From assembly GCA_012862575.1 (NCBI GenBank), contig BLSF01000073.1:121179-185178 (forward strand): DNA of 64,000 nucleotides, read 5' to 3'. Below the pieces are notes generated by a model that saw only the letters and a list, made by a program, of their open reading frames with translations, did not search any database and was not told where the DNA came from. This document shows, in pieces, positions 1 to 64,000 of the stretch (position 1 is the stretch's first letter; each line of letters opens with the position of its first letter). Source of the DNA: Parietichytrium sp. I65-24A. Taxonomy: Eukaryota > Sar > Bigyra > Thraustochytrida > Thraustochytriidae. The translations under genes and the position numbers were made by a program.

Positions 1-1005
1 CCAAGACGGCGTTCCAGTAGCAGGACGCCCAGCCTCCCTCTCACTCCCGCAGCACCTGGCGCTGAAAGGACCAGAAACTTTCTCCGTGCGGCGCTTTTGG
101 AGACATTCTACGGTAAATGTGGCGTAAACGGCCCAGAGAGCAACGGAGAGTTGGAGGAGTACATTGTTTGGACGTGCTGCACGGCTATCAAGCCGGCGCA
201 CGCCTCTTTCCCTTTGTTGCAAGAAACACCCGGAGCTACTGTGGAGGCCACGTTGCCTAGTGCGGCTGAGGCGCACCGATACGCAGTAGACCTGTTTTTC
301 AGTAAGCTGGAAAGGCACGGATGCTCCTCTTCGGTAACCGTTGACTCCCCAAAAGCTCGGGACAGCCTCGTCCTCGTGGCACAGGTTCGAAGTGGGGATT
401 TCTTTACTGTGGGGTGTAGCTCCAGGGCAGAGTTCCTTGTTGCAAAGCGCAAACTCTCGCCAAGCCCGCCTCCTCGAGGGAACGCGGCAACAACCCCAAG
501 CCCGCGGACAGCACGTGTTCATAGAACAATTGGCAGAACTCCAATCTGCACGCCCCAGCAAACACAACTCGAGCAAAAATACAGCAAGGTTGAGGAAGGC
601 GATGATTTTGATGGACCATTTGCGGTGTACGTGGAAAGCAACTTTCAAGACGGTGTGGAGCGCGAGTTTGTTGGAACCATGTTTGAAAGTAAATCTCGGG
701 CAAACCAGCGAGTCATCGAACTCTTTTTCGCTCACATCAGAGAGCAGCAAGTTCCGGCTGACAAAATTGCTGAGGTCTGCACTGATGGGCTACTAAATTT
801 GGTGGTTTTGGATCAAAGCAACGCTAGCAGTTCAGAAACATGTCACATGTTTCAGGTCAAAACTTGTTCCGGACGGAATATTCTGCAAAGCACCTCGTGG
901 TCCGCCGCTCAAAGTGATTCGGAGGAATCGTTTGCCATGTCGTCTTGTTTGCTTGACGAAGAGGACGACGTGGATTCCGAAATCATGCGCGCTTTGAATC
1001 CTTGA
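1..1005 (+). CDS. Unrecognised protein, 5' end outside window, two copies of a ~90-residue domain
   Basis: The frame is open from base 1 to the TGA at 1003-1005 (about 334 codons), and no in-frame ATG lies near the window edge, so this is the 3' part of a larger gene or a downstream exon. I do not recognise the family. Two segments look like diverged copies of one domain. The first (about 142-430) has the core 'AHRYAVDLFFSKLERHG' and the second (about 622-900) has 'ANQRVIELFFAHIREQ'. Each core follows a strand-like stretch and precedes a hydrophobic 'LVLVAQV' or 'LNLVVLD' strand. The linker is Ser/Pro-rich (about 450-580) and the C-terminus is acidic (EEDDVDSE). No signal peptide or membrane segment is visible. 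Coding status rests on the long open frame and its ordinary codon use. Function unknown. Confidence 0.7.
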   Translation, partial: PRRRSSSRTPSLPLTPAAPGAERTRNFLRAALLETFYGKCGVNGPESNGELEEYIVWTCCTAIKPAHASFPLLQETPGATVEATLPSAAEAHRYAVDLFFSKLERHGCSSSVTVDSPKARDSLVLVAQVRSGDFFTVGCSSRAEFLVAKRKLSPSPPPRGNAATTPSPRTARVHRTIGRTPICTPQQTQLEQKYSKVEEGDDFDGPFAVYVESNFQDGVEREFVGTMFESKSRANQRVIELFFAHIREQQVPADKIAEVCTDGLLNLVVLDQSNASSSETCHMFQVKTCSGRNILQSTSWSAAQSDSEESFAMSSCLLDEEDDVDSEIMRALNP

Positions 1006-1454
1006 AATCGGGATCGCTGTGAATTAGACGCATGCGGCGTCAAGGACCGGCGATGAGCACGATTTGCCTTGTTCCGAAGTTGGCAAACATGAGCCAGCGA
1101 TTCGATGCCGGAAGATTTAAACTAAATACTTAATTGACATCTTGACTAAGAGCAACCAACAAGAAGAAATTGATCCCTTTTTTTCCCTTGATTGATTGAC
1201 GCACTTTGCGCCACTTTAGGATGGAAATTATCTGTAAACTAAAACGCTGTGAATGGATGGAACACATCGATGGGTGTTAGTAATCTTTCTATTATATAAA
1301 TATATGGTGGAAGGAAAACATGGCCTTCGCAGCCTTCGCAGCAGTCCAACGAATGAAAAGTCCAAGTTGAGTGGCGATCGCGTCAGGAATGCCAGTTTGT
1401 TTCACACCACACTCGTTCGCCCATTTTCAAAAGAGACCTTTAGTTGCCTCGAGC
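1006..1454. other. Convergent 3'-3' spacer
   Basis: This lies between the ends of the partial gene (+) and the semialdehyde dehydrogenase (-). It should hold both 3' UTRs. It is moderately AT-rich (for example around 1295-1305). I see no gene, tandem repeat or RNA gene in it. Confidence 0.6.
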
Positions 1455-3334
1455 TCAGTTTTTCTGGCCAAGGATTGGCATCGAGGTGCCCCAGAGCTTT
1501 TGGTCCTGGGAGCTGCTCCAGTTGGAAGTCACAGACTTGATCTGGGTGTAGAACTGGACAGCAGACTTTCCATTAAAGTTGACGTCGCCGCGGATGGACG
1601 CGCGAGATCCGGTAAAGGCAAAAGGGCTCACTGGCACAGGGATTGGCACGTTGATGCCCACCTGGCCAACATCGATCTCGTGCTGGAACTTGCGAGCGGA
1701 TGCGCCGGACTGGGTGAAGATTGCACAGCCGTTGCCCCATGGGTTGCTGTTGGTGATCTTGATAGCCTCCTCCAAAGTGTCGCACTTCATGATGCAGAGC
1801 ACTGGGCCAAAGATTTCCTCCTTGTAGGCAGTGTGTTCTGGCTTGATGTCGGACAGGACGGTTGGGCCAACAAAGTATCCGTTCTCGTAGCCCTCCACCT
1901 TGACTCCGCGTCCATCGAGAAGAATCTTGGCGCCCTCCTGCTCGGCGCTCCCAATAAGCTTCTCAATGCGCTGTTTTGCTTGCAGGTCGATCACTGGGCC
2001 TACGTCAACTCCGGACTGATGGCCGGCTCCGACCTTGAGCTTCTTTGCGCGCTCCACGATTTCTGGGATCCATTCCTGGGATTCGCCCACGAAGATTGCA
2101 ACACTGAGAGCCATGCAACGCTGTCCAGCAGCGCCAACTGGAATCACCCGACAAAGTCACAGTGTCAGTAAGAAAAAAAGGTTCGTCTTGGCAAGCTCCA
2201 CCCGTCCCTTGCGCGCGCCCAAGCAGAAACATTTAAGAGGATTCATGGAGAAAACATGAGAAAAGGGTACTTACATGCTGCTCCGACAAGAGCATCAATG
2301 GTCATTTGCTTGTCGGCGTCCGCGAGAACGGTGCCGTGGTTCTTGGCACCCATGTTGCTGACGACGCGTTTTCCGTTCTTGGTTCCGCGGTCAAAGATGT
2401 ACTCTCCTGCCTGGTTGCTTCCAACAAAGGTGATTGCCTTGATGTCAGGGTGGTCGCACATAAAGTTGACTGTGTCGTGCGCGCCGTGGATCACGTTGAG
2501 CACGCCAGCAGGGAGACCGGCTTCCACGCACAGCTTGGCGAACATCATGGTGGTCATTGGATCCTTCTCAGATGGCTTGAGAAGAAAGGTGTTTCCAGTG
2601 GCGTTTGCGATCGGTGCCATCCACCCGCAAGGAATCATAAATGGGACTGCAGAGATCAAGTAGCACAGATTTGGGCAAGAACACAACGGTTGGCAAGTGA
2701 GAAAGAAAGAAAGAAACCACGACAACACATGAGGGCGCCTACGTCAAAAGGCAACCCTCTCAACAAACAAACAAACAAAATCAAATAAAAAAGCGACCAG
2801 AAACTCACAGTTGAAAGGCGCAATCCCAGCACACACTCCAAGCGGCTGACGAATGGTGTACGTGTCAATGTTAGCCGAGAGGTTCTCCAGCGTCTCGCCC
2901 ATCATGAGCGTGCTCATCGCGCAGGCATGCTCGATGGCCTCGAGTCCCCTGAACACATCTCCCTTTGCATCGGCGAGCGTCTTCCCCTGCTCGCGGGTCA
3001 CCACCTTGGCCAGCTCGTCCATATTATTCCTGACCAGCTCCTGCAGACGCAGCATTACGCGAACTCTGTTCGGCGCGGACGTCTCCTTCCACGACTGGAA
3101 CGCTTCCTTCGCGTAACGAGCAGCAGCGTTCATCTCCTCGTCAGTGCTCTGCGGAACCTGCGCGATCACCTCGCCAGTGGCCGGGTTGGTCACATCGATC
3201 CACTTGCTCGTGCTCGAGTCCACGAACTCGCCATTGATGAAGTTTTGCACTTTCTCCACCTTGCTCGACAGATGCCGCACGCCGCCGAGCCCTCCTTGCC
3301 GCCTCACAGCCTTGACCACCTTGGACGACAGCAT
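1455..3334 (-). CDS. Methylmalonate-semialdehyde dehydrogenase (CoA-acylating), mitochondrial
   Basis: Three exons read on the minus strand: 3334-2809, 2646-2275 and 2137-1455. The introns are 2808-2647 and 2274-2138, with GTGAGT...CTGCAG and GTAAGT...TTCCAG borders. Both are phase 1, and the joins restore the family strings 'IAPFNFPFMIP' and '[14 protein letters not shown]'. The protein is 526 residues, normal for the family. The first ~25 residues are basic and Ser/Arg-rich with 'RHLSSK', like a mitochondrial presequence. The NAD-site region '[12 protein letters not shown]' and the glycine motif '[12 protein letters not shown]' are present, and the catalytic cysteine is Cys307 in 'GQRCMAL'. 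The enzyme converts methylmalonate (and malonate) semialdehyde to propionyl-CoA (acetyl-CoA) at the end of valine and pyrimidine catabolism. The start is the only ATG at the head of the conserved frame. Confidence 0.95.
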
Positions 3335-4372
3335 CTTTCTGCGTTCCTTTGTTCTCCTTTGTTCCTTCCTTCCTTCCGACCTTGGCGTTGGAGAATGCGT
3401 CCTCGCGTACCCTTGTACCCTTAGGTTTTTTTGCTTCTTGGTTTGGTTTGGTTTGGCTCTTGTGTCTCTGTGCCGGTGGCTCTAAAAAAAGGGGTTGCGG
3501 AGATTGCGGACTCGGAATTTGGTGGTACTATGTGGTACTTATCAGAGAGGTTCAGAGGGTCGCTTTCAAGAGCCTTAGTAGTCGGTTAGCGACGGTGGTA
3601 GCAGTGCTGTGCACGCTGGGCGGACCTCTCGACGCTGTTGAGGATAGCTAGCAGTGGTTAGCGCTGGGGGTAGGGTGGTTGGCGGGATTACTCGAGGCGT
3701 AGCGGGGTGATAGGGAAGGGTAGTGCGCGAGTCTTAGTAGTCTTAGTGTGGCAAGGATATTTTTGTACACGCTGTGCTTTTGGGGTAGTAGTACTCAATT
3801 AGTGTAAAGTGTACGACGCCAAGCTTTATGCAGGTAAAAGCTTGGTAAGGGGGCTTAGCTTGTTGAATACTGTAATCGCTACACTATTTGTGCCAAGAGG
3901 TGTAAGATTGTGCTACGGGTAAGGTACAAGCCCGGGTAGAGAGGCTGCGTAGGAGTGGGAGGGAGGGCTACGGAGTGGTATAGTTTACGGTAGGAGTGTG
4001 AGTCCGACAGCCGCAAGCCGCACGATATCTCCGACTATAGTTATATGTGCATACTGACGAATTGTATCCGCGGTTCTATGTGGAGTTCTGTCGTGGAAGG
4101 GAGTTCTGAATGATGAATGGAACAAACGTTGAAAATTGTTGCTGCGATCGACGAAAGATTTGCCTCGAACAAATTCACGAGCGTTGAAAGCTGTCTGTTT
4201 GCAATCGACAAAAGGTCTGCCTCGAGCGTGTGCCATCTCGAACATTGGATGGATGACATTGGTCAGTGCAAAGACTTTAGGCAGAGGTAAGGACGAGTTG
4301 GAGCATGGAATGTGTCGACATCAATCTAATCAATCTATTCTGTTCTCGAGTTCTAAATTCTAAATTCTAGTT
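3335..4372. promoter_or_regulatory. 5' flank of the semialdehyde dehydrogenase gene; TA-step-rich island
   Basis: No gene is supportable here. Next to the ATG are short tandem pyrimidine repeats (CTTTGTTC/TTCC units, about 3343-3377) and a (GGTTT) run at 3436-3458. From about 3520 to 4080 the sequence is conspicuously rich in TAG/GTA/TAC/CTA triplets, for example TAGTAGTAC at 3786-3794, unlike the neighbouring genes. The last part (about 4260-4372) should be the 3' UTR of the receptor gene and holds TTCTAAA repeats at 4350-4370. Confidence 0.5.
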
Positions 4373-7300
4373 CTAGTCAGCGTTGCCTGAAGTGACCGTG
4401 GTTGCTGTGACTGCAGTGACCTGCGTTGACCCTGACTTGTTGGACGTGGATACCTTGACGTTGCCCGTGGCGATGTCGTACACACGCGGCACGAAGAGGA
4501 TGCACAAGGTGAGCGACATGCAGAGAAACGTCAACGTTGAGGAGATGAAGAGAAGTGCGGACAGGTCAGAAACGACAGAAACAAGAACGAGGTTAAGAGC
4601 ACCGAAAGTGAGGATGTTGTACACCGAGATCGCAATCTGCTTGCTGTCATTGGCCTGGGAAATATGCACGTTTCGGACTTGCCATGCGAGATAAGCGCCG
4701 AAAAGAAGTATCACTCCGAGCGACGCGATCAAGATGGTTGCAAACGTTGTTTGATTCGCTCCTGTGCATTTCGGAGACATGCTCACCGTAATGATTTGGG
4801 ACTCGATGTCGAGAGTCTCAGCTCCTGGGGTAAATTCCACCACAGGTGGGGAAATAACCAGCCAAACCAGAAGAAAGCAGGTGATAGTCACTACCATTCC
4901 AACGACGCGGGTCATCAAAGACTTGTCTGTGATACGCTTGACGCGCTGCATCTTGGCGCTGAAGATCCGCTGTACGCGCATCGTTTTACTCAAGAGAGAA
5001 CCGAAAACCATGGTAAAGCCCAGCGACAAGAGCCATACTGGAGTGACGCAGCTCGCCACAGCGGTATCTTGACAGCAGGTATTATTTGCGTTGGCGCACA
5101 AGTAGTCCGGTACGTCTCCAGACAAGCGACTGCGCGTCCTCTCCAAGTCCCAATTCTCGTCTGTGCATGCTTCGTTGTCCGCAAACGTTTGCTCATTTAC
5201 GATGAGATAAAACGAGATGAGCACGGATCCAAGGATGATAATAAGGTTCATGTTTGGGCTCGTGAAAAGGATGACCGGAAGTTTACGGTAGCGTACCTGC
5301 ACAAATGCAAACACACTGGCAAGTATCAGACCAATGATTCCGTAAACGACTGCCAGCGACTTTGCTCCAGAATCAACTTCAGCAAACCCATACTTTCGCC
5401 CAAGCCCTTTACAGTCGTACTCGACAACAAGAGAGACTGTAATACTGCTCGATGAACCTGAGGTTGGCTTGTCGTTGATAAGAATCTGTATTGTGTCGCT
5501 GTGCTGCTGAAGATCAGAGCAAGAAATGTCTGCAACCTTGAGATTAACGCGTCCTTCGGAATCCACTTCAGCCGCGCTTCCCACTGCCCAAGAGGTATAG
5601 TTTGTACTGTTGCTGCCACCCACGTACAACGTCCCGACGTCCAGTGTCTTGTGCAAGGTCACTTCGACTTGCTCCAAGTCCACCTCCGTTGTTTGCAACG
5701 CGAATGTTAAAACACCAGCTGAGATATTGTAGGACACAGTGCCGCCAGATTCTACCGTAGATCCCGTCACTTCAAAAACTGCGCTGGGAGGGTCTGGCTT
5801 TGGCTGAATAGTCACTTGAACCTCGCCGTCATCTGCGCTTTCCCTTAAACGGTCGCCGCCGCAGTCATAAGTGCTGAACGAGAACGAATCATCCCCAAAT
5901 TTGTTCTCGTGTGGGATATACCGAACCCGGTTGTTCGGATAGCGAAGCATCGCAGCCTGGGCAGTTTTTGAGCCGAATACCTTGATGTAGTCTATGTAGT
6001 TCCAGTCTGGGGTCCCTGTCTCTGCAGAGGTGTCCACTTCGACCCTTATCTGATTGCTCTTGAAAAAGGGTCTGCAGATTTTTGGCTCCGTCTTGTAGTA
6101 AAGGCCGCGAGACGTGTATTTGTCATTTGCTGTCGAATCGGCGCCATCTGTGTATAAAGGTTGCCACACGCCATTCGGATCACGCGCTTTGATCGCGGCG
6201 ACCTGCCCTGCGCCACGCGGACTGCCGATTTCTACAGACACGATGAACACAGGCTCATCGATGGAAATTTCAATGTACTCAGTCCACGCTGGCTCATCAA
6301 AGTTGTAGCCTCGATATTGGTTGTGGTTATAGTCGTATTGGGTACCATAGGCCCCAGCGGACTCCCCGCCAACCATATCAGAGTCCCCAATGTAAGCTTT
6401 GTTCAAGGGACACCACACACCAGAATCTAATGGCAAGAATTGTGATGGGTCCGTAATCTGCATTACAACCGGCCACGAAGACTTCGAAAGCGCTGCGGAC
6501 ACACTGCATCCATTTGGGTAGGTGTCAGTCTCCATCCAACACTTTTCGTAGACTCCGTCGACCTTGCGCTGCATCGGCAGAATCTCAAAGTTGTACACTG
6601 CTTCACTGCCCTCGCCTGTGATCTCTGTGATTTTGCCAACTCGTTTAACGCCGTTGTCGTTTACAACAAACAAGTCACCAACAACATGATCTGTTCTATC
6701 ATCAGAACACTCCTTGTTCTGGTTTGAGCCACAAGACGGACGGCCAAGCACTCCAAGCGCATGATAAGCAACGTGCGGTGGGTTTCCCCAAAAGCTGGAT
6801 ACTCCAAGAACCTCGCTTGCATAGAATGCTTCAACAACCCCGACGTCGTAAATCTCGTATGGCGACGCGATCTTTTCCGCGGTACTGTTGTTTTCATCAA
6901 CCAGATATAGATCTCCGCTGCTTGGCAGTGATGTAATCACCACTCCATAAGCGCTCTCAGAATCAAATGCACCCAACTCAATCAAGACGCCTTCTTCGTC
7001 ATCTTCGTCCACCGTAGAGCTACCGGACGTTGCTGTCGGGAGATCATTCAAGCCCTCGATGTTGAAGGTGATCGTCAATACTTCGCTCACTAACGAAGGG
7101 TTACTTTTCGATCGAAATTGTATCTGATAAGAGTCGTAACTCAACCCATACCCGTCAGGATTTGGCACGTAAAACACTGCTCCGTCTCTGTGGCTCACGG
7201 CGACGTTAACCTGTTCGTAGGTTGTGGAAAGTTGCGTTTCGCCGGTACCGTATTCGAACTCGGATGATTCGTGGAGCTTTCCAGCAGTGGGTAGAGCCAC

Positions 7301-8647
7301 GATGATGGTCTCGAGATCCTCCCCGCTAGGAGATCTGGCCATATTCCTCCCAACGACTTGGTAAGTCTGATCTTCGACGAAATTGAAACTCGTACTCGCT
7401 CCAGACAGATCTAGCGATATCGCTGGCGCTTGCAGCGGCCAAATGTGAATAGTGTACACCTTCGATGCGCTTTGGTCCTCTATGAGTAGCCAGACAGGCG
7501 TATCAAAGCTTTCAGTTGCATTGAAGATCAAGGTGTCTGTGCCAGCAACGAATGAGCTTCCAGAGGAGAACTGTACCTCATTCTGGTTGTGGAGAGAACC
7601 CACACTTGGCTCAACCGAGACCGTCAGCGTTACTCCATTCAGTTCGCTCGGCATCGCCAAGGGGCTAGGGTCTCCAGGCAGTACCGAAAAGACGATGGGA
7701 ACATTGACATCCTGAGCTAGTCCACTGAATGGGACCGTCGATGGGACAGGAAGCGGTTTACCGAACTCTACTTCGGCCGCGCACTCGCTCGCGGAGTTCA
7801 CATCACTCCAAGTCAATCCGTGTCCGTAGTCATTGTTCATCTGTCCCAAGAGCAGGTCGTATTCGGATCCAGCTGAACCGTAGTTCTTTGCCGTGTTGGT
7901 TCCAGTCACATCACATTTGGCATTGTAGAGGCCATCTGTGTCCGAGCCTTGCAGATTGTCGCAAACGATATCAAAGTTGTAGTGCAAAACAATGCTCGCA
8001 TCCATATTTGTCACGTCAATCGGTGTTGCCATAGCGGAGGTAATCTCCGCCTGCGAAAGAGCTCTTGAGTATAGGGTGACCTCGTCCATTAAACCAAAAT
8101 ACGCCTTCAGAATGTCGGCAGTAGCTGGCTCGTCGATCCTCGAGTAAGTGTGCGCGCCGAGCTGGAAACTGACCTTTTCCCCGTGGAGGCTTTGAGCGGC
8201 TCCCAACGCTTTTCCGGCTACCTTGACACCGTCCACGTATACAGTGATGTCAGTTGTGTTCAGCACGACAGCGAAAAAGTGCCAATCGGTGAGTTGAATC
8301 GGGCCATCTTTGATGACATCTCCGAGGTACTCCATGACGTTTGAGAACGCGTATCCATACCACTCGATTACCGGCTGAAAAAAGTTGGAGTCTGCGGCAT
8401 TAGTCCAACTAAACAGGACATGGACATTGTCTCGGGCCATCGTGTGACTCTTCGCCCACATTGTGAATGTGGCTTCGGTGTCAATTTCATCCATCCCAGG
8501 GTCATTTTTGTCGACGAAACCTTTTCTTAGCGCAGCCACCGGCTGGTCCCGCTCAAAGTTGAGCGCATACCCACTCTGCGCACTGACTTTGGTGGGCAAA
8601 GCCAGCGCAAGCCCAGCAGCAACAAGACATTTTATCACGAACCTCAT
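4373..8647 (-). CDS. Class C (GABA-B-receptor-like) 7TM receptor with LamG and adhesion-type ectodomain
   Basis: One exon, 1,424 residues from the ATG at 8647. The frame runs 7 codons further upstream only from a GTG. The start gives a good signal peptide (MRFVIKCLVAAGLALALPTKVSAQS). The ectodomain begins with a LamG/concanavalin-like fold (about 30-220) carrying the hallmark 'GLMDEVTLYSRALSQAEI'. Next come cadherin/VCBS-like beta repeats with 'NDLP..' and 'DEDDEEG' motifs (about 300-570), then an F5/8-type-C-like stretch around 780-880 ('EYIEISIDEPVFIVSVEIGSP' region), then more beta repeats. From about residue 1100 there are seven membrane segments. The class C signature 'WLLSLGFTMVFGSLLSK' follows two Cys-rich extracellular turns. 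The tail is short (about 30 residues, Ser/Thr-rich). Expected role: plasma-membrane receptor coupled to G proteins; ligand unknown. No Venus-flytrap domain is seen, so it is unlikely to bind amino acids in the canonical way. Confidence 0.85.
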   Translation of the reverse strand: MRFVIKCLVAAGLALALPTKVSAQSGYALNFERDQPVAALRKGFVDKNDPGMDEIDTEATFTMWAKSHTMARDNVHVLFSWTNAADSNFFQPVIEWYGYAFSNVMEYLGDVIKDGPIQLTDWHFFAVVLNTTDITVYVDGVKVAGKALGAAQSLHGEKVSFQLGAHTYSRIDEPATADILKAYFGLMDEVTLYSRALSQAEITSAMATPIDVTNMDASIVLHYNFDIVCDNLQGSDTDGLYNAKCDVTGTNTAKNYGSAGSEYDLLLGQMNNDYGHGLTWSDVNSASECAAEVEFGKPLPVPSTVPFSGLAQDVNVPIVFSVLPGDPSPLAMPSELNGVTLTVSVEPSVGSLHNQNEVQFSSGSSFVAGTDTLIFNATESFDTPVWLLIEDQSASKVYTIHIWPLQAPAISLDLSGASTSFNFVEDQTYQVVGRNMARSPSGEDLETIIVALPTAGKLHESSEFEYGTGETQLSTTYEQVNVAVSHRDGAVFYVPNPDGYGLSYDSYQIQFRSKSNPSLVSEVLTITFNIEGLNDLPTATSGSSTVDEDDEEGVLIELGAFDSESAYGVVITSLPSSGDLYLVDENNSTAEKIASPYEIYDVGVVEAFYASEVLGVSSFWGNPPHVAYHALGVLGRPSCGSNQNKECSDDRTDHVVGDLFVVNDNGVKRVGKITEITGEGSEAVYNFEILPMQRKVDGVYEKCWMETDTYPNGCSVSAALSKSSWPVVMQITDPSQFLPLDSGVWCPLNKAYIGDSDMVGGESAGAYGTQYDYNHNQYRGYNFDEPAWTEYIEISIDEPVFIVSVEIGSPRGAGQVAAIKARDPNGVWQPLYTDGADSTANDKYTSRGLYYKTEPKICRPFFKSNQIRVEVDTSAETGTPDWNYIDYIKVFGSKTAQAAMLRYPNNRVRYIPHENKFGDDSFSFSTYDCGGDRLRESADDGEVQVTIQPKPDPPSAVFEVTGSTVESGGTVSYNISAGVLTFALQTTEVDLEQVEVTLHKTLDVGTLYVGGSNSTNYTSWAVGSAAEVDSEGRVNLKVADISCSDLQQHSDTIQILINDKPTSGSSSSITVSLVVEYDCKGLGRKYGFAEVDSGAKSLAVVYGIIGLILASVFAFVQVRYRKLPVILFTSPNMNLIIILGSVLISFYLIVNEQTFADNEACTDENWDLERTRSRLSGDVPDYLCANANNTCCQDTAVASCVTPVWLLSLGFTMVFGSLLSKTMRVQRIFSAKMQRVKRITDKSLMTRVVGMVVTITCFLLVWLVISPPVVEFTPGAETLDIESQIITVSMSPKCTGANQTTFATILIASLGVILLFGAYLAWQVRNVHISQANDSKQIAISVYNILTFGALNLVLVSVVSDLSALLFISSTLTFLCMSLTLCILFVPRVYDIATGNVKVSTSNKSGSTQVTAVTATTVTSGNAD

Positions 8648-11600
8648 TCTTCTCGACGCCGGAGGCACAGTTTCGGTTTTGCCTCTCCACTAGCAAACTC
8701 GCTTGGTTCTCGACTCTCAGCATGGCATTCAGCACATCTTTCCTACGAAACTTTAGTATTCGGGGCGTGGAGCTGGTCACTGAAACTACTCGCTTGCAGT
8801 CGTTGGCTTGTATGCGTTGGATTTGGCACAGCCTTCGCTGTGGCTAGCCCCTGGCAAATTTTGATGAAAACGCATTTTTTGGAATGCAGAGTTCGGAGGT
8901 GAGCCGTATGGATACGGAATAAAAGTTGTGCGGTTTCGCATGATGGCGATTGTTGCTATTAGACCTCAACGTTGTATCCATTATGGCGGTCTCGAAGAGG
9001 GGTAAAAACAGTAAAAACAGCAGTTTGCTCCGGTAACTCTCCTGGTATTTTGGTAGATATCAAATGTGCAAGAAGATGGCAGTGCAAAAACTTGCGCGAA
9101 TCTTGACGCATAGAAATTGTACCGGAACTTTTCCTCAACTGCATAGATTCTTGCTCACTGTAAATTTCGCTCTCAGCCCGTTCGTCTCTGTCTGTTTTTC
9201 TGAAAGCGCATTATCTCGGGGAGTGACATACAACGTTGAGCCTATTTCAAAGTTGAGCTCTCGCAAACCATGAAGTTTCTAATTTGTGTATTGACTGCGA
9301 ATACAACGTCAACCCAAACTACCCAAACCCAACAAACAGGAATCAGATGTGTGCGTGATGCGCAATCCTCGTGTTGCAATTATAACAATTAAAAATAAGT
9401 TGACGAACGGCAGAACAGATGGAGAGGGAGTGGGAAGGAACACGCTGTTTTTAACGACTTTGCGAAACGGGAGGACGAAAGTGGACCCTGGTAATACCTG
9501 GTACCAGGCTTCCCCCTCTCTCTGTCTCTGCATCCCTCTCAAGACCCAACTCCAACTGACATAAAGTAATTCTACCCTTCAGTCCGCCTCTCCAAATCTG
9601 AAACGACAATCTCGTTCTTGTCTCGACTTGAGAATAACTAGCTTGAACACATTCAACTTGAGAACAAATCAATAGGAAGCTGGGTAAGAGAAGCAGAACG
9701 TACTTGTTCTTCCTCTCATTCAAGAGAAAGCTCCAGTTCAAGAGTATGACGACTCGTACAAGCACAGTATCCCTTTGTGAACAAACCTCCCCACAGTCTA
9801 GCCTCGCAAAAGTTTTCATTCTCAGGTGTTCATCAGCGTCGATACAGCAAAATGTGAGGAGGGCGACAGGGAGCTCTTACCATTGCTTCCTCTCGCCTAC
9901 CTCTGAAGATGAAATCAAGTGTTCTGGACCGCTGGCTAGTGTCGGAAGAGACGCCTTCCAAAATGTCCTCTCGTTCTTCTTTAGTCTCGATTTATAAGTT
10001 CTAAATTCTAAACTTTCGGCAATGGAGCAAACAAGAACGAGACCCCTGTCTGCGTTTAGATTGCTGAGACACCTGGAAGATTGAAAAACATTGAACTGCA
10101 TCATTGTTTGCGAATTCTGGCTCATGTTGAAATCGTAGTTTCAAAGGTACAGGAGTCGTTGTTTTCACAATCAGACATGAGGCGTAAAAGGTGTTCTTTT
10201 TTTAGAGTGCGATTTGAACAGCCAAAGGTTGGCTCGTTGACTCGATATTTCCACTCACATGCAAATTTCTTTACTCTGGATAAACTTGGAATGCTGTCCA
10301 AAATTCAGTACTTGCGTCACCGAGTATGGGACTGTGAGCACGTTAGACAGCTTCCTTCGGGTTTTGAGGCCTCGCCCGGGATATGAATGAACGACTCACT
10401 GTCCAGATTGTTTATGTTTTCCAGACGGACTACATTTATTCTCAAATCCACCGCGGCGTCTAAGTTTTCTTGTGAGGTAAGAAGATCTGTCTTTTACGGT
10501 GCAAGTCGAGTGTGAAGTCGACTTCTCAATAATTGTGAGACATTTATGACTTGCGAATCTATTTATATCTATGTGATTTTGGGAGTCTTTTGAGCTCTTG
10601 CTACGGAGGGTCTGAGAGCTTTTCCTTTTCCTTTTCATCGATTGGAGGTTGGATGATTCTAACATGCACCAAAGTATATGAGTTGCCGAGCTCAAAGACT
10701 ACAGGAAGCCTATAGGATACGCATGAGAGAGTGTGACGAGCGAGTGACCAGCCTCCACGGTGTCGTCGAGAGTCGCGTTAATTGTACTGAAAGCCGCTAA
10801 GCCGGATTAAAAATTTTTGATCAAGAAAACAAAAACTACCCGGCCCGGCGGCCAGTGCATTTCTCAACGGTCAAAGATCGCTTCCCGTACTAGTGCGGGT
10901 AGTAGTTCTGCCCCATCACTCTATAGAAGTATCTCTAACATAAGACAGACATCTCCCAAACGACACAAATATTGCTACGGCGGTACGGTAACGACACACT
11001 ATCAGTGCCGTTTGAAGAATTGCAGAGTCGGACTCGCAATCATTTCAGAGCAATTTTTAAACTTTTTCCAAGGTTAGCTAAAATGAAAGGAAGCGTTCAT
11101 TCGACTGACACCGTGAGGGCTGCGTGAGTCTTAAGGCAGCCTTTCGTCTGAGAAAATTTGAACCTACGAGTCTTGCAGAGAGGCCTTCCCAGGGGTCTTG
11201 TCGGACTTTTTTTTCCATTTTATTATGCCCGCACTCTCGACGATACTGACAGCTCGCTCTCACAAGAAGTCGGGGTTGACTTCGGAGGGCAGTCATACTG
11301 CTTTGATGCAAGAGTCACCAACGCCAACATTTCTTGGGAGAGGGTTTGAACGGAGTGCGCATCACCATTGTGAAATTTACCCCGAATATATGAAGAGTAG
11401 AATTCCTAATCAAACTACGTCCTTTGAGGGAGGAGATGGGAGGAGCGTTTTCCTCAAAAGTTTACAAGTCCCTAATTCATCGACAACGTTATGGCCAGCC
11501 TGTTGTAGCCTTACCCTTGAGAGAGGAGCATGAACACGGAAGCCCTGACCATCGCCAAATACGTTTCGCTAAGAGTCACTCATCATGTTTTATGAAGCTT

Positions 11601-12426
11601 GAGAGTTCATCGAGAAAGAATTAGGAAGAAAGTGATGTTTGGTGATCATCAATCATCAGAATCAAAACTAAATGTTATCTTGATCAAGAGCCACATGGAT
11701 GTGACGGTTAAGCCAGGCCCTTCCAAGGTTCCGGTCTCCGAGTATGCAGTGGTAAGGAACTGTTCTACAATTTTTCTTTGTTGCATGCGACATCGAAGTC
11801 GTGAATTGGGTCGTTGAAAAGCTCTTTCAAAGAAAAGATTTGAGACACCTTTAAAAACACCTTGATTCACAAACAGCTTTCTATCGAACCTTTCTTCATT
11901 GCCAATCATCTTTTTTCTCTCTGCCAGTGAGTCAATCAATCAACTCGTTCAATAGTCAGCCAAGGAACAAAAAACTCCACACTCGTCGAGTCCAGGAATT
12001 TCTTCACCGGAATTCACTTTTGTTCTTCAGAACCCCAACCACTCCACATCCCCAAAAACCAGAGAAAATATGAGAAAATAGCCAAAAAAGGAAAAATCAA
12101 ATCCTTCAAAAATGGCTCGAAAATCGGGCCTTACCAAACCCTTAACCACGCCTACCTACCAACGTTTTTCAAAACAAAACGACGAGTTGGGGGATAGCGG
12201 GGACGAAAGAGGTGCGCGGGAAAGACCGGCAAAGTGCAGGTGATAGCGCCAGCGGAGAGCAGGCGGTCTGCGCCGACGTGGGAAACGGGAAACGGGAAAC
12301 GGCCAAGTCCACTCTCTGAGATAAGGGGAAAACGAGAAAATGGTAAGTAAGGAGTATCGCTGTTGGAGCAAGTCAAGTTTAGTTTCGAGTTTCGAGGACA
12401 AGTGACATGAAATGGAATGCTGTTGA
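8648..12426. other. Long gene-poor stretch (about 3.8 kb)
   Basis: Open frames are all short (under about 125 codons), overlap on opposite strands and show no family motif, so I call no gene. The 5' part (8648-9000) should hold the receptor promoter. Visible oddities: scattered TTGAGAAC/GTTCTTG copies on both strands around 9600-9740, a TTCTAAA repeat at about 9997-10010 like that at 4350-4370, and a stretch at 10840-11060 with many CTA/TAC/CGG elements. No tRNA, 5S or snRNA consensus was found by eye. A multi-exon gene of small exons or a long non-coding transcript cannot be excluded. Confidence 0.4.
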
Positions 12427-12645
12427 ATGAGTTTGAGATTGGGATTGAGATTGGGAATGGGATTGGGAATGGGAATGAGATTGAGATTGAGATTGGGATT
12501 GGGAATGGGAATGGGATTGGGATTGGGAATGAGATTGAGATTGAGATTGAGATTGGGATTAGGATTGGGAATGGGATTGGGATTGGAATTGGAATTGGAA
12601 TTGGGATTGGAATTGGGATTGGGATTGGGAATGGAAGGAAACTGA
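12427..12645. repeat. Degenerate hexamer array (GGGATT / GAGATT / GGGAAT / GGAATT)
   Basis: About 36 head-to-tail six-base units fill some 219 bp and end about 40 bp before the centrin ATG. The units keep a G-rich start and an ATT/AAT end but vary at two positions, in runs (GAGATT blocks between GGGATT/GGGAAT blocks). The phase is not the telomere unit GGGTTA, so this is a microsatellite and not an internal telomere. It is G-rich on the centrin-sense strand, so it may be transcribed in the 5' UTR. Long open frames on both strands here are only translations of the repeat. Confidence 0.9.
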
Positions 12646-12682
12646 TGTTTGAGATCGTGCTTTTGTTCTTTTGGTTTTCGAA

Positions 12683-13368
12683 ATGTGGGCAAATTGGGTG
12701 CAGAGCCGATTTGGAGCCAATACTAGCGCTGCTGATGCGTATCGCGCTGCGAAGAATGGCCTTGCATCTCCGAGAAGGAAGGCCCGAAAGGGAAAGCAGC
12801 CCCTTGACGAGGAGCAGCTTGAAGAGCTCAAGGAGGCGTTCAACCTTTTTGACACCGATGGCAGTGGTATGTTGTTGAATTGTGTTTTTCAGTAAGCTTG
12901 GATTGAAGCAGCTGACATGTCCAATGTGTGGATTTGTTCGCAGGCACTATCGATATTAGGGAGCTCAAGGCGGCCATGAGGGCATTGGGCTTCACTGTCA
13001 AAAAGCAGGAGATTCGAGAGATGCTCGATGATGTGGGACATAAACTGGACGAGAGCGGCGGTGCCGTAGAGTTTAGCGAGTTTTGCGAAATGCTAACCGA
13101 AAAGATGAATTCGAGGGACACTCGAGAGGAGATCATGAAGATTTTTGCTCTCTTTGACGAGGAAGGCACGGGTAAAATCACGTACAAGAATCTGAAAAAG
13201 GTGGCGCAAGAGCTTGGGGAAGACTTGACAGATGATGAGCTGCAGGAAATGATCGACGAGGCCGATAGGTCCGGCGTCGGTGGTATCAATCAAGATGATT
13301 TTTACCGCGTCATGAAAAAGCGAGGTAATGACCCGCTAGACGATCTGAGCAGTGACGAAGACGAATAG
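12683..13368 (+). CDS. Centrin-like EF-hand protein
   Basis: Two exons, 12683-12866 and 12944-13368. The 77-bp intron (GTATGT...TCGCAG) interrupts the first EF-hand, and splicing restores '[20 protein letters not shown]', the centrin hallmark. The protein has 202 residues. That is about 30 more than typical centrins because of a basic N-terminal extension (WANWVQSRF... [11 protein letters not shown]). Four EF-hands follow. EF1 is canonical (DTDGSGTIDIRE). EF2 is degenerate ('[12 protein letters not shown]'), EF3 reads '[12 protein letters not shown]' and EF4 '[12 protein letters not shown]', so EF2-EF4 probably bind calcium weakly or not at all. Centrins act in basal bodies/centrosomes and in TREX-2/XPC complexes. 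The gene implies a centriole or flagellar apparatus at some life stage. The start was chosen as the first ATG of the open frame. Confidence 0.9.
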
Positions 13369-13759
13369 AGTGCCGGGCACCAATTCTCTTGTAAACATTC
13401 TTTTTGCGCGCTCTCGTACAAATCTGTTACTCAGCACCGTACATCTACCTGAACCTCAATTTATGTCACCAGACACTTTACGATATAGGATTCGGGAGGA
13501 GTTTTGTTGGCGCTTTCTAGCGCCATGAGGCACACGAAAGTGCTCGCCTCCCAAATGATCTCCTTCCCAAATTTGCTTTGTAGGATCAAAGGGAAAAAAA
13601 TCTAGCATATATATATATAACGTAAAGTTTGACTCTTCCTCTTATATATACGCAAATGTACGCGTGGCATGGCCAGGAATTAACGAGGCAAAATCGCAGC
13701 TTGCACGATCTCCGACCAACACAGATACGGCAGGACTTCAAGGAATGGCCACGTAAATT

Positions 13760-16318
13760 CTATTCTGCAATGACGAGCGCCGCATATCGCTCGTCGCTAG
13801 GGTGCTTGGCCTTAATGGCGTTCAAGTGTGTGATTGTATTTTTATAGTAAGCGCGGACCATTGCCACCTCATCTTGATCGCCGCTGAGGTCGCCCATGTT
13901 GCCTTTGATGAGCGCGATAAGATCGTTGACGTTGCTCGGCGAAACCTTCTCCATGTCGTTGACAAAGTAGTAAATGTATCGATTCAAAATCTCCACAAAC
14001 AACATCACATGCATCGAAGATGCTGCGCAAGCGTCGGCGATTTTGAGAGATTTTTGAAGGCACTCAAGGGCCCGCTTACTATCTTGGCCGGGCGGCGGAG
14101 GCTGCTCCCCGTCTTTCAGCTCACGCTTCGGCTCAACAGACCAGAAGAGGTGCGACGAGCGCAAGACCATCTTACACTGATCTGTCTTTTTCAGTAGTCG
14201 GGCGGAATACTGCGTCGTCTTGGTTGCCAGTGTCTCATAGCTCTCTTTGTCGAAGACAGTGGACTTTTGAACGGCTCCAATTAGGAGAGGGAGGGTGCGA
14301 AGCTGCTCCTTGGTGTCAGCAATATCTTCGTATAATGTGAAAGCTTGAACCATGAACTCGTACGCCACCTCCTGTTCGCCAGCTCGCCCAGAAGACATGG
14401 CGGCTTGCAAAAACAGTCTCAAGGCGGGATCCTGAAGCTCCACAACGCCAGCGAGTGCAGAGGCAATGTCGTGCACGTAGTTGAACACTTTCCGAAGACT
14501 TCCGCCACCAGACTTTTGCGCTTCGAGCATTTTCTTCATAGTGTCCTCGTTCTCGTCCTCTACTTCTTCCCCGTCCTTGGAGTTTTCCTTTTCTAAACCT
14601 TCTGCAATGAGTCGGTCTGCGAGCACTAGATACCGGAAGCACAGCGGAACGAGCGTGAAGCGAATGCGCCGAACGCCCCCTTTCCCAAAATATTTGCGCG
14701 CTGCTCCCAAAATCGCAAATAAAACGGACGAATCAGAACTTTCCAGACGATGAATGAACTTTGCGACAGAAATCTGCTGTTCCTCGAAATTTGCCTTATC
14801 AGCGTCCGCAGGCTCCTCCGACACGTTTTCGTCGTCATCTTTCACCAGAGGCAAAATGAAGCCAAGCAGCTTATTGACCACTTCCTCCGAGTCCAATACC
14901 AAATCTTTCTCAGCCAAAACATGGAGTAAGAAGCCATGGGCAACCTTCTTCTTGCTTTGCCATGAGAGGCGCTCCATCAAAGCGGGGTAGAACGAGAGCT
15001 CCAGCAGATCAATTGAGCTCAGCTGCTCTTGCTTAAGAGGCACCCTCAAGAGCTGCAAAACCAATATGTCGACAACATTTGAAGTTCCCTCCGCTTGCTG
15101 CTTCTCTACAGATTCTTCAAGGTACTTTGCGCAAAATCCGAGGACCTTGTCAATGTACTCGAGTTGCCCAGGGTAACAAGCAACCGCAAAGTCGAGCAGA
15201 GCGATTTGCAGGTCGAGCACATCCTCCACGCTCATTTCGCTCCGCTGCGAGATGATCTTGCTAACGCACGCCGAGATATCTTCGAATACCTGGGGGCTAA
15301 CCTTTTCGCGGCTAACGGCGGGCTTTTCGGAGGGCTTTTCTGTGTCCTCCTCTTCGCCTAGTCCATCGTCTTCGTCTTTCTCAGAAGATTCCTCCGGGTC
15401 CTCTTCGTCATACTTTACGCGCTCCAAAAGGCTGATCAAGATGGACTTGAGATCGACTTCTTGCTCCAGATGCTCGAAAGCTCCGAAGAGCTTCTCCAAA
15501 GTGGCGAGGTGATACGCCGTGGGGAACACCTGAACAATTACGTCAAGCAAATACTGCTGGGCAATCTTATCCTTGCAGTTGGTCAGGAGCTCTAAGACGC
15601 GGTCCAGGATGGAAGTTTGGTACACCTGGAGTGTGATGCCGTCAGTCTCGCTAAGCCGCACAAGATTAAAAGAGATGAGCACTTTAAGCTCCTGGCGCTC
15701 TGTTTCGCGGCGGGCTCTATTTTTTGCGTTGCCTTGATGCTGCATGCGCACCCAAAGCCGGTTCATCTCTCCAAAGTTCTGAAGAATGTATGAAATGCAA
15801 TAGTCCGTGTCAACCTGGTGCTCCTGAGTCAGCTTGTCCTGCGTCATCTTGAGGAGATAGTTGCGCAGAAACAGGCCGCGCATGGGATGTTGCACGCCCT
15901 TGGACATTTCAATCAGGTCCTGCAGCACATCTTTCGTGGGAGCCTCCCGCCGCTCCACAAACGCCGAGCCCACGGTGATCATCAAGTACAGCCTTGGGAT
16001 AATGTGATTCGTATTCTGGACCTTCTGGTACAGCTCCGCCATGGCGAGCCCTTTCTCGTTCACGTCCAGGAAGAACGCGTGCAGCTGCCGCAGATGATCG
16101 AAGATCTTCATCCACAGCTCGTAATACGACCGCGGCGAGAACGCCCCGCTGCGAAGCTCGCGCAGCATTTTCACCGCGAACTTTAGCGTCTCCTCCAGAT
16201 TGTTCTGGTCGATCGCACGGTTCATGTGAAACGCATTCTCCTCCACAGACCGCATCGACTCCTGAAGACGCTTCGCCATATCGTCCGCGCCGTCCAGGCT
16301 CACGTATCCCGGCGCCAT
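13760..16318 (-). CDS. VPS35: Retromer subunit VPS35
   Basis: One exon, 852 residues from the ATG at 16318. The frame extends upstream only to a TTG. The N-terminus carries the family signature 'PRLYLMITVGSAF' followed by 'HPMRGLFLRNYLL', the conserved VPS35 segment that contacts VPS26. The rest is an all-helical solenoid, as expected, with an acidic low-complexity insert around residues 335-365 (EEDPEESSEKDEDDG). Family length is about 790-800, so the insert accounts for most of the excess. VPS35 is the core of the retromer, which recycles cargo from endosomes to the trans-Golgi or plasma membrane. The gene is convergent with centrin (391 bp apart); its 5' side faces a repeat-filled, TA-rich region. 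Confidence 0.95.
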   Translation of the reverse strand: MAPGYVSLDGADDMAKRLQESMRSVEENAFHMNRAIDQNNLEETLKFAVKMLRELRSGAFSPRSYYELWMKIFDHLRQLHAFFLDVNEKGLAMAELYQKVQNTNHIIPRLYLMITVGSAFVERREAPTKDVLQDLIEMSKGVQHPMRGLFLRNYLLKMTQDKLTQEHQVDTDYCISYILQNFGEMNRLWVRMQHQGNAKNRARRETERQELKVLISFNLVRLSETDGITLQVYQTSILDRVLELLTNCKDKIAQQYLLDVIVQVFPTAYHLATLEKLFGAFEHLEQEVDLKSILISLLERVKYDEEDPEESSEKDEDDGLGEEEDTEKPSEKPAVSREKVSPQVFEDISACVSKIISQRSEMSVEDVLDLQIALLDFAVACYPGQLEYIDKVLGFCAKYLEESVEKQQAEGTSNVVDILVLQLLRVPLKQEQLSSIDLLELSFYPALMERLSWQSKKKVAHGFLLHVLAEKDLVLDSEEVVNKLLGFILPLVKDDDENVSEEPADADKANFEEQQISVAKFIHRLESSDSSVLFAILGAARKYFGKGGVRRIRFTLVPLCFRYLVLADRLIAEGLEKENSKDGEEVEDENEDTMKKMLEAQKSGGGSLRKVFNYVHDIASALAGVVELQDPALRLFLQAAMSSGRAGEQEVAYEFMVQAFTLYEDIADTKEQLRTLPLLIGAVQKSTVFDKESYETLATKTTQYSARLLKKTDQCKMVLRSSHLFWSVEPKRELKDGEQPPPPGQDSKRALECLQKSLKIADACAASSMHVMLFVEILNRYIYYFVNDMEKVSPSNVNDLIALIKGNMGDLSGDQDEVAMVRAYYKNTITHLNAIKAKHPSDERYAALVIAE

Positions 16319-16410
16319 CTTGCTCGAAATCTTCTGCCAACCTTGTTGTTCAACACCGCCAACCTCAATTTCAATCCGAAGAGCTTTTTCCGCCCAAGTA
16401 CTTTCGTCCC

Positions 16411-16490
16411 CAAACTCCAAACTCCAAACTCAAAGTTGCAAATTGCAAATTGCAAATTGAATATTGCAAATTGAATATTGCAAATTCAAA
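16411..16490. repeat. AAACTCC and (A)TTGCAAA tandem repeats upstream of VPS35
   Basis: Two adjacent short-unit arrays. CAAACTC-type units pass into TTGCAAA/TTGAATA units, ending about 170 bp before the VPS35 ATG. Purely visual identification. Confidence 0.85.
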
Positions 16491-16533
16491 ATTGCTCAGT
16501 CTCCAATTAGAAACCTACGCTTCTTTTCACTGT

Positions 16534-16571
16534 CACTGAGACACTGAGACACTGAGACACTGAGACACTGA
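16534..16571. repeat. ACTGAGAC octamer repeat
   Basis: Four to five perfect copies of an eight-base unit. It is followed at 16595-16638 by a GATA/GATC tetramer array. Both lie upstream of VPS35. Confidence 0.9.
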
Positions 16572-17326
16572 CTTTCGTTCCGAGTTTGAGTCCCGATGGA
16601 TAGATGGATAGATAGATCGATAGATCGATCTATAGATAATTTGTTCTCAGCTATTCTTTCCCTTAAACTTTTCCTTCCCGCTCGCATACGGCGCTCCAGC
16701 ACTTATAGCGTATTCTATAGACGCGGGTTATGTGTGCCTTCCGTACGCGACGTGGGTACGCGAGGACACCAGCTTGTTTGCCCCACAGGGTTTTACTCGA
16801 AGGTGTAGACAGTCCTAGCGTAGGTTTCGGTACAGCATCCGATAGAGCAACTCCTACCTGGTGAGGTGGGTTAGGGTGAAAGGTAGGATGTCGAAAAGAT
16901 ACTTTGGGAGAACAGAGAATTGATCCTCGGGGGAATAGGATGGTTAGGCGTTACTAGCGTGCGAAGGAAGTTCTAAAGATACTCTACAGTCGTGGGTAAT
17001 GAGCCAATTGACATATACTTAGTCAGTGAAAAGCTTAAGAATAGTTAGAATAGTAGTACCCCTTAATTTACAGTAGTGCCAAAGCAACCTACATTAACAG
17101 TAAATGTAAATTAACACACAGATCCGAGTTCATAGAACTTTAGTGATTCTAGTTAACTTTAACCATAAGCAATACCCAAATGACAAAGCAATCCGTTCAC
17201 AGATGTCTGAGGCTGAGCAAGACCAAACTTGCTTGCAATGCGCCAACCCTTTTGCACAGACACTTTTGAGTTAAGAGAACCAAATTTCTCGAGCTTGGAG
17301 GTATTAGAGGCAGATCTGGCTTTACG

Positions 17327-17834
17327 TTATTGAACAGCTCGATCCCATCTGACAACCGTGCGAATCCAACAAGTCCAACGTCTGCTTCGACAAGACGCCG
17401 CGCCGAAGATCAAACACAATTTCAGCAAGCTGCGAAATGTCTCCGAAAGCAATGATGCACAAATTCCCTCCAAAGCCTTTTCTTGCGTGTTGGCGCTCAA
17501 TTTCCTGAACTGGTTGCTAATAACTGCCAAGAAATCGCCCAAGATGAAGGATATCTCAGCCAGGAAGCAATAGCGACTCCTTTGGTCATGACAGTGCGAC
17601 CGAAAGAGCATGGCGAAAACTCCCGGAGGGCAGAGCAACTCTCAGACCTACCTTAAAACGCTCGGACAGCACACGAATAACTTGAAGAGAAATGGCTAAC
17701 CACAGACATGCCTGCACAGAAGACTGAGACGTGAGAGATTTGTAAATGCGCAAGAGTCCAGCATACCAGGAAACAGACTGCCACGAGTCTTCGCAACGGG
17801 CGCGGCTCTTAGCTAACTCCTCGGTCCCGTGCAC
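17327..17834 (-). CDS. Doubtful two-exon gene fragment
   Basis: On the minus strand, an open frame ending '...LQVIRVLSERFK' (to 17652) meets a good donor (AAG|GTAGGT). A pyrimidine-rich acceptor (CTGGCTGAG|ATATCC) at 17555 opens, in the same phase, a helical-looking exon 'ISFILGDFLAVISNQFRKL...' down to a stop at 17327. The joined piece reads like an amphipathic helical protein. The 5' end is not resolved, and the 'start' at 17834 is only a GTG. An acidic open frame overlaps on the plus strand (17746-18171), so strand and coding status are uncertain. No family was recognised. Confidence 0.25.
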
Positions 17835-18354
17835 TAGCCTGAGCCCGGCTGAAATTCCGCCTCACTGGGACCTTGGCCTCGATGAACTGATCAGCGCGGA
17901 AGAGGGTGTAGCAGAAGCAACAGTGGCGGAAGTGGAAGTGGAAGATGAGGGAAAGAACAGCGCCTCTGCTCGCGAGTCGAGTAGTCTCGGTACTAAAAAT
18001 ACAGCAGCCATCAGCGTGAATCCCACTTCGTTGCGACAAGACAATGCTGCCACCTTTCGCGCAAACAAACCGTCCGCAAAAATCCGCTCTCCAAACCCTC
18101 ATTCTCTCTCTGTTCAAATAACTTACTTCCAAAAGATGGCAACAATGCCTCCTTGGCTTATTTCAGTTTAGCAAAGAGTGCCTTGTGTCTCAAAAAGTTC
18201 CTTTCACCATTGATCAATTAAATGGAGCGTTGTTCTTTTATCTCAGCGGCGTCGAGAGTAATGTCCTTTCACAAGTAAGGCGCCGGCAAACACTGCACCA
18301 ATAACTGGAGTTGAAACCGAGCGCGCAATAAATTCTTGTTGTTCTGTTTTGCTT

Positions 18355-20415
18355 TTAAAATTCATCTTCGTAATCGTCAGGAGCGTGCTCGTTGGCAAAT
18401 TCAGCATCGTCTGCAGAGGCCGCGTCGCCATCATCATCGCCGTCCCCGTCTTCATTTCCGAACTTGGATTCTGGATTGTTCTGCCCGGTCATCTTTTTCG
18501 TGTTCTTTCGCGTCCTTTGGATCTGCTGCTGTAGGAAAACGAGCGTGGAGAGCGTGGCGAAGTCTTGCACTGCAGCAATGTCGGACGAAGAAAAGTCGTC
18601 ACCGGCTACACGGCCGTTTGATGAGAGCTTATTGGCCACAACCACAACGGCAACAACTTTTTGGCGCATTTGAATAGGGTACACGATTAAATTGCGCACA
18701 CCGTTGCTTCCCACCCCATCTACAAGCGCATCGAATCTCACGTCTCCTTCGACCTCCTTTACGACCTGCATTTGCTTCTCCTCAATTACGGAGCCAACGA
18801 TGCCCGTGTCCATTGGGAAACGCCCCATCCACAGCTTCGAACCATTAGGAAGTGGCCGGCGGCTCCCGGCCCTCCGTTCTCGGTAACTGATGAGCTCGTG
18901 ATTTTTGTGATCGATAATATAGATTTCCGTCTTTTCTGCGCCAACAATAATCTTCAACCGCGACTTTAAAATTTGCAGTAGATTCTCGAACTTGGCGTCC
19001 ACGAGAAGTCCCTTCATAAAGTCAATAGCAGCATCGAAACGCTGCCGGTTTTTCCGAGCGCTACTCTTTTGCTCGAGCTGCGCCTTTTTAAATTTTTCTT
19101 TCTGCTCCGCTTCGAGCTTTTGTGCCCCGTTGAGTGTGTCGCGCAAGGACGCAAGCGAGCTTTCAACCTCTTCCAAGCTTGAGCGGGTGCCGTGAAGCTC
19201 TCTTTGAGACTGGAGCATTTGCTCGCGATACCTGTCCTTTTCTATGGTCTCTTGCTCCAATTGAGCCTCCAACTCTTGCACCCTCTCTTGCAGTAGGAAT
19301 GTATCGCGATCGATGGGTTGAGCTTTGGATTTCTGCAAGAGCTTCGAGGAGAGCATCTGCTGCTGATGCGGGCCGCCAGCAGGTGGAGCAAGTCTTGGCG
19401 GTGGTGGCTTATTCATCCGTCCCCCCATCGTTGCTGCCCTTTGAACGGGAACTGGTTTTGGGCTCTGGAGCAGACTGGGTTCCGTGTGCTGCTTTTGAAG
19501 TCTAACCGGGCTCAGAACTGAATGGTGACGACTCGCTTCTGAAAGGTCAATCAGGCCATCTGGGTCGTCCTCTTCCAAGTCTTCAATGTTCCCGTTGCCC
19601 ATCAGAGGCTGCATTGAGCTCTTCTTGCCAAGAGACAGAAAGCTTGAGCTACTGGATGACTTTTGCATGAGGCCAGGTGGAGGCGGCATCTTTGGCGGGG
19701 GTGGTTTCCGAACTGGCGCACCGATTGTGTTTCTCTTTAGTACCATACCTGGAGCCGACTCGTGTTTTCCTTCCACAAAACCAGTGTCACTTTGCCGCCT
19801 TTCGAACGCTGCACCTGCAGGTTTGCCGGAGCCATTCGTTGGCGCCGGAGGCTGCTTATTTCTCATCTGGGTAGTGCGCACCAATTCATGTGCGGCTGCA
19901 ATAGTTTTCTCCAGCTCCATTACTTTGGCGTTAGTCGAGCTCGTTTCCGGGCCCACATTCGCCCTGTGCTGATGCTGCACTCCTGAATCTTGACGATTTA
20001 ATGAAGGAGGTGGAGGGATCATGTTCCGCCCGGAAGACGCTCGGACAAACTTGGAGTCGCCTCCATCTGATCTCCGTCTCTCAATGAGAGTCATCTGATC
20101 CTTCATAATCGAGAGCACGAGCTCCGGGGTGGCGTCGAGATTGTTCCTCATCCTTGAGCTCTCGAGCCTTTTAAAGTGTTGATAAGCCTCCTTCACCGGC
20201 GTCTCCCCTAGCTCAACCCTCGTTCTTTTCAGCAGGTCCTCGAATGCATGAAGATTCACGTTGGAATCTGGCCCTGCGCCAACAAACGACCCCGAGTCTC
20301 CTCTGCGCAGCTCCGCAGGCGGCGGCGGCTTCTTCATCACCGAGCTTTTGCTCGGCGGCGGCGGGATCCTCATCGACCCGCTGCTCTCCGTGCGGGCAAG
20401 CATTGCTTCGCTCAT
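18355..20415 (-). CDS. Coiled-coil GAF-domain protein with proline-rich N-terminus
   Basis: One exon, 686 residues from the ATG at 20415; upstream there is only a GTG. The first ~350 residues are low complexity with repeated PPPP clusters (RIPPPPSK, KKPPPPAE, RKPPPPKMPPPP, NKPPPPRLAPP) separated by RRxSDxG-like Ser patches, which could be kinase targets or 14-3-3 sites. A coiled coil spans about 370-450 (LQERVQELEAQLEQE...). A GAF domain follows at about 455-620, with 'LKIIVGAEKTEIYIIDHKNHELIS', 'GIVGSVIEEK' and 'RNLIVYPIQMR...AVVVVANKL'. The tail is acidic (DGDGDDDGD...). There is no cyclase, phosphodiesterase or kinase output domain, so it is probably a scaffold or sensor. The GAF is closest in feel to those of cyclic-nucleotide phosphodiesterases. 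Profilin/SH3-type partners are possible for the PPPP motifs (inference). Confidence 0.75.
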   Translation of the reverse strand: MSEAMLARTESSGSMRIPPPPSKSSVMKKPPPPAELRRGDSGSFVGAGPDSNVNLHAFEDLLKRTRVELGETPVKEAYQHFKRLESSRMRNNLDATPELVLSIMKDQMTLIERRRSDGGDSKFVRASSGRNMIPPPPSLNRQDSGVQHQHRANVGPETSSTNAKVMELEKTIAAAHELVRTTQMRNKQPPAPTNGSGKPAGAAFERRQSDTGFVEGKHESAPGMVLKRNTIGAPVRKPPPPKMPPPPGLMQKSSSSSSFLSLGKKSSMQPLMGNGNIEDLEEDDPDGLIDLSEASRHHSVLSPVRLQKQHTEPSLLQSPKPVPVQRAATMGGRMNKPPPPRLAPPAGGPHQQQMLSSKLLQKSKAQPIDRDTFLLQERVQELEAQLEQETIEKDRYREQMLQSQRELHGTRSSLEEVESSLASLRDTLNGAQKLEAEQKEKFKKAQLEQKSSARKNRQRFDAAIDFMKGLLVDAKFENLLQILKSRLKIIVGAEKTEIYIIDHKNHELISYRERRAGSRRPLPNGSKLWMGRFPMDTGIVGSVIEEKQMQVVKEVEGDVRFDALVDGVGSNGVRNLIVYPIQMRQKVVAVVVVANKLSSNGRVAGDDFSSSDIAAVQDFATLSTLVFLQQQIQRTRKNTKKMTGQNNPESKFGNEDGDGDDDGDAASADDAEFANEHAPDDYEDEF

Positions 20416-20539
20416 CTTCGCACCAGCCGGTTCACCCTGCACAACCAGCGCGCCTCCCCGCGTTCACGCCTTTCTCTCAGCCCTGAGAAGGCAGTCCCTC
20501 CTGACTTGCCGGCCCAGGGATCAACCCACGAAAGTGAAA

Positions 20540-20595
20540 ATGCAACTGCAACTGCAACTGCAACTGCACATGCAAATGCAAATGCAAATGCAAAC
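20540..20595. repeat. GCAACT / GCAAAT hexamer repeat
   Basis: TGCAAC units pass into TGCAAA units about 125-180 bp upstream of the GAF-protein ATG. It is another 5'-flank-specific microsatellite. Confidence 0.9.
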
Positions 20596-22393
20596 CGAGA
20601 ACGCAACTAAATATCGCACAGGAACCTCCACTTCGCCGTTGCAAACCCGGCACGGCTGAAGTCAAGAGCCAAGGCGCCCAAGAGATGACCTGAACGAGAC
20701 CAGTGCGAGTCGTTTGCTTGCTCGGGTATTCACCGCTCCGAATCTCGTGAAGTATATCGCTGCCTTCCGTCGATCCTTTTCCTGCAGAGCCTTCGCCTTC
20801 GCCAACCAAGAACGCCTTCGCCTACGCGAGCATACCACCCACGAAAGCTGCCGCAACACCGGAGCTTTCTTTCGCCACGCTTATTGCTTGTCAATTAGCT
20901 CCTTTGAAACAACGGAGCTTCCACGACGGCGGCCACGTGCCTATAGTAACTAACGCTGGGCTTTCCTTGTTTGTTTGCTTGTTACTTTCTATTTGTTTGC
21001 CAAGTGCTTGCTTGATTGCTCCGCGCCACGTAGAGATCCGTACGAAAGGCCGTACACTGGGCAGCGCTTCGTTGAACAGGGCTCTTCCGTGGATTCGTTT
21101 TTCTGAGTTGTGACCTTTGACTTGGCACTCACTTGCGACTTGTGAATGTAGAGCATTGGAAGGTGGGAAGAGCGGAAGATTGTGCTGCTGCTGTTGCTGC
21201 TCATTGACTTGAGTTTGGCTATGGCTTTGTTGAGTTTGACGATTTCATCAAACTTTTGATCGATGGATCGATGGATCGATTGACCGAATGAACGAATAAT
21301 GAATGAATCAACCAATTAATCAATCAATCAGTCAGTCAGTCAGTCAGTCAGTCGGTCGGTCGAGCAATGATTTCGGGTTAAAAAGCTTTTCGAATTCGGT
21401 GGAAAGAGCTGTCTCGAGTTTCAGAGTTGTTATATTTGTAAAACAGAGTAAAATTAGGTTAGGTCCATTGTGTGTTTGCAAGGAAAGTTAGAATTGGCCG
21501 AGTTGCTAGGTCTTCCGGTAGGAGATTGCCCAGGAGCTCTCAACGGATTAAATATGTACAGGGAGCTGCTCACGTACAGTTCTCTGTTCGACAATGGATC
21601 GTGATTGAGCCGTTGAGTGTTCAGGGCCACTGGGTTTTCGCATGTTTTCGCTAAAGATACGTGAAATTATTTAACTTTGGTCGACTTGCAGTTCCGATTG
21701 AAACGGAACGGAACGGAACGGATTTTGGTTGGGTTGGCAAAAAGGAATGAAAAGTGGAGCACGTCGGAGACTCAAAATATTTTTGGATCACTCTTTGGGC
21801 CAGCGTGAAACCGGCAAAAAGTTGCTCCGCGGAAGGAATTCTACTCTCAGATGTACGGTTGGGTCTCTAAATTGAGTCGTTCTACGAAGTCTTTCCAGGT
21901 CCGGCTTCCTCCATCTGAACTCGGGATGCTGGAAGTTGACCGCGTTTTCTCGTGTTTCTCGTGTTTCTCATTTGCTGCTAATCCTTGCGGGGCCAAGAAA
22001 ACTCTTTTTAAGAGTCAAAATGGGTGTAAATGACTGAAAATAGCCCTTGATTGCCGGTGACAACTGGTGAGAGAAAGAAACTGTAGGAAGCAATTGCCAG
22101 AGCAAAGGTGGGTGAACTGGAAAGAGACAGACTTTGCGACGTGTTCTTTTTTGTGTTTCGGTCTAGCGCTGGGGCAGCATAGCTCTCTGCTCACACATAT
22201 TAGTAGTGCGACATCGCTTCCAGTTTTTCCCCCACACTTTAGGAGACACCCAAGGACTTGTTTCGGGTATGACTTCCAATGCTCCATTGCAAGAGTTTGT
22301 CGCTTGAGCGCTTGAGCAGAATCGAAAACGCGGAAAGCACCACCTGCTCTCGTGCCGAGATGTTGTGGTGAAGCAAAAAGGCAAACTCTCGAC
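20596..22393. other. Divergent intergenic region between the GAF protein and the membrane protein
   Basis: No supportable gene. It holds tandem repeats: AATC then CAGT/CGGT tetramers (21316-21362), GGAAC pentamers (21702-21724), and a GTTTCTC repeat (about 21944-21970). Longest open frames are about 110-130 codons and look random. Promoters for both flanking genes should lie here. Confidence 0.5.
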
Positions 22394-23800
22394 ATGGGCA
22401 CCGATGCCGCAAGCTACAACGCTGGCGAAGGACCTGAGCATCCGCACAATGGCGAGCTTTGGGGTCAAGTTCGTACCTTGCACCTCTTGAGGAGCACGTC
22501 GAAGCTTATTGGACACGTTTGCTTTGCTTTCGGGACGAGCTTGCTCTTGCTCTTGCCGTGCGCTGTCGCAATTGGCGCTTTCGTTGCCCTGGCCTTGGAG
22601 CTCGAGAAGCTGGTGTTTGAGAGAGATTTCATCGCCTGGACAAGGAAGACGGGGGGCTGCGCGAACGAAGACAATTTTGGTGAATATACAACCGACTTTG
22701 GAGGTAACGAGATGATATCATTTTTGTATTTTGCTTGGCTCGGGCAGGAGGTGTACACGTTCGCGATCACAAAGACGTTTAATGACAAAGTCGGAATTAT
22801 ATATCCTCTGGTGGTGGGCACTATATTATGGGTCTTGCTCTACGGAATCATTTTCAAAATGCAAAAGGTGCATTTTGAGATTATCATTTGGCTGATGTAC
22901 ATACTGTTGCTCGTTGTCCTGAATTCTTCCCGGCTTTACCTCCAACGCAAAAATCGAAAGTGCCCAAAGGCTATGGGTATATTTGTTAAGGTTTTCTTTC
23001 GATCGTGCGTTCAGGTAAGCCTTGGATTCCTAAGTACATTGTCAGTGGGCTTGGTTTTAAGCGCAAGTGACAACAAAAAAAAGTTGATCTTTGCTGGTTT
23101 CCTGCTACCGACGCTGCAGATCGCTCTGAGGCGACTACTTGCTCGGATCGATAAGTCTATTGTAACTCGGGATGAGGATGTTGCGCTGCAATTTTTGTGC
23201 GTCTCTTCGATGAATGTTCGTGTTTTGCTCTCTTCTGGAAGTTTCTTGACACTTTTGATGCTCGAGGACAGGAAGACGTTTTGGGGTTCTTTAGTCACTT
23301 CCTCGCTCATCAAAATCTGCGCAATGCTGGTGTTCCTTAGGCTACGAAGCAGCACAAGAGTGGCAGTCGCAGAGATGGCGATCACACGCACTAGTATGGC
23401 CCATAACACGAAAGTCAGCGTGTCAGGCGCTAGTCGGCCATCGTTGACAAAAGCAGCAACCGTGGAGATTGAATCACATATTGCCGGCATGAAAGATCGC
23501 TTTGCGTTGATGATCGTTCACGAGGAGATTGGAGAGCTCATGGCGCTTCACGTGGCGATTCTTCTGTGTGGTATTTTTACCACGGATTGGGCAGTTTACA
23601 TGGCCTCAGTTGGAGGCACTATGATGGCAGCTCTCATTGTTTGTTTTGCCAAGGTCGCGGTTTGCCAGCTGTGGGACGTCCACCCCGAGAGACATTCGAT
23701 TCGCTTGAGAGCCTCTACCTTTTTTTGCATTATTCCTATTAGCGTGCTTTCCAGTATGGTCACACTCTTGGGGTTTTCAATCCCTTGTGCTCTGCTTTAA
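22394..23800 (+). CDS. Orphan polytopic membrane protein
   Basis: One exon, 468 residues from the ATG at 22394; the frame extends to a GTG at 22352. There are about nine to ten hydrophobic segments: residues about 43-70, 135-160, 168-190, 205-235, 240-262, 285-305, 315-335, then 'LMALHVAILLCGIFTTDWAV' and 'GTMMAALIVCFAKVAVC', and a last one at the C-terminus. Loops are basic on the inside ('RKNRKCPK', 'RRLLARIDKS'). The sole long hydrophilic loop (about 345-390) is Ser/Thr-rich. I recognise no transporter, channel or receptor signature. It ends 80 bp before the stop of the convergent small gene. Role unknown. Confidence 0.65.
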   Translation: MGTDAASYNAGEGPEHPHNGELWGQVRTLHLLRSTSKLIGHVCFAFGTSLLLLLPCAVAIGAFVALALELEKLVFERDFIAWTRKTGGCANEDNFGEYTTDFGGNEMISFLYFAWLGQEVYTFAITKTFNDKVGIIYPLVVGTILWVLLYGIIFKMQKVHFEIIIWLMYILLLVVLNSSRLYLQRKNRKCPKAMGIFVKVFFRSCVQVSLGFLSTLSVGLVLSASDNKKKLIFAGFLLPTLQIALRRLLARIDKSIVTRDEDVALQFLCVSSMNVRVLLSSGSFLTLLMLEDRKTFWGSLVTSSLIKICAMLVFLRLRSSTRVAVAEMAITRTSMAHNTKVSVSGASRPSLTKAATVEIESHIAGMKDRFALMIVHEEIGELMALHVAILLCGIFTTDWAVYMASVGGTMMAALIVCFAKVAVCQLWDVHPERHSIRLRASTFFCIIPISVLSSMVTLLGFSIPCALL

Positions 23801-23880
23801 AGTCAACCCTGCCGCAGTGCAAATATTCCTATTATAGCTCCTTCACATAATCCCGTCTCACAGTCATTCCACATCATCTA

Positions 23881-24126
23881 CTACTCTGATTCAGAAACCG
23901 GTGCGCCGGCCTCCCGAGATTTCGCATTAGCTACTTTTTGAAGCTCGTCGCTCATGAGGATCCCCTCCATCTTCAATTTCTCCTGCACCTGTCTCCGAAC
24001 CTCGAGCTCGACCTCATCATGCTCCTTCGTTTGAAGCTTTTCAATATATCTCTTCTGCACGTAAAACCCTATTCCACCGCCAATCAGTCCCCCGACAAGC
24101 AGCGCAACGTTCTGTCCACGGCTCAT
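23881..24126 (-). CDS. Small single-pass membrane protein (81 aa)
   Basis: A complete frame from the ATG at 24126. Residues 6-22 form a Gly-rich membrane segment (LLVGGLIGGGIGFYVQ). It is followed by a basic YxxKRY-type turn and a charged helix (about 25-65) rich in Glu/Lys, suited to a coiled coil. This layout is seen in small mitochondrial or ER tail/anchor proteins, but I cannot assign a family. Support: the 5' flank carries the tandem-repeat pattern seen at other genes, the codon use is ordinary, and it is convergent with the membrane protein gene. Confidence 0.55.
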   Translation of the reverse strand: MSRGQNVALLVGGLIGGGIGFYVQKRYIEKLQTKEHDEVELEVRRQVQEKLKMEGILMSDELQKVANAKSREAGAPVSESE

Positions 24127-24165
24127 CCTCCCGGTGTCTCAGGCTCGCCTCGCAATCTTCGACTT

Positions 24166-24204
24166 GCCAAACTCCCAAACTCCCAAACTCCCAAACTCTC
24201 AAAC
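24166..24204. repeat. CCCAAACT octamer repeat
   Basis: About four copies of an eight-base unit start 40 bp upstream of the small gene's ATG. The following stretch (about 24290-24420) is TAG/CTA-rich. Confidence 0.85.
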
Positions 24205-24420
24205 AGCAAACTGCAAAAAAGACACCGTCAATGTATAGCCCGCCGTCTTCCCAGCCCACTCATCGATGACCCCTCTTTTCCATTTTCCAGTGCTATGGCT
24301 GTCTCTAACAGATACTAGACATCTTGACTAGACGCCACACGTTTGCTTTGGGGTAGGAGGAAAGGGTCAATACAGAGTGTGTGAGAATAGTAGACAACCA
24401 GCTGGTAAAGACCGGCTAGC

Positions 24421-24491
24421 GCACCCTTGGCCAAGTGGTAAGGCGTGACACTTGTAATGTCAAGATCGTGGGTTCAATTCCCACAGGGTGC
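24421..24491 (+). tRNA. tRNA-Thr (anticodon TGT), copy 1
   Basis: Seventy-one bases fold as a full cloverleaf. The acceptor is GCACCCT/AGGGTGC, the D arm GCC...GGC, and the anticodon stem TGACA/TGTCA with loop CTTGTAA (anticodon TGT, reads ACA). The T arm is GTGGG-TTCAATT-CCCAC. No intron. TTTT follows a few bases downstream as a Pol III stop. Confidence 0.93.
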
Positions 24492-24599
24492 ATTCGTTTT
24501 GTGACGTGGTTTTGCCACGTCTTGTGTTGTGGAATTTGGTTTTTTCGTGTGAGCAGTGGGAGGGAGAACTTCACAACGGACGGAGGGACACCAGAAAGT

Positions 24600-24670
24600 G
24601 CTTCCTTGGCCAAGTGGTAAGGCGTGACACTTGTAATGTCAAGATCGTGGGTTCAATTCCCACAGGGAGC
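24600..24670 (+). tRNA. tRNA-Thr (anticodon TGT), copy 2
   Basis: Identical to copy 1 from base 8 to the end of the T arm; only the acceptor stem differs (GCTTCCT/AGGGAGC). The pair at position 3:70 has flipped from A-T to T-A, and position 4 has become a T-G wobble. A long T run (about 24685-24700) follows. It lies 108 bp after copy 1, so this is a local duplication. Confidence 0.93.
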
Positions 24671-25071
24671 AAACAACCTTTTCAATTTTTTTCTTATTTT
24701 TTGCTTGCTTGCAGAGCATCCGGTCCATGCATGGGTTTTGAGGTGATTTGCTTTTTGCGCGCGTGTCCAACTCCAGCGGAGCAAGAGTACAGTGCTGGCG
24801 GATACAGATGCTACTCCTTCGGAAGTGGGGTGCCAGCGCAGTGCTCGAGGGTTGTTGACACTTTCGGTTGAAAGTGCAGAATGTTTAGATGGATGGAAGG
24901 ACTCTCTCCGTGCCACAAATTCAGTTCTTGAAGCTTCATGGATTCCAAACCTCCTAGTTTTGCAGCAAAGTAATCTGTAAAATATCATAAAAACGACTCA
25001 CAGCTCGAAAAATTATGCTTAATCATCAAAACGGGTGTCATACAATCTATTGTCACTACTCGCTTGCAGCT
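24671..25071. other. Spacer between tRNA-Thr copy 2 and the MAPR gene
   Basis: Apart from the Pol III T run and the probable 3' UTR of the minus-strand gene, nothing is recognised. Short frames only. Confidence 0.5.
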
Positions 25072-25896
25072 TCAAGCCGATTTTTGGGTGTCAGTCTTTT
25101 CGCCGACAAGTTTGCCAATGCAGGGATACAAGTGTTGAACGGCCACTGGAGGAACAGTAGCATAACGAGAACCATCTGGGCCATAAAGCCACTTACTTTG
25201 GTCCAAATTGAGCACCCTACCGCCGACCACAGCCAAGATTTCCGAACGACTTGTCACCGCTTCGCGTGTTAATTCACTGCCAGGCTCGCACTCTCTGGCG
25301 GCAGCGGATGCGTCAGCATCAATGCTCTGCACATCATCAACCAGCCTAGCCACAAGTGGATACTTCCAAAGAAAGTATCTGAGCCACTTTGCTCTCATCT
25401 CGAGAAGACTCTCGTCAATATCGCTCAAATCATCCGTCATATCCTCCGACTTGAGCGAAGATAGCACCAACGCACGTGTGACAGCCTTGCCTGCGAAGGC
25501 CCCATAATTTCCATCTCCGACGTACAATTTCCCCGCGTCCGAGACGTCAAATACAAGCCCGTCTACCGCCACCAGAATCGGCCGATCGGCATTTTCGCCG
25601 TCATAAAACCCGAGCTCACTAAGCTCCAACATTTCCAAATGACTCAAGTCCGATGGCTTTGTCACACTGGCAGGTACGCTGTCTAGCCCGACCATGCCAG
25701 CAAGATCCGCAGATTCCGCAGCAGATGATCCAAAACGCAGTGGGCATTCGCCAGAAGCGTGGGAAGAACCCGGCGAAGAACCCACGAATGCACGGGCAAG
25801 AGAGTCGTGCATTTGCAATACCTCGTCCCAGAACAAGCTGGCCATCATCCCTGCAAACGACAGGCTGAGGAGTATTCCACGAACTATGCTATTCAT
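25072..25896 (-). CDS. Membrane-anchored cytochrome-b5-like (MAPR family) protein
   Basis: One exon, 274 residues from the ATG at 25896; upstream there is only a TTG. An N-terminal signal anchor (about residues 5-23, 'IVRGILLSLSFAGMMASLFW') precedes a linker. A MAPR/cytochrome-b5-like fold follows at about 85-175: 'ELGFYDGENADRPILVAVDG', 'VFDVSDAGKLYVGDGNYGAF', then 'AGKAVTRALVLSSLK' and the 'RAKWLRYFLWKYPLVARL' end. Family members (PGRMC, neudesin) bind heme through a Tyr; candidates here are the Tyr residues of 'LYVGDGNYGAF'. Near the C-terminus a second, truncated unit repeats the pattern ('ILAVVGGRVLNLDQSKWLYG'). The likely site is the ER or another endomembrane, with heme/sterol/P450-partner type functions (inference from the family). 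Confidence 0.8.
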   Translation of the reverse strand: MNSIVRGILLSLSFAGMMASLFWDEVLQMHDSLARAFVGSSPGSSHASGECPLRFGSSAAESADLAGMVGLDSVPASVTKPSDLSHLEMLELSELGFYDGENADRPILVAVDGLVFDVSDAGKLYVGDGNYGAFAGKAVTRALVLSSLKSEDMTDDLSDIDESLLEMRAKWLRYFLWKYPLVARLVDDVQSIDADASAAARECEPGSELTREAVTSRSEILAVVGGRVLNLDQSKWLYGPDGSRYATVPPVAVQHLYPCIGKLVGEKTDTQKSA

Positions 25897-27046
25897 TTTT
25901 TTTCTCTCCCACCGAATCAAAAGCAGTCCTTCCAAGCGCGTTGCTTCTGCTTTTAAATCTTCTTTTAAATCTGCTTTTGATTATGCTTTTGATTATGCTT
26001 CTGCTTCCTCACTCTCCTCCTTTCGATGTACTTTCGCGTAAAAGCTGAGACGACTTTTCTTTCCCACGTGATCTTTGATCTCTCCAACCAGTGCCAGAGG
26101 AAATTTCCGATGCAAGATGCAACGGGCGTTACTCTTCCTTTGACACACTTTGCACCGCGCTCCCAGGGCGCAGGTTAGTGTTTGATAGTATTCCTCTATC
26201 GGTGAATTAGGAGGGTGCGCGGACACCTGCCAAGCTACAAACGTACTTACCGCTAAAGCTAACGTTTCGTGTGCTCCTCTGGCTCTTAGCGTACCGGTAC
26301 CGGTATACTCGATTTAGTAAAAGAACGGTTCGTTATTCTCTGTAGCGCTATTACTACTCCATCAACCATTGCATAGCCTAAACTATAGATGATTGCCTCG
26401 GAAGAGTAGAACAAGTAGAATGATTGTGCTTGTGTGGAGTCCGACCTTTTAGATAGGTCATATGTACTGCTATCCATAGGAATTCTGGACACGTCAGCTA
26501 CGAGATTGTGGTAGATAGATATAGTAGGCATGGCGTCATGAAATGTGGGCGACCCCATTTTTGTTGTCTCTCTCCGAAAAGAGAAAAGAGAATGAATGTG
26601 TTTGTTGCGGAGTGCTCAGTCAGTAAGAGAGAGAGAGAGAGAAAGAGAGAAAGAGAGAAGTGGGTTCTCGGCGCAAGGTCCCAAACCGAAACGCAGACGC
26701 GTGCGCGGGTTCTTGAGTTGCTCGCTGCTAGTCAGATCGCTGCGCAGGGATCTATCTGTCCAGTCTGGTGTTGGAGATCCAGTCACAGTCTGGTCTATCT
26801 TATATACATTGACAGAGCTGCGAATCATTGCGGATTGCTGGTTGCTGATTGCTAATTGCTGATTGTTGAGGTGTGAGTGGCCGCTGCTGTCACACGTTGG
26901 AGTTTGTGGGTTCTGTTGCGAGAGAGACATTCACTGTCAGAAATCTGGACTCTGGTTTCTGAAAACATTTGATTCTGAATTTTGAATTCTGAAATCTGAA
27001 AACATTCTGACGTTTAGCTGGCACTTAATTGAGCAAAGGATTGGAA
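25897..27046. promoter_or_regulatory. Divergent promoter region of the MAPR and acyl-CoA dehydrogenase genes
   Basis: No gene. On the MAPR side there is a TTTTAAATC/TTTTGATTATGC repeat (25941-26006). The middle (about 26180-26540) is a TA-step-rich island with a GGTACC palindrome run at 26291-26305. On the dehydrogenase side there are a GA-rich tract (26625-26660), a GATTGCT repeat (26831-26868) and a TTCTGAAA repeat (26941-27010) ending 37 bp before the ATG. Confidence 0.55.
26941..27010. repeat. TTCTGAA-type tandem repeat next to the acyl-CoA dehydrogenase ATG
   Basis: Imperfect units of TTCTGAAA/ATTCTGAAT. They are preceded by separate GATTGCT (26831-26868) and GAAAGAGA (26625-26660) arrays in the same 5' flank. 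Confidence 0.85.
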
Positions 27047-28381
27047 ATGAGGGCGTCGAAATTGGCATGGCGGGAAGCCTTTGCGAGGAGCTCCAGGAAC
27101 CGGGCGGTGTCGGTGTTCACCTCCCGAAAGATGTCACAGTTTGCTGGGAATCCGGTAGCACAGAAAGTGTCCGTAGCCGCTCGCTCGACTGGCTCGGAGA
27201 GCGGCTCGGAAGGTGGGATCAGAGAATCTGTTCGAGCTCTTTGCGCCAAGTTTCCTGGCGAGTACTGGCGTGCATGCGACAAGGAGAGACGCTACCCATC
27301 GGAATTTGTCAAGGAGCTGACTGAGTCTGGCTATTTGGCGCTCTTGATTCCAGAGGAGTTTGGAGGAAGTGGACTTGGACTGCCCGATGCGTGCGCGGTG
27401 ATGGAAGAGATACACCGAAGCGGGTGCAATGGCGGAGCAGCGCATGCGCAGATGTACACGATGGGAACGGTGCTGAGGCATGGCTCACAAGCGCAAAAAG
27501 AAGAGTTCCTGCCCAAAATTGCCACTGGGGAACTGAGACTCCAAGCTTTTGGGGTGTCTGAGCCAAACTCGGGCACCGATACGCTGAGTCTCCAGACCAC
27601 AGCCACACGTGTGCCGAGCAACGCGGACGCAGACGGGGACGGGAGCCACGAATATCTGATTCGTGGGACAAAATTGTGGACGAGTCGCGCTGAGCACAGT
27701 GACCTCATGCTTCTTTTGGCGCGAACCTCAGACGGATCCGACGGAAAGTCGCGAAGGCATCGTCTGAGCACCTTCCTCATTGACATGCAAAAGGCTAAAG
27801 AGTCTGGAGCGCTCACAATTAAGCCTATCGAGACAATGATCAATCACAGCACCTGCCAGGTGTTCTTTGACGATCTTCGCGTCCCGGCGAGCTGTCTTGT
27901 CGGTGAGGAGGGCAGAGGATTTGAATACATCCTTGGCTCGATGAACGCTGAGAGGATTTTGATTGCAGCGGAGTGCATCGGCGACGCTCGCTTCTTTGTA
28001 GACAAGGCTACACACTACGCGAAAGAGCGACACGTTTTCGGGCGCCCGATCGGACAGAATCAAGGGATTCAGTTCCCAATCGCGCAGTCTTACGCGTCGA
28101 TTGAAGCAGCTTCTCTGATGGTGCAGGCTGCTGCTGCGCTCTATGTCGCTGGGAAAGAGTGCGGTGCAGAGGCCAATATGGCCAAGTATCTCGCCTCCGA
28201 GGCCAGCTGGGCGGCAGGTGAAGCATGCATGCAGACACATGGAGGATTTGCCTTCGCTGCAGAATATGACGTCGAGCGCAAGTGGCGCGAAGCGAGGCTG
28301 TATAGGATTGCTCCGATCTCTTCCAATTTGATTTTGACCCATGTGTCAGAAAAGGTGCTGGGTTTGCCTCGAAGCTTTTGA
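27047..28381 (+). CDS. Acyl-CoA dehydrogenase (mitochondrial flavoprotein)
   Basis: One exon, 444 residues from the ATG at 27047 (TTG upstream). The N-terminal ~30 residues are Arg/Ser-rich without acids (RASKLAWREAFARSSRNR), a likely mitochondrial presequence. Conserved parts include 'LIPEEFGGSGLGLPDACAVMEEI', the FAD/substrate segment 'AFGVSEPNSGTDT', 'NAERILIAAECIGDA', 'YAKERHVFGRPIGQNQGIQF', and the C-terminal 'HGGFAFAAEYDVERKWRE' then 'APISSNLILTHVSEKVLGLP'. The C-terminal signature resembles bacterial-type acyl-CoA dehydrogenases more than the animal short/medium/long-chain enzymes. It catalyses alpha,beta-dehydrogenation of an acyl-CoA with electrons to ETF. Substrate cannot be told; with the semialdehyde dehydrogenase in the same window, branched-chain substrates are one possibility. 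Confidence 0.93.
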   Translation: MRASKLAWREAFARSSRNRAVSVFTSRKMSQFAGNPVAQKVSVAARSTGSESGSEGGIRESVRALCAKFPGEYWRACDKERRYPSEFVKELTESGYLALLIPEEFGGSGLGLPDACAVMEEIHRSGCNGGAAHAQMYTMGTVLRHGSQAQKEEFLPKIATGELRLQAFGVSEPNSGTDTLSLQTTATRVPSNADADGDGSHEYLIRGTKLWTSRAEHSDLMLLLARTSDGSDGKSRRHRLSTFLIDMQKAKESGALTIKPIETMINHSTCQVFFDDLRVPASCLVGEEGRGFEYILGSMNAERILIAAECIGDARFFVDKATHYAKERHVFGRPIGQNQGIQFPIAQSYASIEAASLMVQAAAALYVAGKECGAEANMAKYLASEASWAAGEACMQTHGGFAFAAEYDVERKWREARLYRIAPISSNLILTHVSEKVLGLPRSF

Positions 28382-28692
28382 AGTGGCTCTCCAAGTCTGG
28401 GAATATTCACTTTCTCTGAAGCTTATTTATTACTATCACTATCTCCAGCGGCTTCGTCGCAAGCAGAGGGCTTTCAAAATGAAACGTTGTTTTCTTCTTC
28501 TCTTTTCATTTCATTCATATACTTGCCGCTCACATCCAACCATTCAGACTTGCTAATCATATCTAAAGCGCCGTTTCCCGCGCCTCGCATTGGTCAATTA
28601 AAAAAGTGGGAGGGAAGATTGCTCAGATAAAGTGCTTTGCAAAACAGAATTACACATTAGTTTGGATGAAATCTGTAAAAGTCAGCCCCCAC
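28382..28692. other. Convergent 3'-3' spacer
   Basis: AT-richer DNA between the dehydrogenase (+) and the methyltransferase (-). It should hold both 3' UTRs. No repeat or gene seen. Confidence 0.5.
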
Positions 28693-30186
28693 TCACGCCA
28701 CGGCGTTGCCGGAGGAGGGAGGGAGGCGCTCAGGATCTAGTTTGTACACCAAAATGTATGCATTGGAAGACGCATGCAAATTTGGAGCCTCCTCTACAAC
28801 CTGTACGGGCCCAATTTCTTTCTCGAGACTCAAGCCGAGGACCTCACACCGTTCCCTGAATTCGTAGTAACCTGTTTGACTGTCATGTAGTGCAAGTATA
28901 GCTCGACCAGCAGTCCCGCTGTTCCGGAGGCATGCAATTATAGCCGGGGGGAGAATTTCAGCGTGTATAGGCTCGTATACGACAGCTGCCCCGACAACGA
29001 GATCAGCCTGAGGGGCATCTGTTCCGTCCCCAGCCCAATCAAAGCGTTCACATCTAATGGTGTTGGGCAAGTTCGAGAGCTGGGCACGGCAGTACTCTGC
29101 ATTCTCGGCCGCACTGCGTAAGCACGCCTCATTTAGATCTGTCAAAATTAGCTCCTTTGCAGCTCGAACGGCGTGCGCGACTGCAAGGCCACACAACGGA
29201 AAGGCGCCACACCCAAGCTCCACAACGCGCTCAAACGACCGAGACCCAAGAATCTCAGCCACAGAAATTTTATTAAACTCCGCGATCTCAGCAGATTTCT
29301 TCCCATCGTGCCACGCCCGTCCATCTTGTTCCTCGGCTGAGTCCGAATCAGAATCAGAATCTGAATCTGAATCGAAATCGTTGACATACTCGCCGCCATC
29401 CTGCTCCTGCAGTGCTTGTAATTGCAAAGTTGTCGCATTCGCACTATCTGTGACATCCAGACCCGGCTTGTCCCCTGAGAGACTTGTTCGACATCCTAGC
29501 CCTTCAGAACCCAGCATCGCGCAGCTCAACAATTTCGCCGCCCCCCACGCCCTGCACCCCACGTCTGCATCTGCAAAGCTGGGCAAAGCAAACCGAAGAG
29601 CCAAGCCTCCGACCAAGACCTCCGTGACTGTCACGCCACGCGTGGCTTCTCCGCATGCGCTGCCCAGAACTCTCGCGGCCACTTCCACAATGGCATTCGC
29701 CACATCCGCAACATCCGCAACGCTTTGACCATCAAATTGATGCCCGCCACATTCTTTGTCCGCGCCATTTCCCTCTGCAACGCCAGCGCCGGAACCGGAA
29801 TTGGGGCCGGAACCGTCTTCCGGAACCGATATATTCCGATCCGCAGGCTCGTGCGGTTCCGACTGGGCCAAATCAGAGTACACTTGGAGCACTTTGGTCA
29901 AGAATGTGGGTCCCAAGGCGTACTTATTCCCGTCGCCGATGTTGCCGTCTCTCGCCGTGCAGACCAACTTGGGCCAGCGCCTTGGAGCGGGACCTGCGTT
30001 GGGTTCTCCGTTGGGTTCTGCGTTGGGTTCTCCGCTCCGCTCGCGCCACGTGACGGACTCCACGCGCCGCTCTGCGCCGCGCTCCTGCGCGAGGAGCATG
30101 GCCAGCCGGGTCTGGTGGGAGAGCGCGCCACGGAACCGCTTCTCGCCGCGGCCCTCCCCGGGCGCACTGCTGGAACCCAGCTTCAT
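28693..30186 (-). CDS. Class I SAM methyltransferase, lysine-methyltransferase-like (METTL21/22-type family)
   Basis: One exon, 497 residues from the ATG at 30186; the 61 codons upstream open only from a TTG and are Arg-rich. The methyltransferase core is C-terminal (about 325-480). Motif I is 'VVELGCGAFPLCGLAVA', motif II 'LILTDLNEACLRSAAENAE', then 'ADLVVGAAVVYEPIHAEILPP' and 'AILALHDSQTGYYEF'. This pattern fits the Methyltransf_16 group that methylates lysines (or histidine) of proteins. The substrate is not deducible. The N-terminal half is low-complexity and includes a (GEPNA/E) repeat and an alternating Asp-Ser run (DSDSDSDSDSDS) at about 29340-29375, both encoded by short tandem DNA repeats. 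A Trp/Lys-rich piece 'RRWPKLVCTARDGNIGDGNKYALG' near residue 70 is less repetitive. Confidence 0.8.
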   Translation of the reverse strand: MKLGSSSAPGEGRGEKRFRGALSHQTRLAMLLAQERGAERRVESVTWRERSGEPNAEPNGEPNAGPAPRRWPKLVCTARDGNIGDGNKYALGPTFLTKVLQVYSDLAQSEPHEPADRNISVPEDGSGPNSGSGAGVAEGNGADKECGGHQFDGQSVADVADVANAIVEVAARVLGSACGEATRGVTVTEVLVGGLALRFALPSFADADVGCRAWGAAKLLSCAMLGSEGLGCRTSLSGDKPGLDVTDSANATTLQLQALQEQDGGEYVNDFDSDSDSDSDSDSAEEQDGRAWHDGKKSAEIAEFNKISVAEILGSRSFERVVELGCGAFPLCGLAVAHAVRAAKELILTDLNEACLRSAAENAEYCRAQLSNLPNTIRCERFDWAGDGTDAPQADLVVGAAVVYEPIHAEILPPAIIACLRNSGTAGRAILALHDSQTGYYEFRERCEVLGLSLEKEIGPVQVVEEAPNLHASSNAYILVYKLDPERLPPSSGNAVA

Positions 30187-31311
30187 GGGTTCCGCCTCCC
30201 TCCTGCGGCCGGTTCTCCGACCTCTCCTGGTTCTCCTGGTTCCTGCGGTTCCCCGAGAGGCGCTCTGCGCGCTCACTCTCCGTGACGGCCCACCATCACG
30301 CGACTCCACGCCTCTCCAGCTTGCTAGCGAGTCGCTACGTCCGTGCCTAGCACTGAGTGCCGCACGCAAGGAATACCGAAGTGTTCTCTATAAGATACAT
30401 TACTGGCGTACTATGCCGAGCTGAGAAGCAGTTCTATGTTCCCCAAGCGCTGTCCTATGCGATTCGGTTAGTCAGCTTCAGCGCCTCTAGCGCTAGCTAG
30501 AGTCTCTCCAGGGAAGCAGGGCGTGGGAGGCATTAGCGATTCACGTAGAAGGCGGCGAGCCTTGAGTAGCCTTGAAGAGTCTTGAGTAGTCTTGAGTAGC
30601 CTAGATCTTTCTTCCTCTTCTTCTCAACGGCGAAGAAAGAAACGAAGAAACGAAGGAACAACACAGTGAGTGAGTGAGTGAGTGGGACTCGAGCGAATTC
30701 GCCGCGAGGACGGCAAATTTCCGAGGACTTGGCGGGTACTTCTACCGCATTGCTAGTCGAGGAGCCACAGAACGTTAGTGCGGAAAGTAGAATCGCAGTC
30801 CAGATTCATTCATCCGGCTCTGGCCTTGTGAGGGGCAAAAACTGTCCGTATCTATCTGTATCTCTCAAGTCGGAAGAAAATTTGAGAGAGTTTGACGGGA
30901 AAGTGCGCGGGTTGGTTAGAAGGGCTTTCTGGCAATCAGTCATCATCAATCATTCATCATTCGCGGTCTGTGGTCTGTGGTCTGTGGTGCTGGAATACTG
31001 GTTGGTAAAACATTGTTTGGAGTCTGCTGGAATCGGAAGATTGCTGGTCTGATTTGCACTGTTGTCGTGCGAAATTAGTAATTCGGAATTCGGAATTTGG
31101 AATTTCGGTTGAATCGTTGTTTGGTTGGTTTACCACGTAGAGATTTGAGGATTGCGCTTTGGTGCGGGAAAAGGCGTGGCGAGCTGAACTGGTGTCTGCC
31201 ACTTACTCTTAATTGCATTCTCACGGATAGAATTTGGATTCGGTTGGTGCCTCGTCGAGAGTTGCTGGCCAAAGCGAACGTGTTAGACTTTCCCAGAAAG
31301 GAGTCGCTGAA
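30187..31311. promoter_or_regulatory. Divergent promoter region of the methyltransferase and giant HECT genes
   Basis: No gene supported. From about 30340 to 30600 there is a TAG/CTA/TAC-rich island, ending in CTTGAGTAG repeats (30565-30602). Toward the HECT gene there are a GAGT tetramer run (30666-30685), a GGTCTGT repeat (30965-30988) and an ATTCGGA repeat (31079-31108). The open HECT frame begins 78 bp upstream of the chosen ATG. Confidence 0.5.
30965..30988. repeat. GGTCTGT heptamer repeat
   Basis: Three perfect copies upstream of the HECT gene. Two further arrays in the same flank are GAGT at 30666-30685 and ATTCGGA at 31079-31108. Confidence 0.85.
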
Positions 31312-34300
31312 ATGATTCCAAAGAGCGAGGACGCTGGCAAGCTTGCTCGGCTTTGCGCTGACAAGAACGAATCTCTGGATCGAGATGCTTTGCTGTATTT
31401 GGCAACGGACCGAGCGGAACTACAGGCGGCGCAGACTACTCTCGCTGGCGCGCGGAGTGAGCTATTCGCCTTGCTCAATATTCAGCCACCTCTTCTTCAA
31501 AGTGAAGGGGTTGACCAACAGAGACAGAAGAAACGCGAGTCAGAAGACGCCGCGGGGAAGGAAACCAGAAGCGCTGGGTCGCCGAAGAGTGGCGCGGACG
31601 AGACGTCCACGAGGCGCTCGCTCCCTGTGCAAGTGTTTAGAAAACTGCTCCAGGAGACACACAAAGACCCACTTTTACACAACTCTCTTCTTAATCAGGA
31701 ATTTTTGCTTGGAACCCCGAGCGAGGAAGAGTGGGAGGAATTTGAGGCTAGGTCGAAGTCGGACGAGGAGGCTGGTGACGCACAGGCCCAACAGCAACAA
31801 GGCGAGGATGGCGCAAGCACTGGAGATGGCCAAGACAGGGAGAAGAAGCGAAAGAAGAATAACACGCATTCTTCCGCAAAATACAAGAAGCGAAAGAATG
31901 TCAAGGCGTGGAGGAGAGTGAGGCATAGTAAGCTGCGCAAACTCGCGCAGGTGAGGGATGCAGACGATGCAGACGGTTTTGATCTCATCAAGAGCCTTGG
32001 CGAGCTTGTCGAGCGCGCCGTTGAGGACGATTCAAAGTCTCTCCACGCACTCCTTATCACCATTTATACCCTTTTGTGTGAATCAGAACAAGTAGAACTC
32101 TCCATACCTGACGCAACGCTCGCAAAGCTACAGGGGATCGAGTTGACTCCTGGCTTTGGGGAAAACCGCGAACCAAAATTTATTGCCGGCCTGCTTCTCC
32201 AGTCGTTAAGCTGCCAGGCGCATGACTATATTGCAACGCATGGGCTGGAGGCTCAAGACGCAGTTGCCGGGCATCTGCTTACCTTTTTACTGCTCTTCTC
32301 CCTCCTTCGCCGCTTCTTGCCAAACGTCGTTAAAAATGATTTCGAGGCAGCGGCGGCGAGAAACTGTTTGAGAATTGCTAGTGCCAATCTGCTAAACCTC
32401 ATGTACAGCGGCATTGCGCCTGCCACGGTCGGGCTTGGGCATGCGCAAGTATCTTCGGCCATCGAATCAGAGACCTCCCTTTCCGCTGTAATTGGTTTGG
32501 CGCTTGGATCATCATCGGCACTGTCTGGTGCTGGAGTCACTCAAGGAGCGACAGCAGAGACACTATCGATTGACACCTCATTGGCAGCTGCTGGCAACGA
32601 AAGCAACAACGCACAGACTGAGACTGGTTCTCAGCCTAAACACAAATCCTCCGCTGGTAGCGCATCGGAAGCAGACATCGAGAAGGATGGCTCACTGTTT
32701 TGTCACAAATTCGGAGCACTTGTGACCAAGTATGCTTTGTTGAACTGGCAGACGCCAGACGATGACTCTCTTCAACACACACTCGCTTCCCTTGTGAATC
32801 AAGCGACACTCTGTTGGACAGCGGGATTTCGCTATTTTTATCCTCTGCCCGGCCAAGTACGCGAGGTTCTCAGAGAATTGCTGTCGTCGCCGCCAAAACA
32901 AAACGTGCTGCTCCTTGAGTGTCTCTGCTCACGAATCACCAACCACGACATGACTGAAGTTTTCGTGGATCCAGATGATGGAGCACCAAATTTAGCAGCA
33001 AATTTGCGTGTGGAAGTGCGTCAAGCGGAGAAGGACGAAGAAGCACCGACTTCCAACGAGACATCTAGTCAGGCACACGATCAAGCAAAAGACCGGCAGG
33101 TCTCCGGCTTGCTTGACGAGTCTACCAAGGCACAAACTACTGACACAATACCACCAGAACGGTGGTTTCAGATGGTCTTGAATAGCGTTTTGCTTGAAGC
33201 GGAGGATACCATCGATCCTAAAGACGACTTTCCACTTCACAGCTATCCTGAGCGTTGGGGGCTTTCGAGTGCATCTAGGACCGCTTCACCGACAGAACCC
33301 ATCCAGGTGGAGAGCGCTTCGCCAAGCGTAATTACTTCGGCACCGTCTCCTGCTGCTGAGGAATTTGGTCTTGATGAGGATGATGAGGAAGTGCTTTTGC
33401 AACGCGCTCTCGCCCTTTCTCTGTCAGAATCTGTTGAGCAACGGGAGAGACCGAGCGGTTCTGCGACTCCAGAGCCCAGTCCGAGCCCAAAGCCACCACA
33501 GCGAAGGTCAAGCAGTAATGTTTTCTTCAGGCTGCGCCTTCTAAGATTCCTGCAGGATTGTGTTGTGGATCTTTCTGGAGGTTCAAGCATTCGGCAAGAT
33601 CAGGACCAGATGCTGTCCGAGTCTGACCCTCAGCTGATTCTCCAGGAGGCTCGCTGCGCTGAGACGATCGAGCTTTCATCAGATTGTCGGACTGCGACTC
33701 AAAAATCTGACAAGGACTGGGGAACGGCTCTTGCCTCGTTGGCCATGAACCGGAAAACTCAGCGATATTACAGGTGGAGCGTGAAATTGAACAAATGTGA
33801 AAAGGGCCACGTGTTCATTGGGGTAGCCGCCAAGCAAGCAAACTCGTCCACCTATCTCGGCGGCGACAAATACGGTTGGGGATTGATTGGCACGAAAGTC
33901 CTCTGGCACAACAGAAGCAAACTCCGCTCTTACGGCTCTGGTTTTAGATCTGGGGATGTCGTACACGTGACACTCGACGCCGTTAGTGGTACCTTGTCCT
34001 ATGCATGCACCAGAAGCGGTAAAAGGACTGACTGGGGAGCTGCGTTTAGAAACATTGGTGAGTGGTGCTCCGGTGAGAACGATCTCCATCCCGCCATTGC
34101 GCTTTATCAGCGGGGTGACTCCGTGACTCTCGTTAGCAGCTTGGGTTATCCTGCGTCTCCTAAGGCAGGCGCGGCGCAGGTTCCGTTCAGTACTGGTCCT
34201 ACAGGTGGAGAGGACATTGGCCCGGACTGGAATTCTCAGCTATTCACCTTCCAGCCCAAGTCCGACCTAACCACGAACCAGCTGCGGATCGCCAGGATGC

Positions 34301-37300
34301 ATGCTCTGAATCAAGCTGCTTCGCAAGCCTCTCATCTTCTGTCCTCGGATTCCGCAGATCACCTGTTCACATTTCTTTCAAAGCTTCAAAAGAGCAAGAG
34401 CCCCACCCAAGTGGCCATTCTCCTGAGCTTATTAGAACGCGCAGTTGCCACTTTAATCCTGTGGCCTCAAAAGCGTGTCCGGGCGAGCACGGCTCTGGAT
34501 ATTATGCGTGCTCTTATGCAGTTGCTGGAACATTTGGGACAAACTTCTGAGCGGGCCCTGTCTGGCGTCAGCAGTGATCCGCATGACTCTGGGAAGGTGA
34601 ATGTCGATGGGGCTTGGGTGTTCGTGACGGCTAGCTCGCCAGCCGCATTTCATTTATCCACGAGCGCAGACCCAGTTGCGGATGGAAATAATATCAGTAG
34701 ACTGGTGGTTGCAAAGGACTCAAACGCTGGAGTTGATGGTGTTGACTTCGGTTCCATGGGAGGACTGTGCTCTGGAAACAAAGTGGATCTCGTAGGGTGT
34801 GCTCAGAAGGGTTCGAGTAAAACGCCCGAGAAGCTTTACTCCCTTCGGGTGATGCCAGGGTCGAGCTTTATGCTTGGCACTTGTAAAGACTTGCAGACGC
34901 AAAAGACAGTGGACGTGTTTGCCTTCCGTGACCGAGTCCACCTTTCTGATGCAAACTCTTCTTCTTTGGACACCACAGCAGAGTATAGCATCTGCCGCCG
35001 ATTGATCGGAATGCTTAGCGGCAAATTGGCCGCAGTGCTCAGCAAAAACAGGTGCTCGTTGAAGGACGGAGAAGATGTGACCTGCGAAGAGCCTCTAGGG
35101 GTTCAGAGCGCTAGTGGCGATCAAGAAGTCCAAAACGACTCTTACGACTATAATGAGCTGCTGCGCTCTTCCCTCTTGGAGAGTGGATTTTCCCAACGTG
35201 TCATTGATGACTACATATCTACACAAGTCCAAAAATATGCAGAGGGAAAATTTCTGCTTCTATTGTCTGGCTACAAAATCTCCTTGTCGGCCGAGCGCGG
35301 TAGCGAACGTGAGAGCAAACCACCTCTCATTCGGAGAAGCTCCGATGGCAGTGCATTTATTGCAATGAACAATGTTGAAGAGTGGGGCCTGGAGACCCCT
35401 AAGGACGTTGCTTTCCTTCAGAGTTTCATCAGCGGAGAAGACAGCAATGTGGAGGTTTTGGATCAGTGGATGATGAGATTTGCTGGCAAGTCTGCATTCT
35501 TGAGCGTAGGTGGCGCCCCGATGCGCACAGCTCGTCTTGCAACAATTGCGTCAATGCTAATGCACACCGGTGTTCTTCAAGAAGCGCGTCTCCTGTGCGC
35601 TTGGCTCGAGCAGACCACCGATGCTGCGCGTCTCAAAGACGCCATGGATGGCACACAGCCTTCGAGGATGCTCATCTCCGTATGGCGTTCGGCCCAGCGA
35701 ATTATAGAATGGGCCATACGATCAAAGCAGCAAAGCGGGAGCACATATTCTGTGTTGGCCGAGAAGATCCTTGTAAAGGTCAAATTCTTACTTCAACTTC
35801 GCCCTGGGACAATGCCAGTTCTCGAGTACGCCTCGCTAGGGCTTCAAAAGAAAATGTCCTCCTCAGCAAGCTCGGCAAGTCTCACATCACTCCATGGACA
35901 ATCATATGCTTCGCCGCCACCCATTGGTTCGCCGACTGGATTTGAATCCTCCCTTCGAGTGGACACATCCTTCCTTGGTCATGCTCCAACCCATCAGGAG
36001 GAGATTGCAGACATCTCAATGGGTAAGCTTGGAAGTGCAGAATTTGTCGATCGCATATATGCAGAAGCCCAGGCCTCTCCTGAGGTAAATCCATCGTCTC
36101 CAGTTCACGATGTGCAGAAGGATGTCACCCTAAGTGTTCTAGAGCAGTGGAAACGAATTGCCAAATTCGTCACTCGAAGTAACGCTCAGCAAGGCAACGC
36201 TCGCACCCATTCGCAGTCTCTGGAATCCGTAGTGCTGTTTGTCAAAGGTCAATTTAGCGTCAAGCAGCTCACCAGTTTGATGCTGGATGGCGCCTGGCGA
36301 GCTATTCAGCGGGCTGTTGGACTCAACATCATTTCCTTGCTGGTTGGCTCCAGAAACCGCTCAAAGCACATCACGCCAAAACTCTTCGGATGCACCACAA
36401 ATTCCTTAGCATCTGCGCAAGTCAAGATGGCTGTTTTAGAGTGGCTCTCGCCGTCTCTTGCCGATGGTTTCTGTGAGCCTATCAGTATTGAGCAAGGCGG
36501 AAGGTTTGCTGCTCCCGGGGCGGTGTCGGGGAAGACCGAGGAATCTGGTTCCATGTTTGCAGCAGACAGGAAGGCGGACGGTGCAAGTGGTGGCGTGGAT
36601 GGGCAATCTGCTGCATCAAGCCAGCTTCCGCAGCTCAGTCCTCTAGACTTTGTGGATCTTGGGCTTGTGGAGAAAGAGGCAAACGAACAGCAGCAGCAAC
36701 AGAGTGCGCAAGCAAAGCTGGCTGAGGGACACTTTTTGAGCAACACAAGGGGGTGCGGTGCTGTCTTGCAAAGAGCGGTCCGCGACGCGTTCGAGCAAGT
36801 GTATTCGTCTTTGGCTGCAGACTTGGAAAGGGCTACCACGGCGAACACAACAGATTTGCAATTAGCGATCATCGAGGCATGGACGTTGACCCTAGGCAGG
36901 GAAGACCACGAATTTCTGTCCCGCGTCGGAGTATTTAGAATTTTCCAGCAGGTTCTCTCCAGCGCGCGACAGTCGCTTTTGGAAGTAGAAGATGGTGGCC
37001 CCGACAACTCCGGTTCAGATACTGCGGAAGCAATTGCCGCTCAGGTCGCAAGACAGTCGCACCTCCTCACCTACCAGCGCATCATGAAAGCCACTCTTCG
37101 AGTGGTTCATCTACTAGCTTCGCAGGTTGTTTTGAACAACGGCGTGCTTGAAGGTTCCAGCACGACCTTCTCCCTCCGAAGTCCAACGGCCTCACTTTTG
37201 ACCAATCTTAGGACTCATACGAAGCCATCCGGCGTGGAGACTCTGGGCAAGTCGGTGTTTGAGATGCTCTTCAACGAACTCGAAACAGCTCTGGAAGGAA

Positions 37301-40300
37301 TGCAGTCGAATCAAAAGCCTGCCGAAACTTTTTTCGTGTCATCGTTCATCGACGACGAGGATTACTGCTACCAGGTCGTCATGCTATTGTATACGACTAG
37401 TGTAAATGGGCTCAAGACTTGTCTCCAATACCTGTCATCACCAGAGCGTATCGAAACACTTCTCACTGCCGCCTCCTGTAATTCACCCCGAATTCAGCAT
37501 CGCACATTGCGACTCCTTAGTCGACTTCTCCCAAGTATCCGGGAAATTCGTTCAGTTGATGATGATCAGCCAGTTGTGTCTCGTCTGTGGGAAATGATCG
37601 CGGAAGCGTATCCGCCGTCGTACGCAGACAAGCTCGCGCAGTACAAGCTTGTCGACACGGAAGAGCACGGGGAGCAGGACGACGTGACCCCAAATATGAT
37701 GGCTATGTTTGGTGGTTCTCGCGCATCTTCCGAGAGGGTGTACGAAGAGAAAGTTTGGCGAGCCTGCGATGTTGTGTCCCTGGTCCGGAAGTTACTCTGC
37801 AGCCCAACCTGGTCTCCCTCGATTCAAGAGAAAATTTGCGAAACCGTGTCTTCAGCTGATAATCCGACGGAACTGTGGGTCACAATGTGTGTCTTGGGCG
37901 GGCAATTTGAGCAGCTGAGAGTGTGTGGAAAAGTGAGATTCTCCCCTGCGCTCTTGCTCAAGGTGGACGATTCCCATATGGAGGACATGCGGATCCTGAC
38001 TCAAAAGTCTGGCGTTCTTGCTGACCTTGGCAGGGGGCCGCACAAGGACTCTGCGAAGGTGCTTCTTCAAGATCTTTCTGCGAGCTCTACCATTGCATCT
38101 TCGGCGAAAGGTGCTAGCGGCTCGTCTGGCGCAGCGTATTCGTCTGGCGCTCCAGGCGCGGCAGCTTCTGGAGCGCCAAAAGCCAAGGACGAGAGAGGGA
38201 CAATCAGACTCATGTCTGCCACCATCGACGCAGACATGCTCATCCCAGTTTCAGAAGTGGGGATTTCCACGTCGGTTGTGCTCGACCAACACACCAAATC
38301 GAAAATTGCGGAGAGGTTCTCGAGAATAGTACTCGATACCCTCACCCGTAGAAACGTTCTCGTAAGCGACAACGAGAGCGACGCTTCGGATCCGGCTACC
38401 GATGAGGAGGACGATAACGACGCGGCCTCGGAGAAGAGCTCTGGCCCATCTGACAAGACTCTCTACCGACTTTTTCGGAAAAACGAGGCATGTCTTTTTG
38501 AAGCAAACTTACAGACCTCTTCGTTACGCGCGATTGTCGAGCTCATTAGGGCTGGGACAGGAAAGGACCTACTCATGCCCGGAGTATTCCGGGCGCTTCT
38601 GGAATTGGCCACAACGCTCACTGACACTGCTGGTATGCAGGACGTCTTCCAACTGGAAAACTGGTGGAGAGCCGTGGCAGGAGAGTACTATCGTGTGAGC
38701 GACAAGCTTGCAGAGCGATTAAAGAGGTCTGTGACGAGAGCAAAAAGCGAGTCTGGACCACCGCGAGTGTCTAGCCCTGGAGCCGCGGATCCTGCGGCGG
38801 GCATGTCTGGTGACGAATCCAGCTCCAAGCCTAACAACACTGACGACGAGGATGATGACGAGGAAATGTCGCCGCAATTGCGCGCGATGATGGAGCTTGG
38901 TCTTGGATTCCCAAAACAAGTGTGCCAACTTGCGCTCTCCCGTTGCGGAGGCGAAATTGATGCCGCCATCGAATTCTGTTTGGAACACGCAGCTGATATG
39001 GACGCTTTGTTGGAGACGGCGAGGCATCAAAATAATGCCCGGGCCGAGGAAGTCGCAAGTTCGTCACGTCGGAACGTCATTGTTGAGAAACTTGTTGAAA
39101 TGGGTTTTCCAGAGCGGTGGTGCCGAAAGGCAATTGAAGTGGTCGGCGAGAACTTTGAAAATGCTCTCACGTGGATTCTTAGGAACGGGGAAATGCTCCA
39201 AGCGCAAGACGAGAGAGAAAATGCCGAGCGCGCAGCCACTGCGGCTGCGGCTGCCGCTGCAGAGCCTCCATATCCGCCGAGAGACTCATCCTCCGAAACT
39301 GGCGCCAGCTCTGGGGCTCATGATGGCACCGAAGAGCCGGCCCAGACTTCTGCAGACAACTCTGTGACTCGCACACTGCCACCAGGCGTCTGCGTGCTCA
39401 CCAGCACGTCGGGGCTGGAAACTGTAGATATTTCGGAGGATATGACCGTTTCAGTGAAAGCTTCGTCCGTCGGCTTTCCAAGCGTAGGAGCACGCGACCT
39501 TCTTCTCACTGGTGGGTGTTGGTACTACGAGGTGACATTGCTCACAGACAAATGCATGCAAGTGGGGTGGGCAGATGCGTCCTTCACAGGTAATGCTGCG
39601 GAGGGAGACGGTGTTGGCGACGACGGGCGGTCGTGGTCCTTTGATGGCTATCGCCGTCTGTTTTGGCATTCCCGAAGCGAGGCTTGGGGCCGAAAGTGGC
39701 GCACAGGCGACGTGGTGTGTGCCGCAATTGACATAGACAAGGGCGAGATCTGGTTCGGGTTGAACGGTGATTATACTGACGGAATGGGGTGCATGGCACG
39801 TGGTATTTCTGTCAATAAGGACTTTGTACGAGGGCTCTTTCCTGCTGCTTCTTTGAACCGAACAGAAAAAATGCAGTTCAACTTTGGGCACTTTGCGAAA
39901 GGATTTCGATACAAGCCTCCGCCTTCTCTTGAATCATACTGCAAACCGATCGCGGATGCTTTCCTCTCTGAGCATAATGCTCGGAGCCACCTTTGGTTTG
40001 AGTCCGTTGCCCCTGGCACAAACGCTCAAAAGTTTTTTCACATGCATCTCGTCGAGGACTGCATGGAGGAGGAAATCCCGAGTTTTTCCTCGAAGGACGC
40101 CAAAGAGAGATTTTTTCTGAATACCAGCACGTCTGGGTCAAGTAAGAGTGGTCGGCCGTCCGACGGCGGGAAACCGCCAGCCTCCCTCGCTTCCAAAAAG
40201 AGCAAACGCAAGCTCAAGTTTAGCCTCAAGGAGCTTGCCGACTTTACTCGGCTTGGCGTGCAGCGCGACTTGAAAGAGTACCAAATTTGTGCATTGAAGG

Positions 40301-43300
40301 ATGCGATCAATTCTCCCAAGTTGGCGATGAGCAAGCTCGAAACCGCGAGTGTGAACGAACTGATTGGCTCGACGTTGGCTACGGCACAGTCACTGTGCGC
40401 CTTATACGCTCGAATGGCTATTATTCTGCTCTTGGACAAGTGGGCAATGATGGATGAGCCGGTAAGAAAATTTATAGCGCATGAGATCATGGAGCTGGGC
40501 GATGAGCATTCCAGCGTCTTGCTGCGGCTTCTAAAGCTGGCGAGTTGTGACTTGACCAATTGGAGCAGCCTATTGTGGGTAATCTCTCCGTCCGACCCGC
40601 CAGGCGACGAATTGAGCACAATTTCCCCGCAATCTGGGGAATCTAGCACCGGAAGTTCGGTTGTGAGAAACATTCCGTTGCTTGATCGTCTCAGTCAAGC
40701 TCTTGAAAGCCTTCTTCAGCGCTTGCCAACGTTTCGGCATAGTGCGGTGGATTGCGTTGGAGTGGAAGTGGCGCGAGCTTCGATGCGAATGTTTTCTTCT
40801 GTGGATTGGAACTCGATGTCTTACACCTCGCGAGCGTTTTCAGAGGCCAAACAACATGACTTTGTGAATGTTTTGAGGAAGTCTCTGGAAATTTATTCCG
40901 CAAGGACAGGTGACAGCCTGGGAGCAGTCGGGGCCATGGCTGCTGCTCACGATGACAACGACGATGAGCTTCGATTCAACGACGCAATTATGATGGAGCT
41001 CCCAAGCATCAGTTTCGCGGTGTGGTTTTCGTCGCTGTTGCTAGAGAATGAAAGTTCTTCCTCGCTTGGTTCTGCGAAGGAGTTGTACGCGATTTGGAGT
41101 CTTGCGATGCATTCTCCGAGTGTGGCGCTGAAGACTATAGCGACTCGGCATCTTACGATAATGCTTCAATCTTTTGCAGGAACAGCCACGTTTTCTGATC
41201 TTTTGAGAATCACTTCGTTGGACCGCATTCAGCGGATGACGAATCGGTTTCTAGCTCGAAGCGGCACCTCCGCCCCTGTCCAGTCTAGATACATGCAGGT
41301 GCTGGTGGAGCTCTGTGCTACCGCGGGCACTGCTAGCAAGGCGCCGGACTCTGGAACACTCGACGACCGACCACTGCTGGACACTACAAGCGCCGCCATG
41401 GCGGACTATGATGACATGATTGGCTCGGTACCACAGTGCGTCTCTGGCGTTCTAACCCAATACCCGATCGAGAATATTCCTGCTGCCCTATTCGAAAGCG
41501 TCTTTGAAGGAAGAGCTGGTTCGCAGGTCGGGGAGGGTGATCAACGTTTACAGGCCTCCAACCTGGTTCTCAGGGACTGTAAAATCGGAGACTTTGTCAC
41601 GCGAGGCCCAGATTGGTCGAGAGGGGACGAAGATGGCGGGGTTGGTTCATTGGGCATCGTGGTGAAAATCGACCCTGACGGCATTATTGTGGACTGGAGG
41701 CTCTTTGGCGCTCAGTCATCTTCAAACCAAGCTGCTGGGTCAAGCCAGGCTACAACGCGGGAAGAAGAACCTTCTATAGTAGTCTCCAGCGCTGTGTCGC
41801 ACGCTCAACATCACACCACTGAAGAGGAAGGTGGAGAGCACACTGAAGACGATGGCAATGACGAGTACTTTGAAGAAGATGCGGACGACGATGGAGAAGA
41901 AGATGAGGAGGAGGACGAAGAGGATATCGACCACATCGACATACGCCAGGTGGTCGAAGGCCATGGCGCGGGGAGCTCGGGTCATCAACAATTGGCAGAG
42001 GGGGTTGTGAATACAACTTCCCCAGTGTCCGCGCGCGAATCTTCGGACAGCTCTGGGGATGCCGGAAATCTGTCTCCAAAGCGAACGTTCAAGTACACCA
42101 AACTTGGAAGCAAGGATGGAACCGAATGGGAAGTCATCATCATCAGACTGAACAACCAGCGCGATCAAGTATGTCGGGTGGACGAGCGCGTTCTTTTGGA
42201 GGAGAGTACAAAAACGGCCGAGGAGAATCGTTTGAAAAAGATGGCGATATCAGATATCACGCCTCCGAGCAAATCTCAAACAGATGAGCAGGCAATAATC
42301 GGCGACCGTCTGCGTCTCGGGGCTGTCTTGTGGATCAACGACTGGAGTGTGCTGCAGTCTGGGCAGGCTGGTGCAAAAGTATTTGGCACCCTGGAGTTTG
42401 CGGAGCTAAAGGCTACAATTGCCGTCTCTGGCCACTTGGTCTCAGAGTCTGTGTTGGAGTTGGTTGAGACTCACATCGTGCGCGGTACTTCAAGGCGAGG
42501 ATGGCGCGCAAGGTTTGGATCGCCTTGTTATCGTCCAGGTACAAAGTATACATTAAAAATTGACCCGGACGGCTATCTAGAGGGCTCCTTTGTGTGTGAT
42601 ATTCCAGACGCGCAAGTGCCATCCTCGATCAATGATTCTCAGTCGAGGGAGAAGCTCTGCAGTCTCCTAGAGACGATAGAAGCGGAAGAAACGAAAACCC
42701 TTGAGAGCGGGCCTCCTCAGAACGAGCCTTCCAATCGGTCGCATCCTATTCTGATTCAACGCGGTGGCCAGGATCGACCGTTTCGAGTGGACATTTCTGC
42801 TTTTGACGATCTCGGCGACGCCGATCTCCTCGAGGCACTCCTTCGTCCTCTCATGTCCCGCGGTGCCCTTGCAGGTGGCGAATCGGTGGACCCGCAGAGA
42901 GCTAGCCGGCGAGCGATGGCTGCTGCATTCAGTCACAGACGCGGATCCCTCGTGCAGGGTTCTGGTGCTGGCCAAGAGGAAGGGTCCGGTGGGGTTCACA
43001 TTTCTGCCCCCAGCAAGGAGGTGATGGCGAAGGTAAAGCAGCTTTCTAAGCAAGTCAAGTGCACTGTGCGTGAAGGAGAAGTTGATCACGTTCTGGAGTG
43101 TAACAGCTTCGCCACTTTCGGTTACGTTTTGAAGAGTCTCAGTATTCACTTTGATCCTGCTGTCCAGGGTATTGTGTGCCTAGGGGAGTCGGTCAAGTCT
43201 GTTGCCGATCCACTGGTGCAATACATGGATACCCGCGACGTGCCTGCTTCAGCTCAAAGCGAGAAGACGATGGAGGAAATAACCATTTCTCTTGTTCCGG

Positions 43301-46300
43301 CCAAGTCAAAAGCATCGAGCGATACTGGCGCGGAGGCTGAGGGCGCACAAGCTCTGGGTAGCGAAAAGACGGAGGCTTTGAAGGTCTATGGGAAGATTCG
43401 TTTCGAGTGCAAGCCATTATTTCGGTTCAATACGGACTGTAAGGCTTCTTCTATGTTTCTTTCGGAAAACAACATGCAGGTCACGTTGAGTCCGTTTGAC
43501 ATGGACAGCCGAGGATTGGCTCTCGGGACAGTAGGGTTCAGCAGTGGTGTGCACTATTGGGAGTTAAAGCTGGAGAATGCCTCTCAAGAGTATGGAAGCG
43601 TGTTCGTCGGAGTCTCCGAAAGACCACCTGGCGTGTACCCTGCTGGGGCAAAGATGTCCTTTTTAAAGCGGTGGGATAGGCCCCCAGCGGCGTATGGATA
43701 CGTGAACTTCCGAGCAACTCTGGAAACGCACATGTCGCAAGGGCAAGGTAGCGAACAAATATATGGCGAATTCTTTGCGATGGGTGATACCGTCGGGATC
43801 TGCATTGATATGGAGCAGGGGATTTTGACATTCTTTTTGGACGGAATTAAGTACGGTCAACACATAATGAAGGACCTTGGCATTGCCTTTTCAGGATCTC
43901 AGCTCCAAGGAAAATGTGATTCCAAGATGGATGATAGTAACCCCTTGACGCTCTTTCCAATGGTCGGTCTCCGTCGGGCGCGAGGAAACAGCGCCAAGAT
44001 ATCCTATAAGTGGATGTCGATCCCGCACCGCTGTCCAGAGCGGCTTATGCAAGATATTTCGTCGGTGAGCCAGCTTCTCCGCGAATGTTGGCTGCCTGAG
44101 GAAGATGGCGACTCCAAACGTCCGCTTCCCAAGTCCTTCCTCGAGCGTGCCTGGAGGCATTATCAGCGGTGGTCTGGGGCGTCTCAGAGCACATTCAGGC
44201 GATACCAATCACGTTCGCACGGCCAGATTGTGGAAGTCGATGTGTCTCCAGGAGCCTGCGAGGCAGCCAGTGGTAAATTTGTGCAGCTAGAAAATGGTCG
44301 CAAAGGTTATCGCGCTGGAGACCGTGTCCGCATTTTACAGAGCTGCGGAAGAGATCTGGAATCCCCTGAAGAGGCTGTAGTTCTGGGGGCGTTTCGTAAC
44401 CGAATCTGGTACAAGGTGGAGTCACAACAAGGTGGGCACGAGGGAATGGAAGAGGGCGCCTCAAGTGCCTGGTATTGGGAGCCCGAGGAGCTGGGGTTGC
44501 TGGAGGTGCTTGAACAAGTTCCCGAGGGAGGGGATGTGCACGAGGAAGGGCATGTATCACAGAAAGTAATTTCCAGCTTGGAGGAGTTTGAAAAGACTGC
44601 GACGGAACAGTGGAGTCTCTCTGCGGATATCCAGCTCGTGACATACATTAACGAGCGATGCAATGCTTTGGGCGTTGATCCCCAAAATCTTCCTCTGGAG
44701 GAGCTGGGTTCGCTCTCGCTATATAGTCCATCTGTGGCCTCTCTGTCAGAAAAGCAGGCTGATAATGAGCACGAGGCCTTTGCGGATCGAGTTGGCGGCG
44801 GGAAGGGAGTTCACGACAAAATTTCCCAGCAGCAGGTCCACGCCCGTGCTTCGGTGCTACGCTTGTTGAATTGCATGGTGCGGAGAACACTGCCATTCGT
44901 GTCTTTTGAAGACATGGACGATTCAGTGATAGGGAAATCACTCGGTTCTGTGGTGAGTAGGCTCCGCAGATTGATCTTTACGTCGACGAAGAAGTCTTTC
45001 TGGGAGAGCACTATCACAGCGACGACCACACCAACTCCTCTTGCCAATGACGAGTACGACGACCCCCCGCAGATTCGGATGGTGAATATAAACCGAATTC
45101 GCGCTGCTCCTCCAAAGCTGGCCTCGATTTCTGACCCTAATGCTCGGCTTGACGCGTCTGTGTTCGGTCAGCTGTTTGGGGACATCTCGAAATGGAGCGA
45201 TCATACCTTACGACGTGCTCACGTCGGTAAAGGTCATGGCGGTCAGAAGCGCGCTTTCAAGGTCAAATTCTTGGGGGAGGGTGTGAAGGATTATGGCGGC
45301 CCATATCGCGCGGTCTTTGAGCAAGTCGCTGATGAGCTTGAAAATGACCACGAATGGCACGACTCTCGCATGGCATGCTTGCTTCCATTGTTTACTCCGT
45401 CGCCAAATCGTTACAACTCCACCGGCGATGTTGGCAGAGACAAGTTCGTGTTCAATTCGAATCCAACCATGCGAAACGGTCCAGCGCTGGGCAAGTACAC
45501 CTTTCTCGGAAAGCTTGTGGGTATGGCTGTCCGCCACGGATTGCGAATGGGGCTTGACCTGCCCACTTTTTATTGGAGGTGGTTGTGCAACTTGCGCATC
45601 TCCACGACCCATCTTGAGGAGGTTGACAAGGTTTTTCTGAACACAATCAGCCTAATATCGAAGCTAGCAGAAAGCGAAGGTAGCAGAGAAGACCGCTCAG
45701 CAGAGGCCATGGCGGAGGCTCTTGGCGTGGAGCGATTTATGGAGATTGCGCTCAGTGACGGAACGATTGCCCCGGTGACACCCGGCGGTTCCGAGATCGC
45801 TCTTGACTTTACAAATGCAAAAACCTACGTGGAAAAAGCTTCAAAAATGAGGCTTTACGAATCGCTGCCGCAGCTCAAGTCTTTCAGGACAGGGCTTGCA
45901 GCAGTGGTTCCCGTGGAACTGTTCTCGCTGTTCACAGAGCGAGAGTTGGAAATCTTAATCTGTGGTCAGACAGAGATGGACATCAATCTCTTGAGGCAAT
46001 GCACCGAGTACGAAGGCGTCACTGCCTCTGACCCTCACGTCCTAATGTTTTGGGAGGTCCTTGAAGAGATGACGGCTGACCAGAGAACGGAATTTCTGCG
46101 ATTCGCATGGGCCCGATCGAGGATGCCGGATTCCGCTGCTGACATGCCGATGAACTTTAAGATCACCGCCCCTACAGGAGGTGCAGTAGGCAGTGCGGAT
46201 GCATATTTACCAAGTGCCCAAACCTGCTTTTTCTCCTTATCGCTGCCGAAGTACACCAGCAAGGAAGTGATGAAAGACAAGCTGTTGTACGCTATCAAGT

Positions 46301-46359
46301 GCACGTTAATGGACAATGACTTCCGGCCCATGGCGGCTGAGGGCTGGGCCGACGTGTAA
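31312..46359 (+). CDS. Giant HECT-type E3 ubiquitin ligase with UIM, UBA, three SPRY and MIB/HERC2 domains
   Basis: A single uninterrupted exon of 15 kb, 5,015 residues from the ATG at 31312 (TTG upstream). Approximate layout: basic/acidic low-complexity N-terminus; UIM at 690-707 ('EEVLLQRALALSLSES'); SPRY1 at 800-945; two UBA-type domains at 2520-2560 and 2589-2625 ('VEKLVEMGFPERWCRKAI'); SPRY2 at 2713-2850; MIB/HERC2 domain from 3426 ('GDFVTRGPDWSRGDEDGG'), with its later part displaced by an acidic insert; SPRY3 at 4026-4210; HECT at about 4640-5015. The HECT N-lobe has 'FLGEGVKDYGGPYRAVFEQV' and 'YTFLGKLVGMAVRHG'. The thioester cysteine is Cys4972 in 'AQTCFFSLSLPKY', 43 residues from the end. 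Size and parts recall HERC1/HECTD4, but I see no RCC1 repeats. It should conjugate ubiquitin and read ubiquitin through UIM/UBA. Substrates unknown. Confidence 0.93.
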   Translation: MIPKSEDAGKLARLCADKNESLDRDALLYLATDRAELQAAQTTLAGARSELFALLNIQPPLLQSEGVDQQRQKKRESEDAAGKETRSAGSPKSGADETSTRRSLPVQVFRKLLQETHKDPLLHNSLLNQEFLLGTPSEEEWEEFEARSKSDEEAGDAQAQQQQGEDGASTGDGQDREKKRKKNNTHSSAKYKKRKNVKAWRRVRHSKLRKLAQVRDADDADGFDLIKSLGELVERAVEDDSKSLHALLITIYTLLCESEQVELSIPDATLAKLQGIELTPGFGENREPKFIAGLLLQSLSCQAHDYIATHGLEAQDAVAGHLLTFLLLFSLLRRFLPNVVKNDFEAAAARNCLRIASANLLNLMYSGIAPATVGLGHAQVSSAIESETSLSAVIGLALGSSSALSGAGVTQGATAETLSIDTSLAAAGNESNNAQTETGSQPKHKSSAGSASEADIEKDGSLFCHKFGALVTKYALLNWQTPDDDSLQHTLASLVNQATLCWTAGFRYFYPLPGQVREVLRELLSSPPKQNVLLLECLCSRITNHDMTEVFVDPDDGAPNLAANLRVEVRQAEKDEEAPTSNETSSQAHDQAKDRQVSGLLDESTKAQTTDTIPPERWFQMVLNSVLLEAEDTIDPKDDFPLHSYPERWGLSSASRTASPTEPIQVESASPSVITSAPSPAAEEFGLDEDDEEVLLQRALALSLSESVEQRERPSGSATPEPSPSPKPPQRRSSSNVFFRLRLLRFLQDCVVDLSGGSSIRQDQDQMLSESDPQLILQEARCAETIELSSDCRTATQKSDKDWGTALASLAMNRKTQRYYRWSVKLNKCEKGHVFIGVAAKQANSSTYLGGDKYGWGLIGTKVLWHNRSKLRSYGSGFRSGDVVHVTLDAVSGTLSYACTRSGKRTDWGAAFRNIGEWCSGENDLHPAIALYQRGDSVTLVSSLGYPASPKAGAAQVPFSTGPTGGEDIGPDWNSQLFTFQPKSDLTTNQLRIARMHALNQAASQASHLLSSDSADHLFTFLSKLQKSKSPTQVAILLSLLERAVATLILWPQKRVRASTALDIMRALMQLLEHLGQTSERALSGVSSDPHDSGKVNVDGAWVFVTASSPAAFHLSTSADPVADGNNISRLVVAKDSNAGVDGVDFGSMGGLCSGNKVDLVGCAQKGSSKTPEKLYSLRVMPGSSFMLGTCKDLQTQKTVDVFAFRDRVHLSDANSSSLDTTAEYSICRRLIGMLSGKLAAVLSKNRCSLKDGEDVTCEEPLGVQSASGDQEVQNDSYDYNELLRSSLLESGFSQRVIDDYISTQVQKYAEGKFLLLLSGYKISLSAERGSERESKPPLIRRSSDGSAFIAMNNVEEWGLETPKDVAFLQSFISGEDSNVEVLDQWMMRFAGKSAFLSVGGAPMRTARLATIASMLMHTGVLQEARLLCAWLEQTTDAARLKDAMDGTQPSRMLISVWRSAQRIIEWAIRSKQQSGSTYSVLAEKILVKVKFLLQLRPGTMPVLEYASLGLQKKMSSSASSASLTSLHGQSYASPPPIGSPTGFESSLRVDTSFLGHAPTHQEEIADISMGKLGSAEFVDRIYAEAQASPEVNPSSPVHDVQKDVTLSVLEQWKRIAKFVTRSNAQQGNARTHSQSLESVVLFVKGQFSVKQLTSLMLDGAWRAIQRAVGLNIISLLVGSRNRSKHITPKLFGCTTNSLASAQVKMAVLEWLSPSLADGFCEPISIEQGGRFAAPGAVSGKTEESGSMFAADRKADGASGGVDGQSAASSQLPQLSPLDFVDLGLVEKEANEQQQQQSAQAKLAEGHFLSNTRGCGAVLQRAVRDAFEQVYSSLAADLERATTANTTDLQLAIIEAWTLTLGREDHEFLSRVGVFRIFQQVLSSARQSLLEVEDGGPDNSGSDTAEAIAAQVARQSHLLTYQRIMKATLRVVHLLASQVVLNNGVLEGSSTTFSLRSPTASLLTNLRTHTKPSGVETLGKSVFEMLFNELETALEGMQSNQKPAETFFVSSFIDDEDYCYQVVMLLYTTSVNGLKTCLQYLSSPERIETLLTAASCNSPRIQHRTLRLLSRLLPSIREIRSVDDDQPVVSRLWEMIAEAYPPSYADKLAQYKLVDTEEHGEQDDVTPNMMAMFGGSRASSERVYEEKVWRACDVVSLVRKLLCSPTWSPSIQEKICETVSSADNPTELWVTMCVLGGQFEQLRVCGKVRFSPALLLKVDDSHMEDMRILTQKSGVLADLGRGPHKDSAKVLLQDLSASSTIASSAKGASGSSGAAYSSGAPGAAASGAPKAKDERGTIRLMSATIDADMLIPVSEVGISTSVVLDQHTKSKIAERFSRIVLDTLTRRNVLVSDNESDASDPATDEEDDNDAASEKSSGPSDKTLYRLFRKNEACLFEANLQTSSLRAIVELIRAGTGKDLLMPGVFRALLELATTLTDTAGMQDVFQLENWWRAVAGEYYRVSDKLAERLKRSVTRAKSESGPPRVSSPGAADPAAGMSGDESSSKPNNTDDEDDDEEMSPQLRAMMELGLGFPKQVCQLALSRCGGEIDAAIEFCLEHAADMDALLETARHQNNARAEEVASSSRRNVIVEKLVEMGFPERWCRKAIEVVGENFENALTWILRNGEMLQAQDERENAERAATAAAAAAAEPPYPPRDSSSETGASSGAHDGTEEPAQTSADNSVTRTLPPGVCVLTSTSGLETVDISEDMTVSVKASSVGFPSVGARDLLLTGGCWYYEVTLLTDKCMQVGWADASFTGNAAEGDGVGDDGRSWSFDGYRRLFWHSRSEAWGRKWRTGDVVCAAIDIDKGEIWFGLNGDYTDGMGCMARGISVNKDFVRGLFPAASLNRTEKMQFNFGHFAKGFRYKPPPSLESYCKPIADAFLSEHNARSHLWFESVAPGTNAQKFFHMHLVEDCMEEEIPSFSSKDAKERFFLNTSTSGSSKSGRPSDGGKPPASLASKKSKRKLKFSLKELADFTRLGVQRDLKEYQICALKDAINSPKLAMSKLETASVNELIGSTLATAQSLCALYARMAIILLLDKWAMMDEPVRKFIAHEIMELGDEHSSVLLRLLKLASCDLTNWSSLLWVISPSDPPGDELSTISPQSGESSTGSSVVRNIPLLDRLSQALESLLQRLPTFRHSAVDCVGVEVARASMRMFSSVDWNSMSYTSRAFSEAKQHDFVNVLRKSLEIYSARTGDSLGAVGAMAAAHDDNDDELRFNDAIMMELPSISFAVWFSSLLLENESSSSLGSAKELYAIWSLAMHSPSVALKTIATRHLTIMLQSFAGTATFSDLLRITSLDRIQRMTNRFLARSGTSAPVQSRYMQVLVELCATAGTASKAPDSGTLDDRPLLDTTSAAMADYDDMIGSVPQCVSGVLTQYPIENIPAALFESVFEGRAGSQVGEGDQRLQASNLVLRDCKIGDFVTRGPDWSRGDEDGGVGSLGIVVKIDPDGIIVDWRLFGAQSSSNQAAGSSQATTREEEPSIVVSSAVSHAQHHTTEEEGGEHTEDDGNDEYFEEDADDDGEEDEEEDEEDIDHIDIRQVVEGHGAGSSGHQQLAEGVVNTTSPVSARESSDSSGDAGNLSPKRTFKYTKLGSKDGTEWEVIIIRLNNQRDQVCRVDERVLLEESTKTAEENRLKKMAISDITPPSKSQTDEQAIIGDRLRLGAVLWINDWSVLQSGQAGAKVFGTLEFAELKATIAVSGHLVSESVLELVETHIVRGTSRRGWRARFGSPCYRPGTKYTLKIDPDGYLEGSFVCDIPDAQVPSSINDSQSREKLCSLLETIEAEETKTLESGPPQNEPSNRSHPILIQRGGQDRPFRVDISAFDDLGDADLLEALLRPLMSRGALAGGESVDPQRASRRAMAAAFSHRRGSLVQGSGAGQEEGSGGVHISAPSKEVMAKVKQLSKQVKCTVREGEVDHVLECNSFATFGYVLKSLSIHFDPAVQGIVCLGESVKSVADPLVQYMDTRDVPASAQSEKTMEEITISLVPAKSKASSDTGAEAEGAQALGSEKTEALKVYGKIRFECKPLFRFNTDCKASSMFLSENNMQVTLSPFDMDSRGLALGTVGFSSGVHYWELKLENASQEYGSVFVGVSERPPGVYPAGAKMSFLKRWDRPPAAYGYVNFRATLETHMSQGQGSEQIYGEFFAMGDTVGICIDMEQGILTFFLDGIKYGQHIMKDLGIAFSGSQLQGKCDSKMDDSNPLTLFPMVGLRRARGNSAKISYKWMSIPHRCPERLMQDISSVSQLLRECWLPEEDGDSKRPLPKSFLERAWRHYQRWSGASQSTFRRYQSRSHGQIVEVDVSPGACEAASGKFVQLENGRKGYRAGDRVRILQSCGRDLESPEEAVVLGAFRNRIWYKVESQQGGHEGMEEGASSAWYWEPEELGLLEVLEQVPEGGDVHEEGHVSQKVISSLEEFEKTATEQWSLSADIQLVTYINERCNALGVDPQNLPLEELGSLSLYSPSVASLSEKQADNEHEAFADRVGGGKGVHDKISQQQVHARASVLRLLNCMVRRTLPFVSFEDMDDSVIGKSLGSVVSRLRRLIFTSTKKSFWESTITATTTPTPLANDEYDDPPQIRMVNINRIRAAPPKLASISDPNARLDASVFGQLFGDISKWSDHTLRRAHVGKGHGGQKRAFKVKFLGEGVKDYGGPYRAVFEQVADELENDHEWHDSRMACLLPLFTPSPNRYNSTGDVGRDKFVFNSNPTMRNGPALGKYTFLGKLVGMAVRHGLRMGLDLPTFYWRWLCNLRISTTHLEEVDKVFLNTISLISKLAESEGSREDRSAEAMAEALGVERFMEIALSDGTIAPVTPGGSEIALDFTNAKTYVEKASKMRLYESLPQLKSFRTGLAAVVPVELFSLFTERELEILICGQTEMDINLLRQCTEYEGVTASDPHVLMFWEVLEEMTADQRTEFLRFAWARSRMPDSAADMPMNFKITAPTGGAVGSADAYLPSAQTCFFSLSLPKYTSKEVMKDKLLYAIKCTLMDNDFRPMAAEGWADV

Positions 46360-48502
46360 GATTTTCAGTTCGTCAGAAATATTGTTGGAACACTCACACA
46401 GGTGGTCATTTTCCCATCTGTTGCTGCAGCGGCCAGACTTGAAACTGGATCCTACACCCTGCACCCTGCACTCTGCAAAGCAGAAAAAGAGTAACATAAA
46501 ATGGATAAAGACGATGATTCTACATTTTTTTTGGCAGGCGTGACTGGCTGACTGTTCACAGTCCATTACAGAATGGTCTTCGGATAATAGAGTAGAGCGA
46601 GCTAGAATCCCTTCATTCATGAACTGCGGCGTGTCCAGAAATCCCTCAGAAATTTATTGCAGCTCGTTCTCTCATCGTATGTTGCACACGAAGCGGTTGA
46701 CGGGTCGACGGTTCCAGAAAGCTATACCTGCTGAGCTTGTGGTGGGAGGATAACTTTGGGCGTCTAAATTGGTTAGCGCAATTAGCTGTCTTGTTTTCAA
46801 AAGGATCAAAAACCAAAAAATTCCATGTGAGTTTTTTGACTGTGAGTTTTGCTAAATTCTAATCTTTTGCTCGCAATGAACACCGTGTCGCTCGAGTTAA
46901 ATAAAGGAAAGGAGTCTCTCCCGGTCGGAAAGGAATCTTTCGAGGCACTGTCGTGAGCGATCGCCGTTGCACATCGATAGATGCTCGAAATTCATTAGCT
47001 TGACGCCATGTCCGCAAATTTGTCTGCGCCACTCTAACCAAGCAATCAGCAGCCAGTCACCAGCGTTGCGCAAGTGAATGTGGGCCTCTGGCTTTCTCAC
47101 TTAGCTTCCACTTGCAGCTCACGTCGTCTACACCAAGTGCTGCACAAGAAAGAAGCTGACAAAACGATCTTGACTCATTCACACGCGAGATGAATCATGG
47201 TGAATCCAGGTGGGCCGACCGAACGTATTGCAATGTATCGCCAAGACAACTTTGCGAGCTGTCGGGCTGAGAGCCGTTGTTTGTCATCGTGACTTGGACT
47301 TGGACTCACGACTTGGACTTGATGATCATCAATCGATCAAGATGGTCCTCATCGCATTTTGAATTCTGAACTTTTAGAACATTCAAAATGTCAAAAATGG
47401 GCTGGGGGCATTGATTGACATCGTTACTTGAAAAGGATTCCAAACTGAAAACTGACTGAAAACTGCAAAGTGGACAAGTCTTTCTTCGATGTTTTAACGA
47501 TTGACTGTATTGACTGACTGTCCTATTCGACTTATTCGACTGCCCAAATTGGCTCACCTCGTCAAGAGTAGTACCGTAAAGGAAATTGCTATATGGGCTT
47601 CTAATGGATATCTAACTCACAGGTAGAAATGCCGAAAACGACCGCTCTTGAATAGTATTGAATTATATTGACTGACGACCACCATAAGGTTCTTAAGCTG
47701 ATGTCAGCGATATATAGCGATATTGGTTAGCATCTCTATTCCCCGTCTCCTCATTACCGCTACATACGCATGTTAGTAGAACCTCCGCTAGTATCCAGAA
47801 TTGCCTTGCTAGGCGAAATCATAACCATATCATAGTCCTCGTTAAAGTAATGCAAGTATGGCTTCCTACACAGTTGCCTAACCAACATATAGCTCTAACA
47901 CTAGCAATCCAAGTTCGCAACCGCCTCAACCTGCGAGGAGTCTTATCCGCCTCCCAGCGTAAACGCTAGCAGTAGCACAGTCTTCTTCTTTCTCTCTCTC
48001 TCTCTTTTGCTGTGTGGGAACAATCAATCCTCAAACGCTTTGCGCCACTTCTTTCTTTCTTTCTTTCTCCCGGGAGAAGGCAGGAGAAGTGTCCGCGCGC
48101 AGTCGCGTACAGTAGCATAGAAGGGTGCGCTGGTGGGGTGTGGGGCGTCTAAGCCAGGGCGTGCGGCGCGTTTGCTACAGGGCGCGGCGCAGTGGCGGGG
48201 AGCTTCGCTTGTGAGTGGTGTGAGGAAAGAAAGAAAAGAAAGAAAGAAAGTCACGCGGGAAGAAAGTCTCGGTGCGAATTCGGGTGCCTCGGGGACGGTG
48301 TTGGTCGTTTTAAAATCAGGAACATTGGTGTGAAATAAATTCAAGCTGTCGCGCGAAGATTGCTACGAAATTGGGCTCTTGATTTAGATAGGGTTTTCTC
48401 TCTTTCAGAGAGCTGGGAAGAAGAAGCGAAAGTTGTGTTGTTCCGGCCGGAGCCAAGTCCTGTGAGTGTAGGTAGTCCTTCCTCACCAATCCATACACAG
48501 CA
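46360..48502. other. 5' flank of the kinase-phosphatase gene and 3' flank of the HECT gene
   Basis: No gene is supportable in these 2.1 kb. After the HECT 3' UTR come a GACTTG repeat (47291-47321) and a TA-step-rich island (about 47560-47960, with GTAGTACC at 47567). Then there are CT, CTTT and AAAG microsatellites (47990-48006, 48050-48068, 48224-48250), ending about 250 bp before the ATG. Confidence 0.5.
48050..48250. repeat. CTTT and AAAG tetramer arrays in inverted orientation
   Basis: CTTT units at 48050-48068 and AAAG units at 48224-48250 are mutually complementary and about 155 bp apart. Together they can form an inverted-repeat stem in the presumed 5' UTR/promoter of the kinase gene. 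Confidence 0.8.
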
Positions 48503-51500
48503 ATGCTGAGATTCTTCAAAAAATCGTCAGGAGGACGCGGCCACCAGAGGGAAGATGTGCCATCGGCGGAAAATTTACCAAATTCTGCATCAAATTCAAC
48601 TTCAAATTCGCCGGCGTCACCGTCGTCCAGGTCTGGTGGCATAAGATTGCCCTCTGCGCTGCCTCCGGACATGACTCCTCCGGGAGAAGAGCTCTCCAAC
48701 ATGGTTCCGCTCTCCATGGGACTTGATGAGGCGGCGCATCAAAAGAGACCGGCATCTAGACCGTTCTCGCCGCCTGGAAATGCACCGAAAAGAGTGGGTC
48801 GACCCACAGGCCGGCCCGTGGGGAAGCAGGATGGCGTGTTTGACTCAGACGACGAGCTTGATGAGATCATGGAGGCGCAGGCGAAGCAGAACTCTGCGCG
48901 CTCTCCCATTTCCAAGGGTAAAATGAAAGTGGACAATGACTTTGGCGCCGACGAAATCTTGGACGATGACGATGATGATGATGATGATGACGAGGAGATG
49001 GAGCACAAAGGCGGCGGCTCTTCTGGCGCAGCAGAGCCAACGCTTAAGCGCGACAAACTGCGCGGTCTGCAGATCAGGACCGACAACAAGAAGAAGCAGG
49101 ATAGCGACTCGGATGCATCCTCCTCATCATCATCTTCCTCCTCGTCATCAGGGTCAGACGATGACTCCGAACTTGAAGACCTGGACGATCTTGTCGACAT
49201 CTCCGAAGACCGTGGACTGTTCAGCGGAGATCAGGAGCGCGAGGAGCGCGAGGAGATTGTGCGCAGCAATTTCGACGTGCTCTGCCAAGTTCCATTTTTT
49301 GCCCAGTTCCCCAAGGAACATCAGGTCCAGCTATTTGAGGAATTGCGCGTCGAGCACTACCGTGATGGCGATCTCATCGTAAAGCAGGGCGATAAGGGTG
49401 ACCGCATGTATGTAATCATCGACGGAGAGGCTGTGGTCTGGCGTGTCGAACCCAACGGTGATTCTCGTGATATCACTCACTTGTACTCTAATGACTATTT
49501 TGGAGAGCTCGCGCTCGTATACGGCCAAGCGCGTAACTCGAACGTGTCGAGCATTGGACCCACAGTGGTAATGTACCTTTCCAAGCCTAGCTTCGAAAAG
49601 TTCGAGAAGATCCGTGTGTACATGATTGTGCAAAAGATCCCGCTTCTCAGCAAACTTCCGAGTATGGAGATGCAGATTACCATTGTGCGAAAGCTCAGCT
49701 CAGTTATTTTTGAGAAAGGCGAGGCCGTGGTGCGACAAGGCGACCCTGGAGATGCATTTTACCTTATCAGTAAAGGCTCGGCGGTTGTGGAGGAAAAATC
49801 TGGCGAAGTGTCTACCCATCTTTACGAAGGGCATACGTTCGGGCAGATGGCTCTTTTGTCCGGAGCACCTCGTCTGGCTACTGTGCGTGCTCGCGAGCAG
49901 CTGATTTGCATGAAACTTATGGCTGCCGACTTCCAAGAGCTGATCAAGCAAAACAAAGAGTTCAACAAGCTTCTCACATCAGACGACCAGATGATTCGTC
50001 GGCGTAGATCCAAGCGCGACGCTCGAAAAAATCGCAAGGCAGCTGGTTCGTTTGATTCTATCGGAGGGAGAAGGTTTTCGCACGACTCGGGGCTTACTGC
50101 GGGGAAAGGCTCCGCGGCGTCGATGTTGGCGAGCGGCGAAGAAGGTACCCACAGTGGTGGCCATCACCACAGACGGAGCTCGCTCGGAAGCGCAAGTGTG
50201 CACTCAAACAACAATTCCGGGCGCCAGTTGCAGCAACAGCTCATTGAAAATACCAAAGTCGACAAATCATCGCGGGGTGGTCACAAGGTCATCAACGGGT
50301 TCTTGCTCCAGAAAGATATCGGTCGCGGGACCTTCGGAAAGGTCAAGCTTTGCGTGCATGAAAAGACAGGAGATCAATTCGCGATCAAGATCATCGACAA
50401 GAGTCTGATCAACCGCAATGAGATAGTTTCAAAGCACGCCCCCGGCCTCAGTGAGATGAGGCAGGAAGTCGCCATCATGAAGCGTCTTCGCCATCCAAAC
50501 ATCGTGAACTTGATTGCTGTCATTGATGACCCCGCAGCAGAACATTTGTACATCATCACCGAGTACTGCGAGAACGGGGCGATCATGGAAGGTCTTGAGG
50601 ATAACAAGCCGCTTCCTGAAGCCACTGCAAGGGCATACTTTCGAGACATCCTCCTTGGTTTGCAATATCTCCACCACATGGGAGTGATTCATCGAGACAT
50701 CAAGCCAATGAATCTTTTGCTTACCAAAGACTGTGTAGTCAAAATCGCCGATTTCGGTGCCGCTCGCATTGTCGTGGGAGGTACCAAGTGGATCTCAGGT
50801 GTGACAGGAACCCCAGCATTTATGGCACCCGAGCTACTTGTGGAGGATTCTGAGGTCTACGACGGGCCAGCAGTCGATCTGTGGTCTTGTGGTGCCACGC
50901 TCTTCATGATGGTGACAGGTTCCCCCCCTTGGATGTCTGATGATGAGATCAAGCTCTCCAAGAAAGTCAAGAATGACGAGCTCACCTTCCCATCTGACTG
51001 GAACAAGCGAAACTATTCGCCTCACTTGAAGAATTTGATCTCCCAGCTACTCGTCAAAGACCCTAAACAGCGTCTCGGACTCAAGGAGACAATGTGCCAC
51101 GACTGGGTCACCGAGGAGGGAAGCGAGGAGCTTGCATGGGTGGACGAAGAATATGACGCTGCCTTGTACGGCGTTGAGGCAACCATGACCACGGAGGAGG
51201 AGCAAGAAGCTGCTATTGATCAACTTCAGTCTGTGCCGAGCAGCTCCTTCTCTCCAACTCCACTTTCACCGTTTACTGGGGAGTCCAGCACTCCCGGCTC
51301 GGGCCGGAAGAAGCGACGGTCTGCAAGGGACTCCATTACAGAGGTGGATCTCGACAATCTTGACGGCGTCGTGAACGTAGACGAATCTGGCTCCGAAGAC
51401 GACGACAATGAATCGGAATACAGTGTGAACAACCAGTACGATTTTCACAGAATGACTCACCGTCCTTCGCAGGCACCTCGCGCAACGTCTGATGATAATG

Positions 51501-52612
51501 CCGGCACCTCTTCAGCGACGCACCAGATGTCAAAAACAACCTCTTCGAACTCTAGCGCTGAAGTGGTGGACCCCTCTCTTTTGGTTTCCAGCGCAAAAGG
51601 AAAGAAGGTTCAGTGGGTGGGGTGCAGGTATGGTCTCGCGAAGGACCAAAATAAGCGCGCCAAGATGGAGGATACCACCTGCATCATTCCAAAGCTGGTC
51701 GCAGCCGGGAAAGAATCCTTTTTCTCCACAAGCAAATCGCATACCTGCTTTTTCGCCGCTGTGTATGACGGCCATGGAGGTGATCTTGTCTCCAATCTAT
51801 TGAAGGAATCGCTGCACAGATCTATCGCGGCTCAGGAAACCTTCCAATTTGACGATCTGGAGCTACTGAGAGAGGCCATCATCCGTGGGTCAGTTGAGTT
51901 TGACCGTCAAATGCTTCACACTGCTGCGACTTACTTGAACGAACACCAGAAGCGAGTCTCCGCAGGTACTGCGCGCCAGGGTCTACTTCGAACGAAAGGA
52001 GACCGACCAGAGGACGAAAGTGCACAGAATCAATACCGAAAGGCTGGCTCAACGGCTTGCATGATGTTTTTGTCCAACTCCAAAAAAGGGGACGGAAGGA
52101 CCTTGACCATGGCCTGGGCTGGTGATACCCGAGCTGTATTGTGCCGTGGGGGAACCGCAGTCCCTCTCACCTTTGACCACAAAGCCAGCAACGAAGACGA
52201 ACGAGAGCGTATTCGCAACGCGGGTGGCACAGTGGATCGAAAAGGGCGAATTGACGGCACGCTGGCGGTTTCGAGGTCCTTTGGTGACATTATGCACATC
52301 GGTTTGGACATTGCCGCGATTGCGGCCATGAAGCGCACCGGGAAATCCCCGGAGGACGATGCACAGATCGAAGAGGGCATCGTGATCCCAGTTCCTGACA
52401 TTACCACCACACACTTGATGCCAAACGATGAATTTGTCATTATCGCTTCCGACGGGCTTTGGGATGTCATGCCAAACGAAGCGTCTGTCAATTTTGTAAG
52501 ACAACAGCTCAAGATGCACGAGGACGTGCAATTGGCTGCTCAGGCGCTTTGTGAGAAAGCCGTAGAGCGTTCTGTGGATAATATTAGTATCATCGTCATC
52601 TCTCTACGATGA
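48503..52612 (+). CDS. Cyclic-nucleotide-domain protein kinase fused to a PP2C phosphatase
   Basis: One exon, 1,369 residues. The N-terminal ~250 residues are low complexity (Asp/Glu and Ser runs near 150 and 200). CNB1 spans about 265-375 with cassette 'FGELALVYGQARNSNV'. CNB2 spans about 378-483 with 'FGQMALLSGAPRLATV'. The kinase spans about 595-870 and has 'IGRGTFGKV', the lysine in 'FAIKIID', 'VIHRDIKPMNLLL', 'KIADFGAAR' and 'GVTGTPAFMAPE', so it looks active. Its sequence feel is CaMKK/LKB1-like more than PKG-like. After a Ser/acidic linker, a complete PP2C spans about 1035-1369 with 'KMEDTT', 'AVYDGHGG', 'AGDTRAVLCRGG', 'VSRSFGD', 'ASDGLWDV' and 'SVDNISIIVI', keeping the metal-binding aspartates. 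It is a soluble signalling enzyme, likely cAMP/cGMP-responsive, combining opposing activities. Convergent with the lipase-like gene. Confidence 0.93.
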   Translation: MLRFFKKSSGGRGHQREDVPSAENLPNSASNSTSNSPASPSSRSGGIRLPSALPPDMTPPGEELSNMVPLSMGLDEAAHQKRPASRPFSPPGNAPKRVGRPTGRPVGKQDGVFDSDDELDEIMEAQAKQNSARSPISKGKMKVDNDFGADEILDDDDDDDDDDEEMEHKGGGSSGAAEPTLKRDKLRGLQIRTDNKKKQDSDSDASSSSSSSSSSSGSDDDSELEDLDDLVDISEDRGLFSGDQEREEREEIVRSNFDVLCQVPFFAQFPKEHQVQLFEELRVEHYRDGDLIVKQGDKGDRMYVIIDGEAVVWRVEPNGDSRDITHLYSNDYFGELALVYGQARNSNVSSIGPTVVMYLSKPSFEKFEKIRVYMIVQKIPLLSKLPSMEMQITIVRKLSSVIFEKGEAVVRQGDPGDAFYLISKGSAVVEEKSGEVSTHLYEGHTFGQMALLSGAPRLATVRAREQLICMKLMAADFQELIKQNKEFNKLLTSDDQMIRRRRSKRDARKNRKAAGSFDSIGGRRFSHDSGLTAGKGSAASMLASGEEGTHSGGHHHRRSSLGSASVHSNNNSGRQLQQQLIENTKVDKSSRGGHKVINGFLLQKDIGRGTFGKVKLCVHEKTGDQFAIKIIDKSLINRNEIVSKHAPGLSEMRQEVAIMKRLRHPNIVNLIAVIDDPAAEHLYIITEYCENGAIMEGLEDNKPLPEATARAYFRDILLGLQYLHHMGVIHRDIKPMNLLLTKDCVVKIADFGAARIVVGGTKWISGVTGTPAFMAPELLVEDSEVYDGPAVDLWSCGATLFMMVTGSPPWMSDDEIKLSKKVKNDELTFPSDWNKRNYSPHLKNLISQLLVKDPKQRLGLKETMCHDWVTEEGSEELAWVDEEYDAALYGVEATMTTEEEQEAAIDQLQSVPSSSFSPTPLSPFTGESSTPGSGRKKRRSARDSITEVDLDNLDGVVNVDESGSEDDDNESEYSVNNQYDFHRMTHRPSQAPRATSDDNAGTSSATHQMSKTTSSNSSAEVVDPSLLVSSAKGKKVQWVGCRYGLAKDQNKRAKMEDTTCIIPKLVAAGKESFFSTSKSHTCFFAAVYDGHGGDLVSNLLKESLHRSIAAQETFQFDDLELLREAIIRGSVEFDRQMLHTAATYLNEHQKRVSAGTARQGLLRTKGDRPEDESAQNQYRKAGSTACMMFLSNSKKGDGRTLTMAWAGDTRAVLCRGGTAVPLTFDHKASNEDERERIRNAGGTVDRKGRIDGTLAVSRSFGDIMHIGLDIAAIAAMKRTGKSPEDDAQIEEGIVIPVPDITTTHLMPNDEFVIIASDGLWDVMPNEASVNFVRQQLKMHEDVQLAAQALCEKAVERSVDNISIIVISLR

Positions 52613-52889
52613 GTGTTTCCTTTCTGGAGGAGTTTTCGAACAATCTGAATCTTGAGGAGAAATTTGAAAACTTGAGAGCTTTTCTACTCACATCAACGAA
52701 CAAGATATATAAATAAAATAGAAATAAGGAGACTGAAAAATCCTTAAAAGAAGAAAAAGCACAGCAAATATTCTAATTAATTACATCTCGAGTTGAATCT
52801 CGCTCCCGCAAGTACACTACATTGCCAGATCCAGTCAGGCACGCTACGACTACAATAATGTTCTACAGCGGCAAAGGTTGCCATTCTTG

Positions 52890-54185
52890 TTACAAATGCG
52901 CGGCAAGGGAGGAGCTAAAGAGTTTGTATCTGGCCAAGATTGTCCTCTTTTGGGACCGGGTCATCAAAAGTCTGTGAATAACTGTGATTGCTACCGTCAC
53001 AAACGTTGAAGACATGACCATGAGCCGGATAAAGCCAACTTCAAGTGCTTTCTGAAACGGTGATAGCGGAATTGGCTCTCCAAGCATGAGTTCTGCCACA
53101 TTATGCAGGAAGTGAGCGCGAATCGCCCAGCCCAGCTGGTCAACGATGCCGAGCTCTCCAGGAGGCTTGATGGCGCGATTCTTGGCCTGGAGCTGGGACT
53201 CGAAGCCAAGCCAATAGAAAAGCTCTTGGACAAAGTCACCTTCAATGTAAATGTTTTCGTGCGAAAGCACATTCTCGAGCACGTCAGCTTCGAGTTGTGA
53301 GGAGCGTACCCAGTTGGGCGAGGAAAAAGAGCGAGTATGCCACAAGGTGTCAAAAGCTGGGCTGTATTGGGCAACCAGGTGTTGAGCTCTCGCTCCGCCT
53401 TTGCTGTGGCCCGCGGATATGGCTTCTGTCGCATTCGCAAGCCAGGTCGTGAGGCGTGCGTCAAACATATCTGTTCCTGCGATGGCCCAGCCCTGGTGCA
53501 GGCGAGAGGATTTGTTGTGATCTACCAAGTTGGTTCGAAGCGCCCCAAGTAGATCTCGCGGAGAATTCCACCGCGTTCCACGGTGCGCGACTGCCACTAG
53601 ATCGCCGATGCGCATAAATAAGGCCGCGTTCACGGATCCCATAGACACGTACTGCCAGCAAAGGATGCCGGAATGGCATTCCCAGGGCATGCTGGTTTCC
53701 GAGGACGGCACTTCCTTGACAGTCACCCCCAGCGCCACAGACCGAAAAGCGATCTCCATCTGCGCATGTTCGTGGTCATACACGAGCGCCGAAAGCTCGC
53801 TGCCGAGCCTGTCCCAAAACTCGGGCTCATCCGCATCGCACATCCCGCCGGCGCGGTACTCTCTTCGCGCTGCCGTGCGCAAAGACAATGTCGTCCAGTC
53901 CTTCTCCCGTAACACCGAACTAGCCAAGTCAATCTTCGGCACCAAACCTGCTGGAATTCGACCGCTTTCATCTCCCTCGCGCTGCCAGCCGCCCAAGATC
54001 GCCACCGATTCAAGCCCGAGAGAGGCCATGTGTGCGATGGTGTCTTCCACGATCTGGTGCGCAAAGTGAGACTCTGGCAGAACGCACAGCAGCAGCAAGA
54101 CCACCGGACCCACGAGCCAGTGCGGCTGTCTCCGCAGCGCAACTATCACCACAACATTTAGAACCACAAGCCCTGCCCAATGCAT
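52890..54185 (-). CDS. Lipase-like alpha/beta-hydrolase with membrane anchors
   Basis: One exon, 431 residues from the ATG at 54185. The N-terminal ~38 residues are strongly hydrophobic (VVVIVAL... VVLLLLCVLP), a signal anchor or two short membrane passes. The hydrolase core is about 130-300: 'GDLVAVAHRGTRWNSPRDLL' corresponds to the lipase class 3 'FRGT' strand, and 'ISAGHSKGGARAQHL' is a GxSxG nucleophile elbow with Ser261. A second hydrophobic helix lies near 385-410. The catalytic Asp and His cannot be fixed by eye. It is probably a membrane-bound lipase or esterase; the exact substrate and family (lipase 3 or DUF2974-like) are uncertain. Confidence 0.7.
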   Translation of the reverse strand: MHWAGLVVLNVVVIVALRRQPHWLVGPVVLLLLCVLPESHFAHQIVEDTIAHMASLGLESVAILGGWQREGDESGRIPAGLVPKIDLASSVLREKDWTTLSLRTAARREYRAGGMCDADEPEFWDRLGSELSALVYDHEHAQMEIAFRSVALGVTVKEVPSSETSMPWECHSGILCWQYVSMGSVNAALFMRIGDLVAVAHRGTRWNSPRDLLGALRTNLVDHNKSSRLHQGWAIAGTDMFDARLTTWLANATEAISAGHSKGGARAQHLVAQYSPAFDTLWHTRSFSSPNWVRSSQLEADVLENVLSHENIYIEGDFVQELFYWLGFESQLQAKNRAIKPPGELGIVDQLGWAIRAHFLHNVAELMLGEPIPLSPFQKALEVGFIRLMVMSSTFVTVAITVIHRLLMTRSQKRTILARYKLFSSSLAAHL

Positions 54186-55886
54186 TCTTCCAACCTGTCT
54201 GTCTTGTCTATCTTTCTATCTATCTTTCTATTCTCCCTTTCCCCTTTTCAAAGTTCCCCTTTTCCCCAACGCTCCAGTTTCGCAATTTTCAGTTAATATA
54301 AGTGCCTTGCCCACCGTCGAGTCAGTTTGAGTCAGTTGAGTCAGTTGAGGAAGCGTGCCCCACAGCTGCAGCTCGTTCAGCTTCAACTTCAGGTACGATA
54401 TCGGCTATTTCAAATTCGGCCGTTACAGTTTCTCCCTTCAAAGGCTCTAAGCTTATTGAAACGACTGAGGGTCCCCGCAGGTGTGCGATTATTTGAGAGC
54501 AGCTGTTAGTCGCTCGTATAGTGTCCCGCGTAAGGAGGGTCCAAATCCTACACTACTGAGATATTATGGATTGGCGTAGGAATGGCACATCCACCGGAAA
54601 GTACCTTATAGGAAAGTAGCTTAGCGTTGAACTGTAATTGACTTTCGAATGATGCGTAATGGTAGGAGTGAATAGCGTATTTGGTACGATTGGAAATCGC
54701 ACACTCTTGACGTGACAAATCAGGGGGATAGAAGTGGATAGACATCAATTAATAAGTGGTGGTAGTTTGGTCAGTAAAGCACGGGTGTAGCGATTGTCGC
54801 GTGGGAGAGTAGTTCGCCTCGTTTGTTCGATTTCATTCGTTGAAGAACTCACCCATATTCTATGATTTTCGATACTTGGGCACTATGTTCTGGTAATAGA
54901 TCTGATGGTAAATACTTTGTAAGCAAACTTACCTTTAAGCTCTCTACTAAAGGTGCAGCTAAGCCTTACCATACTGCGTACTCACGAACGCTACGCTAAG
55001 TTTACAGTAGCGGCTCCGCACGACGGATTCTATCTTGCTACCTTATTCCCTATTAACTGGTACCAGCTGCGAGTGAGGACTTTTCCCTGGACAGCAATCA
55101 TCTTTCGTCACTTTGGAAAGCTCGCGCGTCTCATAGTTTACTCTACCAGCTGCAGTAAGCCGTCCTCTGGTGCATTTCGAGCCACGACATGCCACGACCA
55201 TCACAAAAGTACGCTTAGTCCTCGCTACCGCCCACTCGTACCGTCCAAGCGTACTTGTCGCGACGCCTAAGAGCTTCTATCCTCTCGTCTAGCAATCAAT
55301 TCTGACGTAAGCATTGCATACCGAGAATACTAATTAGTACACACTTGCTGTCTGCGAAAGAGATGGATGATGATGATGATGGAGTTCTACTGTGAAGTGG
55401 AAGAAGTGGAAGAAGTGGAATAGGTGGAAGGTGATTAATTATTAAAGTATGCATAGTTTGTGAGTGTTTGCGAACATTGGAAAATGGAAGATTTGAGAGG
55501 TGTCGAAGAACTTTCCTGTGAGCGTGGCTGATGACCAAAGACCTTTCTCGCTTTCTCGCTTTCTCGCTTGACAGGTCACATATCACATATCACATATCAA
55601 ATATCACATGTCACATGTCACAGGTTACATTTCACAGTTCGCAAATCACAGTTCACATTTCACAATTCACGTTTCACAGTTCACATTTCACAATTCGCAT
55701 TTCGCAGTTTGCAGCTAGCAGTTCATGTTCACAGTCGCCGGTCGCGAGTCAAAGATCGCACGTCACTCGCACATAGTTCGCGTCTCGTAGGTCGCAGCTC
55801 GCAGTTCGGAATCCACAGGTCGAAAAGCGGCCCAGTCTCAGCGAAGATCACCACGGGAGGCGGTTACGGAAGGCGCTGCAGGAGAA
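54186..55886. promoter_or_regulatory. Divergent promoter region with TATC, GAAGTGG and TCACA repeats and a large TA-step-rich island
   Basis: No gene supported. The lipase side holds a TATC/TTTC array (54205-54232). About 54490-55290 is the longest TAG/CTA/TAC/GTA-rich island in the window. The zinc-finger side holds GAAGTGG (about 55392-55425), CTCGCTTT (about 55543-55568) and a long TCACATA/TTCACAGT array (55575-55725) that turns into degenerate GTCGCA units up to about 55830. Confidence 0.5.
55575..55725. repeat. TCACATA / TTCACA(G/A)T tandem array
   Basis: About 150 bp of roughly eight-base units drifting from TCACATA to TTCACAGT to TTCGCAGT, ending about 160 bp before the zinc-finger ATG. 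The open frame through it is purely repetitive and not taken as a gene. Confidence 0.9.
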
Positions 55887-56588
55887 ATGGGTGGGGGAAA
55901 GGATATTCTCGACAAGCTTGCGCGTGACAAGCACAAGCCTCTGACGGAGCTTGCTGCGATGTTTACGCCTTCGAGGATTCCGCTGACAATTGCAGCACTG
56001 AAGCGCATCGTGGAGAAACAAGACAAACACCAGTGTTTGACTTGCTCCGTAGATTTTTGTACCAAAAGTGAGCTTCGCAAACATCTGCGAAAGCGTGGAA
56101 AGTGTCGTTACGGGCAAGCGAAGCTTTTAAAGGAAAGGAAAAAAGCTTTTGAATCCTTCTGCTCGCAACTTAGCGATGCGCAGAAGAAGAACATCATGAC
56201 AGAATTGCAAAGTGAGCCCATGACCAAGTCGGATTGGGCCAGAGGAGGTAAGCTTCGCGGCGAAGTCAGCGAGCAAACAGCCGAAAGTCGCCGCACTGCA
56301 AGGATCGGGTTCATCATCCTCAGGCTCATTTACAACAGAGGCGTCAGTGACCCTTCAAGCGATTCCGCCTCGTCGAAAAAGGATCAAAAGAAGGATGGTC
56401 AAAAGAAGGCGTCGAAAAAGGATCCAAAGAAAGATGGTCAAAAGAAAGAACGATATGAGAAATTTTCAAAGCTTATTGCAGAACTTCCCGAGCTGAGTAA
56501 GAAACAGAAGCGCTCTTTGGAGCGCCTGATGTGCAAACAAGCCCAATTAATCCATTTGGGAGGGTTCACCAATGACGACGTTGAGTGA
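55887..56588 (+). CDS. Small zinc-finger-like basic protein
   Basis: A complete frame of 233 residues from an ATG directly after the repeat-rich flank (MGGGKDILDKLARDKH). Residues about 49-75 form a single C2H2/C2HC-like finger: Cys-x2-Cys (CLTC), about 12 residues on a His (KHLRKRGKC), then Cys as possible fourth ligand. The centre is helical and charged. At about 175-195 is a Lys-rich duplicated tract (KKDQKKDGQKKA, KKDPKKDGQKKE). It is probably nuclear or nucleic-acid-binding by composition. No family recognised. Confidence 0.55.
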   Translation: MGGGKDILDKLARDKHKPLTELAAMFTPSRIPLTIAALKRIVEKQDKHQCLTCSVDFCTKSELRKHLRKRGKCRYGQAKLLKERKKAFESFCSQLSDAQKKNIMTELQSEPMTKSDWARGGKLRGEVSEQTAESRRTARIGFIILRLIYNRGVSDPSSDSASSKKDQKKDGQKKASKKDPKKDGQKKERYEKFSKLIAELPELSKKQKRSLERLMCKQAQLIHLGGFTNDDVE

Positions 56589-56929
56589 TGCCGGCGAAAG
56601 TCCAATCAAAAAGTAAAGAAAGAAATCACAACTCTCACCTCACAAAATCAATTGACGCCTCAAGTGACAACAAGCAGACCAAGGTAAGCACAGCCCTATG
56701 TTCCCTTCAATGCGCCCATAAATCTAATGACATTTAAAAAGTGTCGCCAAACAGGATGGCGTTTAGGTTCGTAGCGTATTGGAGGAAGGTTGACATCCGA
56801 CATCGAGGGGCAGCAATTCTAGATTATTATTTTCTTTCTCTCGTCAAAACGGACGCCCTTCGTCATCATTGGAGGAGGAACTAAAGTTCTATAAAGAACG
56901 GTCGAAAATTTATTTACTGGAGGAGTATT
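56589..56929. other. Convergent 3'-3' spacer
   Basis: AT-rich DNA between the zinc-finger gene (+) and the CKAP2-like gene (-). Presumed 3' UTRs; nothing else seen, and no microsatellite. Confidence 0.5.
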
Positions 56930-58258
56930 TTACACAAGGAGATCTTCCTCGCGATCGTCTGCCTCGTGGTGGTTCTGTGGAAAGCTCGGGTTGGGAGTGT
57001 ATGTGTAGTTTGCTTGTTTTAGCAGCGATCCTCTGTCTTCCTCAGGCTTGTTCCGTGCCAAGCGGGCGGAGCGGCGAACCGGAGTGAGGGTAAGCTCGCT
57101 GCCAAGGTCTTCTTTGCACACTTTGCTCGATTTCACTGTTGCAACACCTACAATCGATCCTGAGCGCTCCGGGGTCGATTGGTGTCCCATATCGTGGTGA
57201 CGATGTACGGATCCCTGAAGAACTGCAACGCGAAGTGGCTTCTTGCCACTCAACAAGGACTTTTTCTCGGCTGGCTTTTTGACCTCGGTTTTAGGGTTGA
57301 ACTCAAGGTAAGCACTGAGATCGTCCGAAGCTCCAAAGACGGTCTCCTCTGCAGACTCGGTCTTCTCCGGGGTACAAGGAGCAGCGGATTCGAGCGCTGG
57401 GGGGTTCTCATCGCCTTCCTCACCATCGCTGGCGGAGTCGTGACAGTCTGTGGGCGGCGGCGGTGAGGCCGTCTCTGCTTCTGCTGGTCGAGTGGGCGGT
57501 GCAGTGGCACCACTGGTCTCGAATGGTTCCACCAGAAGACTTTCGATGGCATCCAGAGGTTGAGAACCTCTGAAGAGCTCCTTCTCAAAATGTTGGCTGG
57601 AAAACTGTAGCAGTTCCGGGTCATTGCAGTGCCGAATTGCGTGAATCAAGACACAGGTGGTTCTTCGGGTGTTGCCGTTTTTCTTCTCGATCTCTGCAAG
57701 ACTGGTCCAAAAAGAGCCAACTGTCACAGAGTCGTGGATCTGCTCTTTCATCTCTCGAAGCAAAGCTCTTGCGTCTTTCAATTTACCACAAGAGATTAGT
57801 TCGTTCACCACATCGATTTGAGTGTCCACGAGATGCTCAAGCTTTTTCCTTTTTGACTCAGCGTTATCGGGACGAAACGGAGTTCCTTGTATCGACGCTG
57901 GTGCTGAAACTTTTGCTTGAACAGCCCGCTCGAGCTTTCTCTCTTCCAAGGCTGTCCTGCGCTTCCTGGCACTCTGCTCTAGTCTGCGTTTCACATCGTC
58001 CAGTCTCGCACTCGTCGTTGGTCTCTCTGTTGCTGGCGTGGGATGGCCGCCTTCCGTCCCAGGTACTTCCTTCTTCTTGAACACGAGCTTTGTTGGGGTG
58101 AGGTGCGATCCAGGCTGCAAGTTTCTTCTTTTGGCGACATTCTCCTCGTTACCAACTTGATCTATCCCGCTTTTGGCGTGGGCGCGCTTCAGCCCTGCTG
58201 CGCCTCCTTGCGCCCGCATTTTGCGCCACTCTTCTAGTTTCTGTCTGCGGTCCGTCAT
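56930..58258 (-). CDS. CKAP2-like microtubule-associated protein (tentative)
   Basis: One exon, 442 residues from the ATG at 58258. The N-terminus 'RRQKLEEWRKMRAQ' resembles a short basic helix found in spindle/microtubule-associated proteins, including CKAP2. The first 140 residues are Lys/Arg-rich. Residues about 145-230 form a helical unit, 'VVNELISCGKLKDARALLRE' then 'FWTSLAEIEKKNGNTRRT', like the TPR/HAT-type helices of CKAP2. Later parts are acidic and Pro/Ser-rich, and a 'LTPVRRSARLARN' motif sits near residue 395. These shared features suggest a CKAP2-type mitotic spindle protein, but no single motif is decisive. An unrelated disordered nuclear protein is the alternative. Confidence 0.5.
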   Translation of the reverse strand: MTDRRQKLEEWRKMRAQGGAAGLKRAHAKSGIDQVGNEENVAKRRNLQPGSHLTPTKLVFKKKEVPGTEGGHPTPATERPTTSARLDDVKRRLEQSARKRRTALEERKLERAVQAKVSAPASIQGTPFRPDNAESKRKKLEHLVDTQIDVVNELISCGKLKDARALLREMKEQIHDSVTVGSFWTSLAEIEKKNGNTRRTTCVLIHAIRHCNDPELLQFSSQHFEKELFRGSQPLDAIESLLVEPFETSGATAPPTRPAEAETASPPPPTDCHDSASDGEEGDENPPALESAAPCTPEKTESAEETVFGASDDLSAYLEFNPKTEVKKPAEKKSLLSGKKPLRVAVLQGSVHRHHDMGHQSTPERSGSIVGVATVKSSKVCKEDLGSELTLTPVRRSARLARNKPEEDRGSLLKQANYTYTPNPSFPQNHHEADDREEDLLV

Positions 58259-59210
58259 CTCCCTGCAAGCCCCTTATTCGCACTCAGTCTGCGCCCTGCG
58301 CACCCCTGAACCCCCGTACTTTTTCTTGGCTTCGAGCCTTGGGTACTGTACTCTGTTGTGGCCGTGAGTGATTCGCGCTGAGAAAGCTTTATCGCAACAT
58401 GGGGGCATTCGCTCGGCGTATCCCTTTTCAGACAGTTACTAGAACCGGGAATCATTTACCTTTGCATAGGCACCAGCAATTGATTCGTAAGGCGCGGCAG
58501 AGATATAGATAGATAGGCAGATAGCCGCGCGGGTGACACAGTTGTGCACTGTGTCAAGAGTGTGTTTTCACAGCGACCGAAATCGTTGCCCAGGCGATGC
58601 CCCGAACTGAGCTTGAGTGGCCCGAGTCCAACGCGCATTCCCCAGCTTCCCTGTCCTTTCTGCTTCAGCTCGAGAACTTTGCCCAGCTCTTGCGTGTCGA
58701 AACACCTGCGCGCTCCGTTTCGTTTTATGATTGTTTTATCGTTGAGTTGAGCATCTTCGTTCACATGTCAATCAATGTCCATTGAAATTGACTGTGCAAA
58801 ACTTTTCCTCAACTCCCAAAAACAAGCGTTTGAACCTGTTTCGCGATGCCCCACAATGGGGTGACACGGAGGGGCCTCCGTTACGACCTTCTGCTAGCAT
58901 TTACTCACAGGAGTGCTCCAATAGCACTGGTAGCCTTCTGCATATGCAGGAAACTCTACAAGCGCCCTGTCCTATCCTTTCATTTCATTTCATTTCATTT
59001 TCATGTCAGAGTGGAAAGTGTCGATGGCAATGGAAGGACAATTGCTCGCGATGAGAAAGCTGTGAAAAGCAGTCTCGATGAGCGAGTTTTGTCTGCAAGC
59101 AAGTCCAGGAAAGAGCGCGCGCAAGGAGAGACAGGCTTCGTTTGAAGAAAGATCGCGACGAAAGGAAGTAAGGAAGGCAAGGCAGAAGGGAGAGTACAGA
59201 TCGACTCGCG
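58259..59210. promoter_or_regulatory. Divergent spacer between the CKAP2-like and P450 genes
   Basis: No gene supported. It contains a GATA-type run (58500-58520) on the CKAP2-like side and a TTTCA pentamer repeat (58976-59001) about 210 bp before the P450 ATG. Short frames around 58544-58785 look random. Confidence 0.45.
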
Positions 59211-60870
59211 ATGGAGAGGTGCCCGTTTCATCAACGAGGAGGCGCAAAGGTGGCCGCCAGCGAGTGCGCGAATGAAGGCGAGGTGCCTGACGTCAGTACG
59301 CTGCCGCTACCGCCGGTGTGCAAAGCTGAGAATGGGATCTTCCCCACGTTCCCGGAGATGCTCAAGCACATGAAAGATGTGGGCGGAGTGTTTTCGTATG
59401 AAATTATTGGCGGAAGGAGGATCACGATCATTGCAGACCCTGCTCTGTTCGAGGTGGTGTTCAGCCCTGATGAGATGGGCGCTACGCCAGGTGTTGACGA
59501 TGCGGTCAAAGTGGAGATGGACAAGCTCGCTCACGCATGGTTCGGTATTCCCCATGGTATTGTCGACTACACAAAGCCATCTTTGGCTGCCGTGCGCCGA
59601 GCAATTGGGCCACAGCGAGTCGGAGATATTATCAACAAGGTTGGTCACGGCGTCAAAAAGGTGTTTGACGAGCTCGGTAATCGCGGGGAGGAAGATCTGG
59701 TAAATATTGCGCACGGAACCTTTTGGCCGGTCAACATGGCTATGTTTGGTGAGGAGACGATCAATCCGATAAAGACGCCAGACGCGCCTTCCTGGTTCCA
59801 CCAATTTGATGAATTTGTAAGTTTTTTGCAATGCAAATACGACGAGTTACTCTTGAACCAAAGCCTCGAATTTATGTTGACCTTTCAACGTGTAGATGTA
59901 AGTACTTGTAGTTTGGGTGCGAGCGAAATTTGAAGGTAAGGGTTTTCTAATCGGCAGTGCTTTTTCAAACACAAAAAGTCCGCACGTTACAGGAGGTATG
60001 CCAGCGTCGATGTTTGACGAGATGCAAGAAGCAGCGGGAAAGATTGTGGAAATGTTTGAGAATTCGATCAAGGCGGGGAACCATCTGAACGCTTCTGGGT
60101 GCCCCGTTCTGCATGACCGCTTTTTGCCGATCACAAAGGAGGACATGGCCAAGTTCACGGACCACGAGAAGGCGCAATTCATGATAAGTCTGTTTTGGGC
60201 TCCTCAAGCAAATACGCTTCCAATGACCTGGTTCACGCTGGCTCATATTCTCGCAGACCCGCGAATTAAAGCAAACGTGGAGAAGGAGGTGAGGGAAGGT
60301 GTGTTTAAAGATGCTCCTCGATCAGACGGGAGCTGGCCTTGGGAAGAGGATCATCTGCCGTACACACATGCTTGTATGAAAGAAGTTCTGCGCATGTACA
60401 TTGCAAACTTAACACACAGGCACGTCTCGCGCGATATTCCTGTCCGCAAAAGCGACGGTACTTGGCTCAAGATCCCAAGGAAGGATATGCTAAGCGTCGC
60501 GAGCTACACGAGACATTATGATCCCGACGTTTTCCCAGATCCCATGACATTCAAGCCAGAACGCTGGCTCGGAGAAGAAAGCCACGGGCTCAAGGACTGG
60601 TGGCCGTTCGCTCTAGGAAAGTATTCCTGTTCTGGGAAATTCCTGGCGCAGGGCGAGATTCCACTTCTTGTTGCACTTTTCTTTCGGGACTTTGACGCGG
60701 AATTGATGGATCCCATGCCAGAGCCCGACTGGGAGCGAGTTGTGGCCTCCGTGCGCCCCAAGGGCTGGCCGTACGACACAAATTGCCGGGTCAAATTTAC
60801 TAGACGTGACGTCTCCAATGCGGATCGCGATGGTGCATCGTCCCGGCCACAGACTTTTGCGAGGATGTAG
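59211..60870 (+). CDS. Cytochrome P450, CYP7/CYP8-like
   Basis: Exon 1 runs from the ATG at 59211 to 59816, where 'FHQFDEF' meets a strong GTAAGT donor in phase 0. Exon 2 runs to the TAG at 60868-60870 and keeps the P450 core. This includes the I-helix 'FWAPQANTLPMTWF', the K-helix ExxR in 'MKEVLRMY', the 'FKPERW' motif and the heme loop 'FALGKYSCSGKFL' with its cysteine ligand. The I-helix has 'QANT' in place of the usual acid-Thr pair, as in CYP7/CYP8 (sterol 7-alpha/12-alpha-hydroxylases, prostacyclin synthase). The only acceptor giving the right phase is the weak AG at 59939-59940 (about 511 residues in all). The better CAG at 59955-59957 and AAG at 59976-59978 are one base out. No N-terminal membrane anchor is obvious. 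Substrate unknown, sterol- or oxylipin-like by analogy. Confidence 0.85.
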
Positions 60871-61082
60871 GAACCGCAGCATACATCCGCCGTCCCGCCG
60901 CCTCAATTCGCAATTTGCGAGGCCGAAACGAAGTAAATAAATACACACAGAAGAAAAATTAAACATTTCCAAAATTAATCAAAGTGCTGAGCGAAACACT
61001 GACTGACTGTGACGTCACACGATCAGATGGAACCAATCCGTCAAAAAGTCAAAAAGTCGAAAGGACAAATACAAAAAGTTTT
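60871..61082 (-). terminator. Pol III termination region of the tRNA-Arg array (and P450 3' UTR)
   Basis: On the minus strand, right after the last tRNA-Arg (3' end at 61083), there are three runs of five T within about 40 bases (61041-61081). These are the only T4-or-longer runs on that strand along the array. Confidence 0.7.
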
Positions 61083-61176
61083 GACCACGGTAAGACTCGA
61101 ACTCACAACCTCCTGATATCAATTAGAACAAGTTCCAATCGTAGTCAGACGCGCTGTCCAATTGCGCCACGCGGTC
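61083..61176 (-). tRNA. tRNA-Arg (anticodon ACG) with intron, copy 1 (promoter-distal)
   Basis: Ninety-four bases. The acceptor is GACCGCG/CGTGGTC and the D arm GCGC...GCGC. The anticodon stem TCTGA/TCAGG holds loop CTACGA-[21-nt intron]-A. The T arm is GTGAG-TTCGAGT-CTTAC. Without the intron it is 73 nt. The intron hairpin is TTGGAA-CTTG-TTCTAA. Confidence 0.92.
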
Positions 61177-61206
61177 TGCGAAACATTAAATTGCCGAAGG
61201 CCAGTT

Positions 61207-61300
61207 GACCATGGTAAGACTCGAACTCACAACCTCCTGATATCAATCGGAACGAATTCCGATCGTAGTCAGACGCGCTGTCCAATTGCGCCACACGGTC
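61207..61300 (-). tRNA. tRNA-Arg (ACG) with intron, copy 2
   Basis: Same body as copy 1. The acceptor is GACCGTG/CATGGTC (compensatory C-G to T-A change). The 21-nt intron hairpin is TCGGAA-TTCG-TTCCGA, with a stable UUCG-type loop. Confidence 0.92.
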
Positions 61301-61339
61301 TACGAAACAATGATGGAGTTTAATCCCAGAAGTCCAATT

Positions 61340-61433
61340 GACCATGGTAAGACTCGAACTCACAACCTCCTGATATCAATCGGAACAATTTCCGATCGTA
61401 GTCAGACGCGCTGTCCAATTGCGCCACACGGTC
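61340..61433 (-). tRNA. tRNA-Arg (ACG) with intron, copy 3
   Basis: Same body, acceptor GACCGTG/CATGGTC. The 21-nt intron hairpin is TCGGAA-ATTG-TTCCGA. Confidence 0.92.
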
Positions 61434-61462
61434 TATGAAACATTAATTGCCGAAGGCCAGTT

Positions 61463-61556
61463 GACCATGGTAAGACTCGAACTCACAACCTCCTGATATC
61501 AATTAGAACAAGTTCTAATCGTAGTCAGACGCGCTGTCCAATTGCGCCACACGGTC
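61463..61556 (-). tRNA. tRNA-Arg (ACG) with intron, copy 4
   Basis: Same body, acceptor GACCGTG/CATGGTC. The 21-nt intron hairpin is TTAGAA-CTTG-TTCTAA. Confidence 0.92.
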
Positions 61557-61585
61557 TGCGAAACATTATTTTCCGAAGTCCAATT

Positions 61586-61680
61586 GACCATGGTAAGACT
61601 CGAACTCACAACCTCCTGATATCAATTGGAAACATGTTCCAATCGTAGTCAGACGCGCTGTCCAATTGCGCCACACGGTC
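61586..61680 (-). tRNA. tRNA-Arg (ACG) with intron, copy 5 (promoter-proximal)
   Basis: Same body, acceptor GACCGTG/CATGGTC. The intron is 22 nt with hairpin TTGGAA-CATGT-TTCCAA. This copy would be transcribed first. Confidence 0.92.
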
Positions 61681-61883
61681 TCATTCAACCACTTGGTTGT
61701 CTGCCGACCCGAACTTGACTTTGATATTCCTCTCCCCACGTCCACCAATTCCTTCCTTCTATCTCCACCATACCCTCCTCTACAGTCGCGACGAACAGCT
61801 CCTTGTTCTGGGCCATTTACTTTTTTCATTTTTTTCGTCAAGAACAAGAATGTTGTTTTGAATTTTTCACCTCTTGGACATCA

Positions 61884-62228
61884 ATGGAAGGCAATGACAC
61901 CGAGCGGAAGAAACTCATGCAACACGGTGAAGCATTGTTGCATAGACTTCGGAGAGTTTGTGCAAGCGGAGTGTCGTTGGTGAAAATTATGAGGAGACAG
62001 ACAGCTCACTCCAGGTTCTCAGAGCTTTCGCAGTCTTCTTCAATACCAAAATATCAGATTCAGAGATTAGCTATTCAGCATTTCATTGCGAAGGTTCGAT
62101 CTTCAAAGCGGCATAGGTGGGGACCATCTCGATCAACGGCGCCGACCAACGCCACTTCTTTCGAGGCTTGTGAAGGTCTAGAGAGGTCCTCCCAGAAGCG
62201 CGATGATCTCGACTGCGACATGACTTGA
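61884..62228 (+). CDS. Possible small basic protein (114 aa)
   Basis: A complete frame from an ATG (MEGNDTERKKLMQHGEALLH) to a TGA. It begins with an amphipathic, Arg/Lys-rich helix and becomes Ser-rich. No family, and no diagnostic codon signal that I can judge by eye. It could equally be a chance frame between the tRNA array and the duplicated segment. Confidence 0.25.
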   Translation: MEGNDTERKKLMQHGEALLHRLRRVCASGVSLVKIMRRQTAHSRFSELSQSSSIPKYQIQRLAIQHFIAKVRSSKRHRWGPSRSTAPTNATSFEACEGLERSSQKRDDLDCDMT

Positions 62229-62244
62229 GAACCACACTTCCTGG

Positions 62245-62275
62245 ATCCTCACAATCCTCACAATCCTCACAATCC
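62245..62275. repeat. TCACAATCC repeat
   Basis: About three copies of a nine-base unit, directly in front of the first copy of the large tandem duplication. Confidence 0.85.
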
Positions 62276-62813
62276 GCACTTCGCACTCTGCTGATGTGGG
62301 GGAGATGTGCCGTGGATGTCTTGTCCAACCGAAAGAAATGAGAACAAACGAGCTAAACCGCAGAGTTCAAAATAGAAATTCCTTCCAAAGCTATTTCAAT
62401 TGAATTTGGAAATGCTCGCTTTACAGAACTACAGAACTGACTTGTGAAAAGTCTTGGCCGTCTTCCTCCGCTCTTGCGAAAAAGATGTTTGACCAAATTT
62501 TTATCAATGATTGATGAAATGAAAGCCCCAAAGTCTCCAGTCAGTGAAAGACGAAAGAAAGATAATGACAGAAACGTCTCTAAAGCTGTGAGAACAGCAG
62601 CGTACTGAATACTATCACACACGGCGTCATCCTGCCCAGTCACTCAACTGTGAAGTCACCGCGTTCACTTGTCAACGTGCACATCATAGATTGGAGCGTT
62701 CGAGATGAGTTTTCGCTGATGATTCAACTTTCGAGACTTTTCGCGCTGCGCGGATCCACAACCGGCACGAAGGCAAGAACTATTACGGACTACAGTTGAT
62801 TTTATCTTTAGCC
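62276..62813. repeat. ~538-bp tandem duplication, copy 1
   Basis: Begins 'GCACTTCGCACTCTG' and ends 'TATCTTTAGC'. It is nearly identical to 62816-63353, with about ten substitutions and a one-base indel clustered around 62505-62605. No long frame is conserved, and I recognise no transposon feature. Confidence 0.9.
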
Positions 62814-62815
62814 GN

Positions 62816-63353
62816 GCACTTCGCACTCTGCTGATGTGGGGGAGATGTGCCGTGGATGTCTTGTCCAACCGAAAGAAATGAGAACAAACGAGCTAAACCG
62901 CAGAGTTCAAAATAGAAATTCCTTCCAAAGCTATTTCAATTGAATTTGGAAATGCTCGCTTTACAGAACTACAGAACTGACTTGTGAAAAGTCTTGGCCG
63001 TCTTCCTCCGCTCTTGCGAAAAAGATGTTTGACCAAATTTTTATCAGTGCTTGATGAAATGAAAGCCCCCAAAGTCTCCAGTGAGTGAAAGACGAAAGAA
63101 AGACAATGACAAAAACGTCTCTAAAGCTATGAGAACAGGAGCGTACTGAATACTATCACACACGGCGTCATCCTGCCCAGTCACTCAACTGTGAAGTCAC
63201 CGCGTTCACTTGTCAACGTGCACATCATAGATTGGAGCGTTCGAGATGAGTTTTCGCTGATGATTCAACTTTCGAGACTTTTCGCGCTGCGCGGATCCAC
63301 AACCGGCACGAAGGCAAGAACTATTACGGACTACAGTTGATTTTATCTTTAGC
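62816..63353. repeat. ~538-bp tandem duplication, copy 2, after an ambiguous base
   Basis: Starts directly after the N at 62815, the only ambiguous base in the window. The join reads TAGCCG-N-GCACTT. Copy 2 runs into unique sequence at the 3' end of the ARM/RING gene. Confidence 0.9.
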
Positions 63354-63361
63354 GTTCACTG

Positions 63362-64000
63362 TCAATTCAGGTAAAGCGGAATCCTCGACTCGACCGGCGC
63401 ACGACATATATGGCAACTGTTCAACCGCACAGAGCATACCTTGCACGCCACATGTCCGCACTGGAAAGCAGTGGGTTGATGAACCCCTGCACATCGAAAT
63501 GCCTCGAAGCACACTTGGCATTCGGTAATGTTCAATGTCGACTTAGATGGTGAGGCAGAGGGGAATGGGAACTTTTCTTTGAGCATCGAAAGCGCTCGGT
63601 GGGCGTTGTTGTTATCGTGCTTCTCCATGGCCGCATCGATCCACTCCCTCACGCCTAGTTGCATTAACTTGATTTGATTTTCAGCATTACAAGCGAGATT
63701 TTCAAACGCGTCGCATGCTGTTTCTTGAACGCCTGCATGCTGCAGATGCCTCGCCATGGCCGCAACGATGCGCTCCCCGGCGCCAACTTGCATCAACTTG
63801 ATTTGATTTCCAGCATGCAAAGCGAGGTTCCTTATCGCTCCACATGCATATTCTTGCACGCCTGCATGCTGGAGATGGTTCTGCATGGCCGCAGCGATCC
63901 GCTCACAGGCGCCAACTTGCATAAACTTGATTTGATTTTCAGCATGCAAAGCGAGGTCCCTTATCGCTGCACATGCATATTCTTGCACGCCTGCATGTCG
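63362..64000 (-). CDS. ARM-repeat protein with C-terminal RING finger (5' end outside window)
   Basis: The minus-strand frame is open through the window edge ('RHAGVQEYACAAI...') and stops at 63362. Visible are the last repeats of a 42-residue armadillo-like unit (consensus 'GVQEYACGAIRNLALHAGNQ' then 'IKLMQVGAGERIVAAM'). They occur every 126 bp with high nucleotide identity, so the array is young or homogenised. The last ~65 residues form a C3HC4 RING: 'CQVCFEAF', 'QCGHVACKVC' and 'CHICRAP', in order, with the His in place. It is probably an E3 ubiquitin ligase whose ARM array selects substrates. It belongs to the tandem-ARM families that expand in some protists. Full length unknown. Confidence 0.85.
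   Translation of the reverse strand, partial: RHAGVQEYACAAIRDLALHAENQIKFMQVGACERIAAAMQNHLQHAGVQEYACGAIRNLALHAGNQIKLMQVGAGERIVAAMARHLQHAGVQETACDAFENLACNAENQIKLMQLGVREWIDAAMEKHDNNNAHRALSMLKEKFPFPSASPSKSTLNITECQVCFEAFRCAGVHQPTAFQCGHVACKVCSVRLNSCHICRAPVESRIPLYLN

Follow-up and report, generated by a model that had tools for sequence, protein, structure and literature searches.

A Parietichytrium reading frame joining two CNB domains, a CaMKK-type kinase and a PP2C phosphatase belongs to a conserved stramenopile family

Results

The window that we analyzed is a 64,000-nucleotide stretch of a Parietichytrium sp. I65-24A contig, and its forward strand carries a frame that is open from stop to stop at 48476-52612 (1378 codons), with the first ATG at 48503 and TGA as the stop. 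The whole reading frame (48503..52612, +) encodes 1369 residues and is kept without an intron; no open run exceeded 299 codons in 300 base shuffles of this interval. Pfam placed two cNMP_binding domains, Pkinase (603-869), and PP2C (1043-1358) on it, all far above the cut-off and all in a single open frame, which bears out the claim of the earlier note that two cyclic nucleotide-binding (CNB) domains, a kinase, and a PP2C follow one another in one exon. All NCBIfam matches were below cut-off, and the N-terminal stretch (residues 1-265; 48503..49297, +), rich in Ser and Asp/Glu, has no Pfam match. On a plus-strand scan of 48503-53200, no AATAAA or ATTAAA was found inside the frame, and the sole such signal is an AATAAA 3' of the stop (52712..52717, +). 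The structure model of the protein has a pTM of 0.64 and does not place the domains usably relative to each other; the fold search took in the kinase and PP2C parts.

The CNB pair was defined by Pfam and alignment. CNB-A (residues 269-378; 49307..49636, +) has the phosphate-binding cassette FGELALVYGQARNSNV at 49499-49546 with Glu and Arg both kept, while in CNB-B (residues 386-494; 49658..49984, +) the cassette FGQMALLSGAPRLATV at 49838-49885 has Gln in place of Glu, the ribose-binding residue of CNB domains. This Gln (FGQ) occurs in 9 of the 33 two-CNB family rows, the window protein included. The CNB-A Arg is followed by Asn-Ser rather than by Ala-Ala or Thr-Ala, and the named oomycete relatives have R-T-A in both CNBs, except for R-S-A in CNB-A of P0023; the R-T-A form is linked to cGMP in PKGs. 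The earlier note had called the polypeptide cyclic-nucleotide-controlled, and judging from the cassettes this is plausible for CNB-A, where the cassette is complete, but doubtful for CNB-B because of the Gln.

Linker 1 (residues 495-596; 49985..50290, +) takes in the end of a long helix, followed by a region of low model confidence (516-577), and contains three R-R-x-S motifs. The kinase domain (residues 597-870; 50291..51112, +) has its catalytic motifs complete, as the earlier note had stated: GRGTFG and AIK are there, as are the alpha-C Glu, HRDIKPMN, DFG, and GTPAFMAPE, with the Lys and the HRD and DFG residues intact, and the HRD Asp is kept in all 41 family rows. Of its CaMKK/LKB1-like assignment in the earlier note, the CaMKK part was likewise upheld, as the best PDB match is CaMKK2, the fold agrees, and the kinase lies within the CaMKK clade, a 50-row group with support of 100/99 in the careful tree of 68 rows; by PDB match and tree it is thus not of the AGC class to which PKG belongs. 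PKG resembles the window protein in that CNBs precede its kinase and differs in its kinase class, in having no PP2C, and in CNB pairs that fall outside the clade of the family.

Linker 2 (residues 871-1034; 51113..51604, +) is acidic and Ser-rich, with low model confidence from residue 904, and includes a post-kinase stretch, TTEEEQEAAIDQLQ (residues 896-909, helix from 898; 51188..51229, +), that resembles the TEEE element found after the kinase of animal CaMKKs. CaMKK1 and CaMKK2 therefore share the kinase clade, the fold, and this element with the window protein. Alignment by eye with the animal CaMKKs P0178, P0171, P0124, P0119, and P0137 showed neither their C-terminal calmodulin-binding/autoinhibitory segment nor the Arg-Pro insert of vertebrate CaMKKs, so that the protein is CaMKK-type by its kinase domain only. 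We know of no CaMKK that has CNB and PP2C domains.

The PP2C/PPM phosphatase domain (residues 1035-1369; 51605..52609, +) was recognized by Pfam, fold, and alignment. All of its expected metal-binding motifs (MED, DGHGG, GDTRA, GTLAVSRSFGD, SDG, and DN) are present, as the earlier note had stated, and the aspartates are intact, which together with the fold places it in the PP2C/PPM group; DGH is kept in 41 of 41 family rows.

Among 351 sequences examined, the full CNB-CNB-kinase-PP2C order was found in 32 others and a partial order in 8. Named members come from oomycetes, from a chrysophyte, and from a brown alga, and a further one belongs to a chytrid assembly that is doubtful; some carry database names such as "CAMKK/CAMKK-META" or "cGMP-dependent protein kinase," and two with the same order, P0016 and P0034, each bear the name of a single MMETSP transcript. 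The protein search scored the 7985 candidates sharing most words, and the two listings of matches cover the best 120 of 737 and the best 120 of 571, so the label "stramenopile" does not imply absence from plants, animals, or alveolates. Most family members form one clade, and in careful trees, with the rows given below left out, the window protein has the same relatives around it whether its kinase, its CNB pair, or its PP2C is compared. On this sequence evidence, the window protein is a member of a conserved stramenopile family in which the catalytic residues of both enzymes are intact. Oomycete members, such as Saprolegnia P0012 and Phytophthora P0025, share its order, its CaMKK-type kinase, the intact kinase and PP2C residues, and its clade, but their kinase-PP2C linkers are longer (423 and 616 residues, respectively, versus about 165), both of their CNBs have R-T-A, and their CNB-B lacks the Gln.

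The earlier note would have given up its reading had the same order turned up widely in described families, and this came about by half: the whole order recurs in 32 of the 351 sequences, while oomycete catalogues count kinases with PP2C and CNB domains but do not dissect them (PMC3019232, PMC10925823). Nowhere in the literature searched are proteins of this order treated as a family; the architecture was not found in the thraustochytrid literature searched or in the searched passages of PMC10072465, PMC4524716, and PMC9581015.

The land plant type of protein, with the order PP2C-CNB-CNB-kinase, also occurs in stramenopiles, and two copies are encoded in the same genome as the window protein. 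Plant PKG/Arabidopsis PP2C19 (AT2G20050), together with relatives from stramenopiles and green algae, likewise has a CNB pair, a kinase-like domain, and a PP2C in a single polypeptide, but in these proteins the PP2C comes first, the CNBs belong to another clade, and the HRD Asp is missing from all 26 readable rows, no named one of which is a land plant. The one plant-order copy that was tested has PKG1 as its best PDB match; the window protein has neither the N-terminal PP2C nor the PKG-like AGC kinase of this type.

For the tree of each enzyme, 28 of the 41 family rows were chosen. The careful kinase tree used 68 of 87 rows, leaving out P0038 and P0039 from the chosen 28, P0170, seven CNB-KIN rows, and nine more rows that were long or near-duplicates; in the quick tree, P0170 and the seven CNB-KIN rows were nested in the family. 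Of the 98 PP2C rows, 20 were left out of the careful trees (the nine top short matches, P0243, P0247, P0249, P0258, P0260, P0281, P0250, P0296, and the family rows P0037, P0039, and P0040). Fourteen PP2C rows were nested in the family in the quick PP2C tree, namely, the top short matches apart from P0240 (eight of nine), P0243, P0247, P0249, P0258, P0260, and P0281, while P0037 and P0040 had no resolved placement there and neither of the wider quick trees put P0039 inside the family. Most nested kinase-only or PP2C-only predictions are short, lie on short contigs, and are probably fragments, although P0281, on a contig of 434,601 bases, may be a genuine PP2C that has no kinase. For the CNB tree, eleven near-duplicates and P0034, with its weak first CNB, were left out, so that 21 of the 33 two-CNB family rows were used; the tree has several long PKG branches.

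A single clade for the CNB pairs of both architectures was rejected (AU p 0.000186). Union of the PP2Cs of both families gave p 0.0097 with L019, a long-branch sequence from the same genome, and p 0.068 (0.0679) in a careful tree from which L019 was also removed. With L019 in the tree, even the PP2Cs within the family failed to form a single clade (p 0.030) because L019 adjoined P0016, and with L019 placed inside the family, the value of 0.0097 may reflect L019 and not the question of union. The PP2C domains thus leave the choice between independent fusion and rearrangement undecided.

Discussion

Two readings would make the architecture something other than a family assembled on its own. That two adjacent genes were read as one, through the gene model or the assembly, is barely credible: the low-complexity linker of about 165 residues between kinase and PP2C speaks for it, but the frame is uninterrupted and free of internal poly(A)-like signals, 32 other sequences, two of them named MMETSP transcripts, share the order, and for Phytophthora sojae PMC10925823 (figure S2) reports five kinase-PPM genes, whose domain order may differ, as single transcripts. 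Very unlikely, too, is one ancient fusion in which the plant-order protein was permuted into the order seen here. The three domain types are the same, both families occur in stramenopiles and side by side in this genome, and the PP2C constraint is not rejected once L019 is removed; against this stand the rejection of a common CNB clade, the CaMKK kinase here versus PKG1 as best match of the plant-order copy tested, and the rejected PP2C union with L019, itself lying inside the family there. Rearrangement from a plant-order protein is accordingly disfavored by CNB pairs and kinase class, with a PP2C result that depends on sampling. Of the two origins that the earlier note had proposed, independent assembly of two kinase-CNB-PP2C families is favored by the separate CNB clades and by kinase classes that differ, as judged from one plant-order copy.

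We consider it about an even chance that the window protein is a bifunctional signaling enzyme, in which a tandem CNB sensor, a CaMKK-type kinase, and a PP2C on a flexible linker set a ligand-dependent balance of writing and erasing phosphate. A ligand on CNB-A, with CNB-B altered or structural, would switch the kinase from a restrained to an active state or back, this control standing in for the calmodulin-binding segment of animal CaMKKs, and the tethered PP2C could take phosphate off the same target or off the kinase itself. The likeliest target would be the activation-loop threonine of AMPK/SNF1 kinases, to which CaMKKs add phosphate and from which PP2Cs remove it in other organisms. The protein would in that case act as a two-way switch on this loop, set by the ligand. 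Two AMPK/SNF1 kinases are encoded in the genome, and three further kinases of its own (L002, L004, and L006) fall in the CaMKK-like group of the quick tree and could serve AMPK instead, counting against this proposal.

It is somewhat unlikely that the CNB pair senses neither cAMP nor cGMP and binds another small molecule, for example, a nucleoside, or has a structural role. The FGQ of CNB-B, shared among the 9 rows, and the Asn-Ser of CNB-A would suit such a role, and trypanosomatid PKA regulatory subunits, which bind nucleosides, provide a precedent; retention of Glu and Arg in CNB-A and the cGMP-associated R-T-A of named oomycete relatives (R-S-A in P0023 CNB-A) argue against it. Less probable still is that one catalytic half alone matters, the protein being chiefly phosphatase or chiefly kinase and its other half a docking or regulatory platform. 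Plant-order proteins speak for this, with kinases described as inactive in Phytophthora infestans (PMC3019232) and no HRD Asp in the 26 readable rows, but in the family of the window protein the HRD Asp and DGH are complete in every row. For phototropism in Arabidopsis, the PP2C of the plant-order protein sufficed by itself, CNB and kinase being dispensable (PMC11775391), so a list of parts need not mean coupled function. For rice PKG, of the same plant-order family, reciprocal control by cGMP is reported in a secondary source (PMC11638329), which would be a precedent, though from the other family, for the self-resetting switch suggested in the earlier note.

A bifunctional enzyme, as we propose, would fit a broader picture that we regard as improbable but worth stating, namely, a second, independently assembled kinase-phosphatase chimera, intact in both active sites, that would write and erase the activation-loop phosphate of AMPK/SNF1 kinases in a direction chosen by a cyclic nucleotide or a related nucleoside, and so be an energy-signaling rheostat built into one covalent chain and conserved across stramenopiles.

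To our knowledge, it is unusual for a single eukaryotic chain to combine a kinase with an opposing phosphatase and to keep the active sites of both intact. The kinase of the plant-order protein, the one that has been studied, is degenerate in its 26 readable relatives, whereas the CNB-CNB-CaMKK-PP2C family keeps both sites. Two kinds of kinase-CNB-PP2C protein, lumped in database names and catalogues, can now be told apart, and the oomycete kinase-PPM proteins that are "bifunctional" by their domains may include pseudokinases. Since so broad a family has kept the two active sites, a ligand-set balance of writing and erasing within one molecule would be directly testable.

Results and discussion

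The gene at 48503-52612 (+ strand) occupies a stop-to-stop frame of 1378 codons (48476-52612), in which the first ATG (48503) and a TGA stop delimit a product of 1369 residues; when the bases of this interval were shuffled 300 times, open runs reached 299 codons at most. Pfam places two cNMP_binding domains, a Pkinase domain (603-869, 3.4e-70) and a PP2C domain (1043-1358, 1.8e-57) in this product, bearing out the earlier note's reading of two cyclic-nucleotide-binding-type (CNB) domains, a kinase and a PP2C within a single frame. These domain identities and the intact catalytic residues are plain at the sequence level. The sole AATAAA/ATTAAA on the + strand of 48503-53200 is at 52712. Nearby in the window are a single open frame of 5042 codons (31231-46359, +), HECT ubiquitin ligase-like by eye in its C-terminal part, and a convergent 441-codon frame (52890-54215, -) that contains GHSKGGA and is lipase-like by eye.

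We found that the gene is one further member of a CNB-CNB-CaMKK-PP2C family that is real, conserved and little described. A search with residues 255-1369 scored 7985 candidates, of which 110 proteins passed E <= 1e-20, the closest being 57-58% identical to the window protein over those residues. In a set of 351 sequences (the window protein, those 110, and the best 120 of 737 and best 120 of 571 from two further searches), our own domain profiles recovered CNB-CNB-KIN-PP2C in 33, window protein counted, CNB-KIN-PP2C in 5 and KIN-PP2C in 3. Named members come from oomycetes (Saprolegnia, Aphanomyces, Phytophthora, Peronospora and Nothophytophthora), one chrysophyte and the brown alga Scytosiphon, and P0016 and P0034 are named as MMETSP transcripts. 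Two further members (P0011, P0015) belong to an assembly labelled Batrachochytrium salamandrivorans BASA81; since P0011 sits within the window protein's clade in the kinase and PP2C trees, and P0015 likewise in the PP2C tree, the chytrid label is probably due to contamination. Each of the eight members scanned with Pfam showed the kinase, the PP2C and one or more CNBs (P0044, also scanned, is a non-member). The HRD and DFG Asp residues and the PP2C DGH motif are kept in 41/41 family rows, the kinase Lys in 40/40 readable rows and the SDG Asp in 37/37 readable rows.

Weak response-regulator-receiver-like stretches occur in the kinase-PP2C linkers of P0034 (residues 791-888, 21.5 bits) and P0031 (residues 707-795, 16.8 bits; Pfam cut-off 30.2), and a PDB search was unhelpful. 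P0044, P0045 and P0048 have a CaMKK-like kinase followed by one CNB, with a precomputed receiver domain in all three; that of P0044 exceeds the Pfam cut-off and lies C-terminal to the CNB.

The plant-order arrangement, PP2C-CNB-CNB-kinase, was recovered by our profiles in 27 of the 351 sequences, with no land plants among the named rows, and two such pseudokinase genes share the genome (G000; C, contig) with the window gene: L017 (G000:C3:858474-860396) and L018 (G000:C53:176512-178497). In contrast to the family, plant-order kinases have lost the HRD Asp in 26/26 readable rows and, by eye, in L017 and L018. This loss agrees with Judelson and Ah-Fong, who described two plant-order P. infestans kinases as inactive and remarked that this holds in plants too (PMC3019232), and it sits awkwardly with the finding reported for rice PKG that cGMP stimulates its kinase activity and inhibits its phosphatase activity (Shen 2019, via PMC11638329 and PMC11775391). 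For Arabidopsis PP2C19, the PP2C domain by itself is enough for phototropism (PMC11775391). Another locus of this genome, L013 (G000:C9:723781), encodes a protein with two CNBs after its kinase, the PKG order reversed.

In a literature search, with most subscription journals outside its reach, proteins of CNB-CNB-CaMKK-PP2C order were nowhere described as a family. In the catalogued P. infestans kinome, four kinases (AGC, CAMK and OTHER) carry a PP2C and eight (AGC and CAMK) a cNMP-binding domain (PMC3019232). A P. sojae study describes five PPM proteins that combine kinase and CAP domains and terms them bifunctional on domain grounds, each having a single transcript according to a figure legend (PMC10925823); the uniform HRD Asp loss suggests that any plant-order proteins among them are not active kinases.

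The earlier note weighed an independent fusion against a rearranged ancient one, and the CNB pairs and kinase class point clearly to separate assembly. In the CNB-pair tree, which contains several long PKG branches, 21 family rows fall into a single clade (100/100) and 23 plant-order rows into a second (98/99); a clade uniting the two is rejected (AU p 0.000186). The kinase is CaMKK-type in the family, as opposed to PKG1-like in the one own-genome plant-order copy tested (nearest PDB kinase PKG1, 4.1e-28). The PP2C line does not settle the matter either way: without L019, a long own-genome row, plant-order rows (100/100) and 25 family rows (97/93) each form one clade and their union falls short of the rejection threshold (p 0.0679), while with L019, which then falls inside the family, the union is rejected (p 0.0097) and the family PP2Cs themselves fail as one clade (p 0.030). 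The family thus apparently arose separately from the plant-order fusion.

The first CNB (CNB-A) retains Glu and Arg in its cassette (FGELALVYGQARNSNV) and the second (CNB-B) has Gln in place of Glu (FGQMALLSGAPRLATV), and we therefore take CNB-A as the likelier sensor. This Gln is common to 9/33 two-CNB rows: besides the window protein, they are the eight top matches of the residues 255-1369 search. Named oomycete relatives have R-T-A cassettes, except for R-S-A in CNB-A of P0023, and the R-T-A form is linked to cGMP in PKGs.

The genome also holds 29 cyclase-domain matches, 16 PDE matches, one AMPK beta-type domain and, by eye, two PKA-R-like proteins (L020, L021). Two adjoining AMPK-alpha-like kinases, L003 and L007 (G000:C3:175859-179731; T-loops LRTSCGSPNYAAPE and LRTNCGSPNYAAPE), have AMPK alpha-2 as best PDB match (2e-114 and 2.3e-105). 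In other organisms, CaMKK-beta phosphorylates AMPK T172 and PP2Cs dephosphorylate AMPK and SnRK1 (PMC4033248). Together, these parts and precedents lead us to propose, as an inference on activity, ligand, coupling and target alike, that the CNB pair of the window protein would gate the kinase and that the tethered PP2C may act on the same activation-loop target as that kinase.
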